A stretch of DNA of 64,000 bases, taken from assembly GCF_030815415.1 (NCBI RefSeq), contig NZ_JAUSWW010000001.1, positions 2,790,001-2,854,000 on the forward strand. Direction: 5' to 3'. The stretch is from Streptomyces canus. Lineage in GTDB: Bacteria > Actinomycetota > Actinomycetes > Streptomycetales > Streptomycetaceae. Shown here piece after piece: positions 1-64,000 of this stretch; position 1 is the first letter of the stretch; the number at the start of each line of letters is the position of its first letter. The notes below the pieces were generated by a model. It made no database searches. It saw only the letters and a program-made list of their open reading frames with translations, and was not told the origin of the DNA. The position numbers were made by a program, and so were the translations under genes.

Positions 1-171
1 GGGGTGGACTCCGGCGATCGTCTTGACCAGCGTGGACTTTCCTGCGCCGTTGTCGCCGACCAGCGCGACTACTTCTCCGGCGTGGACCTCCAGCTCGACA
101 TCGGTGAGTGCCTGCACAGCACCGAATCGCTTGGAAACTCCGCGCAACGCCAGCACGGGCGTAGCGGACAC
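1..171 (-). CDS. xylG: Sugar ABC transporter ATP-binding protein, N-terminus (partial)
   Basis: Partial gene running off the left edge; only about 57 N-terminal residues are visible. They begin an ABC ATPase domain with a Walker A motif, GDNGAGKST. The GTG at 171 is preferred because AAGGAG at 181-186 sits 9 nt upstream; an in-frame ATG at 180 directly abuts that ribosome binding site. It follows the XylF-like binding protein on the same strand, so it is the expected energising subunit of a pentose (xylose-type) importer. The permease would lie outside the window. The substrate is inferred from the neighbouring binding protein and ROK regulator. Confidence 0.85.
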
Positions 172-385
172 GTGAACCATCTCCTTCGCCGCCTGACCGG
201 CGGGGATGCCGCGCTTGGGATGAGAGCGCGGAGGGGGGTGCCGAAGGGGGCACCGACTTACTGATGAACTTGCGCGCGGCCCGTGCCTCTTGGCAACGGG
301 CGCGCTCACCGTGTTTCCGTCCGGCGCCCGTCCCACAGCGGGGTGTGAAGGCGGGGCGGGCGCCGGAGGGGCTTGTACCTGCCGG

Positions 386-415
386 GAGGGCGTGCCGGAG
401 CAGAGGCACGCCCTC
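386..415 (-). terminator. Intercistronic stem-loop between binding protein and ATPase genes
   Basis: Perfect 11-bp inverted repeat: gagggcgtgcc (386-396), an 8-nt loop, and ggcacgccctc (405-415). It lies just after the binding-protein stop and before the ATPase start. Such hairpins commonly attenuate transcription or protect the 3' end of the upstream message, giving more binding protein than ATPase. There is no clear U-tract, so partial termination is an inference. Confidence 0.6.
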
Positions 416-425
416 GGGGCGGTGG

Positions 426-1523
426 TTACTGCAGACCGGCCGTCTTGCACTTGGCGGCGTACTCGGCGGTGCAGATCTGCTGCACGGTGTACAGCTTGTC
501 CTTGATCACCGTGTCCTTGATGTTGTCGACGGTGACGGAGACCGGGGTCAGCAGCTGCGACGGAACCTTGTCGCCGGAGCCGTTGGTCATGGTCTGCGTG
601 GCGAGGGAGTCGATGCTCTTGCCCTCGAGCAGGTTGACCGCGAGCTGGGCGGCCGCGTCGGCCTCCGGCTTGAAGGCCTTGTAGACCGTGCTGGACTGCG
701 TACCGGCGACGATGCGCTGGATACCGGCGAGCTCGGCGTCCTGGCCCGTCAGCGGGATACCGGAGATGCCGGCGCCCTTGAGGGTGGTGGCGATGCCACC
801 GGCCATGCCGTCGTTGGCGGCGTAGACGCCGGCGATGTTCTTCTTGCCGAGCTGGGTGATCGCCGCCTTCATCTTCTGCGCGGCGACCGAGTCCTTCCAC
901 AGGCCGGACTGCTCGTAGGCGATCTTGACCTTGCCGTCGAGGACGCTGTGGGCGCCCTTCTTGAACAGCGCGGCGTTCGGGTCGGCGTCGTCACCGTTGA
1001 TCATGACGACGTTGGCCTTCGGGGTCGCCTTGTCGCCGAGGGAGTCGAGGAGGGCCTGGCCCTGGAGCTGGCCGACCTTCTCGTTGTCGAAGGAGACGTA
1101 CGCGGAGACCGGGCCCTGGGCCAGACGGTCGTACGCGATGACCTTGACGCCCTTCTTGACCGCGGCGTCGATCGAGGACTTGATGGCGGCCGAGTCCTGG
1201 GCGGAGACCACGATGACCTTCACGCCCTTGGTCACCATGGTGCTGACCTGCTGGGCCTGCTTCGCGGCGTCGGCGCCGGCGTTGTTGTAGGAGACCGTGC
1301 AGTCGTCGCACAGCTCCTTGACCTTGGCCTCGAAGAACGGCCGGTCGAACTGCTCGTAACGCGTGGTGACACTGTCGGGCAGGAGCAGGCCGATCGACTT
1401 TTTGTCGGAGCCGCTGCCGCCGCTGTCGTTGTCGTCGTCTCCGGCCTTGCCGCAAGCGGCGGCGGAGAGAGCAAGAGCCGAGACCAGAACGGGTACGGCC
1501 GCACGACGCATAAGCGTGTTCAC
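426..1523 (-). CDS. xylF: XylF-type sugar-binding lipoprotein
   Basis: A 365-residue periplasmic-binding-protein type I protein (RbsB/XylF superfamily). It has a lipoprotein signal peptide ending in the lipobox LSAAAC (Cys24), followed by a Asp/Gly/Ser-rich linker. The mature part has the features expected of D-xylose-binding proteins, including a [16 protein letters not shown] stretch and a [13 protein letters not shown] stretch. It should capture the sugar outside the membrane for the importer whose ATPase follows. The ROK regulator is immediately upstream on the same strand. In S. coelicolor the equivalent xylF is next to rok7B7. Xylose is the likeliest ligand, but ribose-like sugars cannot be excluded from sequence alone. 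Confidence 0.88.
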
Positions 1524-1596
1524 TTTTGAAACCTCCCTGACGAGGCCGCGTCGTTGCGGCCGAGGTGGCTGGAAGTCAACTCGGCCGTACGTGCGA

Positions 1597-1615
1597 CGTC
1601 AAGAAGTAAATACTT
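1597..1615 (-). promoter_or_regulatory. Candidate xylF promoter -35 with AT-rich palindrome
   Basis: In the 121-bp gap upstream of xylF there is a minus-strand TTGACG (1597-1602). It lies next to AAGTA-AA-TACTT (1604-1615), a perfect 5-2-5 inverted repeat and an unusually AT-rich patch for this genome. It is a plausible operator for the adjacent ROK regulator, because ROK sites are typically AT-rich dyads. No convincing -10 hexamer was found. Confidence 0.4.
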
Positions 1616-1644
1616 AACGGGTTGGCAACGGCGGGTTTCGTTCT

Positions 1645-2844
1645 CTAAGTGAAGGCAGGGGCTGCTGCATGCAGCGTGCCGTCCAAAAGGGTCGAATCGC
1701 CCATCTCGCTGAGTGCGAGAGCGAGCGCTCCGAGCACCTCCGCACGGCCCCCAAGTGCCCCCGGGAGAACGGAGAGTTGACGTGCTGCGCTAGGGATGGC
1801 GTACCGGCTCACGGACTCCCTGATGGGGCCGAGCACCAGCTCACCGGCCTCGGCGAGATCACCGCCCAGGACCACCCTGCTCGGGTTCAGGAGATTGCAG
1901 AGATTGGCTACTCCACTGCCGATGTGTCGGCCGACGTCGGCGATCACCCGACGGCAGCCCGGGTCTCCGTCCCTGGCCAGCCGCACGACGCCTTCCATCG
2001 TCAGGTCGGTGCCGTGACTGGACTGAAGGAGCGGCAGCACATAGCGCGCGGCCGCGAAGGTCTCCAGGCAGCCGCGGTTTCCACAGCGGCAGACCGGGCC
2101 GGACTCATCAAGAGTAATATGCCCGATTTCTCCCGCTGTGCCACCCGGGCCCCGGTAGATCTTGCCGCTGATGACCAGGCCGGCACCCACACCACTGGCG
2201 ACCTTGATGTACGCCAGGTCCCTGGCGCCTCTGCCGGCCCCCCAGACCATCTCGCCGAGGGCGCCCAGGTTGGCGTCGTTGTCGACGTGCACGGGGACGC
2301 CCAGACGGCCTCCCAGCTCCTCGGCGGGCTTGGTGCCGATCCACCCCGGCAGGATCGCGGAGGAGCCGAGGGAACCGGACTCCAGGTCGATCGGGCCGGG
2401 GACACCGAGACCCACCCCGGCGATCTTGGAGCGGTCGACGCCGGTGGCCGCGATCAGGCGGTTGACCAGCTCTTCCGCCCGGTCGAAGCCCTGCGTCGAG
2501 GAGGCGTCCACGTCCAGCGGCTCGGACTCCTCGGCGAGCACCTGGTGGGCGAGGTTGCCGACCGCGACCCGCAGGTGCGTATGGCCGAAATCGACGCCGA
2601 TCACAATGCCGGCGTCCCCGCTGAGCGAGACGCTGCGGGCCCGCCGGCCGCCCGCCGACGTGGGCGTGACCTCGACGGTTCCGCCGTCCTTGAGCTCACG
2701 GACGATATTGGAGACGGTCGCGGCGGACAGCCCGGTGGTCCGGGCGATCTCCGCCTGGGTGAGCGACCCGGCCAGCCGGACGGCCCGGACCACCCGTTCC
2801 AGGTTGGCTCGGTGCAGTGACGACTGCGACCCCGGAGTCTCCAC
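1645..2844 (-). CDS. ROK-family transcriptional regulator
   Basis: 399 residues. The N-terminal winged HTH (about 12-60, LTQAEIARTTGLSAATVSN) is followed by a ROK/actin-fold domain from about residue 80 (VIGVDFGHTHLRVA). The ROK zinc site is intact: His242 in GHITL and the Cys cluster CRCGNRGCLE (252-261). Such proteins sense sugars or sugar phosphates. Its position immediately upstream of xylF matches Rok7B7 of S. coelicolor, a regulator of xylose use with pleiotropic effects on carbon control and antibiotics. It probably controls the downstream xylFG genes. The ATG start fits the family length. Confidence 0.9.
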   Translation of the reverse strand: METPGSQSSLHRANLERVVRAVRLAGSLTQAEIARTTGLSAATVSNIVRELKDGGTVEVTPTSAGGRRARSVSLSGDAGIVIGVDFGHTHLRVAVGNLAHQVLAEESEPLDVDASSTQGFDRAEELVNRLIAATGVDRSKIAGVGLGVPGPIDLESGSLGSSAILPGWIGTKPAEELGGRLGVPVHVDNDANLGALGEMVWGAGRGARDLAYIKVASGVGAGLVISGKIYRGPGGTAGEIGHITLDESGPVCRCGNRGCLETFAAARYVLPLLQSSHGTDLTMEGVVRLARDGDPGCRRVIADVGRHIGSGVANLCNLLNPSRVVLGGDLAEAGELVLGPIRESVSRYAIPSAARQLSVLPGALGGRAEVLGALALALSEMGDSTLLDGTLHAAAPAFT

Positions 2845-2970
2845 GACGACCTCCTGCGCGCGGGACCGCTTCTATGAGGCCCCGTGAATGTCCAACTAGT
2901 GAACTCTAAGCTGAGCCGTTCGGGTCGCCTTCCGTCAAGAGGTTGAACAGTATCCGCGGCTCCGGGCACG

Positions 2971-3012
2971 CGTGCGTACGCCGCTCCCAGGGCGGGGAAC
3001 GGCGTGCGCACG
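2971..3012 (-). terminator. Terminator after the permease operon
   Basis: Inverted repeat cgtgcgtacgccg (2971-2983) / cggcgtgcgcacg (3000-3012) with one G-T wobble and a 16-nt loop. It lies 27 bp beyond the permease stop and before the ROK gene, so it probably ends the 6443-3039 operon. Confidence 0.65.
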
Positions 3013-3038
3013 GTCGGTTCCGGAGCGCTACGCGCGCT

Positions 3039-3974
3039 TCACTTCAAGGTCGCGGATGTCAGGCCCGCCTGCACCTGACGCTGGAAGGACAGGTACACGA
3101 CCAGCATCGGGATCATGGCGATGGTCACCCCCGCGAAGAGCACCGGAAGATCCGAGGCGTACCCCTGTTGCTGCTGGAGCTGGATGAGCCCCTGGGTGAG
3201 GACATAGCGCTCCGGATCGTCGCCGCTCTGCGGCTGCATGAGGACCGTCGGCAGGATGAACTGGTTCCACTGGCCGAGGGTGTTGAAGATGCCGACACTG
3301 AGCAGACCCGCCTTCGCCATCGGCAGCATCACCTGGAAGAACGTCCGGGTGTGCGAGGCCCCGTCCAGGATCGCCGCCTCGAAGACCGCTGTCGGCAGGG
3401 TCCGGAAGAAGGCGTGCATGAAGAAGACCGTGAACGGCATCGAGTAGGCGATGTAGACCAGGATCAGACCCTGGTAGGTGTTCAGCATGTCCAGCCGTTT
3501 GACCATGAAGAACAGCGGGACGAGGGCGAGGAACACCGGGAACATCGCGCCGGCCACGAAGAAGTAGTACAGGAATCGGTTGCCCCAGAACTCGTAGCGG
3601 GCCAGCACGTACGCCGCCATCGAGCCGAACAGCATCGTCAGCGGCACCGAGAAGACCAGCACGATGACGGTGTTGACGAAGTAGTCGCCGATGCCCTTGT
3701 CCCAGGCGCGGGAGAAGACGTCCAGCGACCAGTTCTGCGGCCAGCCGAAGGCCGACCCGCCGATCTGGGCATCGGTCCTGAAGGAGCTCAGCACCAGCCA
3801 CAGCAGCGGCAGCACGATCAGCAGCGCCCACAGGGCGAGGAAGCCGTGCGAGAAGACGTTCAGTGCGAGGCCTTCACCGCGCGGGTCGCCGGGACGTGCC
3901 GGGGTCTTGCCGACCGAGGGCTGGGCGGGGACCGAACCGCCCGAGGCGGCGGTCTCCTTGAGGGGTGCGCTCAT
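3039..3974 (-). CDS. Sugar ABC transporter permease (MalG-like)
   Basis: 311-residue inner-membrane permease of the CUT1 carbohydrate-uptake class, with about six transmembrane helices. The EAA loop that contacts the ATPase is visible (EAAILDGASHTRTFFQVMLP). The ATG at 3974 is chosen because GGAGAG lies about 10 nt upstream and the start falls 20 nt after the partner permease stop. A much longer in-frame extension would overlap that partner. The operon has no ATPase gene. That is usual in Streptomyces, where the shared MsiK ATPase energises CUT1 systems. Substrate unknown; the context suggests oligosaccharides from plant polysaccharides. Confidence 0.9.
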   Translation of the reverse strand: MSAPLKETAASGGSVPAQPSVGKTPARPGDPRGEGLALNVFSHGFLALWALLIVLPLLWLVLSSFRTDAQIGGSAFGWPQNWSLDVFSRAWDKGIGDYFVNTVIVLVFSVPLTMLFGSMAAYVLARYEFWGNRFLYYFFVAGAMFPVFLALVPLFFMVKRLDMLNTYQGLILVYIAYSMPFTVFFMHAFFRTLPTAVFEAAILDGASHTRTFFQVMLPMAKAGLLSVGIFNTLGQWNQFILPTVLMQPQSGDDPERYVLTQGLIQLQQQQGYASDLPVLFAGVTIAMIPMLVVYLSFQRQVQAGLTSATLK

Positions 3975-3994
3975 GAGGTGTCTTCTCTCCCCGC

Positions 3995-4924
3995 TCAGAA
4001 CTCGACGCGGTCGCGGCGGGTGGCGCGCAACGTGAACACGGACACGATCAGGGTGAGAACGAGCATGACCACGCCCATGGCGCAGGCGTACCCGCTCTTG
4101 CCGTACAGCAGGAAGTTGCGCATCATCACGGTCGCCATGACCTCGCTGTGGTGGTCGGGACCGCCTCCGTAGTCGCCGGAGGTCATCGTGGAGACCAGGA
4201 TGAACATGTCCATCGCCGCGATGCCGAGATAGACCCAGGCGGTCTGCACGGACTCCCAGAGCAGGGGCAGCGTGATGCGGAAGAAGGACTGCGAGCGTCC
4301 GGCGCCGTCGATGAGCGCGGCCTCGTAGATGTCCTTCGGGATGGACTGCATGGCGGCGGAGAACAGCACGAGGTAGAACCCGACGCCGTGCCACACGACC
4401 ACCACGAGCAGCGCCCACAGCACGAGGTCGGGCTCGTTGAGCCACTCGATGGGACTCTGGGCGTCGACCAGGCCCAGCTTGATGAGGAGCCCGTTGAGCA
4501 TGCCGCCGCCGTCACTGCGGTAGACGGCCCCGAACAGCACCGCCATGATCGCCAGCGACAGCACCTGCGGGAAGAAGTAGATGATCTTGTAGTACTTGGA
4601 TCCGGCGACCCCCGCGACCCCGCCGGCCCGGCTGCGCCCGCCCACGTTGAGCATGAAGGCGAAGAACAGCGCGAGCAGAATCGTGACCAGGGGGATGAAG
4701 ATCAGGAACAGGATGTTGTGCCAGATCGCCCCCATGAAGATGTCGTCCTGGAACAGCGCCTTGTAGTTGTCCAGGCCGACGAACTTGAAGGTCTGGGACT
4801 GCCCCTTCCAGTCGGTCAGCGAATATCCGAACGTCTGGATGTACGGCCAGATCACGAAGGTCACATAGAGCGCCACGGGAGCGAAAAGAAATCCCGCGAC
4901 GAACCGGTACTGCCCTTTGCGCAT
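3995..4924 (-). CDS. Sugar ABC transporter permease (MalF-like)
   Basis: 309-residue CUT1 permease with about six membrane helices and the EAA loop EAALIDGAGRSQSFFRITLP. It begins with MRKGQYRFVAGFLFAPVALY, a short cytoplasmic tail running into helix 1. It is the second permease subunit of the importer whose binding lipoprotein is 73 bp upstream; the MalG-like gene follows 20 bp downstream. The arrangement binding protein-MalF-MalG without ATPase matches the S. coelicolor operon recalled next to rok7B7 (SCO6005-6007). Confidence 0.9.
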   Translation of the reverse strand: MRKGQYRFVAGFLFAPVALYVTFVIWPYIQTFGYSLTDWKGQSQTFKFVGLDNYKALFQDDIFMGAIWHNILFLIFIPLVTILLALFFAFMLNVGGRSRAGGVAGVAGSKYYKIIYFFPQVLSLAIMAVLFGAVYRSDGGGMLNGLLIKLGLVDAQSPIEWLNEPDLVLWALLVVVVWHGVGFYLVLFSAAMQSIPKDIYEAALIDGAGRSQSFFRITLPLLWESVQTAWVYLGIAAMDMFILVSTMTSGDYGGGPDHHSEVMATVMMRNFLLYGKSGYACAMGVVMLVLTLIVSVFTLRATRRDRVEF

Positions 4925-4997
4925 TGGCGTTTCCTGCCCCTGGTCTCCCGGCGGTACGCCCGCGCCCCCTTGCCGGGGGCGCGGGGCACTGTGCGAT

Positions 4998-6443
4998 CTA
5001 GTCCCGGTGGTTCTTCTTCGACTCCGGGTCCTTGGCCTGCTTGTCGACGGCGGCCTGGGCCCGCTTGAGCCACTCCGCCGGCTGGATGCGCTTGGCCATC
5101 AGCTCGTTGGACGCGTTCTCGATCGCCGTACCCATCTCGCTGTACCACTCGGTGTACAGGAAACGGAAGGTGTCGTCACCGGCCGCCTTGGACGCCTCGA
5201 CCGTCGACTGGGTGCCCGGTCGCAGCTGGACCCCGGTGTCGACGCCGTCCTTGACGATGGTCAGCGAGTTCGCCTCCTTGGCGAAGGTCGTCGACCACTC
5301 CTTCGACAGCATCATCCGCACGAACTCCTTGGCCGCGGGCAGGTTCTTGGCCTTGGCCGGGATGATGAAGGGCTCGCCGGAACCGGCCCGGATCGCCTCG
5401 AAGGGCAGCTTGCTGCCGGGCAGCAGCGGCATCGGCAGGAACTTCATGTCGAAGTCGGACGGGGTCGTCTTGAGCTGCTCGTTCTCCAGCCAGGAGCCGC
5501 TGGTGATGAACACGGCCTTGTACTGGTTCCAGCGGGTCTGGGACTCGGTGTGGGTCAGGCCGTTCGTGCCGGGCATCAAATAGCCCTTCTCGACGACCTC
5601 GTAGACCGCCTCGACGGCGGCCTTCGCGGCGTCGGAGCCCACGAACGCGTTGGGCTCGAGGTTGTCGATCGCCTTCATGGCCTCCAGGCCGCCGGTCTTG
5701 GCGATCAGGTCCATGATGGCGACGTTGATGTAGTACGGGTACTTGCCCTGATGGGCGAGGCCGCCGATGCCCTGGGACTTGGCGTCCTTGCAGATGGCGA
5801 GGAACTCGTCCCAGGTCTTGGGCTCCGTCCAGCCCTTCTCCTTGAAGAGCTTGCCGGAGTACCACAGGCCCCACACCGTGTAGATGTAGTTCAGGGCGAC
5901 GACCTTGCCGCCCTGCATGCCCGCGTCGAGGGTGCCGGGGATCAGCGTGTCGCGGACCTTCTTGGACGGGTCGTCGATCGACGGGGCGTCCAGGACCACG
6001 GCGAGGTCGAGCAGCTGGCCGTTCTTGTACAGCACGTCGATCGGGATCTGCTGGGCACCGGAGTCGTCCACGATGTCCGGCGGGTTGCCCGCGTTGAAGC
6101 GGGGCTGGAGCTTGCCGGTGATCTCCTGGGTGCCGGTGTGGACGGAGGTCACGCCCCACTTCTTCTTGAAGCTCGCCTCCCAGGCCTTGGCGTAGTCGTC
6201 GCCATAGCCGCCCTTGAAGATGACGACGTCGAGCTTGCTGCCGTCCTTCACGCCGAACGGGTTCGACTTGGAGGTCTTGCCCCCGGTGTCGTTGTCGGAA
6301 GTGTCGTCCCCGCCGCCGCTGGCGCAGGCGGACAGGACGCTCATGGTGGGTACGGAGATCAGACCGAGCGCGGCGGACCGCTTGATCAGATCGCGGCGGC
6401 CGACGGAGGCTTTGTTGCTGTTCTCGGCGGAAGTGGATCCCAT
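4998..6443 (-). CDS. Extracellular sugar-binding lipoprotein (CUT1 family)
   Basis: 481-residue family 1 extracellular solute-binding protein. The N-terminus carries a Tat-like twin-arginine stretch (GRRDLIKRS) and a lipobox LSAC, followed by a Gly/Asp-rich tether. ATG 6443 is preferred over a TTG two codons upstream because GAGGA lies 7 nt before it. It is the first gene of the binding protein-permease-permease operon ending near 3039 and is divergent from the GH92 gene. The ligand cannot be read from sequence; an oligosaccharide is likely. Confidence 0.9.
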   Translation of the reverse strand: MGSTSAENSNKASVGRRDLIKRSAALGLISVPTMSVLSACASGGGDDTSDNDTGGKTSKSNPFGVKDGSKLDVVIFKGGYGDDYAKAWEASFKKKWGVTSVHTGTQEITGKLQPRFNAGNPPDIVDDSGAQQIPIDVLYKNGQLLDLAVVLDAPSIDDPSKKVRDTLIPGTLDAGMQGGKVVALNYIYTVWGLWYSGKLFKEKGWTEPKTWDEFLAICKDAKSQGIGGLAHQGKYPYYINVAIMDLIAKTGGLEAMKAIDNLEPNAFVGSDAAKAAVEAVYEVVEKGYLMPGTNGLTHTESQTRWNQYKAVFITSGSWLENEQLKTTPSDFDMKFLPMPLLPGSKLPFEAIRAGSGEPFIIPAKAKNLPAAKEFVRMMLSKEWSTTFAKEANSLTIVKDGVDTGVQLRPGTQSTVEASKAAGDDTFRFLYTEWYSEMGTAIENASNELMAKRIQPAEWLKRAQAAVDKQAKDPESKKNHRD

Positions 6444-6552
6444 GCTCAAGTCCTCGCCTTCTCCAGGACTCAGGCGGTGAACCGGATCCTCCCGGGCACC
6501 GCGTTCGGGTCACGCTGGGTCGTGCAGGAAATGCGGTGAATCGCCGACAGGT

Positions 6553-6590
6553 ATAGTCCACTTCCCGCCAGCGGAGCAAGATCGAATGCA
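6553..6590 (-). promoter_or_regulatory. Candidate promoter of the binding-protein operon
   Basis: On the minus strand a TTGCTC hexamer is followed after about 18 nt by TATACC, roughly 110 bp upstream of the lipoprotein ATG. This is a plausible sigma-70-type promoter within the 346-bp divergent intergenic region. The spacing is acceptable but the -35 is weak. Confidence 0.35.
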
Positions 6591-6702
6591 AGGTTGACCA
6601 TGGGTCTTTTCCGAGTTGAGACCTCCCGGAAATATGTACGGCCTGTGTGCTCCCTGACGGAAAAATGCCCGTCATTATGCCCGAATGCCACACCCAACAC
6701 CC

Positions 6703-6764
6703 TTGACATCGCTGACCACTTGGGTCACAACTGATCCTTGCGCATCGAAGTTGACAACGTTGTC
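6703..6764 (+). promoter_or_regulatory. Promoter and LacI-like operator of the GH92 gene
   Basis: TTGACA (6703-6708) and ACAACT (6727-6732) with 18-nt spacing form a candidate promoter. Downstream is a perfect 12-bp palindrome, GACAACGTTGTC (6753-6764), about 15-25 nt past the predicted start site. AACGTT-centred dyads are typical of LacI-family repressors. The identical 12-mer occurs once more, in an intergenic region at 21998-22009. Confidence 0.55.
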
Positions 6765-6789
6765 CGCGATGGCAGGAGGGTGCTGGCAC

Positions 6790-9700
6790 ATGCGGCACAG
6801 AGCTCGGTACAGACGAGGCCCGGCGGTCGTTCTCACCACCGCCTTTGCTTTGGCCATGGGTTCCCAGGGGGCCGCGACCGCCCTGCCGGAGGCGCCCGGC
6901 GCCGACCGGGAGTTCGCGTCCTCCTTCGAGGCGGACGATCCGGTGCCGGACTGGACCGACACGGTGGAGCGCGCCTCGGGCGTCGACGGCGGCTACAGCA
7001 GCGGCATCCCGGGCAATGTGACCGACCGCGTCACGGACGTCCGCGCGAGCGCCGAGAACACCTCCGGCGGCGAGGTGAAGGAGAACCTCGTCGACGGCGA
7101 GCCGGGCACCAAATGGCTGGCGTTCCAGCCCACCGGCTGGGTGGAGTTCGACCTGGACAAACCGCGAAAGATCCTGACGTACGCCCTGGTCTCGGCCAAC
7201 GACCACGCCGAGCGCGACCCCAGGGACTGGACGCTTCAGGGCTCGGCGGACGGCAAGGACTGGAAGACCCTCGACACCCGCTCCGGCCAGTCCTTCGCCG
7301 AACGCTTCCAGACGAAGTCGTACGACCTCGCGGAGCCGGCCGAGTACCAGCACTTCCGCCTCGACGTCACCGCCGACAACGGCGCCCCGGACATCCTTCA
7401 GCTCGCCGACGTGCAGTTCTCCACGGGCGGCGGCAACGGGCCCGTCCCGCCCGACATGCTCTCGCTGGTCGACCGCGGCCCGAACGGCTCCCCCACCGCG
7501 AAGGCGCGGGCCGGCTTCACCGGGAAGCGGGCGCTGCGGTACGCCGGGCGGCACACCGCGGACGGGCGGGCGTACTCGTACAACAAGGTCTACGACGTGA
7601 ACGTGGCCGTCGGTCCCGACACCCGGCTGGCGTACCGCGTCTTCCCGTCGATGGCGGACGGCGACCGGGACTACGCGGCGACGAACGTGGCGGTCGACCT
7701 GGCCTTCACGGACGGCACGTATCTGAGCGGCCTCGGGGCCCGGGACCAGCACGGATTCGAGCTGTCGCCGCAGGGGCAGGGCGCCGCGAAGGCGCTGTAC
7801 GTCAACCAGTGGAACGACGTGTCCTCGCGGATCGGTTCGGTCGCGGCCGGGAAGACGGTCGACCGGATCCTGGTGGCCTACGACTCCCCCGGCGGCCCGG
7901 CGAGGTTCCGCGGCTGGCTGGACGACGTACGGCTCGGGCCGGTGGCGCCCGAGAAGCCGAAGGCCCACCTCTCGGACCACGCGCTGACCACCCGCGGCAC
8001 CAACTCCAGCGGGGCCTTCTCCCGCGGCAACAACTTCCCCGCGACCGCCGTGCCCCACGGCTTCAACTTCTGGACGCCGGTCACCAACGCCGGCTCGCTG
8101 AGCTGGCTGTACGACTATGCGCGGGCCAACAACGACGACAACCTGCCGACGATCCAGGCGTTCAGCGCGAGCCATGAGCCGAGCCCCTGGATGGGCGACC
8201 GGCAGACCTTCCAGGTGATGCCGTCCGTCGCCGCAGGCGTCCCGGAGACCGGCCGTGAGGCGCGGGAGCTGGCCTTCAGGCACGAGAACGAGACCGCGCG
8301 GCCGTACTACTACGGCGTGCGGTTCGAGAACGGGCTGAAGGCGGAGATGGCACCGACCGACCACGCGGCGGCGCTGCGCTTCACCTACCCCGGCGACCAG
8401 GCGAGCGTCCTCTTCGACAACGTGACGGACCAGGCGGGGCTGACGCTCGACAAGGCGGCCGGGGTGGTCACCGGGTACTCGGACGTGAAGTCCGGGCTGT
8501 CGACCGGGGCGACGCGGCTCTTCGTGTACGGGGTCTTCGACAAGCCGGTGGTCGAGGGCGACTCCAGCGGGGTCAAGGGCTATCTGCGGTTCAAGGACCG
8601 GACCGTCACCCTGCGGCTGGCGACCTCGCTCATCAGCGTCGACCAGGCCAGGGACAACCTGCGCCAGGAGATCCCGGACGGCACGTCCTTCGAGACGGTG
8701 AAGTCGCGTGCCCAGCGGCAGTGGGACCGGCTGCTCGGCAAGGTGGAGGTCGAGGGTGCCACCGAGGACCAGCTGACCACGCTGTACTCCAGTCTGTACC
8801 GGCTGTACCTGTACCCCAACTCCGGCTTCGAGAAGGTCGGTTCGACGGACAAGTACGCGTCGCCGTTCTCGCCGATGCCGGGTCCCGACACCCCGACGCA
8901 CACCGGGGCGAAGATCGTCGACGGGAAGGTGTACGTCAACAACGGCTTCTGGGACACGTATCGGACGACCTGGCCGGCGTACTCGCTCCTGACGCCCTCT
9001 CAGGCCGGTGAGATGGTCGACGGGTTCGTGCAGCAGTACAAGGACGGCGGGTGGACCTCGCGCTGGTCCTCCCCCGGTTACGCGGACCTGATGACCGGCA
9101 CGTCCTCGGACGTCGCCTTCGCGGACGCGTACGTCAAGGGCGTCGACTTCGACGCCAGGTCGGCGTACGAGGCGGCGCTGAAGAACGCGACGGTCGTGCC
9201 GCCCACGTCGGGCGTGGGCCGCAAGGGGATGGAGACCTCCCCGTTCCTCGGCTACACCGGCACCGAGACGCACGAGGGCCTGTCCTGGGCGCTGGAGGGC
9301 TATCTCAACGACTACGGCATCGCGCGGATGGGACAGGCGCTGTACGACGAGACGGGTGAGAAGCGGTACGCGGAGGAGTCGGAGTACTTCCTCAACCGGG
9401 CCAGGGAGTACGTCAACCTCTTCGATGCGCGGGCCGGCTTCTTCCAGGGGCGGGATCTCGCCGGTGACTGGCGGGTGGAGTCGTCGAAGTACGACCCTCG
9501 CGTCTGGGGCCACGACTACACGGAGACCAACGGCTGGGGGTATGCCTTCACCGCCCCGCAGGACAGCCGCGGGCTGGCCAACCTGTACGGCGGCCGCCGC
9601 GGGCTCGCCGAGAAGCTCGACGAGTACTTCGCCACGCCGGAGACGGCCTCGCCGGACTTCGTCGGCTCCTACGGCGGGGTCATCCACGAGATGACGGAGG

Positions 9701-10560
9701 CCCGGGACGTCCGCATGGGCATGTACGGGCACTCCAACCAGGTCGCCCACCATGTGAACTACATGTACGACGCGGCCGGACAGCCCTGGAAGACCCAGCG
9801 CAACGTCCGTGAGGTGCTGTCCCGGCTCTACACCGGCAGTGCGATCGGGCAGGGATACCACGGTGACGAGGACAACGGCGAGCAGTCGGCGTGGTTCCTC
9901 TTCTCCGCGCTGGGCTTCTATCCGCTGGTGATGGGCAGCGGCGAGTACGCCGTCGGGTCACCGTTGTTCACCAAGGCGACCGTGCATCTGGAGAACGGAC
10001 GGGACCTCGTCGTCAAGGCGCCGAAGAACAGCACCCGCAATGTGTATGTGCGGGGTCTGAAGGTCAACGGGAAGACCTGGACGTCGACTTCGCTTCCGCA
10101 CTCGCTGATCTCGAAGGGCGGCACGCTGACCTTCGACATGGGGCCGCGGCCCTCGTCCTGGGGCACGGGCAAGAACGCGGCGCCGGTGTCGATCACCAAG
10201 GACGACAAGGTGCCGACACCCCGGGCGGATGTGCTGAAGGGCGCGGGCGGGCTCTTCGACAACACGTCGGCGAGCGAAGTGGCGGTGACGGGGGCCGAGT
10301 TGCCGGTCGCCGAGGAGGTCGAGGCGGTGCAGTACACGCTCACCTCGCCCTCGGACCGCACGAAGGCGCCCAAGGGCTGGGTGCTCCAGGGGTCGGCCGA
10401 CGGGACCTCGTGGGAGACGCTGGACGAGCGGTCCGGGGAATCCTTCGCCTGGGACAGACAGACACGCGCGTTCACGGTGAAGTCGCCGGGTACGTACGAG
10501 AGGTACCGCCTCGTGCTGGACGGCGAGGCGACCGTGTCCGAGGTCGAACTGCTGGCCTGA
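6790..10560 (+). CDS. Secreted GH92 alpha-mannosidase with two F5/8-type C domains
   Basis: 1256 residues. The signal peptide is about residues 1-33 (ending GAATA). An F5/8-type C (discoidin-like) carbohydrate-binding domain lies near 80-215. The GH92 catalytic region runs from about 400 to 1100, with the family signature around HGDEDNGEQSAWFLFSALGF. A second discoidin-like domain is at the C-terminus; it shares GWVLQGSADG-type repeats with the first. GH92 enzymes are Ca-dependent exo-alpha-mannosidases. The start is placed at the ATG preceded by GGAGGG, 10 nt upstream; an upstream in-frame ATG would add 35 residues before the signal peptide. Probably controlled by the palindrome just upstream. 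Confidence 0.93.
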   Translation: MRHRARYRRGPAVVLTTAFALAMGSQGAATALPEAPGADREFASSFEADDPVPDWTDTVERASGVDGGYSSGIPGNVTDRVTDVRASAENTSGGEVKENLVDGEPGTKWLAFQPTGWVEFDLDKPRKILTYALVSANDHAERDPRDWTLQGSADGKDWKTLDTRSGQSFAERFQTKSYDLAEPAEYQHFRLDVTADNGAPDILQLADVQFSTGGGNGPVPPDMLSLVDRGPNGSPTAKARAGFTGKRALRYAGRHTADGRAYSYNKVYDVNVAVGPDTRLAYRVFPSMADGDRDYAATNVAVDLAFTDGTYLSGLGARDQHGFELSPQGQGAAKALYVNQWNDVSSRIGSVAAGKTVDRILVAYDSPGGPARFRGWLDDVRLGPVAPEKPKAHLSDHALTTRGTNSSGAFSRGNNFPATAVPHGFNFWTPVTNAGSLSWLYDYARANNDDNLPTIQAFSASHEPSPWMGDRQTFQVMPSVAAGVPETGREARELAFRHENETARPYYYGVRFENGLKAEMAPTDHAAALRFTYPGDQASVLFDNVTDQAGLTLDKAAGVVTGYSDVKSGLSTGATRLFVYGVFDKPVVEGDSSGVKGYLRFKDRTVTLRLATSLISVDQARDNLRQEIPDGTSFETVKSRAQRQWDRLLGKVEVEGATEDQLTTLYSSLYRLYLYPNSGFEKVGSTDKYASPFSPMPGPDTPTHTGAKIVDGKVYVNNGFWDTYRTTWPAYSLLTPSQAGEMVDGFVQQYKDGGWTSRWSSPGYADLMTGTSSDVAFADAYVKGVDFDARSAYEAALKNATVVPPTSGVGRKGMETSPFLGYTGTETHEGLSWALEGYLNDYGIARMGQALYDETGEKRYAEESEYFLNRAREYVNLFDARAGFFQGRDLAGDWRVESSKYDPRVWGHDYTETNGWGYAFTAPQDSRGLANLYGGRRGLAEKLDEYFATPETASPDFVGSYGGVIHEMTEARDVRMGMYGHSNQVAHHVNYMYDAAGQPWKTQRNVREVLSRLYTGSAIGQGYHGDEDNGEQSAWFLFSALGFYPLVMGSGEYAVGSPLFTKATVHLENGRDLVVKAPKNSTRNVYVRGLKVNGKTWTSTSLPHSLISKGGTLTFDMGPRPSSWGTGKNAAPVSITKDDKVPTPRADVLKGAGGLFDNTSASEVAVTGAELPVAEEVEAVQYTLTSPSDRTKAPKGWVLQGSADGTSWETLDERSGESFAWDRQTRAFTVKSPGTYERYRLVLDGEATVSEVELLA

Positions 10561-10580
10561 GTCACTGAGTTGGGAGTCTC

Positions 10581-12533
10581 GTGCCGCACCTTCCGGAAAG
10601 TGTCGACCCTGCCTGGCTGACACCCGGCGCCTTCCGGGCGATCGGCAGCCGACGGACCCTCGTCCGGGGTGGTGAGGGTCCGGTCGTGGACTCGGTGCAC
10701 GAGGAAGTGGCGGAGGCCTGCGCCCGGTTCGGGGGACACGTCGAGCGCGACGCGTCCCCCGGGCCGTACGACCTGCTGCTGGACCTGACCGGCGACGACG
10801 GGTCCGAGGCGTTCACGTTCACACGGGACGACGGCCGGACGACGGTCACCGCGTCCGGCCGGCCGGGCCTGCTGTACGGCCTCTTCCACGTCGTACGGCT
10901 CGGCGAGGACGCCTTCCGGGGCGAGGCCCGCCGGGAGACGCATCGCCCGGCCCTGGGCCTGCGCATGCTCGACCACTGGGACAACGTGGCCGTGCACCCG
11001 GTGATGGGCCAGGTGGAGCGCGGGTACGCGGGCGGCTCGCTGTTCTGGGAGGACGGGCGGGCGCGCGGCAACCTGGAGCGGGTCAGGGCGTACGGCAGGC
11101 TGCTCGCCTCGTGCGGCATCAATGCCGTGGCCGTGAACAACGTCAACGTGCACCGGGCCGAGGCGCGGCTGCTGACCGACCGGATCGGCGAAGTCGCCGC
11201 GATCGCGTGCGCGTTGAGGGCGTACGGGATCCGGACCCATCTGTCCGTGAGCTTCGCCGCGCCGGTGGTGCTCGGCGGGCTCGCGACGGCCGACCCGCTC
11301 GAAGGCGGCGTGCGGGCGTGGTGGGCCGAGGCGACCGCGCGGGTGTACGAGGCGATACCGGACTTCGGCGGGTACGTGGTGAAGGCCGACTCGGAGGGGC
11401 AGCCGGGGCCGTTCGCCTACGGCCGCTCGCACGCCGAGGGGGCGAACATGCTGGCCGGCGCGCTGGAGCCGTACGGCGGGACCGTGCACTGGCGGGCGTT
11501 CGTCTACGACCACCGGCAGGACTGGCGGGACCGGACGACGGACCGGGCGCGTGCGGCATACGACCATTTCGTGCCGCTGGACGGGGAGTTCGCGTCGAAC
11601 GCCGTGCTCCAGGTCAAGCACGGGCCGATGGACTTCCAGGTGCGGGAGCCGGTCTCACCGCTGATCGGCGCGATGCCCGCCACCCGGCTCGCGGTGGAGT
11701 TGCAGGCGACGCAGGAGTACACCGGGCAGCAACGGCATGTGTGCTGGCTGGGGCCGATGTGGAGCGAGGTGCTGCGGTTCCGGCCCGACGGTACGCCGGT
11801 GGCGGAGCTGGCGGATGCCCTGGTCGCCGTCTCCAACGTCGGCGACGACCGGTTCTGGACCGGGCATCCGCTGGCCCAGGCGAACCTCTACACCTTCGGC
11901 CGACTGGCCTGGCGGCCGGACGCGGACCCGCTGGAGATCCTCGACGAGTGGATCGGGCTCACCTTCGGGACGGAGCCCGCGGCGGGGGTGCGCACGGTGA
12001 TGGAGGGGTCGTGGCGCACGTACGAGAAGTACACCGCGCCGCTCGGGGTCGGTTTCATGGTGCAGCCCGGTCACCACTACGGGCCGAGTGTGGACGGATA
12101 CGAGTACAGCCCCTGGGGCACCTACCACTTCGCCGACCGGGACGGGATCGGCGTGGACCGCAGCGCGGCGACCGGCACGGGGTACGCGGCGCAGTACGCC
12201 AAGCCCTGGGCCGAGGTGTACGAGTCGCCCGAGACCTGCCCGGACGAGCTGCTGCTGTTCTTCCACCATGTGCCGTACGGGCATGTGCTGCACAGCGGCA
12301 GGACGGTGATCCAGCACATCTACGACACCCATTTCGAGGGCGTGGAAGAGGTGGAGGCCGCCCGGCGGGTGTGGGCCTCGCTGGTAGGTCTGGTGGACGC
12401 CGAACGCCACGCGCGGGTCACGGAACGGTTCGAGGAGCAGCTCCGCTGTGCCCGCGAGTGGCGCGACCAGATCAACAGCTACTTCTTCCGGAAGTCCGGT
12501 GTGCCCGACGCACACGGGCGCCGGATCCACTAG
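10581..12533 (+). CDS. aguA: GH67 alpha-glucuronidase
   Basis: 650-residue cytoplasmic enzyme (no signal peptide) that removes 4-O-methylglucuronic acid side groups from xylo-oligosaccharides. Family motifs are visible: VVKADSEGQPGP, containing the expected general acid, and DGEFASNAVLQVKHGPMDFQ, containing the second acidic cluster. The GTG start has GGGAG 4 nt upstream. It follows GH92 by 20 bp, so the two may be cotranscribed. It converges on the GH42 gene with a 5-bp gap and no obvious terminator. It complements the GH39 beta-xylosidase and esterase nearby in xylan side-chain removal. Confidence 0.93.
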   Translation: MPHLPESVDPAWLTPGAFRAIGSRRTLVRGGEGPVVDSVHEEVAEACARFGGHVERDASPGPYDLLLDLTGDDGSEAFTFTRDDGRTTVTASGRPGLLYGLFHVVRLGEDAFRGEARRETHRPALGLRMLDHWDNVAVHPVMGQVERGYAGGSLFWEDGRARGNLERVRAYGRLLASCGINAVAVNNVNVHRAEARLLTDRIGEVAAIACALRAYGIRTHLSVSFAAPVVLGGLATADPLEGGVRAWWAEATARVYEAIPDFGGYVVKADSEGQPGPFAYGRSHAEGANMLAGALEPYGGTVHWRAFVYDHRQDWRDRTTDRARAAYDHFVPLDGEFASNAVLQVKHGPMDFQVREPVSPLIGAMPATRLAVELQATQEYTGQQRHVCWLGPMWSEVLRFRPDGTPVAELADALVAVSNVGDDRFWTGHPLAQANLYTFGRLAWRPDADPLEILDEWIGLTFGTEPAAGVRTVMEGSWRTYEKYTAPLGVGFMVQPGHHYGPSVDGYEYSPWGTYHFADRDGIGVDRSAATGTGYAAQYAKPWAEVYESPETCPDELLLFFHHVPYGHVLHSGRTVIQHIYDTHFEGVEEVEAARRVWASLVGLVDAERHARVTERFEEQLRCAREWRDQINSYFFRKSGVPDAHGRRIH

Positions 12534-12538
12534 CCGCG

Positions 12539-14539
12539 TTACCCGATGCGCAGGATCGCCGTGCCCAGCGGGTCGAGGGTCAGGGGCTCGCCCTTCTCGG
12601 TCCGCGTGCCGGTGAGCAGGTCGGTGGCGGTGGTGTGGGCGGTGAGACGGGCCGGTTCGGGGGTGTGGTTGAGGAGGAAGAGGAGGCGGGTGCCGTCCGG
12701 CGCGATCCGGGTCGCGGTCTCGACGGTCGGGTGGTCGGCGTAGGGGCCGAGCAGGTCGTGGCGGGCGAGGACGCGGCGGACCACCTCGTCGACGCCGGGC
12801 TGGTCGAGGGCGGTGGCGACGTACCAGGCCTCGCCCTGGCCGAACGCGTTGCGGGTGACGGCCGGGGTGCCCGCGTAGAAGTCGGTGCCGTAGGTGGCGA
12901 CCGGCTCGGCGCCGCGCGGCTGGACGATCTCGAAGACGAGGCGGGCTTCCGAACCCAGCTCGGGTATGGGCTGGGTGAACTCCGGTGGCCGGGCGTCCCA
13001 TTCGTCGATCCGTATGCCCATCAGAGGCGCGAGCGGTCCTGGTACGTCGGTGAGGAACGCCCGGTCGTGCTCGTCACCGCGGCCCGAGAGGAAGGTTGTC
13101 AGGACCGTGCCGCCGCGTGCGGCGACCGCTTCCAGGCGCTCGGCGAGGTCGCCCTTGACCAGGTGCAGGACGGGGGCGAGGACCACGTCGTACGAGGTCA
13201 GGTCGGCGCTCTGCGGGACCACGTCCACATCGGCACCTGCCTCGCGGGCGGCGCGGTAGTAGGCGTGGACCACTTCCTGGTACTTGACGAGCCGGGAGGG
13301 GCCGTCGGAGATCTCCAGGGCCCACCAGCTGTCCCAGTCGAAGACCAGCGCGGTGCGAGCGGGGGTGCGGGCACCGAGCGTGGAGTCGCCCAGCGCCTCC
13401 AGTTCTCTGCCGAGCTCGGCCACTTCGCCGAAGACCCGGGTGTCGTCGCGGCCCGCGTGGCCGATGACCGCGCCATGGTACTTCTCGCAGGCGCCACGGG
13501 ATGCGCGCAGCTGGAAGTAGAGGGCCGCGTCGGCGCCATGGGCGACGGCCTGGAAGGTGGCCAGCCTCAGCTCACCTGGCCGACGCAGGGGGTTGACGTC
13601 CCGGCACGCGGTCGTGGACGGCGTCTGCTCCATCAGCCAGAACGGGGCGCCGCCCTTCAGGCCGCGCATCAGGTCATGGGCCAGGGCGGGCCAGGTCGGC
13701 GGGGCGTCGAGGGGCGGGTAGCTGTCCCAGGAGGCGAAGTCGAGGTGCGGTGCCCAGCGGTGGTAGTCGAGGGGACGAAACATGCCCATGAAGTTGGTGG
13801 TGACGGGGGTCTGGCGGTCATGGGCGCGGATCACCTCCTTCTCGGCGAGGAAGCAGCCGAGGAGGGCGTCGGTGGTGAAGCGGAAGTAGGCGAGGGTGAT
13901 GCCCTGGAAGGCGGTGTGGTCGGGGCCGCGCCAGTGCTCGGTGAGGGCGCTGGGGGGTTCGATCTCGTCCCAATCGGTGTAGCGGTGCGACCAGAAGGTG
14001 GTCCACCAGGCGTCGTTGAGGGCGTCGAGGGTGACGTACTCGGTCCGGAGCCACTCGCGGAACGCCTCGGCGCAGTGCTCGCAGTAACAGACGCCGCCGT
14101 ACTCGTTGTTGATGTGCCAGGCGAGCAGCGCCGGGTGCTCGGCGTACCGTTCGGCCAACCGGGCGGCCATGGCCGTGGAGAGGCGGCGGTACGCCGGTGA
14201 GCTGGGGCAGAAGTTGTGGCGCTGGCCGTAGCGGTGGCGGCGGCCCTCGAAGTCGGTGCGGTTGACCTCGGGGTACTTCTTGGCGAGCCAGGGCGGGAGG
14301 GCGGCGGTGCCGGTGGCGAGGCAGACCTGGCGGCCCTCGGCGGCGGCGCGGTCCAGGATCCGGTCCAGGACGGCGAAGTCGTAGGTGTCCTCGGCGGGTT
14401 GGGTCAGGGACCAGGAGAAGACGCCGACGGTGAGGGTGTCGATGCCGGCCCGGGTGAAGAGCCGGTGGTCCTCGTCCCAGGTGGACTGCGGCCATTGCTC
14501 GGGGTTGTAGTCGCCGCCGTACCGGATCTTGCGACTCAT
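12539..14539 (-). CDS. GH42 beta-galactosidase
   Basis: 666 residues, typical of GH42. The acid/base Glu146 lies in HINNEYGG and the nucleophile Glu304 in WLMEQTPS. The GH42 zinc-site cysteines are present (Cys111, then CYCEHC at 151-156). There is no signal peptide, so it acts inside the cell on imported galacto- or arabino-oligosaccharides. The ATG overlaps the DUF624 stop as ATGA and has GGAGG about 10 nt upstream, so it is translationally coupled. It is the last gene of the six-gene minus-strand operon. Confidence 0.93.
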   Translation of the reverse strand: MSRKIRYGGDYNPEQWPQSTWDEDHRLFTRAGIDTLTVGVFSWSLTQPAEDTYDFAVLDRILDRAAAEGRQVCLATGTAALPPWLAKKYPEVNRTDFEGRRHRYGQRHNFCPSSPAYRRLSTAMAARLAERYAEHPALLAWHINNEYGGVCYCEHCAEAFREWLRTEYVTLDALNDAWWTTFWSHRYTDWDEIEPPSALTEHWRGPDHTAFQGITLAYFRFTTDALLGCFLAEKEVIRAHDRQTPVTTNFMGMFRPLDYHRWAPHLDFASWDSYPPLDAPPTWPALAHDLMRGLKGGAPFWLMEQTPSTTACRDVNPLRRPGELRLATFQAVAHGADAALYFQLRASRGACEKYHGAVIGHAGRDDTRVFGEVAELGRELEALGDSTLGARTPARTALVFDWDSWWALEISDGPSRLVKYQEVVHAYYRAAREAGADVDVVPQSADLTSYDVVLAPVLHLVKGDLAERLEAVAARGGTVLTTFLSGRGDEHDRAFLTDVPGPLAPLMGIRIDEWDARPPEFTQPIPELGSEARLVFEIVQPRGAEPVATYGTDFYAGTPAVTRNAFGQGEAWYVATALDQPGVDEVVRRVLARHDLLGPYADHPTVETATRIAPDGTRLLFLLNHTPEPARLTAHTTATDLLTGTRTEKGEPLTLDPLGTAILRIG

Positions 14540-15216
14540 ACGGTGAAGTCCTCCTGGGTCTCGGCGATCACCGGGCGGTCGCCGTGCAGCAGGGACAGCA
14601 GCAGCGGGGCGGCCAGCAGGGCGGGCAGGGCCTCGGTGAGCAGGGAGGTTCCCGCGGCGGTCAGGACGAGCAGTGAGGCGGTGGCGAGGGTGGCGCGGCC
14701 GTGCCGGAAGAGGAAGTAGCCGGCGAGGCGCGCGGTGTCGCGGGCGCGGAAGCTGAAGAGGGAGGTCAGGACGAGCGCGTGGGCTCCCCAGAGGAGGGAG
14801 CCGAGACCGATCGCCGCGAGCAGCACCGCCCACCAGCCGGGCAGGCCGGTCGCGGAGAAGTGGGTGAGCGTGAAGGCGGTGACCGTGAGCCAGGTGAGCA
14901 GGGGCGTCCACAGTTTCAGGGCGGGGAGCGCGTTGAGCCGCCAGCCGCGCCAGTAGGTGCGGGCCGGGTGGAGGTCGGTGAGGTCGCGGTCGCGGTGGTG
15001 CAGGGCGTAGAGGGCGGCGGCGCAGGCCGGCCCGAGCGGGAGGAGGCACAGGGCGGCGAGGGGGATGTTGGAGGGGGCGGGGCCGAGCAGGAAGAGGCCG
15101 GCCAGGCCGGGGGCGGCCGCGACCAGGAGGAGGGCCTCGACGGTGACGAGGGTGTGGATGAGGGCGGCGGCCCGGGAGAGGGGGCCGATCCCGAAGGCGG
15201 TGGACGGGGTGCTCAT
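14536..15216 (-). CDS. DUF624 (YesL-like) membrane protein
   Basis: 226 residues with about five hydrophobic segments and a small hydrophilic loop (HHRDRDLTDLHPARTYWRGW). This fits the DUF624/YesL family, often found next to LplABC/YtcPQ-type sugar importers and glycoside hydrolases; function unknown. It is joined by 4-bp ATGA overlaps to the GH39 gene before it and the GH42 gene after it. Transport assistance or membrane scaffolding is only a guess from this context. Confidence 0.8.
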   Translation of the reverse strand: MSTPSTAFGIGPLSRAAALIHTLVTVEALLLVAAAPGLAGLFLLGPAPSNIPLAALCLLPLGPACAAALYALHHRDRDLTDLHPARTYWRGWRLNALPALKLWTPLLTWLTVTAFTLTHFSATGLPGWWAVLLAAIGLGSLLWGAHALVLTSLFSFRARDTARLAGYFLFRHGRATLATASLLVLTAAGTSLLTEALPALLAAPLLLSLLHGDRPVIAETQEDFTV

Positions 15217-16724
15217 CGCGTCTCCCTTCCGAGCAGTCTCCGCTCGTCGGTCCAGGACGGTGCCTCGTCCACGACCGCGCTGACCTCGACGAGCGTCACC
15301 TCGTGGCGGCTCAGCGTCAGATCCAGGCCCACCCGGCCGTCCTCCACCGGCAGCCGCAGATGCCGCCGGGCGGGTTCGGCCGCCTCATGGAGGACGTCGA
15401 GCTGGTCCGGCCGGGGTGAGCGGGGGCTGCCCATCCGCTGCCAGGCCGTACGCGCGTTGCCGTGCTCCTCGTCCACGGCGGACCGGCGCACGAACGCCTC
15501 CCCGGCCCCCTCCACCGGTACGGACAGGCGCAGCCGGTGCTGTGACGGCCCCGGGGTCTCGCCGCTCGCGTCGACCGGCGCCCACGCGAGGACCGTGACC
15601 CGGCCGTCCGGGTGCCGGGTGACCAGGTGATCGCTGCCGCGTCGCAGGAGCTCGTCGCCCATCCGGGCCATGAACGCGTACAGGTGGTAGGCCGGCTTCT
15701 TCACCTGTCGGTGGGTGAGCAGGCCGAAGCCTCCGTGGAAGAGCGCGGTCGGCGGGCCGGCCTCCTCGAACATGTCACTGAACGTCCAGTACGAGAAGGA
15801 GTCCACGTGGTCGCCGCCCGCCGCCAGCACGGGAGCCAGGTACGCGGCATGGAAGGCGGTGTCGTGGGCCGGGTTGTCGGGACGGTAGGAGGAGTTGAAC
15901 TCCGTGATGTGGACGGGCAGTTCGGCCAGCCGGGTGCCCTTCAGCCGCTCGCGGGGCGTGGCGAACTGGTCGAGCAGGCCCTGCGCGGGACCCAGCGTCT
16001 GGTGCGTGCCGAACGGCACGTGCCGGGCAGGCCCGGAGGTGTAGGCGTGCTTCGACACGAAGTCGACGGGGACGTCGTGCCGCTCGGCGAACTCGGCGAA
16101 GCGGTCCAGCCAGTCGTCGGCACCGGGTGAGAGGGCCGGTCCCCCGACCTGGAGGGAGGCGTCCACCTCCTTCACCGCCCGGGCGGTCACCTCGTACAGC
16201 CGGTGGTACGCCTTCTCGTCGGCGCCCTCCCAGAAGTCGGGGAGGTTGGGCTCGTTCCACACCTCTATCGGCCAGGTGCGGACCTCGTGGAGGCCGTAGC
16301 GGTCGACGAGGTGGGTGAGGGTCGCTTTCACGAGCGCCGCCCACTCCTGGTGCGAGCGGGGCGGGGTGACATTGCCCCGCCACCAGAACACCGTCCGCTC
16401 CCCCGACGCCAGCCCCGCGGGCATGAAGCCGAGTTCGAGGAAGGGGCGGATGCCGAGCGCCAGGTAGGCGTCGACGACCTGGTCGACGTAGGTGAACGAG
16501 TGGTGGACGCGCCGGGCGCCCTCCCACTCGTAGGGCCGATGGACGCCCATGCCGTCGCTCAGCAGCCCGTGCCCCCGGATGTACCGGAAGCCGATCTCGT
16601 CCTGGAGGAGCTTCAGCGAGTCCTGGTAGTCCCGGCGCAGGGCGAGTTCGACGCGGCCGGTGCCGACGCAGTGGCGCCAGGCGTCGGGGAACCGGCCGGT
16701 GCCCTCGATCGGGACGCGGATCAC
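15213..16724 (-). CDS. GH39 beta-xylosidase
   Basis: 503 residues of the GH39 clan-A fold. The acid/base Glu lies in EVWNEPNLPDFW and the nucleophile Glu in HITEFNSSYRP. No signal peptide, so it would hydrolyse xylo-oligosaccharides in the cytoplasm after import. The GTG start overlaps the lipoprotein stop (GTGA) with GAAGGAG upstream; its own stop overlaps the DUF624 ATG. A start further upstream would run into the lipoprotein gene. Alpha-L-iduronidase, the other GH39 activity, is unlikely in this setting. Confidence 0.88.
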   Translation of the reverse strand: MIRVPIEGTGRFPDAWRHCVGTGRVELALRRDYQDSLKLLQDEIGFRYIRGHGLLSDGMGVHRPYEWEGARRVHHSFTYVDQVVDAYLALGIRPFLELGFMPAGLASGERTVFWWRGNVTPPRSHQEWAALVKATLTHLVDRYGLHEVRTWPIEVWNEPNLPDFWEGADEKAYHRLYEVTARAVKEVDASLQVGGPALSPGADDWLDRFAEFAERHDVPVDFVSKHAYTSGPARHVPFGTHQTLGPAQGLLDQFATPRERLKGTRLAELPVHITEFNSSYRPDNPAHDTAFHAAYLAPVLAAGGDHVDSFSYWTFSDMFEEAGPPTALFHGGFGLLTHRQVKKPAYHLYAFMARMGDELLRRGSDHLVTRHPDGRVTVLAWAPVDASGETPGPSQHRLRLSVPVEGAGEAFVRRSAVDEEHGNARTAWQRMGSPRSPRPDQLDVLHEAAEPARRHLRLPVEDGRVGLDLTLSRHEVTLVEVSAVVDEAPSWTDERRLLGRETR

Positions 16725-18376
16725 CCGTTCTCCTTCTTGAACCGTTCGTACGCCTTGTTGTGGAGGTCGACGAGCTGCTGCATGTTCTTCGACTTCAACT
16801 CGCTGACATAGTCGTCCCATTCGGACATCGGGCGCTTGCCGAGGACGAACTGGAGGGTGTTCTGGATGACGGTGTCCTTGAGCGGGGTGTCCCACAGCGT
16901 CGCCTGTTCCTGCTCCACGGACTGCAGGGGGTGGGCGGGGTCGATGGGGAGCTCGGTGCGCTCGGACATGGCGTCCTGGAACTTCTTCTCGTCCGGGCTG
17001 AAGTTGGAGGAGACCAGGGCCCAGCTGCCGCCGTAGGTGAAGACGCCGTTGAAGAAGCCGAAGTCCTTCTGAAGGTCCTTCGGGGCGTCCGGGTCGGAGC
17101 CCATGAGGGTGATGCCGGGCTCCAGCTTGTACTGGCCGCCGGACTCCGTGTAAGTGGTGCCCTCCACGCCCCACTTGCAGAACTTCTGGCCCTCGTCGGA
17201 GTACCAGAGCCAGTCCACGAACTGCATCATCGCGACGAAGCTGTCACTCTTGAGGGCCTTGCTGGAGACCATGACGCCGTTCTCCAGGCGGGCCCCGCCG
17301 AGCACCACCGGGCCCGCCGGGCCGAGCGGCACCGGGATCATCTCGATCTTCGCGCCCTTGACCTGCTTCTCCAGGTTGTAGCGGTAGTCCTGCACCAGCA
17401 CCTGCGGGTTGGTGCTGATCGCATAGGACTTCTCACCGAGCAGCTTCTGCAGGGCCTGGTCGTCCTGCTGGGTGAAGCTCTCCGGGTCGAGGAGCTTGTC
17501 GGCGACGATCTTTCTCAGGTACTCGACCATCTGACGGTAGGCGTCCCTCGCCCCGGTGAAGACGAACTTCTTCGCCTGGCTGTCGAAGGAGATGTTGTCG
17601 TAGTTCCAGCCCGCCTTGACCCCGTACGCCTGGCCGAGATAGCCGAACAACGCACCGCAGGGGAAGGGGGTGTTAGTGCTCCAACGGTCGGTCCAGGGGT
17701 ACTTGTCGGGGTACTCCGCCTTGAGCGCCTTCAGGACGTCGTACACCTCGTCCCAGCTGGTGGGCAGGGTCAGGCCGTGCTGGTCGAGGATGTCGGTGCG
17801 GAAGGACAGCGAGTAGCCGGACCTGACCTTCTCGTGCAGGCCGGGCAGCAGGTAGTACTTGCCGTCGGACTGGCGTATGGAGTCCAGTTCGGGCTCCAGC
17901 CGCCATCTCTTCACCTTGTCCTGGTAGTTGGGCATCAGGTGCACGTACTCGCTGACCGGGAGGATCGCGCCGGAGGACACGAAGGCGACCTCGCCCGGGT
18001 GGTACGTCTTCGGGATCAGGAAGGGCGCGTCGCCCGCGCCGATGAGGACGCTGCGCTTCTTCTCGTAGTCCGCCAGCGGGACGTCGAGGGGCTTGATGGT
18101 GATCCCGGTGCGCCTGGTGACCTCCTTCCAGAACAGCCAGCCGCTCTTCGTCGGGTAGACCGGGTTGTTGTTGTGCAGCATCGAGAAGGACAGCGGCTTC
18201 GCGGCCTTGAACTGCTGGCCGGCGCGGTACTCCTTCATGGCGCCGTTCTGCTTCTTGGAGAGGTCCTTGCTGTCCCCGCCGTCGTCGCCGCTGCCGCAGC
18301 CGGTGAGGCCGGCGAGTCCGATGAAGCCCGCGGCCGCCAGGATCTGACGCCGCGACAGCTGCCCTTCGTTCCTCAC
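16721..18376 (-). CDS. LplA-type sugar-binding lipoprotein
   Basis: 551 residues, the long form of family 1 solute-binding protein seen with LplB/YtcP permeases. The signal peptide has a twin-arginine-like SRRQIL and a lipobox LTGC (Cys about 27). The GTG start has GGGAG 5 nt upstream. It lies between the two permease genes and the GH39 gene, so it is the specificity subunit for a xylo- or hetero-oligosaccharide importer. No ATPase is encoded nearby; MsiK sharing is expected. Confidence 0.9.
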   Translation of the reverse strand: MRNEGQLSRRQILAAAGFIGLAGLTGCGSGDDGGDSKDLSKKQNGAMKEYRAGQQFKAAKPLSFSMLHNNNPVYPTKSGWLFWKEVTRRTGITIKPLDVPLADYEKKRSVLIGAGDAPFLIPKTYHPGEVAFVSSGAILPVSEYVHLMPNYQDKVKRWRLEPELDSIRQSDGKYYLLPGLHEKVRSGYSLSFRTDILDQHGLTLPTSWDEVYDVLKALKAEYPDKYPWTDRWSTNTPFPCGALFGYLGQAYGVKAGWNYDNISFDSQAKKFVFTGARDAYRQMVEYLRKIVADKLLDPESFTQQDDQALQKLLGEKSYAISTNPQVLVQDYRYNLEKQVKGAKIEMIPVPLGPAGPVVLGGARLENGVMVSSKALKSDSFVAMMQFVDWLWYSDEGQKFCKWGVEGTTYTESGGQYKLEPGITLMGSDPDAPKDLQKDFGFFNGVFTYGGSWALVSSNFSPDEKKFQDAMSERTELPIDPAHPLQSVEQEQATLWDTPLKDTVIQNTLQFVLGKRPMSEWDDYVSELKSKNMQQLVDLHNKAYERFKKENG

Positions 18377-18413
18377 GGATACTCCCTTGTTCCGTAGGTG
18401 AATTGAGTGAGCG

Positions 18414-19283
18414 TCAGCCCTTGACCGCGCCGAGCATCACGCCCGAGACGAAGTAGCGCTGGACGAACGGGTACACGCAGAGGATCGGCAGCGCGGTGAG
18501 CACGATGGTGACCGCCTGGATGTTCGCCCCGACCTGGCTGAGCTGTTCCGTGCCGGCTCCGGCGTTGGAGCCTCCGGTGGCGCCCTGGATGAGGTTGCGC
18601 AGATAGACGGTGACCGGCATCAGATCGGAGCTGTCCATGTAGAGGAACGCGCTGAACCAGGAGTTCCAGAAGGACACCGAGTAGAAGAGCACCATCGTCG
18701 CGACGACCGCCTTGGACAGCGGCAGCACGATCCTGAACAGGATGCCGTAGGTGCTCAGGCCGTCGATCTGCGCGGCCTCCTCCAGTTCGGCCGGCAGGCT
18801 CTCGAAGAAGGCCTTCATCACCAGGAGGTTGAAGACACTGATCGCGTTGGGCAGCGCGATCGCCCACACGCTGTTCTTCAGGCCGAGGCCGGTGATCAGG
18901 ACGTACTGCGGGATCAGGCCGCCGGTGAAGAACATGGTGAACACCGCGACACCGACGAGCGCGGTACGCCCCTTGAGCTGCTTCTTCGACAGGACGTACG
19001 CGTAACAGGTCGTCAGGACCATGGCCACGGCGGTCGCCACGACCGTGTAGAACACGGTGTTGCCGTAGTTGCGCCAGAACATCGAGTCCTGGAACACGAT
19101 CTTGTACGTGGTGAGGTTGAACCCCCTGGGCCACAGGGTGACTTCACCGGCCCGGATCTGGCGCTCCCCGCTGAAGGAGCGGGCGACGATGTTGACGAAG
19201 GGATACAGGGTCACCAGCACCACGAGGCTGAGGACCACCCCGTTGACGCCCTGGAAGACCCGGTAGGAACGGCTCGGCCTCAC
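18414..19283 (-). CDS. LplC/YtcP-type sugar ABC permease
   Basis: 289-residue CUT1 permease with the EAA loop EAAQIDGLSTYGILFRIVLP and C-terminus ending in GVMLGAVKG, characteristic of this subfamily. The GTG at 19283 overlaps the stop of the preceding permease (GTGA), which fixes the start; the frame stays open upstream but there it is a shadow of the first permease gene. It functions with the 19280-20263 permease and the 16721-18376 lipoprotein. Confidence 0.9.
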   Translation of the reverse strand: MRPSRSYRVFQGVNGVVLSLVVLVTLYPFVNIVARSFSGERQIRAGEVTLWPRGFNLTTYKIVFQDSMFWRNYGNTVFYTVVATAVAMVLTTCYAYVLSKKQLKGRTALVGVAVFTMFFTGGLIPQYVLITGLGLKNSVWAIALPNAISVFNLLVMKAFFESLPAELEEAAQIDGLSTYGILFRIVLPLSKAVVATMVLFYSVSFWNSWFSAFLYMDSSDLMPVTVYLRNLIQGATGGSNAGAGTEQLSQVGANIQAVTIVLTALPILCVYPFVQRYFVSGVMLGAVKG

Positions 19284-20263
19284 CACAGGCTGGTCCCCAC
19301 CGTGCGGCGCGACAGCTGGTTCGCGGAGACGATCAGCACCAGGCCGGTGATCGCCTCGAACAGGCCGATGGCGGCGGCGTAGCTGAAGCTGCTGGACTCC
19401 ACACCGGTCCGGTAGACGTAGGTGGAGATCACATCGGCGGTCGGATAGGTCAGCGCGTTGTAGAGCAGCAGGACCTTCTCGAAGCCGACCGCGAGGAACG
19501 TGCCGATGTTGAGGATCAGCAGCGTGATCATGGTGGGGCGGATACCGGGCAGGGTGACGTGCCAGATCTGCCGCCAGCGGTTGGCGCCGTCGATGCGCGC
19601 GGCCTCGTACAGGTCCTCGTCGATGGTGGTGAGCGCGGCCAGGTAGAGGATCGTGCCCCAGCCGGCGGTCTGCCAGATCTCGGAGCCGACGTAGATCGTG
19701 CGGAACCACCCGGGCTCCTGGATGAACCGGATCGGATCGTGGCCGAACCAGCCCAGGACGTGGTTGACCGCGCCGTCCGTGGCGAGCATCTGCATGGTGA
19801 TGCCGGCGACGATCACCATCGACAGGAAGTGCGGGAGATACGACACCGACTGCACGAACCGCTTCAGGGAACGGCGGCGCACCTCGTTCAGCAGCAGGGC
19901 CAGCACGATCGGGATCGGGAAGCAGAAGACGAGGGTGAGCCCGCCGATCCACAGGGTGTTGCGGAACACCTGCCAGAAGGTGGGGTCGCTGAGGAACATC
20001 TCGACATAGCGCAGGCCCACCCACTGCTCGCCGAAGATCGAGCCGCCGGGCTGGAAGCGGCGGAACGCGATCACGTTGCCGAGCATCGGCAGATAGCGGA
20101 AGACCAGGAAGAACAGCAGCGGCAGCAGCGCCAGCGAGTACAGCTGCCAGTCGCGGCGCAGTGCCCGTCTCCAGGGGACGCGGGCGGAGGGCACAGGCGG
20201 CGGGTCGGGCTTCGGTGGGCCCTGGATGCCGGGCGGAGAGGCCGACTTGGTGGAGGTGCTCAT
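19280..20263 (-). CDS. LplB-type sugar ABC permease, first gene of the hemicellulose operon
   Basis: 327 residues. A Pro-rich cytoplasmic head is followed by six membrane helices and the EAA loop EAARIDGANRWRQIWHVTLP. The ATG has GAGGA 6 nt upstream. It heads the operon running left through permease, lipoprotein, GH39, DUF624 and GH42. A CGAAACTTTCG element sits 32 bp upstream of the start, so the operon is probably repressed by a LacI-type xylo-oligosaccharide regulator such as BxlR. Confidence 0.9.
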   Translation of the reverse strand: MSTSTKSASPPGIQGPPKPDPPPVPSARVPWRRALRRDWQLYSLALLPLLFFLVFRYLPMLGNVIAFRRFQPGGSIFGEQWVGLRYVEMFLSDPTFWQVFRNTLWIGGLTLVFCFPIPIVLALLLNEVRRRSLKRFVQSVSYLPHFLSMVIVAGITMQMLATDGAVNHVLGWFGHDPIRFIQEPGWFRTIYVGSEIWQTAGWGTILYLAALTTIDEDLYEAARIDGANRWRQIWHVTLPGIRPTMITLLILNIGTFLAVGFEKVLLLYNALTYPTADVISTYVYRTGVESSSFSYAAAIGLFEAITGLVLIVSANQLSRRTVGTSLW

Positions 20264-20294
20264 GCTCGGTCCTCACAGGAGGGGGGAGTTGAAC

Positions 20295-20305
20295 CGAAAC
20301 TTTCG
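20295..20305. promoter_or_regulatory. CGAAACTTTCG operator (BxlR/xylanase-type)
   Basis: A perfect CGAAA-N-TTTCG dyad in the divergent region between the hemicellulose operon and the esterase gene. CGAA-N-TTCG repeats are the known operator of the S. thermoviolaceus BxlR repressor, and CGAAACTTTCG occurs upstream of actinomycete xylanase genes. No lacI-type gene is present in this window, so the regulator must be encoded elsewhere. Confidence 0.65.
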
Positions 20306-20489
20306 AGCTCTTACCGGTAACTTCGCGGCAACCTAAAGGCACTCGGAAAGCGCTGTCAATGGGTGCAGCAGCGGGCTTTTGAGGCAGGCGTGCGGAGTTG
20401 AAGTCTCTTCCGTGCGGGGTAGAACACGGAAAACCGGCACATTGATCTCCGCAAGTTTCCCTCTGTCGTCCGACTCCTGCGAGGTGTCC

Positions 20490-21479
20490 GTGCCCGCGTT
20501 CGACCTGCCGCTGACGGAACTGGTGCACCACCGCCCGCTGCCCGCAGAGCCCGCCGACTTCGACGAGTTCTGGCACGAGACCCTCAAGGAGGCGGCGCAG
20601 CCCGAGGTGTTGGTGTCGGCCCGGCCGGTGGAGACCGGTCTGCGTCTGACGCAGACCTGGGACGTGACTTTCCGGGGCTTCGCGGGCGACCCGGTGCGCG
20701 CGTGGTTCAGCAGACCGGCGGGCGCGTCCGAACCCCTGCCCGCAGTGGTCGAGTTCGCCGGTTACGGCCGCGGCCGCGGTCTCCCCCACGAGCGCCTGAC
20801 CTGGGTGACCGCCGGATACGCCCATCTACTGATGGACAACCGCGGCCAGGGCGACCAGTACGGCAACGGCGGCCACACCCCCGACCCGCACGCGAAGACG
20901 CCCGGCGGCCCGGGCCCGGCGGTACGCGGTCTGCTCGCCCCGCACGACTACCACTACCGGCGCCTCATCACCGACGCGGTACGCGCGGTCACGGCGGTCC
21001 GTGAGCTGCCCGGGGTGGACGCCGGACGCGTCGCGGCCGCCGGCAACAGCCAGGGCGGCGGCCTCGCGCTGGCCGTCGCGGGGCTCGTCCCGGACCTGGC
21101 GGCCGCGCTGGTGACCGCGCCCTTCCTGTGCGGCATCCACCGCGCCCTGGATCTCACCGACGCGAGTCCCTACGGCGAGATCACCGCGTACCTCTCCGTC
21201 CACCGCGGCTCCGAGCAGGCCGCCCACCGCACGCTCGCCTACATGGAGGGCATCTCCTTCGCCCGCCGCGCCCACGCCCCGGCCCACTTCGGGGTGGGCC
21301 TGCGCGACACGGTCTGCCCGCCGAGCGGGGCGTACGCCGCCTTCAACCGCTACGCCGAGTTGTCCGGCGCCGAGCCGCGCACCGAGATCCACGCCTATCC
21401 GTACAACGGACACGAGGGCGGGGACGCGGTGCAGGTGCGCCGGCAACTGGACTGGCTGCACCGGACGTGGGAGGGCTGA
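20490..21479 (+). CDS. Acetyl xylan esterase / cephalosporin-C deacetylase family
   Basis: 329-residue alpha/beta hydrolase of the AXE1 family (usual length about 320). The triad can be placed as Ser187 in GNSQGG, Asp273 in GLRDTVCPP and His308 in YNGHEGG. No signal peptide, so it should deacetylate imported xylo-oligosaccharides. A GTG with GAGG five bases upstream is used as start; an in-frame GTG two codons earlier is also possible. It is divergent from the hemicellulose operon, sharing its operator region. Confidence 0.88.
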   Translation: MPAFDLPLTELVHHRPLPAEPADFDEFWHETLKEAAQPEVLVSARPVETGLRLTQTWDVTFRGFAGDPVRAWFSRPAGASEPLPAVVEFAGYGRGRGLPHERLTWVTAGYAHLLMDNRGQGDQYGNGGHTPDPHAKTPGGPGPAVRGLLAPHDYHYRRLITDAVRAVTAVRELPGVDAGRVAAAGNSQGGGLALAVAGLVPDLAAALVTAPFLCGIHRALDLTDASPYGEITAYLSVHRGSEQAAHRTLAYMEGISFARRAHAPAHFGVGLRDTVCPPSGAYAAFNRYAELSGAEPRTEIHAYPYNGHEGGDAVQVRRQLDWLHRTWEG

Positions 21480-21519
21480 CGGAGGGCTGACGCCCTACGA
21501 CGCGCGGGTGGAGAAGACA

Positions 21520-21897
21520 GTGACCGAAGGCCCCGAGCACCGGGCGGGCGACATTCTGCGCGTGACCTGCCCGTGGACCCCCGCGAAGGTGGCCAGGGTC
21601 GCGGGGCGGCACGCCTTCGTCGTCTGGCCGTGGGCCGAGATCGACCCGGACTCCCGGTACCGGCGGGACGGCCAGGTCGCCATGCCCACCGACCCGGACT
21701 CCCTCGAGTGGTGGCAGGGCGTCTTCCACACGGACCCGAAGCCCTGGGAACTGTCGGCCGGGGACACCTGCCTCGTCGGCGTGCCCGAGACCCTGCTCCG
21801 GGTCCTCGACATCCAGCGCCACGACCCGCCTGCGGACCGGGGACGGCTCAGCGTCTCGGCCGCCCCGCCCCAGGCGTGGGAGACGGAGGGCATGTAG
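21520..21897 (+). CDS. Conserved hypothetical protein
   Basis: 125 residues, Trp- and Pro-rich, soluble (TCPWTPAKVARVAGRHAFVVWPW near the N-terminus). No domain recognised. The GTG at 21520 has GGAG 6 nt upstream; a GTG at 21508 is a weaker alternative. It lies 40 bp after the esterase on the same strand and may be cotranscribed. Codon use looks like the neighbouring genes. Confidence 0.6.
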   Translation: MTEGPEHRAGDILRVTCPWTPAKVARVAGRHAFVVWPWAEIDPDSRYRRDGQVAMPTDPDSLEWWQGVFHTDPKPWELSAGDTCLVGVPETLLRVLDIQRHDPPADRGRLSVSAAPPQAWETEGM

Positions 21898-21950
21898 TGA
21901 TGCTTCAGGTACTTGTCCAGGGCCGCCCGGTCGGGGCAACTCCAACTCGC

Positions 21951-22010
21951 TTGACTTGGCCTTCCGTTGACACGGTAGAGTGAGGTTTAGACCACTAGAC
22001 AACGTTGTCT
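21951..22010 (+). promoter_or_regulatory. Promoter with DasR-like half and LacI-like palindrome
   Basis: TTGACT (21951-21956) and TAGAGT (21976-21981) with 19-nt spacing, or TTGACA (21967-21972) as an alternative -35, give a candidate promoter. The segment tgaggtttagaccact (21980-21995) matches the DasR dre consensus at 12 of 16 positions, best in the right half. Immediately after is GACAACGTTGTC (21998-22009), extended to a 14-bp palindrome by flanking A and T and identical in its 12-bp core to the site before the GH92 gene. Confidence 0.55.
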
Positions 22011-22136
22011 GACACCGCACGGACGCGGCATCGCGGCTCCACGGCGCCGCCACAGACCAACCGACGCCCGGGCAGGGGACTCCCCCCGTTCGCCTGCCCG
22101 GCCCGCGGACCCGGTGGGGATGCCCACCGGGTCCGC
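21988..22136 (+). ncRNA. Candidate small RNA with C-rich loop
   Basis: About 150 nt from the promoter described at 21951-22010 to a strong terminator. There is no convincing reading frame. Internal hairpin: stem 22068-22076 / 22093-22101 (CCGGGCAGG / CCTGCCCGG) with a 16-nt loop containing CTCCCCCC. A six-C loop resembles the actinobacterial 6C RNA idea and could pair with Shine-Dalgarno sequences, but only one C-run is present, so this is not a standard 6C RNA. It could also be the remnant leader of a lost gene. Confidence 0.4.
22105..22136 (+). terminator. Strong intrinsic-type hairpin
   Basis: Perfect 14-bp stem, GCGGACCCGGTGGG (22105-22118) / CCCACCGGGTCCGC (22123-22136), with a GATG tetraloop. 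It ends the candidate small RNA and lies 63 bp before the HD-domain gene. No U-tract, as is common in Streptomyces. Confidence 0.7.
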
Positions 22137-22199
22137 ACAGGCCACCTGGCGCCTGTGAATCGGGCACCGGAAGCAGGCCTCCGCGCCTAACCTGTCCGC

Positions 22200-22790
22200 G
22201 TGACTCGCACCGATCTCCTCCTCCGCGCCCTCCAGGACCCTGGCGACCCGCCGCTGCGCCCGCTGCCGGACCGGGCGGCGGAACTGCTGCGGGAACTCGT
22301 CGCGCCGCCTCGCCTGGCCGCCCATCTGCGGGCGGTGCACGACGTGGCGTACGAACTCGTCGAGTGGGTGTCGCGACGGCACCCGGGGCTGCCGCTCGAC
22401 CGCGACGCCGTGCTGTTCGGCGCGGCCACGCACGACATCGGCAAGACGGCCCACACCGCCGAACTCTCCGGCCCGGGCTCGGCCCACGAGGACGCGGGCC
22501 GCGAGCTGCTCCTCTCCCACGGCACCGCCCCCCACCTGGCCCGCTTCGCCGCCACCCACGCCACCTGGACCCTGCCGGACCTTGGCATCGAGGATCTGCT
22601 GGTGAGCCTCGCCGACAAGATCTGGAAGAACAAGCGGGTGCCGGAGCTGGAGGACCTGGTCGTCAGGGAGCTGGCCGCGGCGAGCGGGCGGACCGTGTGG
22701 GAGGAGTTCCTGGACCTCGACGACCTGCTGGCGTCCGTGGGTGAGGGGGCGGACGCGCGGTTGGGGTTCCAGGGGACGTATCCGGTGTGA
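22200..22790 (+). CDS. HD-domain phosphohydrolase
   Basis: 196 residues. The HD motif is visible: HLRAVHDVAYELVEWV followed by FGAATHDIGKT and a later HATWTLPDLGIEDLLVSLADKIWK segment, giving the metal-binding His/His-Asp/Asp pattern. Such proteins hydrolyse phosphate esters or nucleotides; the substrate is unknown. The GTG start has no Shine-Dalgarno sequence. TAACCT lies 6 nt before it (22188-22193), so the mRNA is probably leaderless. Confidence 0.8.
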   Translation: MTRTDLLLRALQDPGDPPLRPLPDRAAELLRELVAPPRLAAHLRAVHDVAYELVEWVSRRHPGLPLDRDAVLFGAATHDIGKTAHTAELSGPGSAHEDAGRELLLSHGTAPHLARFAATHATWTLPDLGIEDLLVSLADKIWKNKRVPELEDLVVRELAAASGRTVWEEFLDLDDLLASVGEGADARLGFQGTYPV

Positions 22791-22792
22791 GC

Positions 22793-23110
22793 CGGGGCCG
22801 CCGGTCGGCCACCGGCAGGCGGTAGCCCACGTCGAAGGGGTCGCGCGTCGGCAGTTCGGCATGGCGGGTGCGCCGACGGCCGGTGGCCAGGTCGTCCGCG
22901 AGGCGGGCCAGGCCGGGCGCGATGGCGTCCTCGCCGGGCTGGGACAGCAGGGAGACGCCCGCGCGCACCCGGGCGTCGAGGCAGGCGTGGGGGCGGCGCC
23001 GGTTGACCACATCCGTGACGTACGAGGGCGGCGTGGATCTGCGTGGCGATCCGCGGATCGGGCCGCCGGGTACGGGCGTACGTCGCGCCGAGCGTGTCGC
23101 AGGTCGCCAT
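22793..23110 (-). pseudogene. Remnant of a SAM-dependent methyltransferase
   Basis: The N-terminal fragment (23110 leftward, CDTLGATYARTRRPDPRIA) is the usual beginning of class I methyltransferases of this type. After IHAAL the SAM-binding core is missing. The sequence resumes in another frame with DARVRAGVSLLSQPGED and ends in FDVGYRLPVADRR, which resembles the C-terminus of the same family. A large internal deletion plus a frameshift is inferred; nothing suggests a functional product. Confidence 0.6.
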
Positions 23111-23207
23111 GCCGGCCGTCACTCCCGGGATTCCCCGCGCCCCGCGATGCCCCGCGATTCCCGGCGAGGAATGGCCCGCGACCCGCTCGCCCCGTTACAA
23201 CAGGCCG

Positions 23208-23288
23208 GTGGACTTCCCCAGTGCGCTTCGTGAACGCCGTACCCGCCGTCATCTGAGCCAGCTCGACCTGGCGCTGCGGGCGGGCACC
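23208..23288 (+). pseudogene. Remnant of an XRE-type HTH regulator
   Basis: A GTG-initiated stretch encodes FPSALRERRTRRHLSQLDLA, the opening half of a common Streptomyces XRE regulator, then loses similarity after LALRAGT. It is divergent from the methyltransferase relic, as the intact pairs often are. Both appear to have been truncated together. Confidence 0.5.
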
Positions 23289-23435
23289 ATCTCCTTGCCG
23301 GCAGTCGCGCAGGTCGCGCGGGTCGCTTCGACCAGATCCTGCGGTGTGCCGCGGAGACCGACAATTCCCCCCAGGGAATGGGCCGGTGCGCGGGCCCGGC
23401 GGGCAGCGGCTCACGCCCGCCGGGTCCGCTTCGGC

Positions 23436-24524
23436 TCAACCCACCCGACAGGGGAGGGTCGTTGCCGTGTCGGCGCCGCCGCCTTCGACGACGTAGCCGA
23501 ACGTGGTGCTCGCGCCTGGAGCGAGAGATCCGTTCCAGTTGGCGTTGTGAACCATCACGGCCTGGCCGGTGTACGTCGCGTTGCCGTTCCAGAGGCTGTT
23601 CACCTTCTGGCCGCCCGGCAGCGTCCAGTCGACCATCCAGCCCAGCATCGGGACGTCTCCGGAGTTGGTGACGGTCACCTCGGACTGGTAGCCGCCGCTC
23701 CAACTGCCGGTGGTCTTACGGGTCGCGGTGCAGGTGCCCGGCACCGGCTCGCTCGGGTTGCCCGGCTCGTGGATGCCGGTGACCTCGCCGTTGCCGCCGT
23801 CGAAGACGACGTCGGAGCAGGAGTAGAAGGTCTCCGCGCTGTCCGAGCGCTGCCAGACCATGTAGATGATGTGGCGGCCCGACTTGTTCGCCGGAAGCTG
23901 CCCGGACCATGAGTAGTTGGCCTCGACCGTGCCCGGGCTGCCGTTGAGCGGCGGGTGGTCGACGGAGAGGAAGGGCCGGTCCTCCATGTCGTCCCAGGTG
24001 AGGGTCTGGGTCGCGTCGAAGCCGTCCTTGGTGACGTAGACGTAGAACCAACCCGGGTGCGCGGCCCAGGCGTTGTAGGAGAAGTCGACGGTCGCGCCCG
24101 AGGTGAGATGGGTCAACGGCCAATCGCTGCGGGCGGCGTTGAAGCCGGTGAAGTTGGTGTTGCCGCCGCTGCACAGTTCACCGTCCGGCACGAAGCCGCG
24201 GGTGCGTCCGGCACCGTCCGAGCGCAGTACGGAGAACCAGTTGTAGAACGGCGTGGTGCCGCTGACCGCCTGTGCGTTCTTGCAGGCCGGGTTGACCGGT
24301 TTGATCTCGCCGGTGTCGGTCAGTCCGTCCTGCCAGCACAGGAAGGTGCGGCTGGCGGGCTTCATCGGGGTGCCGTGGGCCTCCGCCGAACCGCCGGTCG
24401 ACATCACCAGCGTGATGGCCGGGATCGTGGCGAGCAGGGAGACCAGGACGAGGAAGAGGGCTCTGGCGCGGGTGGGGAGGGTTAATCGGCGACCTGGGGA
24501 CGCCGCTGATCTTGTCATGATCAT
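23436..24524 (-). CDS. Secreted AA10 lytic polysaccharide monooxygenase with CBM2
   Basis: 362 residues. The signal peptide is about 1-49, with cleavage at SAEA before His50 (HGTPMKPASR), the N-terminal copper-binding His of AA10 enzymes. The second brace His lies in WAAHPGWFYVYV. The AA10 domain extends to about residue 230, a short Pro-rich linker follows, then a CBM2-type module from CTATRK to the terminal Cys. The enzyme would oxidise crystalline cellulose or chitin. Residue 14, in the signal peptide, is encoded by TTA (24483-24485). ATG at 24524 is used; an ATG two codons later is possible. A CebR-type box lies upstream, favouring cellulose. Confidence 0.93.
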   Translation of the reverse strand: MIMTRSAASPGRRLTLPTRARALFLVLVSLLATIPAITLVMSTGGSAEAHGTPMKPASRTFLCWQDGLTDTGEIKPVNPACKNAQAVSGTTPFYNWFSVLRSDGAGRTRGFVPDGELCSGGNTNFTGFNAARSDWPLTHLTSGATVDFSYNAWAAHPGWFYVYVTKDGFDATQTLTWDDMEDRPFLSVDHPPLNGSPGTVEANYSWSGQLPANKSGRHIIYMVWQRSDSAETFYSCSDVVFDGGNGEVTGIHEPGNPSEPVPGTCTATRKTTGSWSGGYQSEVTVTNSGDVPMLGWMVDWTLPGGQKVNSLWNGNATYTGQAVMVHNANWNGSLAPGASTTFGYVVEGGGADTATTLPCRVG

Positions 24525-24623
24525 GACAGTCCAGTCCGTTCCTTGAGGTACGGGCCGTGCGGATGCGTGTGTGCGGATGAGCGGGGTGGGGGGCTTCCCT
24601 GGGGCAGGTTCCGGTCCGCCATG

Positions 24624-24637
24624 TGGGAGCGCTCCCA
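24624..24637. promoter_or_regulatory. CebR box
   Basis: TGGGAGCGCTCCCA, a perfect 14-bp palindrome identical to the Streptomyces CebR (cello-oligosaccharide repressor) operator, 100 bp upstream of the LPMO start. It implies induction of the LPMO by cellobiose or cellotriose. Confidence 0.85.
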
Positions 24638-24639
24638 CC

Positions 24640-25135
24640 CCGCCTGCTGCGGAAGTTAGCGCGAACGGGGGCGGCTGTAAACGGGTGCCGCAGAAGCGAC
24701 GGTCGTCGAGGGCCTGGTGTGGAGCCGCCGCTCGACTCCGGAAGCGGAATCGGAGGCGGACCCGAAGGGCAGGGACCGGAGCGCAACCGCGTGACGGCTT
24801 CGACCACCTCACCCGGAGCAGGCGCGCGGTCTCTTGAACAGCAGTCGCTCCACGTGTCGACGACCTCACCGGTAGCGCCTGGATTTCCCGACTTCACGTC
24901 GTACACCTCGAGCGCCGTTATCGTGCGCCGAGCGCTCCTCGGCGCACCTGAAGGGGATTTCGTGCGCCCTTCGAGCTCCCTTGCTTCGATACCTCGGAAC
25001 CGGAGTACGCCTCTTCGGAGCACAAACACCCGTTCCGGCGTTCCCTCCTACGTACGACCCGATCGAACGGTCGCAGCTCAAGGGACCTCATGGAGCTGAC
25101 GCCGCCCCATCGACACCGCCGCGAACACGCTCGTG
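24640..25135. other. Gene-poor stretch with one strong hairpin
   Basis: No reading frame here has a convincing start, codon bias or recognisable protein. The clearest structure is a perfect 10-bp stem, GTGCGCCGAG (24923-24932) / CTCGGCGCAC (24938-24947), with a CGCTC loop. It could be a terminator, an RNA element or a regulator site. Confidence 0.4.
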
Positions 25136-25186
25136 GCTTTTAGCTCTATCCTCTTTGCTAGAGGCATAATGAGGGGAGCTAAAAGC
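25136..25186. promoter_or_regulatory. Inverted-repeat control region of the XRE gene
   Basis: GCTTTTAGCTC (25136-25146) and GAGCTAAAAGC (25176-25186) form a perfect 11-bp inverted repeat. The 29-bp spacer contains a smaller dyad, CCTCT/AGAGG, and a CATAAT -10-like hexamer. The region is AT-rich compared with its surroundings. It probably serves as promoter and autoregulatory operator for the XRE/DUF5753 gene 60 bp downstream. Confidence 0.6.
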
Positions 25187-25247
25187 TAGGAACTTTCTGT
25201 GCATGGCCGATCAGGTTCAGGGTACGTGCACGGGCGAAGGAGCGGCG

Positions 25248-26105
25248 ATGACCCCCGTGGACCCCAGTCTGAACCGGCGCAAACTACGTCTCGCCCTGCG
25301 ACAGGCGCGCGAGCGCGTCGGTCTGACTCAGCGCGAGGCAGCCGAACAGGTGGAGTGGTCCCAGTCGAAACTGATCCGGGTGGAGACAGGTACGGTCAGC
25401 GTGTCCGTCAGCGATCTGCGCGCGCTGGTGACGCTCTATCGCATCACCGACCCTGCCGAGGTACACGAACTCGAGCAGGCGGCCCGGGGTAGCAAAGGGG
25501 CGAGTTGGTGGTCGAAGTACCACGACGTGGTCACTCCTCAGTTCGCCCAGTATCTGGGCTACGAGAGTGCCGCCACGTCCCTGAACACGTATCACCCCAT
25601 CGTCATCCCTGGCCATCTGCAGACCCGTGCGTACGCGGAGGCACTGCTGGCCCCCCGCGGCCTCGCGCCCGAGCGGGCCGAGCGGGTCGTGGACCTCAGG
25701 ATGGAACGTCAGGAGCGGATGTTCGACAGCTCCGGTAGGCCGGTCACCACGTTCGTGCTGGACGAGGCCGCGGTGCGACGCCAGATCGGCGGAAGGGAAG
25801 TTCTGGATGGGCAGTTGGATCAGTTGCTCGACTTCGGCACACGCGACGGCATTACGCTCCGCATCCTGCCGTTCGACGCCGGGGCGCACTACAGCACTCT
25901 GGGTAGCTTCGTCCTGTTGAGCTTCCCCGACGACGACGATCTGCTGTACCTGGAGCATGCCGCCGGCAGCATGACCGGCGGTGAGGACCTGGAACTGCTG
26001 GCCCGTTACCAGGAGTGCTTCCACACGATCACGGAACTGGCGCTCGGCGACACCGAGTCTCGCGACCTGATCGATCGCATCAAGCAAGACCTCGGGGCCC
26101 GCTAG
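25248..26105 (+). CDS. XRE-family regulator with DUF5753 domain
   Basis: 285 residues. An N-terminal HTH_XRE (about 10-65, LTQREAAEQVEWSQSKLIRV) is followed by a DUF5753-type domain with the hallmark IPGHLQTRAYAEALL. These proteins are abundant in Streptomyces, pair with DUF397 proteins (as in the WhiJ/BldB type developmental modules) and often act as toxin-antitoxin-like or developmental switches. The ATG with GAAGGAG upstream is chosen over an ATG 15 codons earlier. The DUF397 partner is 0.75 kb away on the opposite strand. Confidence 0.88.
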   Translation: MTPVDPSLNRRKLRLALRQARERVGLTQREAAEQVEWSQSKLIRVETGTVSVSVSDLRALVTLYRITDPAEVHELEQAARGSKGASWWSKYHDVVTPQFAQYLGYESAATSLNTYHPIVIPGHLQTRAYAEALLAPRGLAPERAERVVDLRMERQERMFDSSGRPVTTFVLDEAAVRRQIGGREVLDGQLDQLLDFGTRDGITLRILPFDAGAHYSTLGSFVLLSFPDDDDLLYLEHAAGSMTGGEDLELLARYQECFHTITELALGDTESRDLIDRIKQDLGAR

Positions 26106-26150
26106 ATCTGCGGCGCCCATGGCTGGCGGTGAAGCCAGGGGAGGACCGAC

Positions 26151-26594
26151 GTGGTCGTCAGGTCGATATCTCAGGGCCTACAGCAGTGGGTCACCACCCT
26201 GCTCGGCGGAGCAGCAGGACTGAACGACGAGGAGCTCAAAGCACAGGCCATCAAGAACCAGTCCGAGACGGACCGTCTGGTCCAGATCGAGAACGCCCGC
26301 GGCGCCGTGAAGCTGAAGCTTGTGACGATAGTCGGCGCGCTCGCACTGATCGCCCTCGCGATAGTGGTCGGAGCGATAGTCGTGGTCGTGCAAGCGGCCG
26401 GAGAGCTGAAACTGCCGTGGTCCCGAATAGGCACAGTCGTGGGCACTTTCCTCTGCGCCTCCGGACTCACCGGCCTGGTGGCGCGTTGGGTGACACGGTG
26501 GTTCAAGCGCCGCCGGGCGATCGGCACTCCTACCGCGGCGTCCGCGTCCCAGAACCCTCCGGGAGGCGACCCGAACCAGATGACGTCTCCATGA
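26151..26594 (+). CDS. Small membrane protein, function unknown
   Basis: 147 residues with two hydrophobic segments (LVTIVGALALIALAIVVGAI and a second near IGTVVGTFLCASGLTGLVA) and a basic C-terminal tail. GTG start with GGGAGGA 5-6 nt upstream. It follows the XRE gene by 45 bp on the same strand and may be cotranscribed. No family recognised. The 3' end overlaps the convergent small gene by 65 bp. Confidence 0.55.
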   Translation: MVVRSISQGLQQWVTTLLGGAAGLNDEELKAQAIKNQSETDRLVQIENARGAVKLKLVTIVGALALIALAIVVGAIVVVVQAAGELKLPWSRIGTVVGTFLCASGLTGLVARWVTRWFKRRRAIGTPTAASASQNPPGGDPNQMTSP

Positions 26595-26820
26595 CGTGAC
26601 TGGCCTTCCACACACCCGCCCCGACGGATACACCGACTGCCACGGTCACCCACAGGATCCGCTTGGCGAGCAGGCTGTCGACGAGCAGGGAGGCGAGGGC
26701 AGCCGCCAGCGTAGCCAGCGCGCCGGCAGCGAGCGCAAAAGCCAGGGCGCCACCGATGACCGCCTCCCGTTTCCCCCTCTTCTTCCCCGAATGACGCACC
26801 GCAGATGCCTCGGCACCCAT
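26530..26820 (-). CDS. Putative small membrane protein
   Basis: 96 residues with two hydrophobic stretches (GGALAFALAAGALATLAAAL and ILWVTVAVGVSVGAGVW) between a basic head and a Ser/Gly-rich tail. AGGGGG lies about 7 nt before the ATG. It converges on and overlaps the preceding gene. The antisense overlap means only one of the two ends may be correct; coding status is likely but not certain. Confidence 0.45.
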   Translation of the reverse strand: MGAEASAVRHSGKKRGKREAVIGGALAFALAAGALATLAAALASLLVDSLLAKRILWVTVAVGVSVGAGVWKASHVMETSSGSGRLPEGSGTRTPR

Positions 26821-26859
26821 ACAGGCCCCCTACCTACTGCCGATGGCTGTTCACAAACA

Positions 26860-27060
26860 TCACGAACCCTCTAACGCCCCCTGCGTCACCGCGCGAAGGA
26901 ACCGTGTCCAGACGGGAGCGGTGAACTGAACGGACGAGCGAAGGGGTTCCTTGGAGTCACGGGCGAGCACTCGGTCCTCACACACAGCGACCTCCACGCA
27001 CTCGGACTCATTGCCACACCTACTGCTCCTGCGCCACAAGGGTTTCCCCCTATGCACCAC
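26860..27060 (-). CDS. DUF397 protein
   Basis: 66 residues matching the DUF397 pattern: WRRSSRC, then ECVEVAV, RDSKEP and a terminal FTAPVWTRFLRAV. GTG start with AGGAGGGG about 5 nt upstream. DUF397 proteins are small partners of XRE/DUF5753 regulators. Here the partner gene is nearby but on the other strand, separated by two small membrane-protein genes, which is an unusual arrangement. Confidence 0.8.
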   Translation of the reverse strand: MVHRGKPLWRRSSRCGNESECVEVAVCEDRVLARDSKEPLRSSVQFTAPVWTRFLRAVTQGALEGS

Positions 27061-27378
27061 CTCAGCCCCTCCTGCTCCCCCGATGCGCCTAGGCAGTGCC
27101 CGTCCATGCTAGTGGGCGGCTACGCACTGCCGCAGGCAAGTACCCCCGAACGCCAGGGCAAAGAACCACGCGCGGCACTCGCAAGACTACGCACAGCTAC
27201 TACATGCCCAGCGTAAATGCTCCCGGCCCACCACAGCCATACCCGAACCTGTCGATATGCCCATACGTCATTGCGACCGCCATGTCTCACCTCAAGTGGC
27301 CGCTTCGTCGGCGTTCCCAACTGCCTTCCTCACAAACCATCTTGAGCATCTGTTGGCTCAAGTACTCACATTTCTTGG
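27061..27378. other. AT-richer intergenic region with a dyad
   Basis: No convincing gene. Base composition falls noticeably below the surroundings. CTTGAGC (27341-27347) and GCTCAAG (27356-27362) form a perfect 7-bp inverted repeat just past the histidine-kinase stop, possibly a weak terminator for that gene or an operator for the DUF397 gene promoter, which should lie in this interval. Confidence 0.4.
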
Positions 27379-28850
27379 CTAGTTGACATGGCTCAGAACG
27401 CCCACGGACTCGCCTGCGAGCGGCAGCTCGATACGGAACTCCGTCCGCCCCGGTTCGCTCCGCGCATCGAGCCCTCCCCCGTGCGCCGCTGTTATCGCCG
27501 CCACGATCGCAAGGCCCAGCCCGGACCCGCCCGCCGACCCTCCACTGCGCGTCCGGGACACGTCCGCGCGCGTGAAGCGTTCGAACACGGTCGGCAGGAG
27601 AGCGGGCGCGATGCCCGGCCCGTCGTCGCGGACGCGGACGACGCAGATGTCGTCCCTCGCCTCCACGACGGCCGTCACCCGCGTCCCCGCCGGCGTGTGC
27701 ACCCGCGCGTTGCCCAGCAGATTGGCGACCACCTGATGGAGCCGTGCCCCGTCGCCGACGACCAGCGCCGGTGCGTCGAGGCGCAGTTCCAGCTGCCAGT
27801 CGTGGTCGTCGCCCGCGGCGCGCGCGTCCCAGACCGCTTCGGCGACCAAGGCGGCCATGTCGACCTCGTCCGACTGCAGGGGGCGGCCCTCGTCCAGTCG
27901 GGCCAGCAGGAGCAGGTCCTCGACGAGGCCCGTCATCCGGGCCGACTCGGCGGAGACCCGGCGCCAGGCCAGTACCGGTTCGATCCGGTCCGTGCCGCGG
28001 TTCATCAGTTCCGCGTAGCCCGCGATGGAGGCGAGCGGCGTACGCAACTCATGGCTCGCGTCGGAAAGGAAGCGGCGCATGCGTTCCTCGGTGCGCCGGC
28101 GTTCCGACAGCGAGGACTCCACGTGGTCGATCATCCGGTTCAGCGCGGCGCCCACCTGGCCCGCCTCGCTGCCCGGGTCGGCGTCCCCGGCCGGGACCCG
28201 GGTGAGGGCGGTGACCTCGCCGCGGTCCAGGGGTGCGCGGGAGACCTCGACCGCGGTGGCGGCGACCCGGCCCAGGGGGCGCAGCTGGCGGCGGATGACC
28301 ACGGCGCAGACGCAGCCCGCCACGGCGAGGCCCGCCGCCGCCACGGCCGCTTCGACGGCGACCAGGCCATTGATCATCTGCCGGACGTCGTCCATGGGGA
28401 GGCCGACGAGGACCCGCACCCCGTCGCTGCCGGCCGCGGTGATCCGGTAGGTCCCGAGGCCCGGCACCGTCGCGGTGTGCGTCGAGCCGTCCGTCGCGAT
28501 GCCGTCGAGGGCGGTGCGCTGGGTGTCGGTCAGGGCCGTCGGCACGGCGTCCTGGCCGACCACCTCGGCGGTGAGGAGGCCGCCTTCGTCGTCGAGGCGG
28601 GCGGCGAGCATGCCGGCCGGGTGGCCGCTCTCCATGAGGAACGCGAGGCTGTTCTCCTGGTCGGGGCGGAGCCGGGCGCCGCCGAGGCTGCGCTGGGCGG
28701 CGTTGTCGACGCGGTCGTCCAAGTTGCCCAGCAGATAGGTGCGTTGGACGAGGACCGTGGTCAGCGCCATCGCCGCGCAGACGACGGCCAGGGTGACGCC
28801 GATGAAGACGAGCAGGCGGGTGCGCAGGGAGCGCAGGCGTCGGCGGGCGG

Positions 28851-28854
<4 letters not shown>
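27379..28854 (-). CDS. Two-component sensor histidine kinase
   Basis: 491 residues. Two membrane helices bracket an extracytoplasmic sensor of about 130 residues. They are followed by a HAMP region, the phosphoacceptor motif SDASHELRTPLASIAGY and a HATPase domain (DDGPGIAPALLPTVFERF and GGSGLGLAIV). The ATG overlaps the response regulator stop as ATGA, so the pair is translationally coupled. The signal sensed is unknown. Confidence 0.93.
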
Positions 28855-29576
<722 letters not shown>

Positions 29577-29665
29577 GTCCCGATTCTGTCCCTGTGGGCT
29601 GGGGGAATCCTGTATTCAGCCTGTGGGTCGGTGATGACCTGGAGCTCCGTGCGCGGGGACGGCGA

Positions 29666-29699
29666 AGGGCCGCACCCCCGGTGACGGGGGTGCGGCCCT
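29666..29699 (-). terminator. Aconitase terminator
   Basis: Perfect 14-bp stem, AGGGCCGCACCCCC / GGGGGTGCGGCCCT, with a 6-nt loop, 31 bp past the aconitase stop. It separates aconitase from the two-component system transcribed in the same direction. Confidence 0.8.
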
Positions 29700-29729
29700 C
29701 GACGGCCTTCGGCCGGCCTGCCGGTCCGC

Positions 29730-32535
<2,806 letters not shown>

Positions 32536-32589
32536 GTAACCCTTACCACTGGAGTGGCGATGCGGGCGGCTGCGGTGCGCCTGGGCAGA

Positions 32590-32607
32590 TATCTCGATGT
32601 CGAGATA
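32590..32607. promoter_or_regulatory. MarR-type palindrome upstream of aconitase
   Basis: TATCTCGA-TG-TCGAGATA is a perfect 8-2-8 inverted repeat about 145 bp upstream of acnA. Its form resembles the 18-bp sites of MarR-family regulators. In S. coelicolor the MarR protein TamR, which responds to trans-aconitate and related acids, controls aconitase, so a TamR-like regulator is the best guess. Confidence 0.55.
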
Positions 32608-32742
32608 ACTCTAGTACACGGGCGCGGGATGGTCATGCCCCGCCTCCGTTTGTGATGTCCCCCACGGCTAGGGTCACTGAGTGATTATCCGGCCGAACCC
32701 GGCCTTCGGCGCGGGCAGGACCCTCACGACCGCGGGCGCCGC

Positions 32743-33522
32743 GTGAACGGGCCCGACTTCTCGTGGGACGAGGACGCATTCGCCTGGACGGCACACATCG
32801 CCCTGCCGCCGGGCACCTGGGCTGCTACACCCGGGCCCGTCCCCCTGTATTACGCCCCCGAGGGCCGCGAGGACCACCCCCTGGACCACGTCGAGCTCGC
32901 GTCGGCGACCTGGGCGGCCGAGCATCTCCCCGCCCTGCTGACCGCCGCCCGGCGCACGGTCCACGCCCATGCCGTCCGCACGCTCGAGCCGCAGGACCTG
33001 GCGGCCGCCTCCGCACTCGACGACGTCGTGCGCGTCAGCGCCGTGTACGTCCATCAGGTCTCGCGCGACCGCATCCCCTACATCGGCGTCGAGTTCTCGT
33101 GCCCGTGGGACGCGGAGCACGACCTGGGGGTACTTCTGCACGGCACCCGCGTCGTCGACATCGGCGGCGCCGACACCGCGTTCCTCCTCTGGATGGCCGA
33201 ACGAGACGCCGCGAATCCCCGCACCGGCCTCGACGAAGCCCTGCTCGGCCACTGGGACACCGCCCCCTTCGCGTACGGCGTGATGGAGACGTCCGAGTTC
33301 GAGCTGCGCGCCGACGGGACGGGGTGGAGCCTGCTCGCCCATCCCGCCGGGGAGTACGTCACCCGGCTCACCTGGCAGTGCCCGGGGGCGGGGGTGCTGG
33401 AGTTGCGGGACGAGGAAGGTCTCGTGTCACGTCACCGGTACGTCGTCACCACCGCACCGGTGACGTCGGTCACCTTCGAAGAGCCCGTCGAGTTCGGCCA
33501 TCAGTACGCCAAGTCGGGGTAA
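32743..33522 (+). CDS. Hypothetical protein (possibly DUF6985)
   Basis: 259-residue soluble acidic protein. The segment YIGVEFSCPWDAEHDLGVLL and following HGTRVVDIGGADTAF resemble DUF6985-type proteins, but this is recalled with low certainty. No motif suggests catalysis. The GTG start has no obvious Shine-Dalgarno site. Transcribed away from aconitase toward murA. Confidence 0.65.
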   Translation: MNGPDFSWDEDAFAWTAHIALPPGTWAATPGPVPLYYAPEGREDHPLDHVELASATWAAEHLPALLTAARRTVHAHAVRTLEPQDLAAASALDDVVRVSAVYVHQVSRDRIPYIGVEFSCPWDAEHDLGVLLHGTRVVDIGGADTAFLLWMAERDAANPRTGLDEALLGHWDTAPFAYGVMETSEFELRADGTGWSLLAHPAGEYVTRLTWQCPGAGVLELRDEEGLVSRHRYVVTTAPVTSVTFEEPVEFGHQYAKSG

Positions 33523-33558
33523 CCGACAGGTATTCCGCGACTCAGACGGGAGGCACAG

Positions 33559-33759
33559 ATGCCCCTCACGTTCCGCAAGAGTTTCCGGATCCTTCCCGGC
33601 GTACGACTGAACATCAACCGGCGCTCCTGGTCCATCACCACCGGCGGCGGCAGCCACGGCCCGAAGCACACCCACAGCAGCACAGGACGTCGTACGACAT
33701 CGGTTGATTTGCCCGGACCTTTCGGATGGCGCCGCACCCGCAAGGCCAGGCGGCATTGA
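33559..33759 (+). CDS. Small DUF4236-like protein
   Basis: 66 residues: FRKSFRILPGVRLNINRRSW followed by a Gly/Ser/His-rich segment and TTSVDLPGPFGW. This matches the DUF4236 layout of a basic beta-hairpin head and a short tail. GGGAGG precedes the ATG. Function unknown; it follows the hypothetical gene by 36 bp. Confidence 0.65.
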   Translation: MPLTFRKSFRILPGVRLNINRRSWSITTGGGSHGPKHTHSSTGRRTTSVDLPGPFGWRRTRKARRH

Positions 33760-33805
33760 CGCACCATCAGATCCGTCACCCGGACGGACCCCATCGGAAT
33801 GCGCC

Positions 33806-33826
33806 ATCTCATATCTGAGATAGCCT
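33806..33826 (+). promoter_or_regulatory. Operator dyad and leaderless promoter of murA
   Basis: ATCTCA-TATC-TGAGAT (33806-33821) is an inverted repeat whose last base starts a TAGCCT -10-like hexamer (33821-33826), 6 nt before the ATG. This fits a leaderless transcript whose promoter overlaps an operator, plausibly bound by the HTH domain at the N-terminus of the gene product itself. Confidence 0.5.
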
Positions 33827-33832
33827 CGCCCC

Positions 33833-35362
33833 ATGGCAGACGATTACCTCGTACGCATCGGCAAGCTCATCCGTGACGCCCGGCAACACCGGGGCTGGAC
33901 ACAGTCGCAGCTGGCAGAAGCTCTCGGTACCAGTCAGAGCGCTGTGAACCGCATCGAGCGTGGCAACCAGAACATCAGCCTTGAGATGATCGCTCGAATC
34001 GGTGAGGCCCTGGAGAGCGAGATCGTCTCCCTGGGCTACGCGGGGCCGATGCATCTGCGGGTCGTCGGCGGCCGCCGGCTCTCCGGCGCCATCGACGTCA
34101 AGACGAGCAAGAACGCGTGCGTGGCACTGCTGTGCGCCTCGCTGCTCAACAAGGGGCGCACGGTGCTGCGTCGCGTCGCCCGCATCGAGGAGGTCTACCG
34201 CCTTCTGGAGGTGCTCAACTCCATCGGGGTGCGCACCCGCTGGATCAACGACGGCGTCGACCTGGAGATCGTGCCGCCGGCCGAGCTGGACATGGGCGCC
34301 ATCGACGCGGACGCGGCCCGCCGCACCCGCTCGATCATCATGTTCCTCGGCCCGCTGCTGCACCGCATGGACAGCTTCAAGCTGCCGTACGCCGGTGGCT
34401 GCGACCTCGGTACGAGGACCATCGAGCCGCACATGATCGCGCTGCGCCGGTTCGGTCTCGACATCGCCGCGACCGAGGGCCTGTACCACGCGCAGGTGGA
34501 CCACTCGATCTCCCCCGACCGCCCGATCGTGCTGACCGAGCGCGGCGACACCGTGACCGAGAACGCGCTGCTGGCCGCCGCCCGCCACGACGGCGTCACC
34601 GTCATCCGCAACGCGTCCTCCAACTACATGGTCCAGGACCTCTGCTTCTTCCTGGAGGCGCTCGGCGTCAAGGTCGAGGGCATCGGCACCACCACGCTCA
34701 CCGTGCACGGCATGCCGACCATCGACGTCGACGTGGACTACTCCCCCTCCGAGGACCCGGTCGAGGCGATGAGCCTGCTGGCCGCGGCGGTCGTGACGGA
34801 GTCGGAGCTGACGGTGCGCCGGGTGCCGATCGAGTTCCTGGAGATCGAGCTGGCGGTCCTGGAGGAGATGGGCCTCGACCACGACCGTACGCCCGAGTAC
34901 GTCGCGGACAACGGCCGTACGCGCCTGGTGGACCTCACCGTCCGCCCCTCCAAACTGGAGGCGCCGATCGACAAGATCCACCCGATGCCGTTCCCGGGTC
35001 TGAACATCGACAACGTCCCGTTCTTCGCGGCCATCGCGGCCTCCGCGCAGGGCAAGACGCTGATCCACGACTGGGTCTACGACAACCGCGCGATCTACCT
35101 CACGGACCTCAACCGCCTCGGCGGCCGGCTCCAACTCCTTGACCCGCACCGGGTGTTGGTCGAGGGCCCGACCCGCTGGCGGGCCGCCGAGATGATGTGC
35201 CCGCCGGCCCTGCGGCCCGCCGTGGTCGTGCTGCTGGCGATGATGGCCGCGGAGGGCACGTCCGTGCTGCGCAACGTGTACGTCATCAACCGCGGTTACG
35301 AGGACCTCGCCGAGCGGCTGAACTCGGTGGGGGCGCAGATCGAGATCTTCCGGGACATCTGA
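33833..35362 (+). CDS. murA2: HTH-fused UDP-GlcNAc 1-carboxyvinyltransferase (MurA paralogue)
   Basis: 509 residues, about 85 longer than ordinary MurA. Residues 5-65 form an XRE/Cro HTH (WTQSQLAEALGTSQSAVNRI). From about 75 onward is the EPSP-synthase fold of MurA. Key residues appear intact: Lys93-Asn94 in SKNA, and the catalytic Cys190 in AGGCDLGTR, the position that binds PEP and fosfomycin. The reaction is enolpyruvyl transfer to UDP-GlcNAc in peptidoglycan synthesis. The HTH suggests DNA binding, possibly at the dyad next to its own start. An equivalent fusion occurs next to aconitase in S. coelicolor. Confidence 0.92.
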   Translation: MADDYLVRIGKLIRDARQHRGWTQSQLAEALGTSQSAVNRIERGNQNISLEMIARIGEALESEIVSLGYAGPMHLRVVGGRRLSGAIDVKTSKNACVALLCASLLNKGRTVLRRVARIEEVYRLLEVLNSIGVRTRWINDGVDLEIVPPAELDMGAIDADAARRTRSIIMFLGPLLHRMDSFKLPYAGGCDLGTRTIEPHMIALRRFGLDIAATEGLYHAQVDHSISPDRPIVLTERGDTVTENALLAAARHDGVTVIRNASSNYMVQDLCFFLEALGVKVEGIGTTTLTVHGMPTIDVDVDYSPSEDPVEAMSLLAAAVVTESELTVRRVPIEFLEIELAVLEEMGLDHDRTPEYVADNGRTRLVDLTVRPSKLEAPIDKIHPMPFPGLNIDNVPFFAAIAASAQGKTLIHDWVYDNRAIYLTDLNRLGGRLQLLDPHRVLVEGPTRWRAAEMMCPPALRPAVVVLLAMMAAEGTSVLRNVYVINRGYEDLAERLNSVGAQIEIFRDI

Positions 35363-35374
35363 GCCCGGCACCGG

Positions 35375-35423
35375 AACACCGCCGGGCCCCGTCCGACGTG
35401 CGAGGACGGGGCCCGGCGGTGTT
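35375..35423. terminator. Bidirectional terminator between murA2 and mgtE
   Basis: Perfect 20-bp stem (35375-35394 / 35404-35423) with a 9-nt loop, placed between two convergent genes whose stops are 73 bp apart. A-rich and T-rich ends flank the GC core, so it can serve both directions. Confidence 0.85.
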
Positions 35424-35435
35424 TCCGACGTACCA

Positions 35436-36791
35436 TCAAATACCCAGCACCACACGGGCGGTGAGGAAGTAGATCACCAGCCCCGTGGCGTCCACCAGGG
35501 TCGTCACCATCGGGGCCGACACCACCGCCGGATCGATGTTGAGGCGCTTGGCCAGCAGGGGCATCGCGCCGCCGACCGTCGCCGCCCAGCCGCAGATGAT
35601 GACCAGGGCGACGCCGACGACGACCGCGATGTGCACGCCCACGAACAGGGTGCCCAGGACCATGGCGAGCCCGGCCAGCATCGCGCCCAGGACGAGGCCC
35701 GAGCGGCACTCGCGCCAGACGACCGCCGGCAGGTCGAAGACGCGTACCTCGCCCACGGCCAGCGCCCGTACCGCGGCGGTGGCCGCCTGTGCACCCGCGT
35801 TGCCGCCGGTGCCGATCAACAGCGGGATGAACATGGCCAGTTGGGTGACCTTGTCGAGGGTGCTCTCGAAGGCCTCCGTCACGGTCACCGTGAGGGTCGC
35901 GGCCAGCAGCAGGAACAGCAGCCAGACGATCCGGTACCGGGCCAGCTGCCACACGGTCGCCGCCATGTAGTGCCCCGTCCACGGGGCCGACCCGGACTGG
36001 CGGGCGACGTCCTCGGTGTCCGCCTCCTCGATGACCTCGACCGCGTCGTCGATGGTGAGCAGCCCCACGAGCCGCTCCTCGCTGTCGACGACGGGCAGCG
36101 CGAGCACGTTGGTCTCCCGCATCAACCGCGCCGCGTCCTCGGCGGGTTCGGCGGCGTGTACGCGCAGAGCGTCGGTGACGACGTGGTCGGCCAGGGCGTC
36201 GTCCGGGGAGCTGAGCACCAGGTCCCGCAGGGCGACCACGCCGGTCAGACGGCGTCCGCGGTCCACGACCGGGAGCGTGTAGACGGTCTCCGCGTCGGCG
36301 CCCCTGAGCCGGACCCGGTCCAGGCTCTGACCCACCGTCACATCCACTTCGAGCGGGACGACTTCGGGCGTCATACAGCGCCCCACCGAGCCCTCCGGGT
36401 AACCGAGGAGCGCGGCGGTCATACGGCGCTCGTGTGCGCTGAGCCCCGCCAGGACCCTACGGACCACCTTGGCGGGCGCCTCGCGCAGCATACGGACCCG
36501 GTCATCGGGGTCCAGGTTCTCGACCAGGTCGCGGAAGGCGGTGTCCCGCAGCCCCATCAGCATGGCCTGCTGGTCCACGGGTGCCAATTCCTCGAAGACC
36601 TCGATGGCCTGGTCCTTGCCGAGCAGCCGGAAGGCGACGACCGCGTCCACGGCGTCCATCCGGGCCAGGTCGTCGGCGATCAGGTGCGGCGGGCGCCGGC
36701 CCAGCAGATGCTGGGCGTCGCGCAGGTCGTGGCGCTCCAGGGCGTCGAGGAGCTCGGTGGGCATCTCGTCGGGCAGCTGGGTGTACGTCAT
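35436..36791 (-). CDS. mgtE: Magnesium transporter MgtE
   Basis: 451 residues. The N domain is about 1-130, paired CBS domains about 135-255 and five membrane helices about 285-451. The pore Asp lies in TTLVDATGLVIYF. MgtE is a Mg channel gated by Mg binding to its cytosolic domains. The ATG with GAGGTGA upstream is preferred over an in-frame GTG 56 codons earlier, which would add an Arg/Pro-rich head absent from typical MgtE. Upstream is a short proline-rich frame that may be a regulatory leader peptide. It is convergent with murA2. Confidence 0.93.
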   Translation of the reverse strand: MTYTQLPDEMPTELLDALERHDLRDAQHLLGRRPPHLIADDLARMDAVDAVVAFRLLGKDQAIEVFEELAPVDQQAMLMGLRDTAFRDLVENLDPDDRVRMLREAPAKVVRRVLAGLSAHERRMTAALLGYPEGSVGRCMTPEVVPLEVDVTVGQSLDRVRLRGADAETVYTLPVVDRGRRLTGVVALRDLVLSSPDDALADHVVTDALRVHAAEPAEDAARLMRETNVLALPVVDSEERLVGLLTIDDAVEVIEEADTEDVARQSGSAPWTGHYMAATVWQLARYRIVWLLFLLLAATLTVTVTEAFESTLDKVTQLAMFIPLLIGTGGNAGAQAATAAVRALAVGEVRVFDLPAVVWRECRSGLVLGAMLAGLAMVLGTLFVGVHIAVVVGVALVIICGWAATVGGAMPLLAKRLNIDPAVVSAPMVTTLVDATGLVIYFLTARVVLGI

Positions 36792-36891
36792 GGCAAGGTC
36801 ACCTCGGCGGTACGGCGGGGGCGGGGACGTTTCCTGCTCCGGGGCGCGTACCGGTGCCGTCACCGGCCGGACGAGGTGCGGCCGTGAGCCG

Positions 36892-36954
36892 TCACGGCGG
36901 GTCCGGGAGCGGGGCGGGGGTACGCGCGGGCGGACTCGGAGGTTCGCTCTGCAC
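36892..36954 (-). CDS. Possible proline-rich leader peptide of mgtE
   Basis: A 20-codon frame, GTG to TGA, encodes MQSEPPSPPARTPAPLPDPP: nine prolines, ending Pro-Asp-Pro-Pro before the stop. AGGGAGGAGG lies 9 nt upstream, the strongest ribosome binding site in the region. The stop is 100 nt before the mgtE ATG, and a CCGGTG/CACCGG hairpin lies between. Proline-rich leaders such as MgtL of enteric bacteria control Mg transporter genes by ribosome stalling. High GC biases random frames toward proline, so this is a hypothesis. Confidence 0.4.
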   Translation of the reverse strand: MQSEPPSPPARTPAPLPDPP

Positions 36955-37113
36955 GGCACACCACCTCCTCCCTGGTCATGTACGGAATGTGCGGGCCGAT
37001 GGGCCGATCCTGCTCAGGTCGTCCGGGCCGATCCTGCTCGGGCCTCCCCGGCCGGGCGAGCCACGAGGCCGACCCGGCGGGGAGAGCGGGCCCACCGGGT
37101 CGGCCGCCGTCGG

Positions 37114-37860
37114 TCAGGCGTGCCGGACCACGCCGAACGTCACACCCACGGGGTCCCTGAGGACGGCGACACGTCCGACGCCGGGTGCCTCGGCGGGTGC
37201 GGAGACGACGGTGCCGCCGAGCGCGGTCGCCGCCGCCACCGTCGCGTCGACGTCCTCGACGCCGAAGTGCAGGGTCCAGCCGGCCTCGCCTCCGGGCGCG
37301 CTCGTGACGGCGCCGAACTCCACGACACCGCCCACGAAGGTCAGATGGGCGGCGGCGCCTCCGGCCGGCGGCACGGCGGCGGTCCAGCCGAAGACCTGGG
37401 CGTAGAACGCCTTGGCGCCGTCGGTGTCCGGGGTGCTCAGCCCGAACCAGGACAGCGCCCCGGGCTCACGCACCAGCCCGGAGCCGGGGTGCTTGTCCGG
37501 CTCCCAGGCGCCGAACACCGCGCCGTCGGGGGCCGCGTACACCGCGGCGCTGCCGGCGACCGACACCTTCGTGGGCGGGCTCAGGACACGGCCCCCGGCC
37601 GACTCCACCGCCTTCGTCGTCGCGTTGAGGTCGTCCGACATGAAGTAGGCGCTCCAGCCGGACGAGTGCTCCTGCCCCTCTCGGAGCTCGACCGCGCCCA
37701 CGATCTTCTCGCCGCGCAGCGTGAAGTTCACGTATCCGCTGGGGAGTTGGAGGCCCTCCCAGCCGAAGAGGGAGCCGTAGAAGGTGCGGGCGGAGGCGAC
37801 GTCGGGGGTGTCGAGGTCCGCCCAGCACGGTGCGCCGACAGGGTGACGGGTGATCTTCAT
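37114..37860 (-). CDS. Two-domain VOC (glyoxalase-fold) protein
   Basis: 248 residues made of two VOC modules of about 120 residues each (WADLDTPDVASARTFYGSLF and WFGLSTPDTDGAKAFYAQVF open them). Such proteins are metal-dependent lyases or dioxygenases, or antibiotic-binding proteins; the reaction here is unknown. The ATG has GAGGAGA upstream. It lies at the downstream end of the aroK-metK gene row and might belong to that transcript, possibly as a binding protein for the pathway product, which is speculation. Confidence 0.85.
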   Translation of the reverse strand: MKITRHPVGAPCWADLDTPDVASARTFYGSLFGWEGLQLPSGYVNFTLRGEKIVGAVELREGQEHSSGWSAYFMSDDLNATTKAVESAGGRVLSPPTKVSVAGSAAVYAAPDGAVFGAWEPDKHPGSGLVREPGALSWFGLSTPDTDGAKAFYAQVFGWTAAVPPAGGAAAHLTFVGGVVEFGAVTSAPGGEAGWTLHFGVEDVDATVAAATALGGTVVSAPAEAPGVGRVAVLRDPVGVTFGVVRHA

Positions 37861-37890
37861 CGGTTCTCCTCGGGTCGCAACGATCGATCG

Positions 37891-38508
37891 TCATCCAGCG
37901 TGGGCGCGGCGCCGGGGACGGCTCCAGCCGGAGCCGCCAACTCGCGGATTCCTTCCATGCGTTGTGCCGTCCGTGGCGATTTCGTCCAGCGCGTCCAGGG
38001 CGTCCATCGCGTCCAGGACAGCTCGGGCGACCTCTTCGGGGGGACGGCCGTCCGTGGCGACCACCGCCGTGGCGATCCCCTCGTACAGGTGCCGACGGGC
38101 CTCCATCAGCTCCTGCCACCGCTCACGCGGGTTCTCGGCGAGCAGCGGGCGCGGGCGGGCGGTGTCGAGGCCGGTGCGCCGGACCGCTTCCTCGACGTCC
38201 ATCGAGAGGTGGACCGTGCGCAGGGCGACCAGTGCCGTCCTGGTGTCCGCATCGAGGATCGCCCCACCGCCCAGCGCGAGGACGCCGTCGTGCTCGGCCA
38301 GCGCCCGGTGAACCGCCCGTTTCTCGATCGCCCGGAAACCCGGCTCGCCCTCGTCCCCGAAGATCTCCGCGATCGTGCGGCCCTCGACGGCCTCGACGTC
38401 GTCGTCCGTGTCCCTGAATCCGACGCCCAGCAGTCCCGCCAGCAGCCGCCCGACGGTGGACTTGCCGACGCCCATCGGGCCGACCAGCACCGCCTGTGGA
38501 CCGGTCAT
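37891..38508 (-). CDS. aroK: Shikimate kinase, cluster-associated copy
   Basis: 205 residues. P-loop GPMGVGKST, shikimate-binding DTDDDVE and GGGAI motifs, and an Arg-rich lid region are all present. Adds phosphate to shikimate for chorismate synthesis. The C-terminal 30 residues are a low-complexity basic tail not typical of the family. The ATG overlaps the chorismate synthase stop by 4 bp. It lies in a five-gene row with SAM-supply genes beside the phenazine genes, so it probably boosts chorismate supply rather than serving as the primary housekeeping copy. Confidence 0.9.
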
Positions 38509-39689
38509 CGGACGGTCAGATTCTCAAGGTACGACCGCACGTTGCGGCGGCTCTCTGCCACGCTGTCGCCGCCGAACTTCTCCGCCACCGCGTCCGCAAG
38601 CACCAGGGCGACCATGGCCTCGGCGACGATGCCGGCCGCCGGGACCGCGCACACGTCCGAACGCTGGTGATGGGCCTGCGCGGAGCCGCCGGTGGCGACG
38701 TCGACGGTCCGCAGCGGGCGCGGCACGGTCGCGATCGGCTTCATCGCGGCGCGCAGCCTGAGCGGCTCACCCGTGCTCAGACCGCCCTCGGTTCCGCCGG
38801 AACGGCCGGTGACCCGTCGTATCCCCGCGTCGGTCCCGACGATCTCGTCGTGCGCCAGCGACCCCGGCACCCGCGCCAACCCGAAACCGTCGCCGACCTC
38901 AACGCCCTTGATCGCCTGCACGCCCATCAGTGCACCGGCCAGCCGGGCGTCCAGTCTGCGGTCCCAGTGCACATGCGAGCCGAGGCCGACCGGCACGCCG
39001 TACGCCAGCACCTCGACCACGCCCCCGAGGGTGTCGCCGTCCTTGTGGGCCTGGTCGATCTCCGCGACCATCGCCTTCGAGGCGTCCGCGTCCAGACAGC
39101 GCACCGGGTCGGCGTCCAGCCGCTCGGTGTCCGCCGGAGTCGGGCGGATCCCGTACGGCGCCTGCGCCGCGGCCAGTTCGACGACGTGGGAGACGATCTC
39201 GATGCCCGCCGTCTCCTTCAGGTAGGAGCGGGCCACCGCACCCAGCGCCACCCGGGCGGCGGTCTCACGGGCGGAAGCGCGCTCCAGGATCGGCCGGGCC
39301 TCGTCGAAGCCGTACTTCTGCATCCCCGCCAGGTCGGCGTGACCGGGGCGCGGGCGGGTCAGCGGGGCGTTACGAGCGAGGCCGGCCAGGGTCTCCGGGT
39401 CGATGGGATCGGCCGCCATGACCTGCTCCCACTTCGGCCACTCGGTGTTGCCCACCATCACCGCGACCGGCGAACCGAGCGTCAGACCGTGCCGGACGCC
39501 GCCGAGGAACGTCACCTCGTCGCGCTCGAACCTCATCCGCGCACCGCGGCCGTAGCCGAGCCGGCGCCGGGCCAGGTGGTCGGCCACCAGCTCCGTGGTG
39601 GCCGGCACGCCGGCCGGAAGGCCCTCCAGCGTCGCCACGAGTGCGGGGCCATGGGACTCCCCCGCCGTCAGCCAGCGCAACCTGCTCAA
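38505..39689 (-). CDS. aroC: Chorismate synthase, cluster-associated copy
   Basis: 394 residues, full length. Opens with [14 protein letters not shown] and contains [15 protein letters not shown] and DVATGG(S)AQAHHQRSD signatures of the FMN-dependent enzyme that makes chorismate from EPSP. The start is a TTG overlapping the metF stop as TTGA, with GGAGG 7 nt upstream; no ATG or GTG would give the conserved N-terminus. Coupled to aroK downstream. Chorismate is the PhzE substrate, which explains its place in a phenazine locus. Confidence 0.92.
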
Positions 39690-40633
39690 CGGTGCACCTC
39701 CGGCGGGGCGGGCAGGCGCAGGCCGCGGTGGATGTCGAGGGCGGCGGAGGACTGGTTGAGGGTGATGTAGTGCAGGCCGGGGGCGCCCTCGTCGAGGAGC
39801 TGCTGGGCGAGTTCGGTGGCGTGGTCGACGCCGATGCGGTGGGACTCGCCGGGGTGGTACTGGGCGGTGCGCAGGCGCAGGGCGAGGTCGTCGGGGAACG
39901 TCGCGTTGCTGAGGCGGGCGAAGCGGGCGATCTGTTCGTAGCGGGTGGCGGGCATGATCGCGGGGACGACCGGGGTGTCGCAGCCGGCGGCGGCGAGCCG
40001 GTCGCGCAGCCGGAGGTAGTCCTCGGCGCGGAAGAACATCTGGGTGATGGCGTAGTCGGCGCCGGCCCGGCACTTGGCGACGAAGTGGCGGATGTCGGTG
40101 TTCCAGTCGGGTGAGCGCGGGTGGCGTTCGGGGAACGCGGCGACCCCGATGCTGAACGTGCCGCACTGGCGGATGAGTTCGACGAGTTCGGCGGCGTGCC
40201 GCAGGCCGTAGGGGTGCGGAAGCCAGGGGGCCTGCGGGTCGCCGGGCGGGTCGCCGCGCAGGGCGAGGACGTCGCGGATGCCGGCGTCGGCGTAGCGTCC
40301 GATGATGCCGCGCAGTTCGGCGGCGGAGTGTCCGACGGCGGTGAGGTGGGCGACCGCGCGCAGGGTGGTGTCCTCGGCGATGCGCCGGGTGAGCTCGGTG
40401 GTGCGATCGCGGGAGGTGCCGCCCGCGCCGTAAGTCACCGATACGAAAGACGGGTTGAGGGGTTCCACTCGGCGCAGGGCGCTCCACACGACCCGCTGTC
40501 CCTCGCCGGTCCTGGGCGGGAAGAACTCGAAGGAGTACGAGCGGTGGCCGGCCGCGATCAGGGCGGCCGGGCCGCACCGGCGCGGGCCGGTGGCCACGGG
40601 TGCGGGTACGGGTACGGACGTGGGTGCCGTCAT
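39686..40633 (-). CDS. metF: Methylenetetrahydrofolate reductase
   Basis: 315 residues of the TIM-barrel flavoprotein family ([39 protein letters not shown]). It makes 5-methyl-THF, the methyl donor for methionine regeneration. The ATG overlaps the kinase stop by 4 bp, and the gene lies between kinase and chorismate synthase in the coupled row. With metK and the kinase it forms a SAM-regeneration set. No methionine synthase or SAH hydrolase gene is present in the window. Confidence 0.92.
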
Positions 40634-41544
40634 GTCGGGTCGCCTCCTGTCGCGGTGTAGGTCTGGGTGCCGATGTGGGACAGGGCGAGGGTGGCCAGGG
40701 CCGAGCCCCACTGGGCGCGGCGGGTGGTGTCGTGGCCGGCGGCGAGGGCGGCGAGGTATCCGGCGCGGAAGGCGTCGCCCACTCCGGTCGGGTCGGCGGC
40801 CTCGGCGGCCGGGACCGCGGGGACGTCCAGCGGGGGGTCGCCGGCGCGTTCGACGCGGCTGCCCTTCTCGCCGAGGGTGGTGACCCAGGTGCCGACTCGG
40901 CTCAGGACGTCGGTGTGGGTCCAGTCCGTCTTGGCGAGCAGCAGCGCGTGTTCGTACTCGTTGGTGAACAAGTGGTCGGCGCCGTCCACGAGTTCGCGGA
41001 TCTGTGCGCCGTCGAGCCGGGCCAGCTGCTGGGAGGGGTCGGCGGCGAAGGGGATGCGGTAGGTGTGGCACGCGCGCGTGTGACGGAGCATCGCGGCCGG
41101 GTCGTCGGCGCCGACGAGGACGAGGTCGGCGCCGCCGTGCCGGCGCAGGACTTCGATGAGGTCGATACCGGCGGCCTCGGTCATCGCTCCCGGGTGGAAG
41201 GAGGCGATCTGGTTGCCGTCCTGGTCGGTGGTGCACAGAAAGCGGGCGGTGTGGCGGGTGCGGGAGACGTGGACGCCGGAGATGTCCACGCCGAGCGCGG
41301 CGAGGCGTTCTCCGTACGGGGTGAAGTCCGCGCCCACCGCTCCCGACAGCAGCGGGTGGTGGCCGAGTTGGGCGAGGCCGTAGGCGATGTTGGCGGCCAC
41401 TCCCCCGGCCCGTACCTCCAGGGTGTCGACCAGGAAGGACAGCGAGACGTGGTCGAGGCGGTCGGCGAGGAGCTGGTCGGTGATGCGGCCGGGGAAGCTC
41501 ATCAGATGGTCGGTGGCGATGGAGCCGGTGACGGCGATCCGCAT
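40630..41544 (-). CDS. PfkB-family kinase, probable adenosine kinase
   Basis: 304 residues of the ribokinase/PfkB fold. The ATP/anion-hole motif near the C-terminus reads [17 protein letters not shown], with Asp as base; the N-terminal Gly-Gly motif is [20 protein letters not shown]. Adenosine kinases of this type accompany metK and metF in secondary-metabolite SAM-recycling sets, removing the adenosine formed from S-adenosylhomocysteine. The ATG is 1 nt beyond the metK stop. Confidence 0.87.
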
Positions 41545-41545
41545 C

Positions 41546-42709
41546 TCAGGCCCCCGCCGCGAGCCGCAGGGCGTCCACGCGGTCCGTCTTCTCCCAGGTG
41601 AACTCGGGCAGTTCGCGGCCGAAGTGGCCGTAGGCGGCGGTCCGGGCGTAGATCGGGCGGAGCAGGTCGAGGTCGCGGATGATGACGGCGGGGCGGAGGT
41701 CGAAGACCTGCCGGACGGCATGCTCGATCGCCGGGTACGGCACGGTGGCGGTGCCGAAGGTCTCGACGAACAGTCCGACCGGCTCGGCCTTGCCGATGGC
41801 GTACGCGACCTGGACCTCGCAGCGGCGGGCGAGGCCCGCGGCGACGACGTTCTTGGCGACCCAGCGCATCGCGTACGCGGCCGAACGGTCCACCTTGGAG
41901 GGATCCTTGCCGGAGAACGCGCCGCCGCCGTGGCGGGCCATGCCCCCGTACGTGTCGATGATGATCTTGCGGCCGGTCAGGCCCGCGTCGCCCATCGGGC
42001 CGCCGATCTCGAAGCGGCCGGTGGGGTTGACGAGGAGTCGGTAGCCGTCGGTGTCGAGTTTGATGCCGTCGTCGGCGAGCCGGGCCAGTTCGTGCTCGAC
42101 GACGTGGGTGCGGATGTCGGGGGTGAGGAGGGTGTCCAGGTCTACGTCCGCGGCGTGTTGCGCGGAGACGACGACCGTGTCCAGGCGGGCCGCCCGGCTG
42201 CCCAGGTACTCGACGGTGACCTGGGTCTTGCCGTCCGGGCGGAGGTAGGGGACGACGCCCTCCTTGCGGACCTCGGTGAGGCGGTGCGCGAGCCGGTGGG
42301 CCAACTGGATGGGCAGCGGCATCAGTTCGGGCGTCTCGTCGCAGGCGTACCCGAACATCAGGCCCTGGTCGCCCGCGCCGCCGGTGTCGACGCCCTGCGC
42401 GATGTCCGGGGACTGGGCGCCGAGGGACACCGACACCCCGCAGGAGCGGCCGTCGAAGCCCTTCTGGGAGGAGTCGTAGCCGATGTCGAGCACGGCGTCC
42501 CGGACCAGGCCGGGGATGTCCGCGTAGGCGGTGGTGGTGACCTCGCCGGCGAGGTGGACCTGACCGGTGGTGATCAGGGTCTCCACGGCGACCCGGGAGT
42601 GCGGGTCCTCGGCGATCAGCGCGTCGAGGACGGTGTCGCTGATCCGGTCGGCGATCTTGTCGGGGTGTCCCTCGGTCACGGACTCCGAGGTGAACAGGCG
42701 GCGGGACAT
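41546..42709 (-). CDS. metK: S-adenosylmethionine synthetase, cluster-associated copy
   Basis: 387 residues with the MetK signatures [17 protein letters not shown] and [16 protein letters not shown]. Forms SAM from methionine and ATP. First gene of the row metK-kinase-metF-aroC-aroK, separated from the phenazine operon upstream by a very strong hairpin, so it may have its own promoter between 42710 and 42755. A primary metK is expected elsewhere in the chromosome; this one likely supports product methylation. Confidence 0.93.
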
Positions 42710-42755
42710 GGCTCTCCCTGGGTCGCAGCGGCTGCTGGCTGGTGGGGCTCGGGGC

Positions 42756-42803
42756 GTCGGGGCGGAGAGCTCCTCAGGGGGAGTGGGAGCTCTCCGCCCC
42801 GAC
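42756..42803 (-). terminator. Terminator between the phenazine operon and the supply operon
   Basis: Perfect 18-bp stem (42756-42773 / 42786-42803) with a 12-nt G-rich loop, 17 bp past the WrbA-like gene stop and 46 bp before metK. It should end most transcripts of the phz operon. Confidence 0.85.
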
Positions 42804-42820
42804 CGGGGGGGGAGGGGTGG

Positions 42821-43435
42821 TCAGAAGGTGGCGGCGGTGAGGGCTCTGGCGAGGCGCACCACGCGGTCGGCCTGGACGCGGGCCGCGTTGCGGGTGACGT
42901 CGCCGACCGGGAGGGTGCCGCCGGCGTCGTGGTGGGCGGTGCCGTAGGGGTTGCCGTCGACGAACTTGTCGGGGTGGGTGAAGCCGGGGGCGACGACGAT
43001 GCCGCCGAAGTGGTGAAAGGAGTGCATGAGGGCGAGCAGGGTGGACTCGTTGCCGCCGTGCGGGCTGCCGGTGGAGGTGAAGCCGCTGTAGACCTTGTCG
43101 GCCAGTTCGCCCTTCTTCCAGGCGCCGCCGAGAGTGTCGAGGAACTGCTTGAGCTGGGCGGCGACGTTGCCGAACCGGGTCGGCGACCCCATGAGGACGG
43201 CGTCCGCCCAGACGACGTCCTCGACGGTGGCGAGCGGCAGGTCGGCGGTCGCGGCGGCGTGGGCGGCCCAGGCGGGCTGGGACTCCACGGTCTCCCGCGG
43301 GGCCAGTTCCGCGACCCGGCGCAGCCGGACCTCGGCGCCCGCCTTCTCCGCGGTGTCGGCGAGCTCGCGGGCGATGTCGGCGACATGGCCGGTGGCGGAG
43401 TAGTAGACGACGGTGACCTTCACGTCCGTGTCCAT
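42821..43435 (-). CDS. WrbA-type NAD(P)H:quinone oxidoreductase
   Basis: 204-residue flavodoxin-fold protein. FMN phosphate loop is YYSATGHVADIA; later TRFGNVAAQLKQFLD and TSTGSPHGGNESTLLALMHSFHHFG are characteristic WrbA segments. Such enzymes reduce quinones by two electrons. In this last position of the phz operon it may reduce or protect against redox-active phenazines or a quinone-like intermediate. ATG with GAGGG 5 nt upstream is used; a GTG overlapping the flavin reductase stop (43447) is the alternative. Confidence 0.9.
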   Translation of the reverse strand: MDTDVKVTVVYYSATGHVADIARELADTAEKAGAEVRLRRVAELAPRETVESQPAWAAHAAATADLPLATVEDVVWADAVLMGSPTRFGNVAAQLKQFLDTLGGAWKKGELADKVYSGFTSTGSPHGGNESTLLALMHSFHHFGGIVVAPGFTHPDKFVDGNPYGTAHHDAGGTLPVGDVTRNAARVQADRVVRLARALTAATF

Positions 43436-43443
43436 GGCGGCCC

Positions 43444-43974
43444 TCACCAGTCCGCCAGGTGGAGGGAGAGGAGCGGGTCGGGCAGGTCCAGTGCGGAAGC
43501 GGGGTGGGTGAAGGTGCGGTCGTAGTGGAGGAGCGGGGTGCGGTCGTCGTCCACATACGTCTCCACGACACGGCCCACGAGGATGCTGTGGTCTCCCCCG
43601 TCGAGTACGGCGTGCAGCGCGCAGGCGACGCGGGCGCAGGCGTCCGGCGAGCCGGGCAGGCCCCCTTCGCAGGGCTCCATGTCCCCCTCGGCGAACCGGT
43701 CGACGCCGGAGCGGGCGAAGGTGCGCGCGACCTGGTGCTGGCCGTGTGCGAGGAGGTTGACCAGGAAGCGGTCCGTGGTGGTGAACGCCCGGTGGGTGCT
43801 GGCGGCCTTGTTCAGGCAGACCAGGATCAGGGGCGGGTCCAGGGACAGGGACGTGAAGGAGGTCGCGGTAAATCCCCAGCGCCGTCCGTCGGTGTCCACG
43901 GTCGTGACGACCGTCACCGGTGCGGGCACCCGGGACATGGCGTGGGTCAGGGCACTGCCGGTCGTACCTTCCAT
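43444..43974 (-). CDS. NAD(P)H:flavin reductase (HpaC-like)
   Basis: 176 residues of the FMN-binding split-barrel reductase family (MSRVPAPVTVVTTVDTDG, GFTATSFTSLSLDPPLILVC, FLVNLLAHGQ). It should supply reduced flavin to a partner oxygenase, most likely the acyl-CoA-dehydrogenase-fold hydroxylase at the start of the same operon. The ATG with GGAGAG 10 nt upstream is preferred; a 38-residue Pro/Arg-rich extension is discounted. Confidence 0.9.
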   Translation of the reverse strand: MEGTTGSALTHAMSRVPAPVTVVTTVDTDGRRWGFTATSFTSLSLDPPLILVCLNKAASTHRAFTTTDRFLVNLLAHGQHQVARTFARSGVDRFAEGDMEPCEGGLPGSPDACARVACALHAVLDGGDHSILVGRVVETYVDDDRTPLLHYDRTFTHPASALDLPDPLLSLHLADW

Positions 43975-44003
43975 GAGCTGCTCACTCTCCGGGTCGTGGC
44001 GGA

Positions 44004-44642
44004 TCAGGGCTGGAGGCGGCTGGTGCGCCAGCCGCGGTCGTGGCGGTCGTAGCGCAGCCTGCGGTGCAGTCGGTCCGAGTCGGCGCACCAGAACTCCACG
44101 GTGACCGGGGCGAGCAGATAGCCGACGAAGCGGGCGGGGCGCGGCAGCGCGGTGCCGGGGGCGGCGAGGCGGTCCGCCTCGGCCCGCAGGGCGGCCGTGT
44201 CCCGCAGAAGTTCGCTCTGCCGGGAGGCGGCGGACATGGAGTGCATGGGGATCGGCCGGGCGGACCAGAGGCGGTCGGAGTCGGTGTCGCTCTGCTGGGC
44301 CACGGGGCCGGAGAGGATGAGCTGTTGGCCGGTCTCACGCCAGTACAGGAGCCCGGACGCCCAGCCGGTGGCGGCGATCTCGCGGCCCTTCTGGCTGGTG
44401 GTGTGGCTGGCGAAGACCAGTCCTCGCGTGGTGATGTCGGTGACGGCGACGATGCGGTTGGAGGCCCGTCCCCGGCTGTCGGAGGTGGCGAGTGCCAGGG
44501 CGCGCGGTTCGCGTACGCCGTGGGCGGCGGCCTCGGTGATCCATTGGCGGACGAGGCCCAGCGGTTCGGCCGGCGGGTCGTCGTACTCGGGGAAGTCCAG
44601 GTCGACTTCTCCGGTGAGGCTTTCGAATCGGCTGCTGTTCAC
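44004..44642 (-). CDS. phzG: PhzG, FMN-dependent oxidase of phenazine assembly
   Basis: 212-residue pyridoxamine-phosphate-oxidase-fold protein, the length and motifs of PhzG (ATSDSRGRASNRIVAVTDI, FASHTTSQKGREIAATGWAS, WCADSDRLHRRLRYDR). PhzG oxidises the unstable hexahydrophenazine dicarboxylate toward aromatic phenazine carboxylates. GTG start with GAGGA 8 nt upstream. Follows phzF by 12 bp. Confidence 0.93.
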   Translation of the reverse strand: MNSSRFESLTGEVDLDFPEYDDPPAEPLGLVRQWITEAAAHGVREPRALALATSDSRGRASNRIVAVTDITTRGLVFASHTTSQKGREIAATGWASGLLYWRETGQQLILSGPVAQQSDTDSDRLWSARPIPMHSMSAASRQSELLRDTAALRAEADRLAAPGTALPRPARFVGYLLAPVTVEFWCADSDRLHRRLRYDRHDRGWRTSRLQP

Positions 44643-44654
44643 GGGAGTTCCTCG

Positions 44655-45488
44655 CTAGACGTAGAGGGTGCCGCGGGCGGCGACGACGCCGTGGCCGCCG
44701 ACCTCGACCGAGCGGACCGTCTCGCCGGTGCCCTCGGCGGTGGCGAGCATGAGGGACGGGCGGCCCATCTCGACGCCCTGGAGGATCTCCAACTGCTGTC
44801 CATAGGCGGCGAGTCGATGGCGGGCCAGATGGATGGCGAGGGGGCCGGCGGCGGAGCCGGTCGCCGCGTCCTCGACGACGCCGTAGGCGGGCGAGAACAT
44901 CCTGGTCCGCCAGTGGGTGCCCGCGCCGGCGAAGCAGTTGGCGGCCATGTCGGGGAACTCTCCGAGGGCGCGGTGGTCGGGCCGCAGCGCGGACAGCGCC
45001 GCGACGCTCCCGAGGCCGACGAGGACGTGCCGGGGGCCGTTGCGGTAGATCTCCACGGGCGCGACGGTGTCCTCGACGCCGAGTGCCGCGAGGAGTTCCG
45101 CACGGTGCTCGTACGGCTCCCAGGTGGGGATCGGCTGCCGCATCCGTACGGTCGTCACGCCGTCGTCGTCGGCGAGTTCGAACGGGACGACGCCCATGGC
45201 GGTCTCCAGCAGGAGCCGGTCCTCCTTGAGGGTCTCGCCGAGGGCCACCGCGGTGCCCAGCAGCGGATGGCCGGCGAACGGCAGCTCGTTGACAGGCGTG
45301 AAGATGCGGATACGGGCGTCCCCGCCCTGCTCCGGCGGCAGGACGAAGGTGACCTCCGAGAGGTTCATCTCCCGGGCGATGCGCTGCATCAGCTCGGCGG
45401 TCAGGTCGGCGGCGTCGAAGAAGACCGCCACGGGATTGCCTTCGAGCGGGCTGCGGGCGAAGGCGTCGACGACTAGGTATTCGTGCAC
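44655..45488 (-). CDS. phzF: PhzF, DHHA isomerase
   Basis: 277 residues. Glu45 (MNLSEVTFVLP) and His74 (LPFAGHPLLGTA) fall at exactly the numbers of the catalytic residues in characterised Pseudomonas PhzF; the matching Asp is in VEDAATGSAAG. It isomerises trans-2,3-dihydro-3-hydroxyanthranilate to the aminoketone that dimerises. The GTG at 45488 lies inside the end of the preceding small gene (16-bp overlap). Confidence 0.95.
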   Translation of the reverse strand: MHEYLVVDAFARSPLEGNPVAVFFDAADLTAELMQRIAREMNLSEVTFVLPPEQGGDARIRIFTPVNELPFAGHPLLGTAVALGETLKEDRLLLETAMGVVPFELADDDGVTTVRMRQPIPTWEPYEHRAELLAALGVEDTVAPVEIYRNGPRHVLVGLGSVAALSALRPDHRALGEFPDMAANCFAGAGTHWRTRMFSPAYGVVEDAATGSAAGPLAIHLARHRLAAYGQQLEILQGVEMGRPSLMLATAEGTGETVRSVEVGGHGVVAARGTLYV

Positions 45489-45859
45489 GGTTCGAGGTCC
45501 CCCGGATTCGATACGGCGGTTGCGGCGGAGGTCGTGAACACAGGTCCGGTTCCGTCGAGTTGGGGCAGCACAGGGGCGCCGCCCTCGACCGCGGCCTCGA
45601 CGTCGAAGCGGGTGCGGTGGGTGGGCGGGCCGCCGATGAGCTGCGCGGCCCGGTTGGGCGGCAGGTCGGCGGGGCGGTCGGTCTCCCAGAGCATCACCGC
45701 GCCCCACCGGTTGTGCTCCGGGTCGGCCATCCAGAACTTCAGGCGCAGACCCGGTACGTCGCGCCAGGCGGCGGCCGTGCCGTCGCTCAGGTGCTCCCGG
45801 AGGGAGTCGATGGTCTGTGGTGTGCCGTCCAGGTCCCACCAGGCGATGTCAACCCGCAC
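45473..45859 (-). CDS. Small YdhR/ABM-like monooxygenase-family protein
   Basis: 128 residues: [20 protein letters not shown], then LKFWMADPEHNRWGAVMLWE. This resembles the dimeric alpha-beta barrel YdhR family of putative monooxygenases. It is inserted between phzE and phzF, overlapping both genes (11 and 16 bp), so it is cotranslated with core enzymes. It is not a standard phz gene. A role as a cofactor-free oxygenase or as an aid in handling intermediates is possible but unproven. The GTG start has AGGAGG 9 nt upstream. Confidence 0.75.
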   Translation of the reverse strand: MRVDIAWWDLDGTPQTIDSLREHLSDGTAAAWRDVPGLRLKFWMADPEHNRWGAVMLWETDRPADLPPNRAAQLIGGPPTHRTRFDVEAAVEGGAPVLPQLDGTGPVFTTSAATAVSNPGDLEPCTNT

Positions 45860-47762
45860 GGCCGAGCACCTCCTGGATGGTGCGGCCCAGGATGCGCGGC
45901 CCGTCGACGGTCAGCACGGACTCGGCGTGGAACTGCATCGAGGCGAAGCCCGGTCCGCGCAGGGCGTGTACCTCGCCGGTGGCCGGGTCCCGGCTGACCT
46001 CGACGGCGCCGATCCCCGCGATGTCCTGCTTGTCCTCGTCGCTGCGGGCGGTGAACGTGTTGTAGAAGCCCACACGTTCACGGCCGCCGAACAGGTCGAT
46101 CTCCCGTTGCACGCCCTGGTTCGGGACGTCCCGGCGCACCAGGTCCAGGCCGAGGCCCAGACTGAGCACCTGGTGGCTCAGGCACACGGCGAGGAAGGGC
46201 CGTTGCTCCGCCAGCAGGCAGTCGATCGCCGAGCGCAGACTGCGGATCTTGGGGTCGTCCGCCGCCCGGGGGTCCCCAGGCCCTGGGCCCATCACGATGA
46301 GGTCGTGGCCACCGAAGGCGTACGGGTCGTCGAACTGACTGACCGACACCTTCAGTCCCAGAGACCGGAGTTGCAGCCCGATCATCGCGGTGAAGGTGTC
46401 CTCCGCGTCGATGATCAGGGCGCTCAGCCCCTCCAGTCCGGTCACCGCGGCCCGCCGCCCGGTGCCCCCGTCGAGCCAGAACCGGGCGATGTCGCTGTTG
46501 CGTCGGGTGAGGGCCGCGCAGACCTCGGGGTGGGTGCCGTACCGCCGGGTGCGGCCGCTCTCCAGGGCGCCGAGGAGACCGGCGGCCTTGGCCCGGGTCT
46601 CGGCGACCTCCGAGTACGGGTCGGAGTGGCGCACCAGCGTGGCGCCGACCCCGATGCTCACCCGGCCGCCGGGGTCGATGTCGGCGGTGCGGATGAGGAT
46701 GGCCGAGTCGAGGGCGCGCTCGCCGTTGCCGTCCCGGCCGATGAGGGCGGCCACCCCGCTGTAGTAACCGCGGCCCTCGGGCTCGTACTTGCGGATGATC
46801 CGCACCGCGCTCTCCAGCGGGCTGCCGGTGACGGTGGGGGCGAACAGCGTCTCGTGGAGCACCGCACGGACGTCCTGGTCGGTGCGTCCCTCGATGAAGT
46901 ACTCGGTGTGGGCCAGCCGGGCCATCTCCTTGAGGTACGGGCCGAGGACCCGGCCGCCGCCCTCGCAGATCCGGGCCATCATCTTCAGTTCCTCGTCGAC
47001 GACCATGTACAGCTCGTCGGTCTCCTTGCGGTCGGCGAGGAACTCGGTGACGCCGGCCAGCGTGGGACCGGCCGACGGATAGCGGTAGGTGCCGCTGATC
47101 GGGTTCATGACGGCGGCCCCGCCGTTCACCGAGATGTGCCGTTCGGGAGTGGCCCCGACGAAGGTGCGCTCCCCGGTGTGGATGACGAAGGTCCAGTACG
47201 CGCCCTGCTCCCGCTCCAGCAGCCGGCGGAAGAACACCAGCGCGTCACGGACCGAGTAGTCGCCGATGTCGGCCAGGAAGGACCGTTTGACGACGAAGTT
47301 GGCGCCCTCGCCGGTGCCGATCTCGTCCGCTACGACCCGGCGCACGGTCTCGGCGTACTGCTCGTCGTCGATGTCGAAGCCGAGGGCCGTCACGGAGGTC
47401 GGCGTGTCCGGGAGCCGCTGGAGGAGTTCGTTCAGCGGGACGCGGTCCTGGTCGGTGACGGACAGGGCGAGGAGGGGCGCGTCGTCCTCGGGGGCCGTGA
47501 AGCCGCGTTCGGTGATCTGCCGGTAGGGCACCACGACCAGGACGTCGTGCTCGGTCCCGGCGTCGCCGGGCGCGGGCGGGTCGGGGAGGGCGATGCCGGC
47601 CAGGGTCTTTGGCAGTGTGATGTCACCGACGAGGACGTCCACGGTGTCCGGGACGCCGCTCTCCGGGCGGTGCAGCAGGGCGAAGGCGGGCGCCTGGAGG
47701 TCGAGTACGCGGTCGAGCAGGTCGCCGGGGGTTCGGGGGTCCCGGCCGTGCGGCGCGTTCAT
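45849..47762 (-). CDS. phzE: PhzE, ADIC synthase
   Basis: 637 residues, the PhzE length. The N-terminal chorismate-utilising domain (about 1-400; [55 protein letters not shown]) is fused to a class I glutamine amidotransferase with the nucleophile Cys in [18 protein letters not shown] and His in [10 protein letters not shown]. It converts chorismate to 2-amino-2-deoxyisochorismate. The ATG overlaps the phzD stop. Confidence 0.96.
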
Positions 47763-48382
47763 ATGAACACCTCCCCGGACGGCAGGACGACCGCACAGCG
47801 CTCGGCGGCGTAGTCCAGGGCCAGTCGGTGATAGGCCTCGGAGAAGTCGCCGAGGGCGTCGGCGGCGAGGAAGGTCCGGATGTCGTGGGTGAACGCCTCC
47901 AACGCGGTGGCGAGGACGCCGACATGGGCGTACACCCCGCACAGCACGAGCTGGTCGCGGCCCGCTGCCCGCATCCGCTCCAGCAGGTCGGAGCGGAAGA
48001 AGGCGCTGTAGCGCCACTTGGTGAACACCCAGTCGTCCTCGGCGGGCGCGAGTTCCGGCACCACCTCGCGGTCGGCCGGGTCGGTGCGCATACCGGGGCC
48101 CCAGAAGTCCTTGAGCAGGCCGCGCTGTTCGTCGGTCATCCGGCCGGGCTGTGCCGTGTACGCCACCGGGACGCCGAGGGCGGCGGCACGCTTGCGCAAC
48201 GCGGCGGCGTTGTCGACCAGTTGGCCGCGCAGGGGGTCGGGCAGCGCCTGGAGGAAGTAGCGCTGCATGTCGTGGACGAGCAGGACGGCACGGTCCGGGT
48301 CCGGGGCCCAGTCCGCGAGGTTCTCGGGCAGGTCCTCGGCGGTGGGCAGCGGGTACGACGCGATGGGGGGCAGTCCGGGCAT
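47759..48382 (-). CDS. phzD: PhzD, isochorismatase
   Basis: 207 residues. Asp38 ([11 protein letters not shown]) and Lys122 ([10 protein letters not shown]) occupy the positions of the catalytic pair of PhzD; the nucleophilic Cys of other isochorismatase-fold hydrolases is replaced (CGVYAHVG), as expected. It hydrolyses ADIC to DHHA and pyruvate. ATG with GGGAG 9 nt upstream. Confidence 0.95.
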
Positions 48383-48429
48383 GGGATCGTCTCCCTTCCT
48401 GTGGGGTGGCGGCGTCGGCGGGGCGCGGT

Positions 48430-49614
48430 TCAGAGGGTGTTGGCCCAGGCCGTCACCAGGGACACGGCCTGCCGGGAGTTGAGGCGCGGGTCGCAGAACG
48501 TCGTGTGGCGCTCGCCGATCCGGCCGAGGGCCGAGGCGTCCGCGGCGCACTCCGTCACGTCGTCCGGGGTGGTCTCCAGATGGAGCCCGCCGGCCGTCCC
48601 GCCGGCCGCCGCGACGGCGAGGCCGAACCTCTGGACCTCGCTCGCCATGGTGGTCAGCAGCCGGGTCTTGCGGCCGCCGGGGGCGGTGATGGTGTTGCCG
48701 TGCATCGGGTCGCACAGCCAGATCACCGGGTGGCCCGCGGAGCGGACCGCCGTCACCAGGGCCGGCAGGCGCTCACCGACGGCGTCGGCGCCCATGCGGG
48801 AGATCAGGGTGAGGCGGCCGGGCTCGCGCAGCGGGTCGAGGCGCTCGCACAGCGAGGTGAGCTCCTCGGGCGTCATGCTCGGGCCGACCTTGCAGGCCAC
48901 CGGGTTGACCACATCGGACAGCAAGTCCATGTGGGCGCCGTCTAGTTGACGGGTGCGCTCGCCGATCCACGGCCAGTGCGTGGAGCCCAGCCAGCGGGTG
49001 GAGTCGCCGAGGTCGCGGACCATCGGGACCTCGTAGTCCAGCAGGAGCGCCTCGTGGCTGGTCCACACCAGGGGTTCGGCACCGGGCCAGGTGCGCAGGG
49101 CGGGGGCGCGCCAGCCCAGGTGTTCCATGATGTCGCCGGCCGCCATGTATCCGGTGAGGATCCGCAGCGGGTCGGGGCGCCGGCTCTCGGGGCAGGGCAC
49201 CGGGCTGTTGACCATGTGCCCGCGGTAGACGGGCAGGGCCAGGTCGCCGATCTGCTCGAAGTCGTTCGAGCGGGGCTTGGCGAACTGGCCGGCCATCCGT
49301 CCGACGCGCAGCACGGGCTTGCCGGTGAGCATCTTCAGGGTGCTGGCGAGCAGGTCGAGCACGGCGGTCTTGCGCCGCACATGGCCGGCCGTGCACTCCT
49401 GCGGGTCTTCGGCGCAGTCGCCCGACTGCACGACGAGCGCCTCCCCCGCGGCCACGGAGGCGAGCCGCGACCTCAGGGTGTGGACGTCGTCGACGCGGAC
49501 CAGCGGTGGACGGGAACTGAGGATCTCCCGTACCCGCTGGACCTGGGCGGGGTCGGGCCATTCCGGCTGCTGGAGCGCCTTGGCCCGCTGGATATCGGTG
49601 AGTGCTTGTGCCAC
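48430..49614 (-). CDS. phzC: PhzC, class II DAHP synthase
   Basis: 394 residues of the plant-type DAHP synthase family ([69 protein letters not shown]). Catalyses the first shikimate-pathway step, raising flux to chorismate. GTG start with GGGGG about 8 nt upstream. Between phzB and phzD in the usual order. Confidence 0.94.
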
Positions 49615-49684
49615 GACAGTGCCCCCGTGGAGCGGAGAGGATTTACTTTCGGGTGATGGCAGGCCGCGTGTGCGGGTCCGCACG

Positions 49685-50164
49685 TCAGGTGGGAATTCCC
49701 TCGCGCTCGACGCGCGGTACGTCGATTCCCAGGGCCCGGAACTGCTGGCAGGGGTTCATGAACTCGCGCTGCTGTTTTATTTTCCCGTTCTCGAAAAGGA
49801 ACGAGTGCAGGAAGTGGTTGCGGTAGTACCCGTCGGGATATCCGGGAAAAAGTATCTTTCCCTCTCCGTCGCATTCGACCCAGAAGCGGTCGGGGTCCTG
49901 GGAGTCGAAGATCTCGACGTTGGTCCAGGCCCAGTCGGGGAAGCACTTGAGCGACCAGACGGCGTGCTCGCCCAGCCGGTCGCGGCCGTGGATGACGATC
50001 GGCTCGCCGCTCTCGGTGGTCCACAGACCGCCGGTGCCGTCCTCGGTGAACAGCAGGTGGCGCCGGAGCCGGTCCTCGCCGCGGGTGTTCATGTACTGCT
50101 CCACGATCGCCCGGTTGTGGGCGCGCGATTCGTCCTGGTCGGCGGGTATTCGGGGGTCAGACAT
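49685..50164 (-). CDS. phzB: PhzB (PhzA/B family)
   Basis: 159-residue cone-shaped NTF2-like protein that catalyses condensation of two aminoketone molecules into the tricyclic phenazine precursor. A conserved Glu lies in KQQREFMNPCQQFRALGID and a His in the HFLHSFLFENGKI segment. Only one A/B gene is present, the usual case outside Pseudomonas. ATG with GGGGG-type upstream spacing after the hydroxylase gene. Confidence 0.95.
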   Translation of the reverse strand: MSDPRIPADQDESRAHNRAIVEQYMNTRGEDRLRRHLLFTEDGTGGLWTTESGEPIVIHGRDRLGEHAVWSLKCFPDWAWTNVEIFDSQDPDRFWVECDGEGKILFPGYPDGYYRNHFLHSFLFENGKIKQQREFMNPCQQFRALGIDVPRVEREGIPT

Positions 50165-50217
50165 GGGAGTGTCCTCTGCGGTTGGGGGGCGTTGGGGGCG
50201 GGTCGTTGGGGGCGGGT

Positions 50218-51441
50218 TCAGACGATGAAGCTGATCTCGCGGGGGTCGCCGCCGACGAGGGCCCGGCCGTAGACCTGTTCGGGGATGCCCATCCCGAAGC
50301 CGGCGTGCCGGCTGCCCACGTTGATGTCGCGCCAGAGCCGCTGCAGGGGGTTGGACTCGTTGAAGGCGGAGGAGCCGTGGGCGGTGAGCAGGGTGTCGAC
50401 GGCCTCCCGGCACAACCGGCCCACCTGCGCGGACTCCAGCCGGTTGCGGGCGCGGACGGTGAGGTCGGCGTTGACGCCGGCCCGGGCGAGCTCGTCGACG
50501 GTGTCCGCGATCCGGCCGGCCACCAGCTTGGCCGTGTCGATCTTCGAGGTGGCGTCGGCGAGGTCGAGCTGGAAGGTCGGCGACTGGGTCTGGTCGCGGT
50601 AGGTGGAGCCGGCCACCGGGCGGGTGGGGCCCTTGTCCCGGACGAACTCCAGGGCCGCTTCGGCAGCGCCGATCAGGGCGCCGATCAGCCCGATGGCGAA
50701 CAGCCCGGTCAGGCTGTTGCGGTAGGGCAGCGCCGGGTCGACGATGCCGTCGGTCTCGCCGTTGAGGACGGGCAGGTAGGGCACCAGCCGGTGCTCGGGT
50801 ACGAAGATCCGGTCGGCGACGACGGTGTTGCTGCCGGTACCGCGCATGCCGGCGAAGTACCAGGTGTCCTTGACGGCGACCTCGTCGGTGGGCATCAGGG
50901 CGAAGCGCACGTCGGGGCGGCCCGCGTCGGTGGGGACGGCGATCAGGGCGCTGACCCACTGGGCGTGCAGACAGCCGGAGACATAGGCCCACTCGCCGCT
51001 GACGATCACACCGCCGTCGACCGGCTCCACGGCCGGTGAGGGCATCCCGAGGACCAGCGCGCACCGGGCGTCTGGGTCGTCGCCCCAGATCTCGTCGCCG
51101 GCCCGGGCCGGGAACAGCGCGGCCATGAAGTTGCCGGCGTTCAGGACGCCCGCGATCCAGGCGGCGGACGGGCAGCCCCTGCCGAGCGTCGTGGCGACGT
51201 CGAGGAGGGTGCGCATGTCCGTCTCGTGGCCGCCGAGCCGGCGCGGGGTCTGCAGCCGCAGCAGTCCGGCCTCGGTCATGGCGTCGACGACCCGGTCGGA
51301 AAGGCGTCGGTCGCGCTCGCACTCGACGGCCTCCGCCCACAGGAGTTCCCGCAGACCTTCGGCTCGCGTGACGAGTTCCGCACGGTCGGGAATCAGCCCT
51401 TCGCGGGTGGCCGGATCGGCGGGGACCGTATTGTTCGACAT
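50218..51441 (-). CDS. Acyl-CoA-dehydrogenase-fold flavin-dependent hydroxylase
   Basis: 407 residues of the group D monooxygenase type (HsaA/HpaB-like acyl-CoA dehydrogenase fold): LRLQTPRRLGGHETDMRTLL, GCPSAAWIAGVLNAGNF, SGEWAYVSGCLHAQW, and ARNRLESAQVGRLCREAVD. These use reduced FMN or FAD from a separate reductase, here probably the 43444-43974 flavin reductase, to hydroxylate aromatic rings. AAAGGA precedes the ATG. Immediately upstream of phzB, so phenazine ring hydroxylation is likely. Confidence 0.87.
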   Translation of the reverse strand: MSNNTVPADPATREGLIPDRAELVTRAEGLRELLWAEAVECERDRRLSDRVVDAMTEAGLLRLQTPRRLGGHETDMRTLLDVATTLGRGCPSAAWIAGVLNAGNFMAALFPARAGDEIWGDDPDARCALVLGMPSPAVEPVDGGVIVSGEWAYVSGCLHAQWVSALIAVPTDAGRPDVRFALMPTDEVAVKDTWYFAGMRGTGSNTVVADRIFVPEHRLVPYLPVLNGETDGIVDPALPYRNSLTGLFAIGLIGALIGAAEAALEFVRDKGPTRPVAGSTYRDQTQSPTFQLDLADATSKIDTAKLVAGRIADTVDELARAGVNADLTVRARNRLESAQVGRLCREAVDTLLTAHGSSAFNESNPLQRLWRDINVGSRHAGFGMGIPEQVYGRALVGGDPREISFIV

Positions 51442-51553
51442 ACCGGATCATTCCTTTCGTATTTCTCGGCTCGCATTTCTCGGCGGATGGCGCGCAGGGC
51501 ATTCTCAAGCCACGCGGCGTCCTTTCGGGCGGCGTTCTCGGAATTCCGGTCTG

Positions 51554-52954
51554 TCAGTGCGACCGAATGGGGCGGCGCCTTCGCGGGTGAAGATTTCCGC
51601 GCACGACCCGGCCGAGGGTGACGGGGTTCAGGAGGATCAGGGGCGCGGAGAGCAGGGAGCTGACCTTGACGAACTCCTGGGCGACGACCGGGTCCTGCTC
51701 GGCGGCGGTGAGCACCGCCCCGAAGAAGGCGTTGCTCAGCCGCACCGGCAGCGGGCGGTCCCCCTCGACCTGGGGGAGGGCCAGGTCGCTGCCGACGGCC
51801 ATCTGCCAGGCCACCTCGATCCTGCGGGCGGCAGCCCGGAAGAAGCGGTACGCCAGCCGGTCGCGTCCGTGGCCGAGACACTCCCGCAGGACGTCGGCCT
51901 GAAGCGCGGCCACCGACATGCCCTGTCCGTAGACGGGGTTGAAGCTGCAGATCGCGTCGCCGAAGACCAGCAGCCCGTCGGGGAACCGCTCCAGCCCCTC
52001 GTACCGTCGGCGCACGCTGGCCGGGTAGCGGTGGGCGACCGGGGCGTCGAGGGGTTCGGCGGCGCACAGGGCCTCGAAGACGTCGGAGGGCAGGATGGGC
52101 TTGGCGAACTCCAGGAAGTCGCCGGGGTCGGTGGGCGGGTGGTGGCCGCCGTAGCCGATCAGGGTGAGCATCCAGCGGTCCGGTTCGTGCTGGAGGAAGG
52201 TCGCGCCGGTCGGCCGGCCGGGCTCGGCGCCCACGATCACGACCTTGCGGCGGCCGAGGGCGCCCGGGGCGAGGCGCAGGGTGCGGCTGACGTACTTGAT
52301 ATCGACGGCGATCCGGTCCTCGCGCGGGGGTTCGTGGCCGAGGTCGGTGAGCCAGCGGGTGGTGCGGCCGCCCCGGCCGGTCGCGTCGACCACGAGGTCG
52401 GCGGTCAGCTCGCGTTCCGCCCCGCTGTCGCGGTGCACCAGCCGGACGCCGGTGACGCGGGTCCCGTCGGGGGTGCTCAGCAGTCCGGTGGCCTCGCACC
52501 GGTCGACGATCTCCACGCCGGGCAACTCCCGTACCCGGGCCCGTACTCCCCCTTCCAGTTGGGGCCGGGTCGGCTGGTAGGTGGGGGTGGGGTCGGCGTA
52601 ACGCCCTTCCTGGCACAGGAGGTGGCCGCCGGGTGCGAAGTGCATCTCGGTGGGTTCGCGGACCACGGGGACGCCGGCCGCCTCGAAGTACTCGAGCAGA
52701 CCGGGGAACATCTCCTGCAGTCCCCGGGTGCCGGCGGGCAGGATCGCGTGGGCGTGCCGTCCCTGTGGCACTCCGCGCCGGTTCTCGTCCGTCGTCGGCA
52801 GCGTGTCCCGGTCGACCACCGTGACTCGGGCGAACGTCTCGTACAGCACCCGGGCGGCGAAGAGGCCGGCGATGCTGCCCCCGAGCACCACGCAGTGGCC
52901 GTCGCGGGGGCGCCGCCCCTCGGGGGCGTGCGGGTGTGCGGTGTCGTCAGACAT
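51554..52954 (-). CDS. FAD-dependent aromatic monooxygenase
   Basis: 466 residues of the single-component FAD monooxygenase family. Rossmann motif GGSIAGLFAARVL, the central DATGRGGRT motif and the flavin ribitol motif GDAICSFNPVYGQGMSVA are intact. It would hydroxylate or oxidatively modify the phenazine core or a carboxyl-bearing position. ATG with GAGGA upstream. First gene of the minus-strand phenazine operon; 112 bp separate it from the next hydroxylase. Confidence 0.9.
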   Translation of the reverse strand: MSDDTAHPHAPEGRRPRDGHCVVLGGSIAGLFAARVLYETFARVTVVDRDTLPTTDENRRGVPQGRHAHAILPAGTRGLQEMFPGLLEYFEAAGVPVVREPTEMHFAPGGHLLCQEGRYADPTPTYQPTRPQLEGGVRARVRELPGVEIVDRCEATGLLSTPDGTRVTGVRLVHRDSGAERELTADLVVDATGRGGRTTRWLTDLGHEPPREDRIAVDIKYVSRTLRLAPGALGRRKVVIVGAEPGRPTGATFLQHEPDRWMLTLIGYGGHHPPTDPGDFLEFAKPILPSDVFEALCAAEPLDAPVAHRYPASVRRRYEGLERFPDGLLVFGDAICSFNPVYGQGMSVAALQADVLRECLGHGRDRLAYRFFRAAARRIEVAWQMAVGSDLALPQVEGDRPLPVRLSNAFFGAVLTAAEQDPVVAQEFVKVSSLLSAPLILLNPVTLGRVVRGNLHPRRRRPIRSH

Positions 52955-53273
52955 GCGAATCCTCTGCTGTCCGTGAGGCGAGTGGCGGAGCAGGTTTCCC
53001 GGATGCGCTCGTGAAATCGGAGAGCCCATGATTTCCGGGGGAATCTCACGTTCCGGGCGGCGGAACGGAAAGTTTCGGCAAATCGCGACGCCGTGGGGTC
53101 GAAATCCGGCCGGAAAATACCCGACGGATTCCCTGTGCGGCACCCTTGTCAAACCTGTGCGGCGCGGCGCGCAATTGTCCGGACCAGGCGTCCCGACTCA
53201 TTGACGGGGGACAAAAGAACCGATGCCGGAATTTGGAATTCCGAATTATCGGCGGGCCCCGGAGCCGTTTCCC
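52955..53273 (-). promoter_or_regulatory. Putative promoter region of the phenazine operon
   Basis: No gene here. A minus-strand TTGACA lies at 53147-53152 with a weak -10 about 17 nt further. Upstream of it is CGGAATT-TGG-AATTCCG (53227-53243), a perfect 7-3-7 inverted repeat, AT-rich against its background. TGGAATTC also occurs at 54228-54235 in front of the Lrp gene, so both may be targets of the cluster regulators. Confidence 0.45.
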
Positions 53274-54122
53274 TCAGTGGCGTGCTCCGCTGCGCGTCGC
53301 GGTCGCCAGCCAGCAGGCCGGGAGCGGTGCCACCGTGCGCCCGTGGCCGATCCGCGGGTCGTCGCCCGCGTACACCCGGGCCGACCAGCCGTGGCCGTCG
53401 AGCCATTCCTCCAGGTCGTCGCGGGCCGAGAGCCAGCGGGCGCCCTGCTCCTCGACACGTTCACGCACGGGCCTGCCCTCCTCCTGGAGCATGGCCGCCT
53501 TGAGGTGCTCCAGCATGAGCGTGCTGCCCGGCGCGGACAGTGCGCTCAGACCGGCGAGGAGCGCCTCCCCGTCCCCGTCCGTGAGATACATGAGCAGCCC
53601 CTCGACCAGCCAGACGGTCGGCTGCCCGGGGTCGAAACCCGCAGCTCGCAGGGCGGACTGCCAGTCCTCGCGGAGGTCGGCCGCGACCCCGTGACGCTCA
53701 CAGGCGAGGGGCAGCCCGGAGTGGGCGATCAAGGCGTCCTTGAACTCCGTCATCTCCGGCAGCTCGACCTCGAACCAGTGGACTCCGGCCGGCAGGTCGA
53801 GGCGTACGGTACGGCCGTCCGCGCCGGCGGCGAGGGTGACGACCTGCCGGACGCCACCCCGGACCCCGGTCAGGATCTCCTCGTCGAAGAACCTGGTCCG
53901 CACCGCGAAGTAGGTGGGGAAGCCCCGCGCGCTGTGGTGGGTCTGCCGGATCACCTCGGCCACATCGGCCAGGACCGGGTCCTCGGAGAGCGCGGAGAGC
54001 AGCGCGACGGCGAGGGGATCCCGGAACAGCGCATCCGGACGTTCACTTTCCATTTGTCGCATCCACGCGATGAACAGTGCGGTCTGCCCGACTCCGACGG
54101 AGGGCGCCTTCACTTCCATCAT
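53274..54122 (-). CDS. PPM1-type SAM-dependent methyltransferase
   Basis: 282 residues of the leucine carboxyl methyltransferase-like (TcmP/PPM1) family: SVGVGQTALFIAWMRQ at the start, RTRFFDEEI, VVTLAAGADGRTVRLDLP (SAM loop), WFEVELPEM and VWLVEGLLMYL. Members methylate carboxylates or hydroxyls; an ester on a phenazine carboxylate or an O-methyl are both possible. GGGAGGA lies 4-7 nt before two consecutive ATGs. Divergent from the Lrp regulator, and an obvious consumer of the SAM-supply genes. Confidence 0.87.
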   Translation of the reverse strand: MMEVKAPSVGVGQTALFIAWMRQMESERPDALFRDPLAVALLSALSEDPVLADVAEVIRQTHHSARGFPTYFAVRTRFFDEEILTGVRGGVRQVVTLAAGADGRTVRLDLPAGVHWFEVELPEMTEFKDALIAHSGLPLACERHGVAADLREDWQSALRAAGFDPGQPTVWLVEGLLMYLTDGDGEALLAGLSALSAPGSTLMLEHLKAAMLQEEGRPVRERVEEQGARWLSARDDLEEWLDGHGWSARVYAGDDPRIGHGRTVAPLPACWLATATRSGARH

Positions 54123-54259
54123 AAAATCCTCCCCAAGACGAGTTCAATTCAACGAAAAGACGCGGGTCCACATTGCTGGATCAGCGCGTTTTGGCGTCCG
54201 TTGAAATCCGCCCGAGCGGTGAACTGATGGAATTCTGTGCGGGATCGCGGCTGCCGCGG

Positions 54260-54276
54260 TAGCGCGCTCTGCGCTA
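54260..54276. promoter_or_regulatory. Dyad upstream of the Lrp-type regulator
   Basis: TAGCGC-GCTCT-GCGCTA, a perfect 6-5-6 inverted repeat 48 bp before the regulator start, in the 201-bp divergent region. The size fits an Lrp/AsnC half-symmetric box and suggests autoregulation. Confidence 0.45.
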
Positions 54277-54323
54277 TCTTCAACTTTATTCCACGGAACA
54301 GGCCCCCATTGAAGGATGTGTGC

Positions 54324-55343
54324 ATGCTGGACGACCTGGACCGCGCGCTGATCCACGCGTTGCACATCGACGGCCGGGCACCTTTCAGCCAGATCGCCGC
54401 CGCCCTCGACGTCTCACCGCAGACCGTCGCCCGTCGCTACCGCCGGCTGCGCACCGAGGCGTCCTTACGAGTCGTGGGCCTGCCGGACCCTCATCAGGCG
54501 GGTCAGACACAGTGGCTCGTCCGGCTCACCGCGGCGGCCAGCTCCGCACAGGACCTGGCCCATGCACTCGTGCGCCGGCAGGACACCTCATGGGTGAAGC
54601 TCACCTCCGGCGGCACCGAGATCGTCGCGATCATCCACACGCCGACCGACGCCGCCGCGGGCAACTCCCTGCTGCTGCGCGACATTCCGCGCACCAACCA
54701 CATCACCGCGGTATCCGCGCACTGCATCCTGCACACCTACCTCGGCGGGCCGACGAACTGGCGGCGCAGCGCCGACACGCTGGACGAGGACCAGCAGCGG
54801 CTGCTGCGCGAGCACGAACCGGCCGACACCTCGTACGTGCCCGTGCCGCGCCGGCTCACCGACGCCGACACCGATCTGCTGGTCGCCCTGCAGAAGGACG
54901 GCCGGGCCACCCACGCGGAGCTGGCCCAGGCGACCGGCTGGTCCCCGGTCACCGTGGCGCGACGGCTCGCGGATCTGCAGGCGGGCGGTGCCGTCTTCTT
55001 CGACGTCGAGGTGGACACCGGGCAGTTCGGCGCCAACACCCGGGCGCTGCTGTGGATGTCGGTGAGCCCGGCGCACATCGAGAACGTGGCGACGACCCTG
55101 GCCCGCCACGACGAACTGGCGTACGTCGCCGCGACCACGGGCCCCACCAACCTGGTCGCCCAGGCCCTCTGCCGCGACCCCGCCGACCTCCACCACTACC
55201 TGGCCCGGCGCCTGGGCTCCCTGGACGCCATCCACACCCTGGAGACCAGCCCGGTCCTCCAGAACCTCAAGGCGGCGAGCCCCATCATCACGGAACGGGA
55301 ACGCACGAGACGCGCCGCGACGCCGGGGCGGGTACGGAACTGA
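54324..55343 (+). CDS. Lrp/AsnC-family regulator with duplicated HTH (TTA-containing)
   Basis: 339 residues with two Lrp-like units: HTH at about 5-50 (LIHALHIDGRAPFSQIAAAL) and a second HTH at about 190-235 (LLVALQKDGRATHAELAQAT), each followed by an AsnC-type ligand-binding region. Leu48 is encoded by TTA (54465-54467), so translation may depend on the bldA tRNA. ATG with AAGGA 7 nt upstream. A clear paralogue lies at 61012-61998. Probably the pathway-specific regulator. Confidence 0.9.
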   Translation: MLDDLDRALIHALHIDGRAPFSQIAAALDVSPQTVARRYRRLRTEASLRVVGLPDPHQAGQTQWLVRLTAAASSAQDLAHALVRRQDTSWVKLTSGGTEIVAIIHTPTDAAAGNSLLLRDIPRTNHITAVSAHCILHTYLGGPTNWRRSADTLDEDQQRLLREHEPADTSYVPVPRRLTDADTDLLVALQKDGRATHAELAQATGWSPVTVARRLADLQAGGAVFFDVEVDTGQFGANTRALLWMSVSPAHIENVATTLARHDELAYVAATTGPTNLVAQALCRDPADLHHYLARRLGSLDAIHTLETSPVLQNLKAASPIITERERTRRAATPGRVRN

Positions 55344-55390
55344 CAGCGCCTGCAACGGAACTGACGGACCGTCGGGAGCCATGGACCTGC

Positions 55391-55419
55391 GTCATGCGCG
55401 GGAGCCTCCCGCGCATGAC
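55391..55419. terminator. Terminator between lrp gene and efflux pump gene
   Basis: Perfect 13-bp stem, GTCATGCGCGGGA / TCCCGCGCATGAC, with a GCC triloop, in the convergent gap. A second GGCGGC/GCCGCC dyad follows, so the region can stop both transcripts. Confidence 0.8.
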
Positions 55420-55478
55420 GAGGCGGCGACCCGAAGGCCGCCGCCCGTATCTCCACGCCTCCCCGTGAAGGGGTCCGC

Positions 55479-56930
55479 CTAATGACCCGCCCCGGCACCA
55501 CCCGCCGCGTCCCGGTCCACCATCGACCGGCTGGTGACGAAGCTGACCACGACCAGCGCCGCGGCGACCCAGAACGCGAGCTGGACGGCGTGCAGGGCGC
55601 CCGGGGCGCCGCCGTCGCCCGCGCTGCCCAGGTACACGCTGCCGAGGATCGCCACCCCGAGCGTGGCGCCCAGTTGCTGGACCGCGTTCAGCAGACCGGC
55701 GGCCGAGCCGATCTCCTGCGGCTGGAGCGGGGCGAGGGCGATGGTGAAGAACGCCGGGCTGAACAGGCCCACGCCGACGCCGACGACCCCGAGTGCGAAC
55801 AGCAGCGGCGTCGGATACCGGTGCGGGTCGGCCGCGTGGTAGACGGCGATCGCGGCGAGGGAGCCGGCCAGCAGGACGGCGAGGCCGAGGGACATCATGC
55901 GGTGGCCGTACCGCTTGACGAGGTGGGCGCCGGCCACCCAGGAGGCGACGGCGAGGCCCACCGACCACGGGGCGAGCGTCAGGCCGGACTTCAACACGTC
56001 GGTGCCCAGGCCGAGTTGGAGCTGGAGGACGATGACCATCATCAGTCCGTTGGTGACGGCGAAAAAGGCCGTGGACGTCACCAGGGCGGCCGGGAAACCG
56101 CGGTGGGCGAACAGGCTCGGCTCCACCAGCGGACTGCGCCCCGCGGCGGCCACCGCCCGCTGGTGCACCGTGAACAGGACCATCAGGCACAGCCCGGCCG
56201 CGATGGCCGCCCAGCTCCACCCGGACAGGGCGATCAGGTCGGCGCCGATCAGCGGGTAGACGACGAGCCCGATGCCGGCCATCGCCAGCAGGGTGCCGGT
56301 GACATCGAGGGTGGGCCGCTTGGGCGCCCGGTTCTCCATCAGCTTGGGCGAGATCGCCAGCACCAGCAGCGACACCGGCACGTTCACCAGGAACGCCGCG
56401 CGCCACGAGGAGCCGAACAGGTCGGCGTGGGTGAGCACCCCGCCGAGCACCGGCCCGCAGACGGCCGCGAGGCCCATCACGGGACCGATACTGCCCAGTG
56501 CCTTGGACATCTCGGGGCCGGCGAACATCGTCTTGATCAGGCCGATGGTCTGGGGGATGATCACGGCCGCCGCGGCTCCCTGTACCACCCGGAAGGCGAT
56601 CAGCAGCCCCACCGAGGGCGCTGCGGCGCAGGCGGCCGACGCGACCATGAAGCCGGTGACACCGATCACGAACAGCCGCTTGCGGCCCGCGATGTCGCCC
56701 AGCCGGCCGCCGGTGATCAGCAGCACCGCGAACGGCAGGGTGTAGGCGGTCGTGAACCACTGGATGTCGGACACCGACCCGCCCAGATCGGCATGGATCC
56801 TGGGCGCGGCGACCTGCACGATCGTCGCGTCCAGCAGGTTCATGGCCTCACCGAGCAGCAGGGCGGTGAGCGCCGGCCACCGCCATCGGTACGCCGTGGG
56901 TGTCGGCGTCAGCACACGCTCAGCAGTCAT
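55479..56930 (-). CDS. DHA2-family MFS drug efflux transporter
   Basis: 483 residues, about 14 membrane helices. Family motifs: LLDATIVQVAAPRIHADLGG in helix 1, GGRLGDIAGRKRLFVIGVTG between helices 2 and 3, and a GPVLGG motif in helix 5. A proton-driven exporter likely giving self-resistance and secretion of the phenazine. ATG with GAGAGGA upstream; a 66-residue upstream extension is discounted. The C-terminal tail is Gly/Ala-rich. Confidence 0.93.
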   Translation of the reverse strand: MTAERVLTPTPTAYRWRWPALTALLLGEAMNLLDATIVQVAAPRIHADLGGSVSDIQWFTTAYTLPFAVLLITGGRLGDIAGRKRLFVIGVTGFMVASAACAAAPSVGLLIAFRVVQGAAAAVIIPQTIGLIKTMFAGPEMSKALGSIGPVMGLAAVCGPVLGGVLTHADLFGSSWRAAFLVNVPVSLLVLAISPKLMENRAPKRPTLDVTGTLLAMAGIGLVVYPLIGADLIALSGWSWAAIAAGLCLMVLFTVHQRAVAAAGRSPLVEPSLFAHRGFPAALVTSTAFFAVTNGLMMVIVLQLQLGLGTDVLKSGLTLAPWSVGLAVASWVAGAHLVKRYGHRMMSLGLAVLLAGSLAAIAVYHAADPHRYPTPLLFALGVVGVGVGLFSPAFFTIALAPLQPQEIGSAAGLLNAVQQLGATLGVAILGSVYLGSAGDGGAPGALHAVQLAFWVAAALVVVSFVTSRSMVDRDAAGGAGAGH

Positions 56931-57321
56931 CGGGAGTTCCTCTCCACCGTTGTCGACACGCCGGCCCGGCCCCGGTCGGCGGGGCGTCGGGACCGACCAC
57001 GACTCAGCGTGGGCGGGAGAGAAGGGGGTGCTCCAGCCGGCGCCGGAAGATGGTGGATTCCTTCCATCGGCGCCCTGCGCGCTGTCGATTTCCGCCACGA
57101 CCGCCGGGCGCGCGCACTCCGTCGGCATCGCCTTGGTCCGTGCGGGGAGCCGGGTACGCGGCGTGAGGTTCCTTCACCAGGACGCCCGCCATGGAAGAAA
57201 TGCTCCAGTACACCCCCACGACTGGAGCGGCCGTACGTGATCACTTCACGCTGGAGTCCCCCGGCCGCCCTCGGTGCTCCGGGTGCTCACCCCCTTACGT
57301 TCACCCTGTTCAGGAGCGTGC
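56931..57321. other. Divergent control region between efflux pump and reductase genes
   Basis: No convincing gene in 391 bp. TCCTTCCAT (57059-57067) and ATGGAAGAA (57191-57199) are close to an inverted pair about 120 bp apart, which could be two operator half-regions for the divergent promoters. No strong promoter hexamers recognised. Confidence 0.35.
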
Positions 57322-58344
57322 ATGACAGTCCTGCCCGCCACCCAGCGAGAAGTCCGCCTCCTCACCAAGCCGACCGGGCTGCCCCAGCCGGAGCACTTCG
57401 TCGTGGTCGAGAGCCCCGTCGTACCGCCCGGCGTGGGCGAGGTACTGGTGCGCAACCGGTTCTTCCATGTCTTCGCCACCCTGCGCATCCTCATCGCGGG
57501 CGCCACCCAGGACACCCCGTTCCCGGTGCTCGACGCCGGCGACACCCTGGTGGGCGCGGCGATCGGCGAGGTCGTCGAGGCCCCCGCGGGCAGCGGCCTG
57601 TCGCCGGGCGACCTGGTCTCGCACTGGCTGGGCTGGCGCGAGTACGCCGTGGTTCCGGCCGCCGAGTGCACCCGCCTGGACCCTGCGGTGCTGCCGGATC
57701 CGGTCGCCCATCTGCAGCAGGGCTGGACGGCGTACGCGGCACTGACCCGGGGCGTGGAACTGCGGCCCGGGGACACGGTGTTCGTCACCGCGGGAGGCAG
57801 CGGCATCGGTTCGATGGCCGGGCTGATCGCCCGCCGACTGGGGGCCGGACGGGTCGTCGCCAGTGCCGGTTCGCCACAGAAGGCCGAGCGGCTGCGGACC
57901 GAACTCGGTTACGACGCCGTGGTGGTGCGGGGCGCGGGCCCGCTCGCGGAGCAGCTGGCGCAGGCGGCGCCCGGCGGGATCGACGTCTGTTTCGACAATG
58001 TCGGCGGGGAGCAACTGCGCGCGGCCGTGGACGCGGCGCGGCCGGGCGCCCGGTTCGTGCTGGTCGGTGCGTTGTCCGGGCAGTTGGACGCGGCCGGCCC
58101 TGGCACCGCGGCACCCGTGGAGCTGGACTCGCTGCCGCTGATCCACAAGCGGATCGAGATGCGCGGCTTCAGCTCCGACGACTACGACGACAAGGACGAG
58201 TGGACCGAGCGGTTCGGCGCCTGGCTCAGAGCGGGGGAGATCACCTTCCCCCATGTGCGGGTCAAAGGCATCGAGAACGGCCCACGGACTCTGCTGGAGG
58301 TGATCGAGGGACGCCACATCGGCGCCGTCGTCGTCGAGCTGTGA
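57322..58344 (+). CDS. MDR-family NADPH oxidoreductase (alkenal/quinone reductase-like)
   Basis: 340 residues of the medium-chain zinc-independent reductase family (2-alkenal / 15-oxoprostaglandin 13-reductase branch). N-terminal QREVRLLTKPTGLPQPEHF; nucleotide-binding motif VTAGGSGIGSMAGLIARRLG; catalytic-domain GWTAYAAL. It would reduce an activated double bond or quinone using NADPH. AGGAG precedes the ATG. The gene ends inside a 12-bp tandem repeat that contains several in-frame stops. Cotranscribed with the EhpF-like and LuxC-like genes. Confidence 0.9.
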   Translation: MTVLPATQREVRLLTKPTGLPQPEHFVVVESPVVPPGVGEVLVRNRFFHVFATLRILIAGATQDTPFPVLDAGDTLVGAAIGEVVEAPAGSGLSPGDLVSHWLGWREYAVVPAAECTRLDPAVLPDPVAHLQQGWTAYAALTRGVELRPGDTVFVTAGGSGIGSMAGLIARRLGAGRVVASAGSPQKAERLRTELGYDAVVVRGAGPLAEQLAQAAPGGIDVCFDNVGGEQLRAAVDAARPGARFVLVGALSGQLDAAGPGTAAPVELDSLPLIHKRIEMRGFSSDDYDDKDEWTERFGAWLRAGEITFPHVRVKGIENGPRTLLEVIEGRHIGAVVVEL

Positions 58345-58392
58345 GTCGAGCTGTGAGTCGAGCTGCGAGACGAGCTGCAAGACGAGCTGTGA
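58333..58392 (+). repeat. Five tandem 12-bp repeats across a stop codon
   Basis: Five units of the form GTCGAGCTGTGA with small variations span the end of the reductase gene. The unit is a multiple of three, so units 1, 2 and 5 present TGA in frame, while units 3 and 4 read CGA and CAA. Slippage could alter the C-terminus by adding ELxx repeats only if earlier stops mutate. Confidence 0.9.
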
Positions 58393-58442
58393 CACGCCAA
58401 CCCCCGCACCTGTCCGTCGAGTTCATCGAGTCAGGAGTCCCC

Positions 58443-59543
58443 GTGCCGCGTTCCGCCACCGAGATCCTCGATCTCCCCCTCGATGTCCGGCCGGAGCCGG
58501 ACGAGTTGATCCGTGCCGCGATGCAGTGGCACTTCGATCCCGACACGGGGTCGCCGTTCTGGCTGGAGCAGGCCAAGAGCCTGCCCTTCGATCCGCTCAC
58601 CGACGTCCGCAACCACGCGGACCTCACGCTGTTCCCGCCGCTGACGGCCGAGCTGCGGGACGTGCCCGCACAGGACCTCGTGCCGCGCGGATACGGCCAA
58701 CGCCCCGATGTCGTGGGGGTGTTCGAGAGCGGCGGCACCACCGGCGCGCCCAAACGTGTGGTCCTGCTGCGGGACTGGCTGGAGCGGATGCTCCACTGGA
58801 GCAATCTCAACCTCGACGCCCACGGCTTCCCGCGGGACGTCGACTGGCTCGGCCTTGTACCGACAGGGCCGCACATCGTCGGCGAGTACTTCCGCAGGTC
58901 CGCGGCGACCCACGGGCGGTACGGCTTCACCCTCGACCTCGACCCGCGGTGGGTGAAGAAGCTGATCGCCGCCGGGCGCCGGGCCGACGCGGACGCCTAC
59001 GCCGAACACCTCGTGGACCAGGCCGCGTTCGTGCTGCGCACCCAGGACATCGGTGTCCTGACGGTCACTCCGCCGCTGCTCGAACGCATCGCCCGGCGGG
59101 ACGACCTGGCCGAGCTGGTCAACGAGAAGGTACGGGCGATCCGCTGGGGCGGCACCCAGCTCGACCCCGACTCCCGGTACCTCTACAAGACCGAGGTCTT
59201 CCCCGACACCGTCCTGTGCGGAAACTACGGCAGCACCATGATCCTGGGCTTCGCGGGCGAGCGCCCCGGGCTGCCGGACGACGCGGGCTGCGTCTTCGAC
59301 CCGTACAGCCCGTACGTCATGTTCTCCGTCGTCGACCCCGAGACGCTGCGCCCGGTCGGGTACGGGGACCGCGGCCGGGTCCTGGTGCACCACGTCAGCA
59401 AGTCGTTCTTCCTGCCCAACAACCTGGAGCGGGACACGGCGACCCGGATCGAGCCGCTCGACGGGCGGGCAGGGGACGCGGTGGCCGACATCGCACCCGT
59501 GGCGACCTTCGAGAACGAGGCCGTGATCGAGGGCGTGTACTGA
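58443..59543 (+). CDS. EhpF-like adenylating enzyme (atypical ANL/PaaK-like)
   Basis: 366 residues, short for an ANL enzyme and close to EphF-type size (EhpF of the Pantoea griseoluteate pathway is about 369). The phosphate-binding motif is SGGTTGAPK (96-104). The C-terminal domain is truncated relative to full acyl-CoA ligases, as in EhpF and LuxE-like proteins. Likely activates a phenazine carboxylate for reduction by the next gene product. The GTG start has GGAG 5 nt upstream. Its stop overlaps the next ATG (TGATG). Confidence 0.82.
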   Translation: MPRSATEILDLPLDVRPEPDELIRAAMQWHFDPDTGSPFWLEQAKSLPFDPLTDVRNHADLTLFPPLTAELRDVPAQDLVPRGYGQRPDVVGVFESGGTTGAPKRVVLLRDWLERMLHWSNLNLDAHGFPRDVDWLGLVPTGPHIVGEYFRRSAATHGRYGFTLDLDPRWVKKLIAAGRRADADAYAEHLVDQAAFVLRTQDIGVLTVTPPLLERIARRDDLAELVNEKVRAIRWGGTQLDPDSRYLYKTEVFPDTVLCGNYGSTMILGFAGERPGLPDDAGCVFDPYSPYVMFSVVDPETLRPVGYGDRGRVLVHHVSKSFFLPNNLERDTATRIEPLDGRAGDAVADIAPVATFENEAVIEGVY

Positions 59544-60928
59544 TGGCCGGGACCGGCTCCGAGGTGGTGCCGCTCGACGCCCTGGGTGCCCGGGGGGCGT
59601 ACCGGGCCCGCAGCCGGCTGTCCGTGACCGATGTCGCGGGCCGGGAGAGCGCCGAACTCAGCCTCGTACCCGCGCTGTTCGTCGACCGGACGCTGAAGGC
59701 CCTGCACGGGGCCGTGTCCCCGCTGCCCGACGAGCGGATCGGCATGATCGGCCGGGCCGCCGCGCTCTTCGAGAGCGGCACGCTCGACGGCCTGACGCCC
59801 GAGGCCTACGCCCACCGGGTCAGCCGGGTCGGCGGCACGCCGATCTCCGTGGTACGGGCCACCGTCACGGCCATCGCGACGCGGCTGCGCACGGCCCACC
59901 ACAGCGTGGAGCAGGCGCGGCCGACGGGCGCGGTGCACCGGTGGGACGATCCGCTGACCCGCGCCGGACGCGCGGTGTGGGTGCGGCGCGGGAACGTGTT
60001 CGCGGTGCACGCGGCGGGCAACCATCCCGGGCCGCACAGCCTGTGGCCGGAGGCGCTCGCGCTGGGCTACCGGGTCGCCGTACGCCCGTCCCGGCGCGAG
60101 CCGTTCACCCCGCACCGGCTGGTCACCGCACTGCGCGCGGCCGGCTTCGGCGACGACCAGGTGGCGCTGCTGCCGACCGACCACACGACCGCGGACGCGC
60201 TGCTGCGGGGCGCCGATCTCGGGCTGGTGTACGGCGGCGAGGACGTGGTGCGCAAGTACGCCGGGGATCCCTCCGTGCTGCCGCAGGGTCCGGGCCGGTC
60301 GAAGATCCTGCTGACCCGGGAGGTGGACTGGCGGGAGCATCTCGACACGATCGTCGCCTCGGTGAGCGGCCACGGCGGCACGGGCTGCGTCAACACGACG
60401 GCCGTGCTCGTGGAGGGCGACCCCGCCCCGCTGTGCGCCGCGCTCGCCGAACGGCTGGCGGCCGTGCCGAGCCTGCCGCCCGAGGACCCCGCCGCGGTCT
60501 TCCCCGTGCAGCCGCTCGCCACCGCCAAGGCGCTCGAAGCCCATCTGCTGCGCCGGGCGAAGGGTGCCAGGGCGTGGCTCGGCGGCGACGGCGTCCTGGA
60601 CGAACTCGGCGACGGCAGCGCCGTCCTGCGGGCCGCCGTCCACCAGCTCGACGGGCCCGGCGCCCCGCAGACGGCGGTGGAGCTGCCGTTCCCCTGTGTG
60701 TGGGTCGCGCCCTGGACGCGCGAGGCCGGTGCCGGGCCGCTGCGGGACTCCCTGGTCCTCACGGCGATCACGCACGACGACCGGCTGGTGGCCGAACTCG
60801 TCGAGGAGCCCTCGATCGGCAACGTGTACGTGGGCGACCATCCGACGTACCGGATGGAGGCGGGGCTGCCGCACGACGGCCACCTCGCCGACTTCCTGAT
60901 GCGCTGCAAGTCGGTGATCCGGGACTGA
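59543..60928 (+). CDS. LuxC/EhpG-like acyl reductase (aldehyde dehydrogenase superfamily)
   Basis: 461 residues of the LuxC-type acyl-CoA/acyl-AMP reductase branch. The catalytic Cys282 lies in SGHGGTGCVN and an NAD-site Asn in VHAAGNHPGPHS. With the preceding adenylating enzyme it should convert a carboxyl group to an aldehyde, as proposed for EhpF/EhpG in griseoluteate formation. Translationally coupled to that gene by TGATG. Confidence 0.85.
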   Translation: MAGTGSEVVPLDALGARGAYRARSRLSVTDVAGRESAELSLVPALFVDRTLKALHGAVSPLPDERIGMIGRAAALFESGTLDGLTPEAYAHRVSRVGGTPISVVRATVTAIATRLRTAHHSVEQARPTGAVHRWDDPLTRAGRAVWVRRGNVFAVHAAGNHPGPHSLWPEALALGYRVAVRPSRREPFTPHRLVTALRAAGFGDDQVALLPTDHTTADALLRGADLGLVYGGEDVVRKYAGDPSVLPQGPGRSKILLTREVDWREHLDTIVASVSGHGGTGCVNTTAVLVEGDPAPLCAALAERLAAVPSLPPEDPAAVFPVQPLATAKALEAHLLRRAKGARAWLGGDGVLDELGDGSAVLRAAVHQLDGPGAPQTAVELPFPCVWVAPWTREAGAGPLRDSLVLTAITHDDRLVAELVEEPSIGNVYVGDHPTYRMEAGLPHDGHLADFLMRCKSVIRD

Positions 60929-61011
60929 CCGACCGCGCGTTGCCCGTGGCGGTGAACCACACCGCCGTGTCCCGCCCTGCCGCCCCAGGCTGCGTGAAGG
61001 ATGGTGTGCGC

Positions 61012-61998
61012 ATGCTCGACGAACTCGACCGCGCCCTGATCCACGCGCTGCACATCGACGGACGCGCCTCCTTCACCCAGCTGGCGGCCGTCCTGGAGGT
61101 GTCCCCGCAGACCGTCTCGCGGCGCTACGAGCGGCTGCGCGAGCAGGCGGCGCTGCGGGTCGTCGGGCTGCCCGACCCTCAGCTGACAGGGCATGAGCAG
61201 TGGCTGCTGCGGCTGACCGCCGAGCCCGAGACCGCCCTGGACCTCGCCCACGCCCTGGTGCGCCGCGCGGACACCTCGTGGGTGTATCTCACCGGCGGCG
61301 GCACCGAGATCGTCGCCGTGCTGGAGACTCCGCTGGGCATGGCGCACGGGCACTCGCTGCTGCTGCACGAACTGCCGCCCAGTGTGGGGCTCACCGCCGT
61401 CTCGGCCCATCACCTGCTCCACACCTATCTGGGCTGGCGCACCCCCTGGCGGATGAGCGCCAACGCCCTGACCGCACGGCAGCAGCGGATGCTGGTCGGG
61501 GCGAGGCCGCCCGAGCGCCACGACCAGGTGCAGCTCTCCCCCGCCGACCACGCCCTGCTGGACGCGCTACGACGGGACGGCCGGGCCGGTGTCGCCGAGC
61601 TCGCCGTCGACACGGGCTGGTCCCCGGCGACGGTCTCGCGCCGCCTTGACCATCTGCGCGCCTGCGGGACGGTCTTCTTCGACATCGAGATCGACCCGGC
61701 GCTGCTGGGCGGCAGCGTCCGGGCCCTGCTGTGGATGGCGGCCGCCCCGGCCCATCTGGACGAGGTGGCGACCGCCCTCGCCGGCCACGACGAACTCGCC
61801 TTCGTGGCCCACACCACCGGACCCACCAACCTCGTGGCACACGCCCTGTGCCCGGACACCGCGGCCCTCTACCAGTACCTCACCCACGGCCTGGGAGCGG
61901 TGAAGGCGATCCGCACCCTGGAGACGGCCCCGGTACTGCGCACCCTCAAGGCCGTCGGCCCGATCCGCCCCCCGGGACCGCCGGGTCGCCGGGGCTGA
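61012..61998 (+). CDS. Lrp/AsnC-family regulator with duplicated HTH (second paralogue)
   Basis: 328 residues, similar along its whole length to the 54324-55343 regulator (both begin MLD-LDRALIHALHIDGRA), with two HTH/AsnC units. The Leu corresponding to the TTA-coded residue in the paralogue is CTG here. ATG used by analogy; an in-frame GTG two codons upstream at 61006 has better spacing from AAGG. It follows the LuxC-like gene by 83 bp on the same strand, so it may be controlled with the reductase genes. Confidence 0.88.
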   Translation: MLDELDRALIHALHIDGRASFTQLAAVLEVSPQTVSRRYERLREQAALRVVGLPDPQLTGHEQWLLRLTAEPETALDLAHALVRRADTSWVYLTGGGTEIVAVLETPLGMAHGHSLLLHELPPSVGLTAVSAHHLLHTYLGWRTPWRMSANALTARQQRMLVGARPPERHDQVQLSPADHALLDALRRDGRAGVAELAVDTGWSPATVSRRLDHLRACGTVFFDIEIDPALLGGSVRALLWMAAAPAHLDEVATALAGHDELAFVAHTTGPTNLVAHALCPDTAALYQYLTHGLGAVKAIRTLETAPVLRTLKAVGPIRPPGPPGRRG

Positions 61999-62190
61999 AC
62001 CGGGCCGTCGGAGCTGAGCCGGACCACCGAAGCTGAATGGGACCGCCGCAGCGGAACCCAGCCGACCACCGAGCCTGAACCCGGCCACCGGGGCTGAGCG
62101 AGGCCACCGGACCTGAACCCGACCACCAAAGCTGAACGGAACCACCGCAGCGCAACCCAGCCAGCCACCGCGGCCAGACCAGGCCACCGG
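61991..62190 (+). repeat. Degenerate 19-bp tandem repeats
   Basis: About eight units of the pattern GGRGCTGAACCSGGCCACC, starting within the last codons of the Lrp gene. Two units carry the same 23-bp insertion (reading GCAGCG-AACCCAGCC), which shows that a longer 42-bp unit was itself duplicated. No function recognised; it may have arisen by slippage in decaying DNA. Confidence 0.7.
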
Positions 62191-62305
62191 GGCGTCTCGA
62201 GAACAGGCAGCCGCCGAGGAAGGTGCCCTCCAGGGAGCGGTAGCCGTGGACCCCGCCGCCGAAGCCGGCGACCTCTCCGGCCGCGTACAGGCCCGGTATG
62301 GGGCA

Positions 62306-62320
<15 letters not shown>
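62190..62320 (-). pseudogene. C-terminal relic of an FAD-binding dehydrogenase
   Basis: The minus strand encodes CPIPGLYAAGEVAGF and HGYRSLEGTFLGGCLFS, the conserved C-terminal FAD-binding end of KsdD/fumarate-reductase-type flavoproteins. No upstream domain is present within reach and the frame is open only into repeats. A truncated remnant. Confidence 0.6.
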
Positions 62321-63203
<883 letters not shown>

Positions 63204-63279
63204 CTATGAGTTCTCGGCGGGAGCATGGTCTATCCATAGGGACGACCGTACGGATCGTCCTCCGACCTGGAGGTGCGAC

Positions 63280-63462
63280 ATGTGTTCCCACCAGACTTCG
63301 TGCCCTTCCTCCGACACCGCCGCGTCGCACGTCGTGGCCGCCCATCCCGAGCAGGGGTGGAGCCTGTTGTGCGACGGGGCGATCGTCTTCGACGACACCG
63401 GGGAGCTGCGGCCGGACGGGAGTGCCGTGGGGCCGGTCGAGCGACTGGCCATGGCGGCCTGA
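63280..63462 (+). CDS. DUF5999 protein
   Basis: 60 residues: MCSHQTSCPSSD, then VVAAHPEQGWSLLCDGAIVF and DTGELRPDG, matching the small DUF5999 family of Streptomyces. Two or three Cys and a His near the N-terminus could bind metal. GGAGG lies 6 nt before the ATG. Function unknown. Confidence 0.8.
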   Translation: MCSHQTSCPSSDTAASHVVAAHPEQGWSLLCDGAIVFDDTGELRPDGSAVGPVERLAMAA

Positions 63463-63472
63463 ATCCCGGGAT

Positions 63473-63871
63473 CTAGGGAAGGACCGCGAAGCCGTCCAGT
63501 TCCACCAGCGCCTCCTCGTCCCACAGGCGTACGACCTGGACGACGGCCATCGCGGGATAGTTCCGGCCCGCCAACCTCCGCCAGATACCCCCGAGTTCGG
63601 CGGCTCGGGTGCGGTAATCGGCGACATCCGTGGCGTAGACGGTGACGCGGGCGAGGTCGGCGGGGGTGCCGCCGGCCGCTGTCAACGCTCCCAGCAGATT
63701 GGTGAGCGCCCTCTCGAACTGCTCCACGAGCCCCTCCCCCACGACCTTCCCGTCGGTGTCGAGGGCGGTCTGGCCGGCCAGGAAGACCACGCGGGTGCCG
63801 GTGGCGACGACGGCGTGGGAGAAGCCGGCGGGCGGGGAGAGATGGGGCGGGTTCACGCGCTCGGTACTCAC
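63473..63871 (-). CDS. RidA (YjgF) family protein
   Basis: 132 residues of the RidA/Rid family of imine deaminases: HAVVATGTRVVFLAGQTALD, QFERALTNLLGALTAAGGTP and ARVTVYATDVADY. RidA proteins hydrolyse reactive enamines or imines. The catalytic Arg common to true RidA is not obvious, so it may belong to a divergent Rid subgroup. The GTG overlaps the stop of the acyl-CoA dehydrogenase gene upstream (GTGA), so they form an operon. Confidence 0.87.
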   Translation of the reverse strand: MSTERVNPPHLSPPAGFSHAVVATGTRVVFLAGQTALDTDGKVVGEGLVEQFERALTNLLGALTAAGGTPADLARVTVYATDVADYRTRAAELGGIWRRLAGRNYPAMAVVQVVRLWDEEALVELDGFAVLP

Positions 63872-64000
63872 CGGGGCGCCTCCGTCTCCACGTTCAACTC
63901 CTTGTACAACTCCTTGGCGATGATGCCGCGTTGGACCTCGCTCGCGCCCTCGTAGATGCGCGGGGCGCGTACCTCGCGGTAGAGATGTTCGAGGAGGTGG
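63868..64000 (-). CDS. Acyl-CoA dehydrogenase, C-terminus (partial)
   Basis: The last 43 residues of a gene entering from the right edge: LYREVRAPRIYEGASEVQRG is the signature FAD/substrate end of acyl-CoA dehydrogenases, followed by IIAKELYKEL. Coupled to the RidA gene by a 4-bp overlap. A catabolic acyl-CoA pathway is likely but not visible. Confidence 0.85.
   Translation of the reverse strand, partial: HLLEHLYREVRAPRIYEGASEVQRGIIAKELYKELNVETEAPR

Follow-up and report, generated by a model that had tools for sequence, protein, structure and literature searches.

The locus at 58443-60928 raises the question of what two coupled genes, for an acid-adenylating protein and a putative acyl reductase, do beside a phenazine core in Streptomyces canus. 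An earlier note on this DNA, a stretch of 64,000 nucleotides analysed here as a whole (the window), proposed that they reduce one carboxyl of phenazine-1,6-dicarboxylate (PDC) to a phenazine aldehyde. Our analysis indicates that they very probably constitute a two-component aryl carboxylate reductase of a lomofungin-type cluster, in which the acyl group would pass directly from acyl-AMP to Cys282 of the second protein.

The coupled genes and their protein families

The first gene starts with GTG and the second with ATG, and they have one base in common at the junction tacTGATGgcc; their GC3 values, 0.93 for 58443-59543 and 0.95 for 59543-60928, are a strong Streptomyces coding signal. The 1-nt overlap occurs in 31 of the 44 related loci that contain both genes, the others having different spacings (8), the EhpG-like gene first (3) or the two genes on opposite strands (2). 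Since the overlap is kept in so many loci, the translational coupling described in the earlier note is not due to chance.

A phmmer search of the PDB aligned residues 20-366 of the 366 residues of the first protein with the EhpF structures 3l2k/3hgu (E 2.1e-77), the next match having an E value of 0.35. This alignment stops at the final residue of the EhpF chain and, because it thus reaches the last residue of both chains, the short C-terminus pointed out for this ANL-like protein is native and does not result from a frameshift. The match to the Pfam AMP-binding family is weak (28.4 bits, below the cut-off of 29.9). Its motifs include WHF..TGSPFWL, ESGGTTGAPK, YGST and, at the terminus, EGVY, with E363, G364 and Y366 invariant in 16/16 aligned members. 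The protein is 90% identical to the copy of S. lomondensis JCM 4866, the corresponding value for the EhpG-like protein being 87%.

The second protein had been taken for a LuxC-type reductase, an assignment that did not hold. It matches PF00171 (Aldedh) at 38.6 bits (cut-off 23) and has no match to PF05893 (LuxC) at E<=1. When PF05893 was searched across the strain's own genome, two other places were matched, the EhpG-like gene not among them; this model is not narrow, with matches also in 9 of 14 control genomes. Its AF2 model (pLDDT 82.6) is matched by aldehyde dehydrogenase (ALDH) folds, the best with a Z of 35.9 over 429 residues (rmsd 2.9); LuxC chains are absent among the fold matches listed, which by itself excludes nothing. 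LuxC kinship was thus rejected on the lack of a PF05893 match and on the agreement of Pfam and the predicted fold in favour of ALDH.

Alignments with ALDH chains place C282 and N160 on the ALDH nucleophile Cys and oxyanion Asn, respectively. The Cys is intact, as first noticed: C282 is invariant in 19/19 and 14/14 aligned members, and all 44 rows of the tree set described below have Cys. N160 is Asn in 14/14 aligned members and in 43/44 rows. Opposite the ALDH general-base Glu (ELGG motif) stands P247, one alignment having a gap there, and Glu is absent from this column in all 44 rows. There is Val at N160 in the one remaining row, and two archaeal rows carry a Glu one column before that of P247; both observations were counted against our best explanation.

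The ALDH fold, and a PF00171 score over the cut-off, would suit an ordinary oxidising aldehyde dehydrogenase that detoxifies a phenazine aldehyde, but P247 in place of the general-base Glu speaks against hydrolysis of an acyl-enzyme, and the gene is coupled in tandem with that of an adenylating enzyme. We consider this the least probable of the alternatives weighed here.

A lomofungin-type cluster around the pair

The window carries a lomofungin-type biosynthetic cluster (Table 1) that closely copies the published one, so that for the most part the locus is ordinary. Fifty genes were called in the window, 23 of them in 37891-61998, a region that follows the published lomo1-17 and lphzGFEDCB order except that lomo3 is missing and one small ORF is extra. 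The comparison with S. lomondensis S015 is with the gene table of PMC4549113, and sequences were compared with S. lomondensis JCM 4866. Twelve of the 23 cluster genes were scanned with Pfam and phzB was identified by PF03284, the others being assigned by homology to plasmid genes, position and collinearity. Among the supply genes, those for MTHFR, PfkB and FMN_red have Pfam matches, and the other three were placed by the published order and collinear DNA of JCM 4866. The homologs of the core genes on Pantoea, Burkholderia or E. coli plasmids are annotated as PhzA/B, isochorismatase, anthranilate synthase family, PhzF and PNPOx-type proteins. The oxygenase in the lomo9 position is closest to NF045629 (HsaA, E 5e-68) and NF045920 (p-hydroxyphenylacetate hydroxylase, E 8e-55), both under cut-off, and the nearest NCBIfam model of the MDR-family reductase is curcumin reductase, with a score far under cut-off.

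Table 1. Features of the coupled gene pair and the surrounding cluster, with positions in the window.
Feature	Position	Strand	Remarks
Supply genes: shikimate kinase, chorismate synthase, MTHFR, PfkB kinase, SAM synthetase, FMN reductase	37891..43435	-	lomo1, 2, 4-7 positions
Flavin reductase, lomo8 position	43444..43938	-	PF01613 E 1.3e-42; possible partner of lomo9-type oxygenase
Phenazine core phzG-F-(128-aa ORF)-E-D-C-B	44004..50164	-	PF03284 E 1.5e-84; plasmid homologs
Acyl-CoA-dehydrogenase-like oxygenase, lomo9 position	50218..51441	-	PF08028; candidate C-4/C-9 hydroxylase
FAD monooxygenase, ortholog of lomo10	51554..52954	-	PF00890, PF01494; 85% identity to JCM 4866 copy
SAM methyltransferase, leucine-carboxyl-methyltransferase (LCM) family, lomo11 position	53274..54122	-	PF04072 E 2.7e-49; TIGR00027 over cut-off
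AsnC/Lrp-type regulator, lomo12 position	54324..55343	+	PF13404, PF01037
Transporter, lomo13 position, start uncertain	55479..56843	-	gene call; collinear in 5 loci
MDR-family reductase, lomo14 position	57322..58344	+	PF16884, PF00107
EhpF/GriC-type acid-adenylating protein, ortholog of lomo15/'EsmB1'	58443..59543	+	366 aa, without ANL C-terminal domain
Stop/start overlap, 1 nt, TGATG	59541..59545	+	couples EhpF-like and EhpG-like genes
EhpG/GriD-type acyl reductase (predicted), ALDH superfamily, ortholog of lomo16	59543..60928	+	461 aa
AsnC/Lrp-type regulator, lomo17 position	61012..61998	+	lomo table position; collinear ortholog in 5 loci

Using the EhpF-like protein as query in GTDB genomes, we found 19 loci, including that of S. 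lomondensis JCM 4866, where the order and orientation of window genes g38-g48 are kept with 85-93% protein identity. These genes are also collinear in Streptomyces sp. NRRL S-646, S. glaucescens NRRL B-2706, S. pyxinicus and Streptomyces sp. NBC_01214, so that their order is kept in 5/19 loci altogether. Further upstream, window positions 37069-50000 are collinear with JCM 4866 at 84-88% DNA identity. At 39700, between the genes for chorismate synthase and MTHFR, JCM 4866 has ca. 1.3 kb absent from the window, corresponding to lomo3 of the table and containing an ORF that by eye reads as EPSP-synthase-like. Conversely, the 128-aa ORF between phzE and phzF is present in the window and absent from the published table, in which some lengths are shorter than those of the window (lomo15, 340 aa; lomo16, 435; lphzD, 111).

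Lomofungin is 1-carbomethoxy-6-formyl-4,7,9-trihydroxyphenazine and is said to derive from PDC (PMC4549113). The table of that paper, from 2015, lists lomo15 as 'EsmB1' and lomo16 as 'Aldehyde dehydrogenase'; this is their only mention in its text, where no word begins with 'Ehp', and apart from lomo10 the steps from PDC are credited only to 'Lomo9 and Lomo11 et al.' (PMC4549113). Gene lomo10 codes for the C-7 hydroxylase, and its mutant yields 1-carbomethoxy-6-formyl-4,9-dihydroxyphenazine (PMC4549113); since this product is still 6-formyl, the aldehyde is already there before C-7 hydroxylation. For the C-4/C-9 hydroxylations the authors pointed to P450s elsewhere (PMC4549113), and the lomo9-type oxygenase (50218-51441) is a candidate for these steps because its nearest models are two-component flavin hydroxylases and the cluster contains a flavin reductase. 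Likewise, its membership of the LCM family (PF04072) makes the methyltransferase at 53274-54122 a candidate for formation of the methyl ester. In PMC9150181, too, the ester is considered likely to come from the cluster methyltransferase, with the SAM synthetase/PfkB/MTHFR trio supplying cofactors.

Given a cluster that follows the one for lomofungin, a compound with a 6-formyl group (PMC4549113), a phenazine aldehyde is to be expected, and the chemistry foreseen in the earlier note is very likely. The obvious and most likely source of the formyl group would be the lomo15/lomo16-type pair. The idea of a new Streptomyces route to a phenazine aldehyde was discarded as regards novelty, because lomofungin and its cluster are already published and the same pair is tabled there as lomo15 and lomo16 (PMC4549113). 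Among the matches listed in our literature search, most subscription journals being outside its coverage, no paper describes a mutant of lomo15/16 or of the window pair, their expression or an assay, which we counted against our best explanation.

With an MDR-family reductase gene (57322-58344) just upstream of the pair, the aldehyde might be a mere intermediate to a hydroxymethyl phenazine of the griseoluteate type, this gene supplying the second reductase; nevertheless, the gene order, lomo14 included, matches that of a cluster with a formyl end product, and we regard such a fate as very unlikely.

In saphenic-acid-type pathways, EsmB1 is proposed to activate PDC for chain extension. The adenylating protein of the window might do the same, the ALDH-like protein having a side role: the published table gives EsmB1 of S. 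antibioticus as the best named match of lomo15 (PMC4549113), and a related pair from B. ubonensis adjoins ketosynthase and carrier-protein genes, so that the activated acyl may there be extended and not reduced. However, there is no ketosynthase or carrier protein in the published lomofungin table (PMC4549113), Pfam scans of 12 of the 23 cluster genes showed none either, and lomofungin bears a one-carbon formyl group and no longer chain (PMC4549113). The conserved 1-nt overlap, besides, suggests a joint reaction of both proteins, and altogether chain extension appears very unlikely.

Relatives of the pair inside and outside phenazine clusters

In Pantoea and Burkholderia, as well as on an E. 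coli plasmid, EhpF- and EhpG-like genes adjoin within a phz cluster. According to the EhpF structure paper, deletion of ehpF reportedly leads to accumulation of PDC, and EhpF and EhpG are proposed to make 6-formylphenazine-1-carboxylate. The Pantoea agglomerans pair, involved in D-alanylgriseoluteic acid biosynthesis, shares with that of the window the protein families, the tandem order, the 1-nt overlap and the position adjoining the phz core, whereas its operon extends into genes for SDR, AMP-binding and acyl carrier proteins, none of which is matched in the gene list of lomofungin. The window proteins are 37-39% identical to EhpF and merely 30-33% to EhpG, the latter figure having been counted against our best explanation; by tblastn, the EhpG-like protein matches the ALDH-type neighbour of EhpF in Pantoea with an E value of 1e-49 (32% identity, 93% of the query).

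A tree of the two concatenated proteins (44 rows, 828 columns) was built from loci L003-L048 (46 loci), with exclusion of L020, where EhpF lies in two called ORFs, and with L021 and L025 lacking EhpG. The window falls within a six-row lomofungin clade (100/100) nested in a clade of 14 rows (100/99). All but one of these are phz-linked, and the remaining row, L011 from Parafrankia, is on a contig that ends ca. 2.7 kb past the EhpF match. A row was labelled phz-linked when it had PhzB, or at least two of PhzB/D/E/F, a rule adopted after the first tree; the earlier labelling gave 'no phz' for five lomofungin-type loci, whose 10-kb flanks have only PhzB of the four genes and whose synteny had been established before the relabelling. 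The phenazine-linked pairs lie on two branches, Streptomyces/Burkholderia versus Pantoea/E. coli plasmid, and a single clade of all 15 phz-linked rows was rejected (AU p 0.016), a result weakened by the long end branches of L022, L041 and L046 and by the relabelling after the first tree. The parallel with Pantoea EhpF/EhpG drawn in the earlier note is therefore upheld as kinship by the matches to both proteins, but the AU result does not extend it to a common immediate branch: on sequence grounds, the window pair appears to be kin of EhpF/EhpG from outside their immediate branch.

The distribution of the pairs was surveyed in 295 Streptomyces genomes, using profiles from 16 EhpF-like and 14 EhpG-like sequences (E<=1e-20 and 1e-30), which gave matches in 82 and 73 genomes, respectively. 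Ninety EhpF places were kept, and 72 of them (69 genomes) have an EhpG place within 6.5 kb; these figures do not include four EhpF fragments (G009, G111 C38, G153, G237), two EhpG fragments (G009, G237) and eight weak PhzA/B rows (<=28 bits), and do include the short EhpG matches of G085, G093 and G163 C133. In 52/72 pairs both genes are on one strand, with EhpF directly upstream of EhpG. For 11/72 pairs, the window's own counted, PhzA/B gave a strong match on the contig of the pair, no more than 40 kb away; this search covered 79 of the 82 genomes that had EhpF matches, and draft contig ends may hide a phz core. The 61 Streptomyces pairs without PhzA/B nearby were counted against our best explanation, and because of them the substrate cannot be read from membership of the family alone.

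The genome of the window itself has a second pair (L030, 10366295-10368747), with no phz genes in the 19.9 kb examined at that locus, and two haloarchaeal plasmids also carry pairs. Another pair, L031, whose first protein matches EhpF with an E value of 8e-66, sits with genes for SARP, MelC1, tyrosinase, DHQS II, DeoC aldolase and aspartate kinase, surroundings that we take as a grixazone-type set, where GriC/GriD would be. According to PMC10179220, which cites Suzuki 2007, GriC and GriD adenylate 3-amino-4-hydroxybenzoate and then reduce it to the aldehyde. The S. griseus GriC/GriD pair differs from that of the window in substrate and cluster, and the family link is drawn through the gri-type pair L031, not through the S. 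griseus sequences.

Proposed reaction and its significance

In the LuxC/LuxE fatty acid reductase, an acyl-adenylate is converted through an acyl-Cys to an aldehyde. The chemistry of the window pair would be alike, but its reductase is of the ALDH family, outside PF05893. Acids are likewise taken to aldehydes, with ATP and NADPH, by carboxylic acid reductases that contain a phosphopantetheine carrier domain; the window has instead two separate proteins, with an ALDH-type reductase and neither an ANL C-terminal nor a carrier domain. A path from acyl-AMP through acyl-Cys to aldehyde is suggested by the absence of the Glu from the ALDH-type protein and of a transfer domain from its adenylating partner.

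We infer the reaction, with its substrate, cofactor, direct transfer and order of steps, as follows, together with the production of lomofungin by the strain. The EhpF-like protein would use ATP to convert one carboxyl of PDC, or of a derivative such as an ester or a hydroxylated form, to an acyl-adenylate and, having no CoA- or carrier-loading C-terminal domain, would pass the acyl group straight to Cys282 of the EhpG-like protein. The thioester would then be reduced by a nicotinamide cofactor to the aldehyde, hydrolysis of the acyl-enzyme being disfavoured by the absence of the ALDH general-base Glu. The product, 6-formylphenazine-1-carboxylate, would lead to lomofungin by formation of the methyl ester (53274-54122) and hydroxylations (50218-51441, 51554-52954).

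These results propose lomo15 and lomo16 for the formyl-forming step, which the text of the cluster paper left open (PMC4549113). They also join EhpF/EhpG and a GriC/GriD-type pair in one broader family. In a wider reading, which we find as credible as its opposite, these pairs would be widespread carrier-free aryl carboxylate reductases, in which acyl-AMP formed by an ANL protein without C-terminal domain goes directly to the Cys of its partner, an ALDH lacking the general-base Glu. Phenazines would then be a minority among their substrates, their use having been recruited twice, and most Streptomyces pairs, together with those of Frankia/Nocardia and of haloarchaeal plasmids, might reduce other acids. 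With PhzA/B near so few of the Streptomyces pairs, the pair alone is no marker of a phenazine pathway.

A small ORF and a gap in the lomofungin-type cluster

The phenazine core of the window includes a small ORF that is absent from the published table of the lomofungin cluster of S. lomondensis (PMC4549113) and whose product gave no matches in Pfam or NCBIfam scans. Homologs are present in six other phz loci (L007, L008, L010, L023, L047 and L048). A hypothetical protein is encoded at the same position in the phz operon of Proteus, and the available text of PMC11278526 considers that this protein, whose function is unknown, probably belongs to the phenazine core.

Between its chorismate synthase and MTHFR genes, S. 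lomondensis JCM 4866 has an EPSP-synthase-like ORF that the window lacks (ca. position 39700), and alignment of the Streptomyces sp. NRRL S-646 locus likewise left no space for it at this interval.

Location of the small ORF and of additional EhpF/EhpG-like genes
Feature	Location	Strand	Context
128-aa ORF	window 45473-45859	(-)	between phzE and phzF
Second EhpF/EhpG-like pair, window's own genome	L030:9781-12275 (G000:C1, ~10.367 Mb)		
EhpF-like 'arylcarboxylate reductase'	L025:8938-10020		Streptomyces plasmid
EhpF/EhpG-like pair	L027:9941-16026		Streptomyces plasmid
EhpF/EhpG-like pair	within L024 (NZ_CP076707, 1-23044)		E. coli O170:H18 plasmid; phz core, NRPS gene
EhpF/EhpG-like pair	L023, pMSMB2035		Burkholderia ubonensis plasmid; phz/ketosynthase cluster

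EhpF- and EhpG-like genes in other contexts

No phz genes were found near the second pair of the S. canus genome, whose neighbours include a ketol-acid reductoisomerase gene and sigma-factor genes. The EhpF-like gene of L025, flanked by a 1,4-dihydroxy-6-naphthoate synthase gene and by mqnE, had no detected EhpG partner. Pairs also occur on the haloarchaeal plasmids L028 and L029, in Halalkalicoccus and Halomarina; that of Halalkalicoccus adjoins a sodium:solute symporter gene.

Pairs on bacterial plasmids

The pair of L027, with similar ones on S. goshikiensis plasmids, adjoins genes for DAHP synthase and aminodeoxychorismate synthase, suggesting a substrate of the aminobenzoate type. Gene lengths in the E. 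coli plasmid cluster agree with those of the Proteus mirabilis BL95 cluster, as far as the available text of PMC11278526 gives them. Plasmid pMSMB2035 was typed as conjugative, and its pair, with 64% and 58% identity to that of the window, likely reflects inter-phylum transfer.
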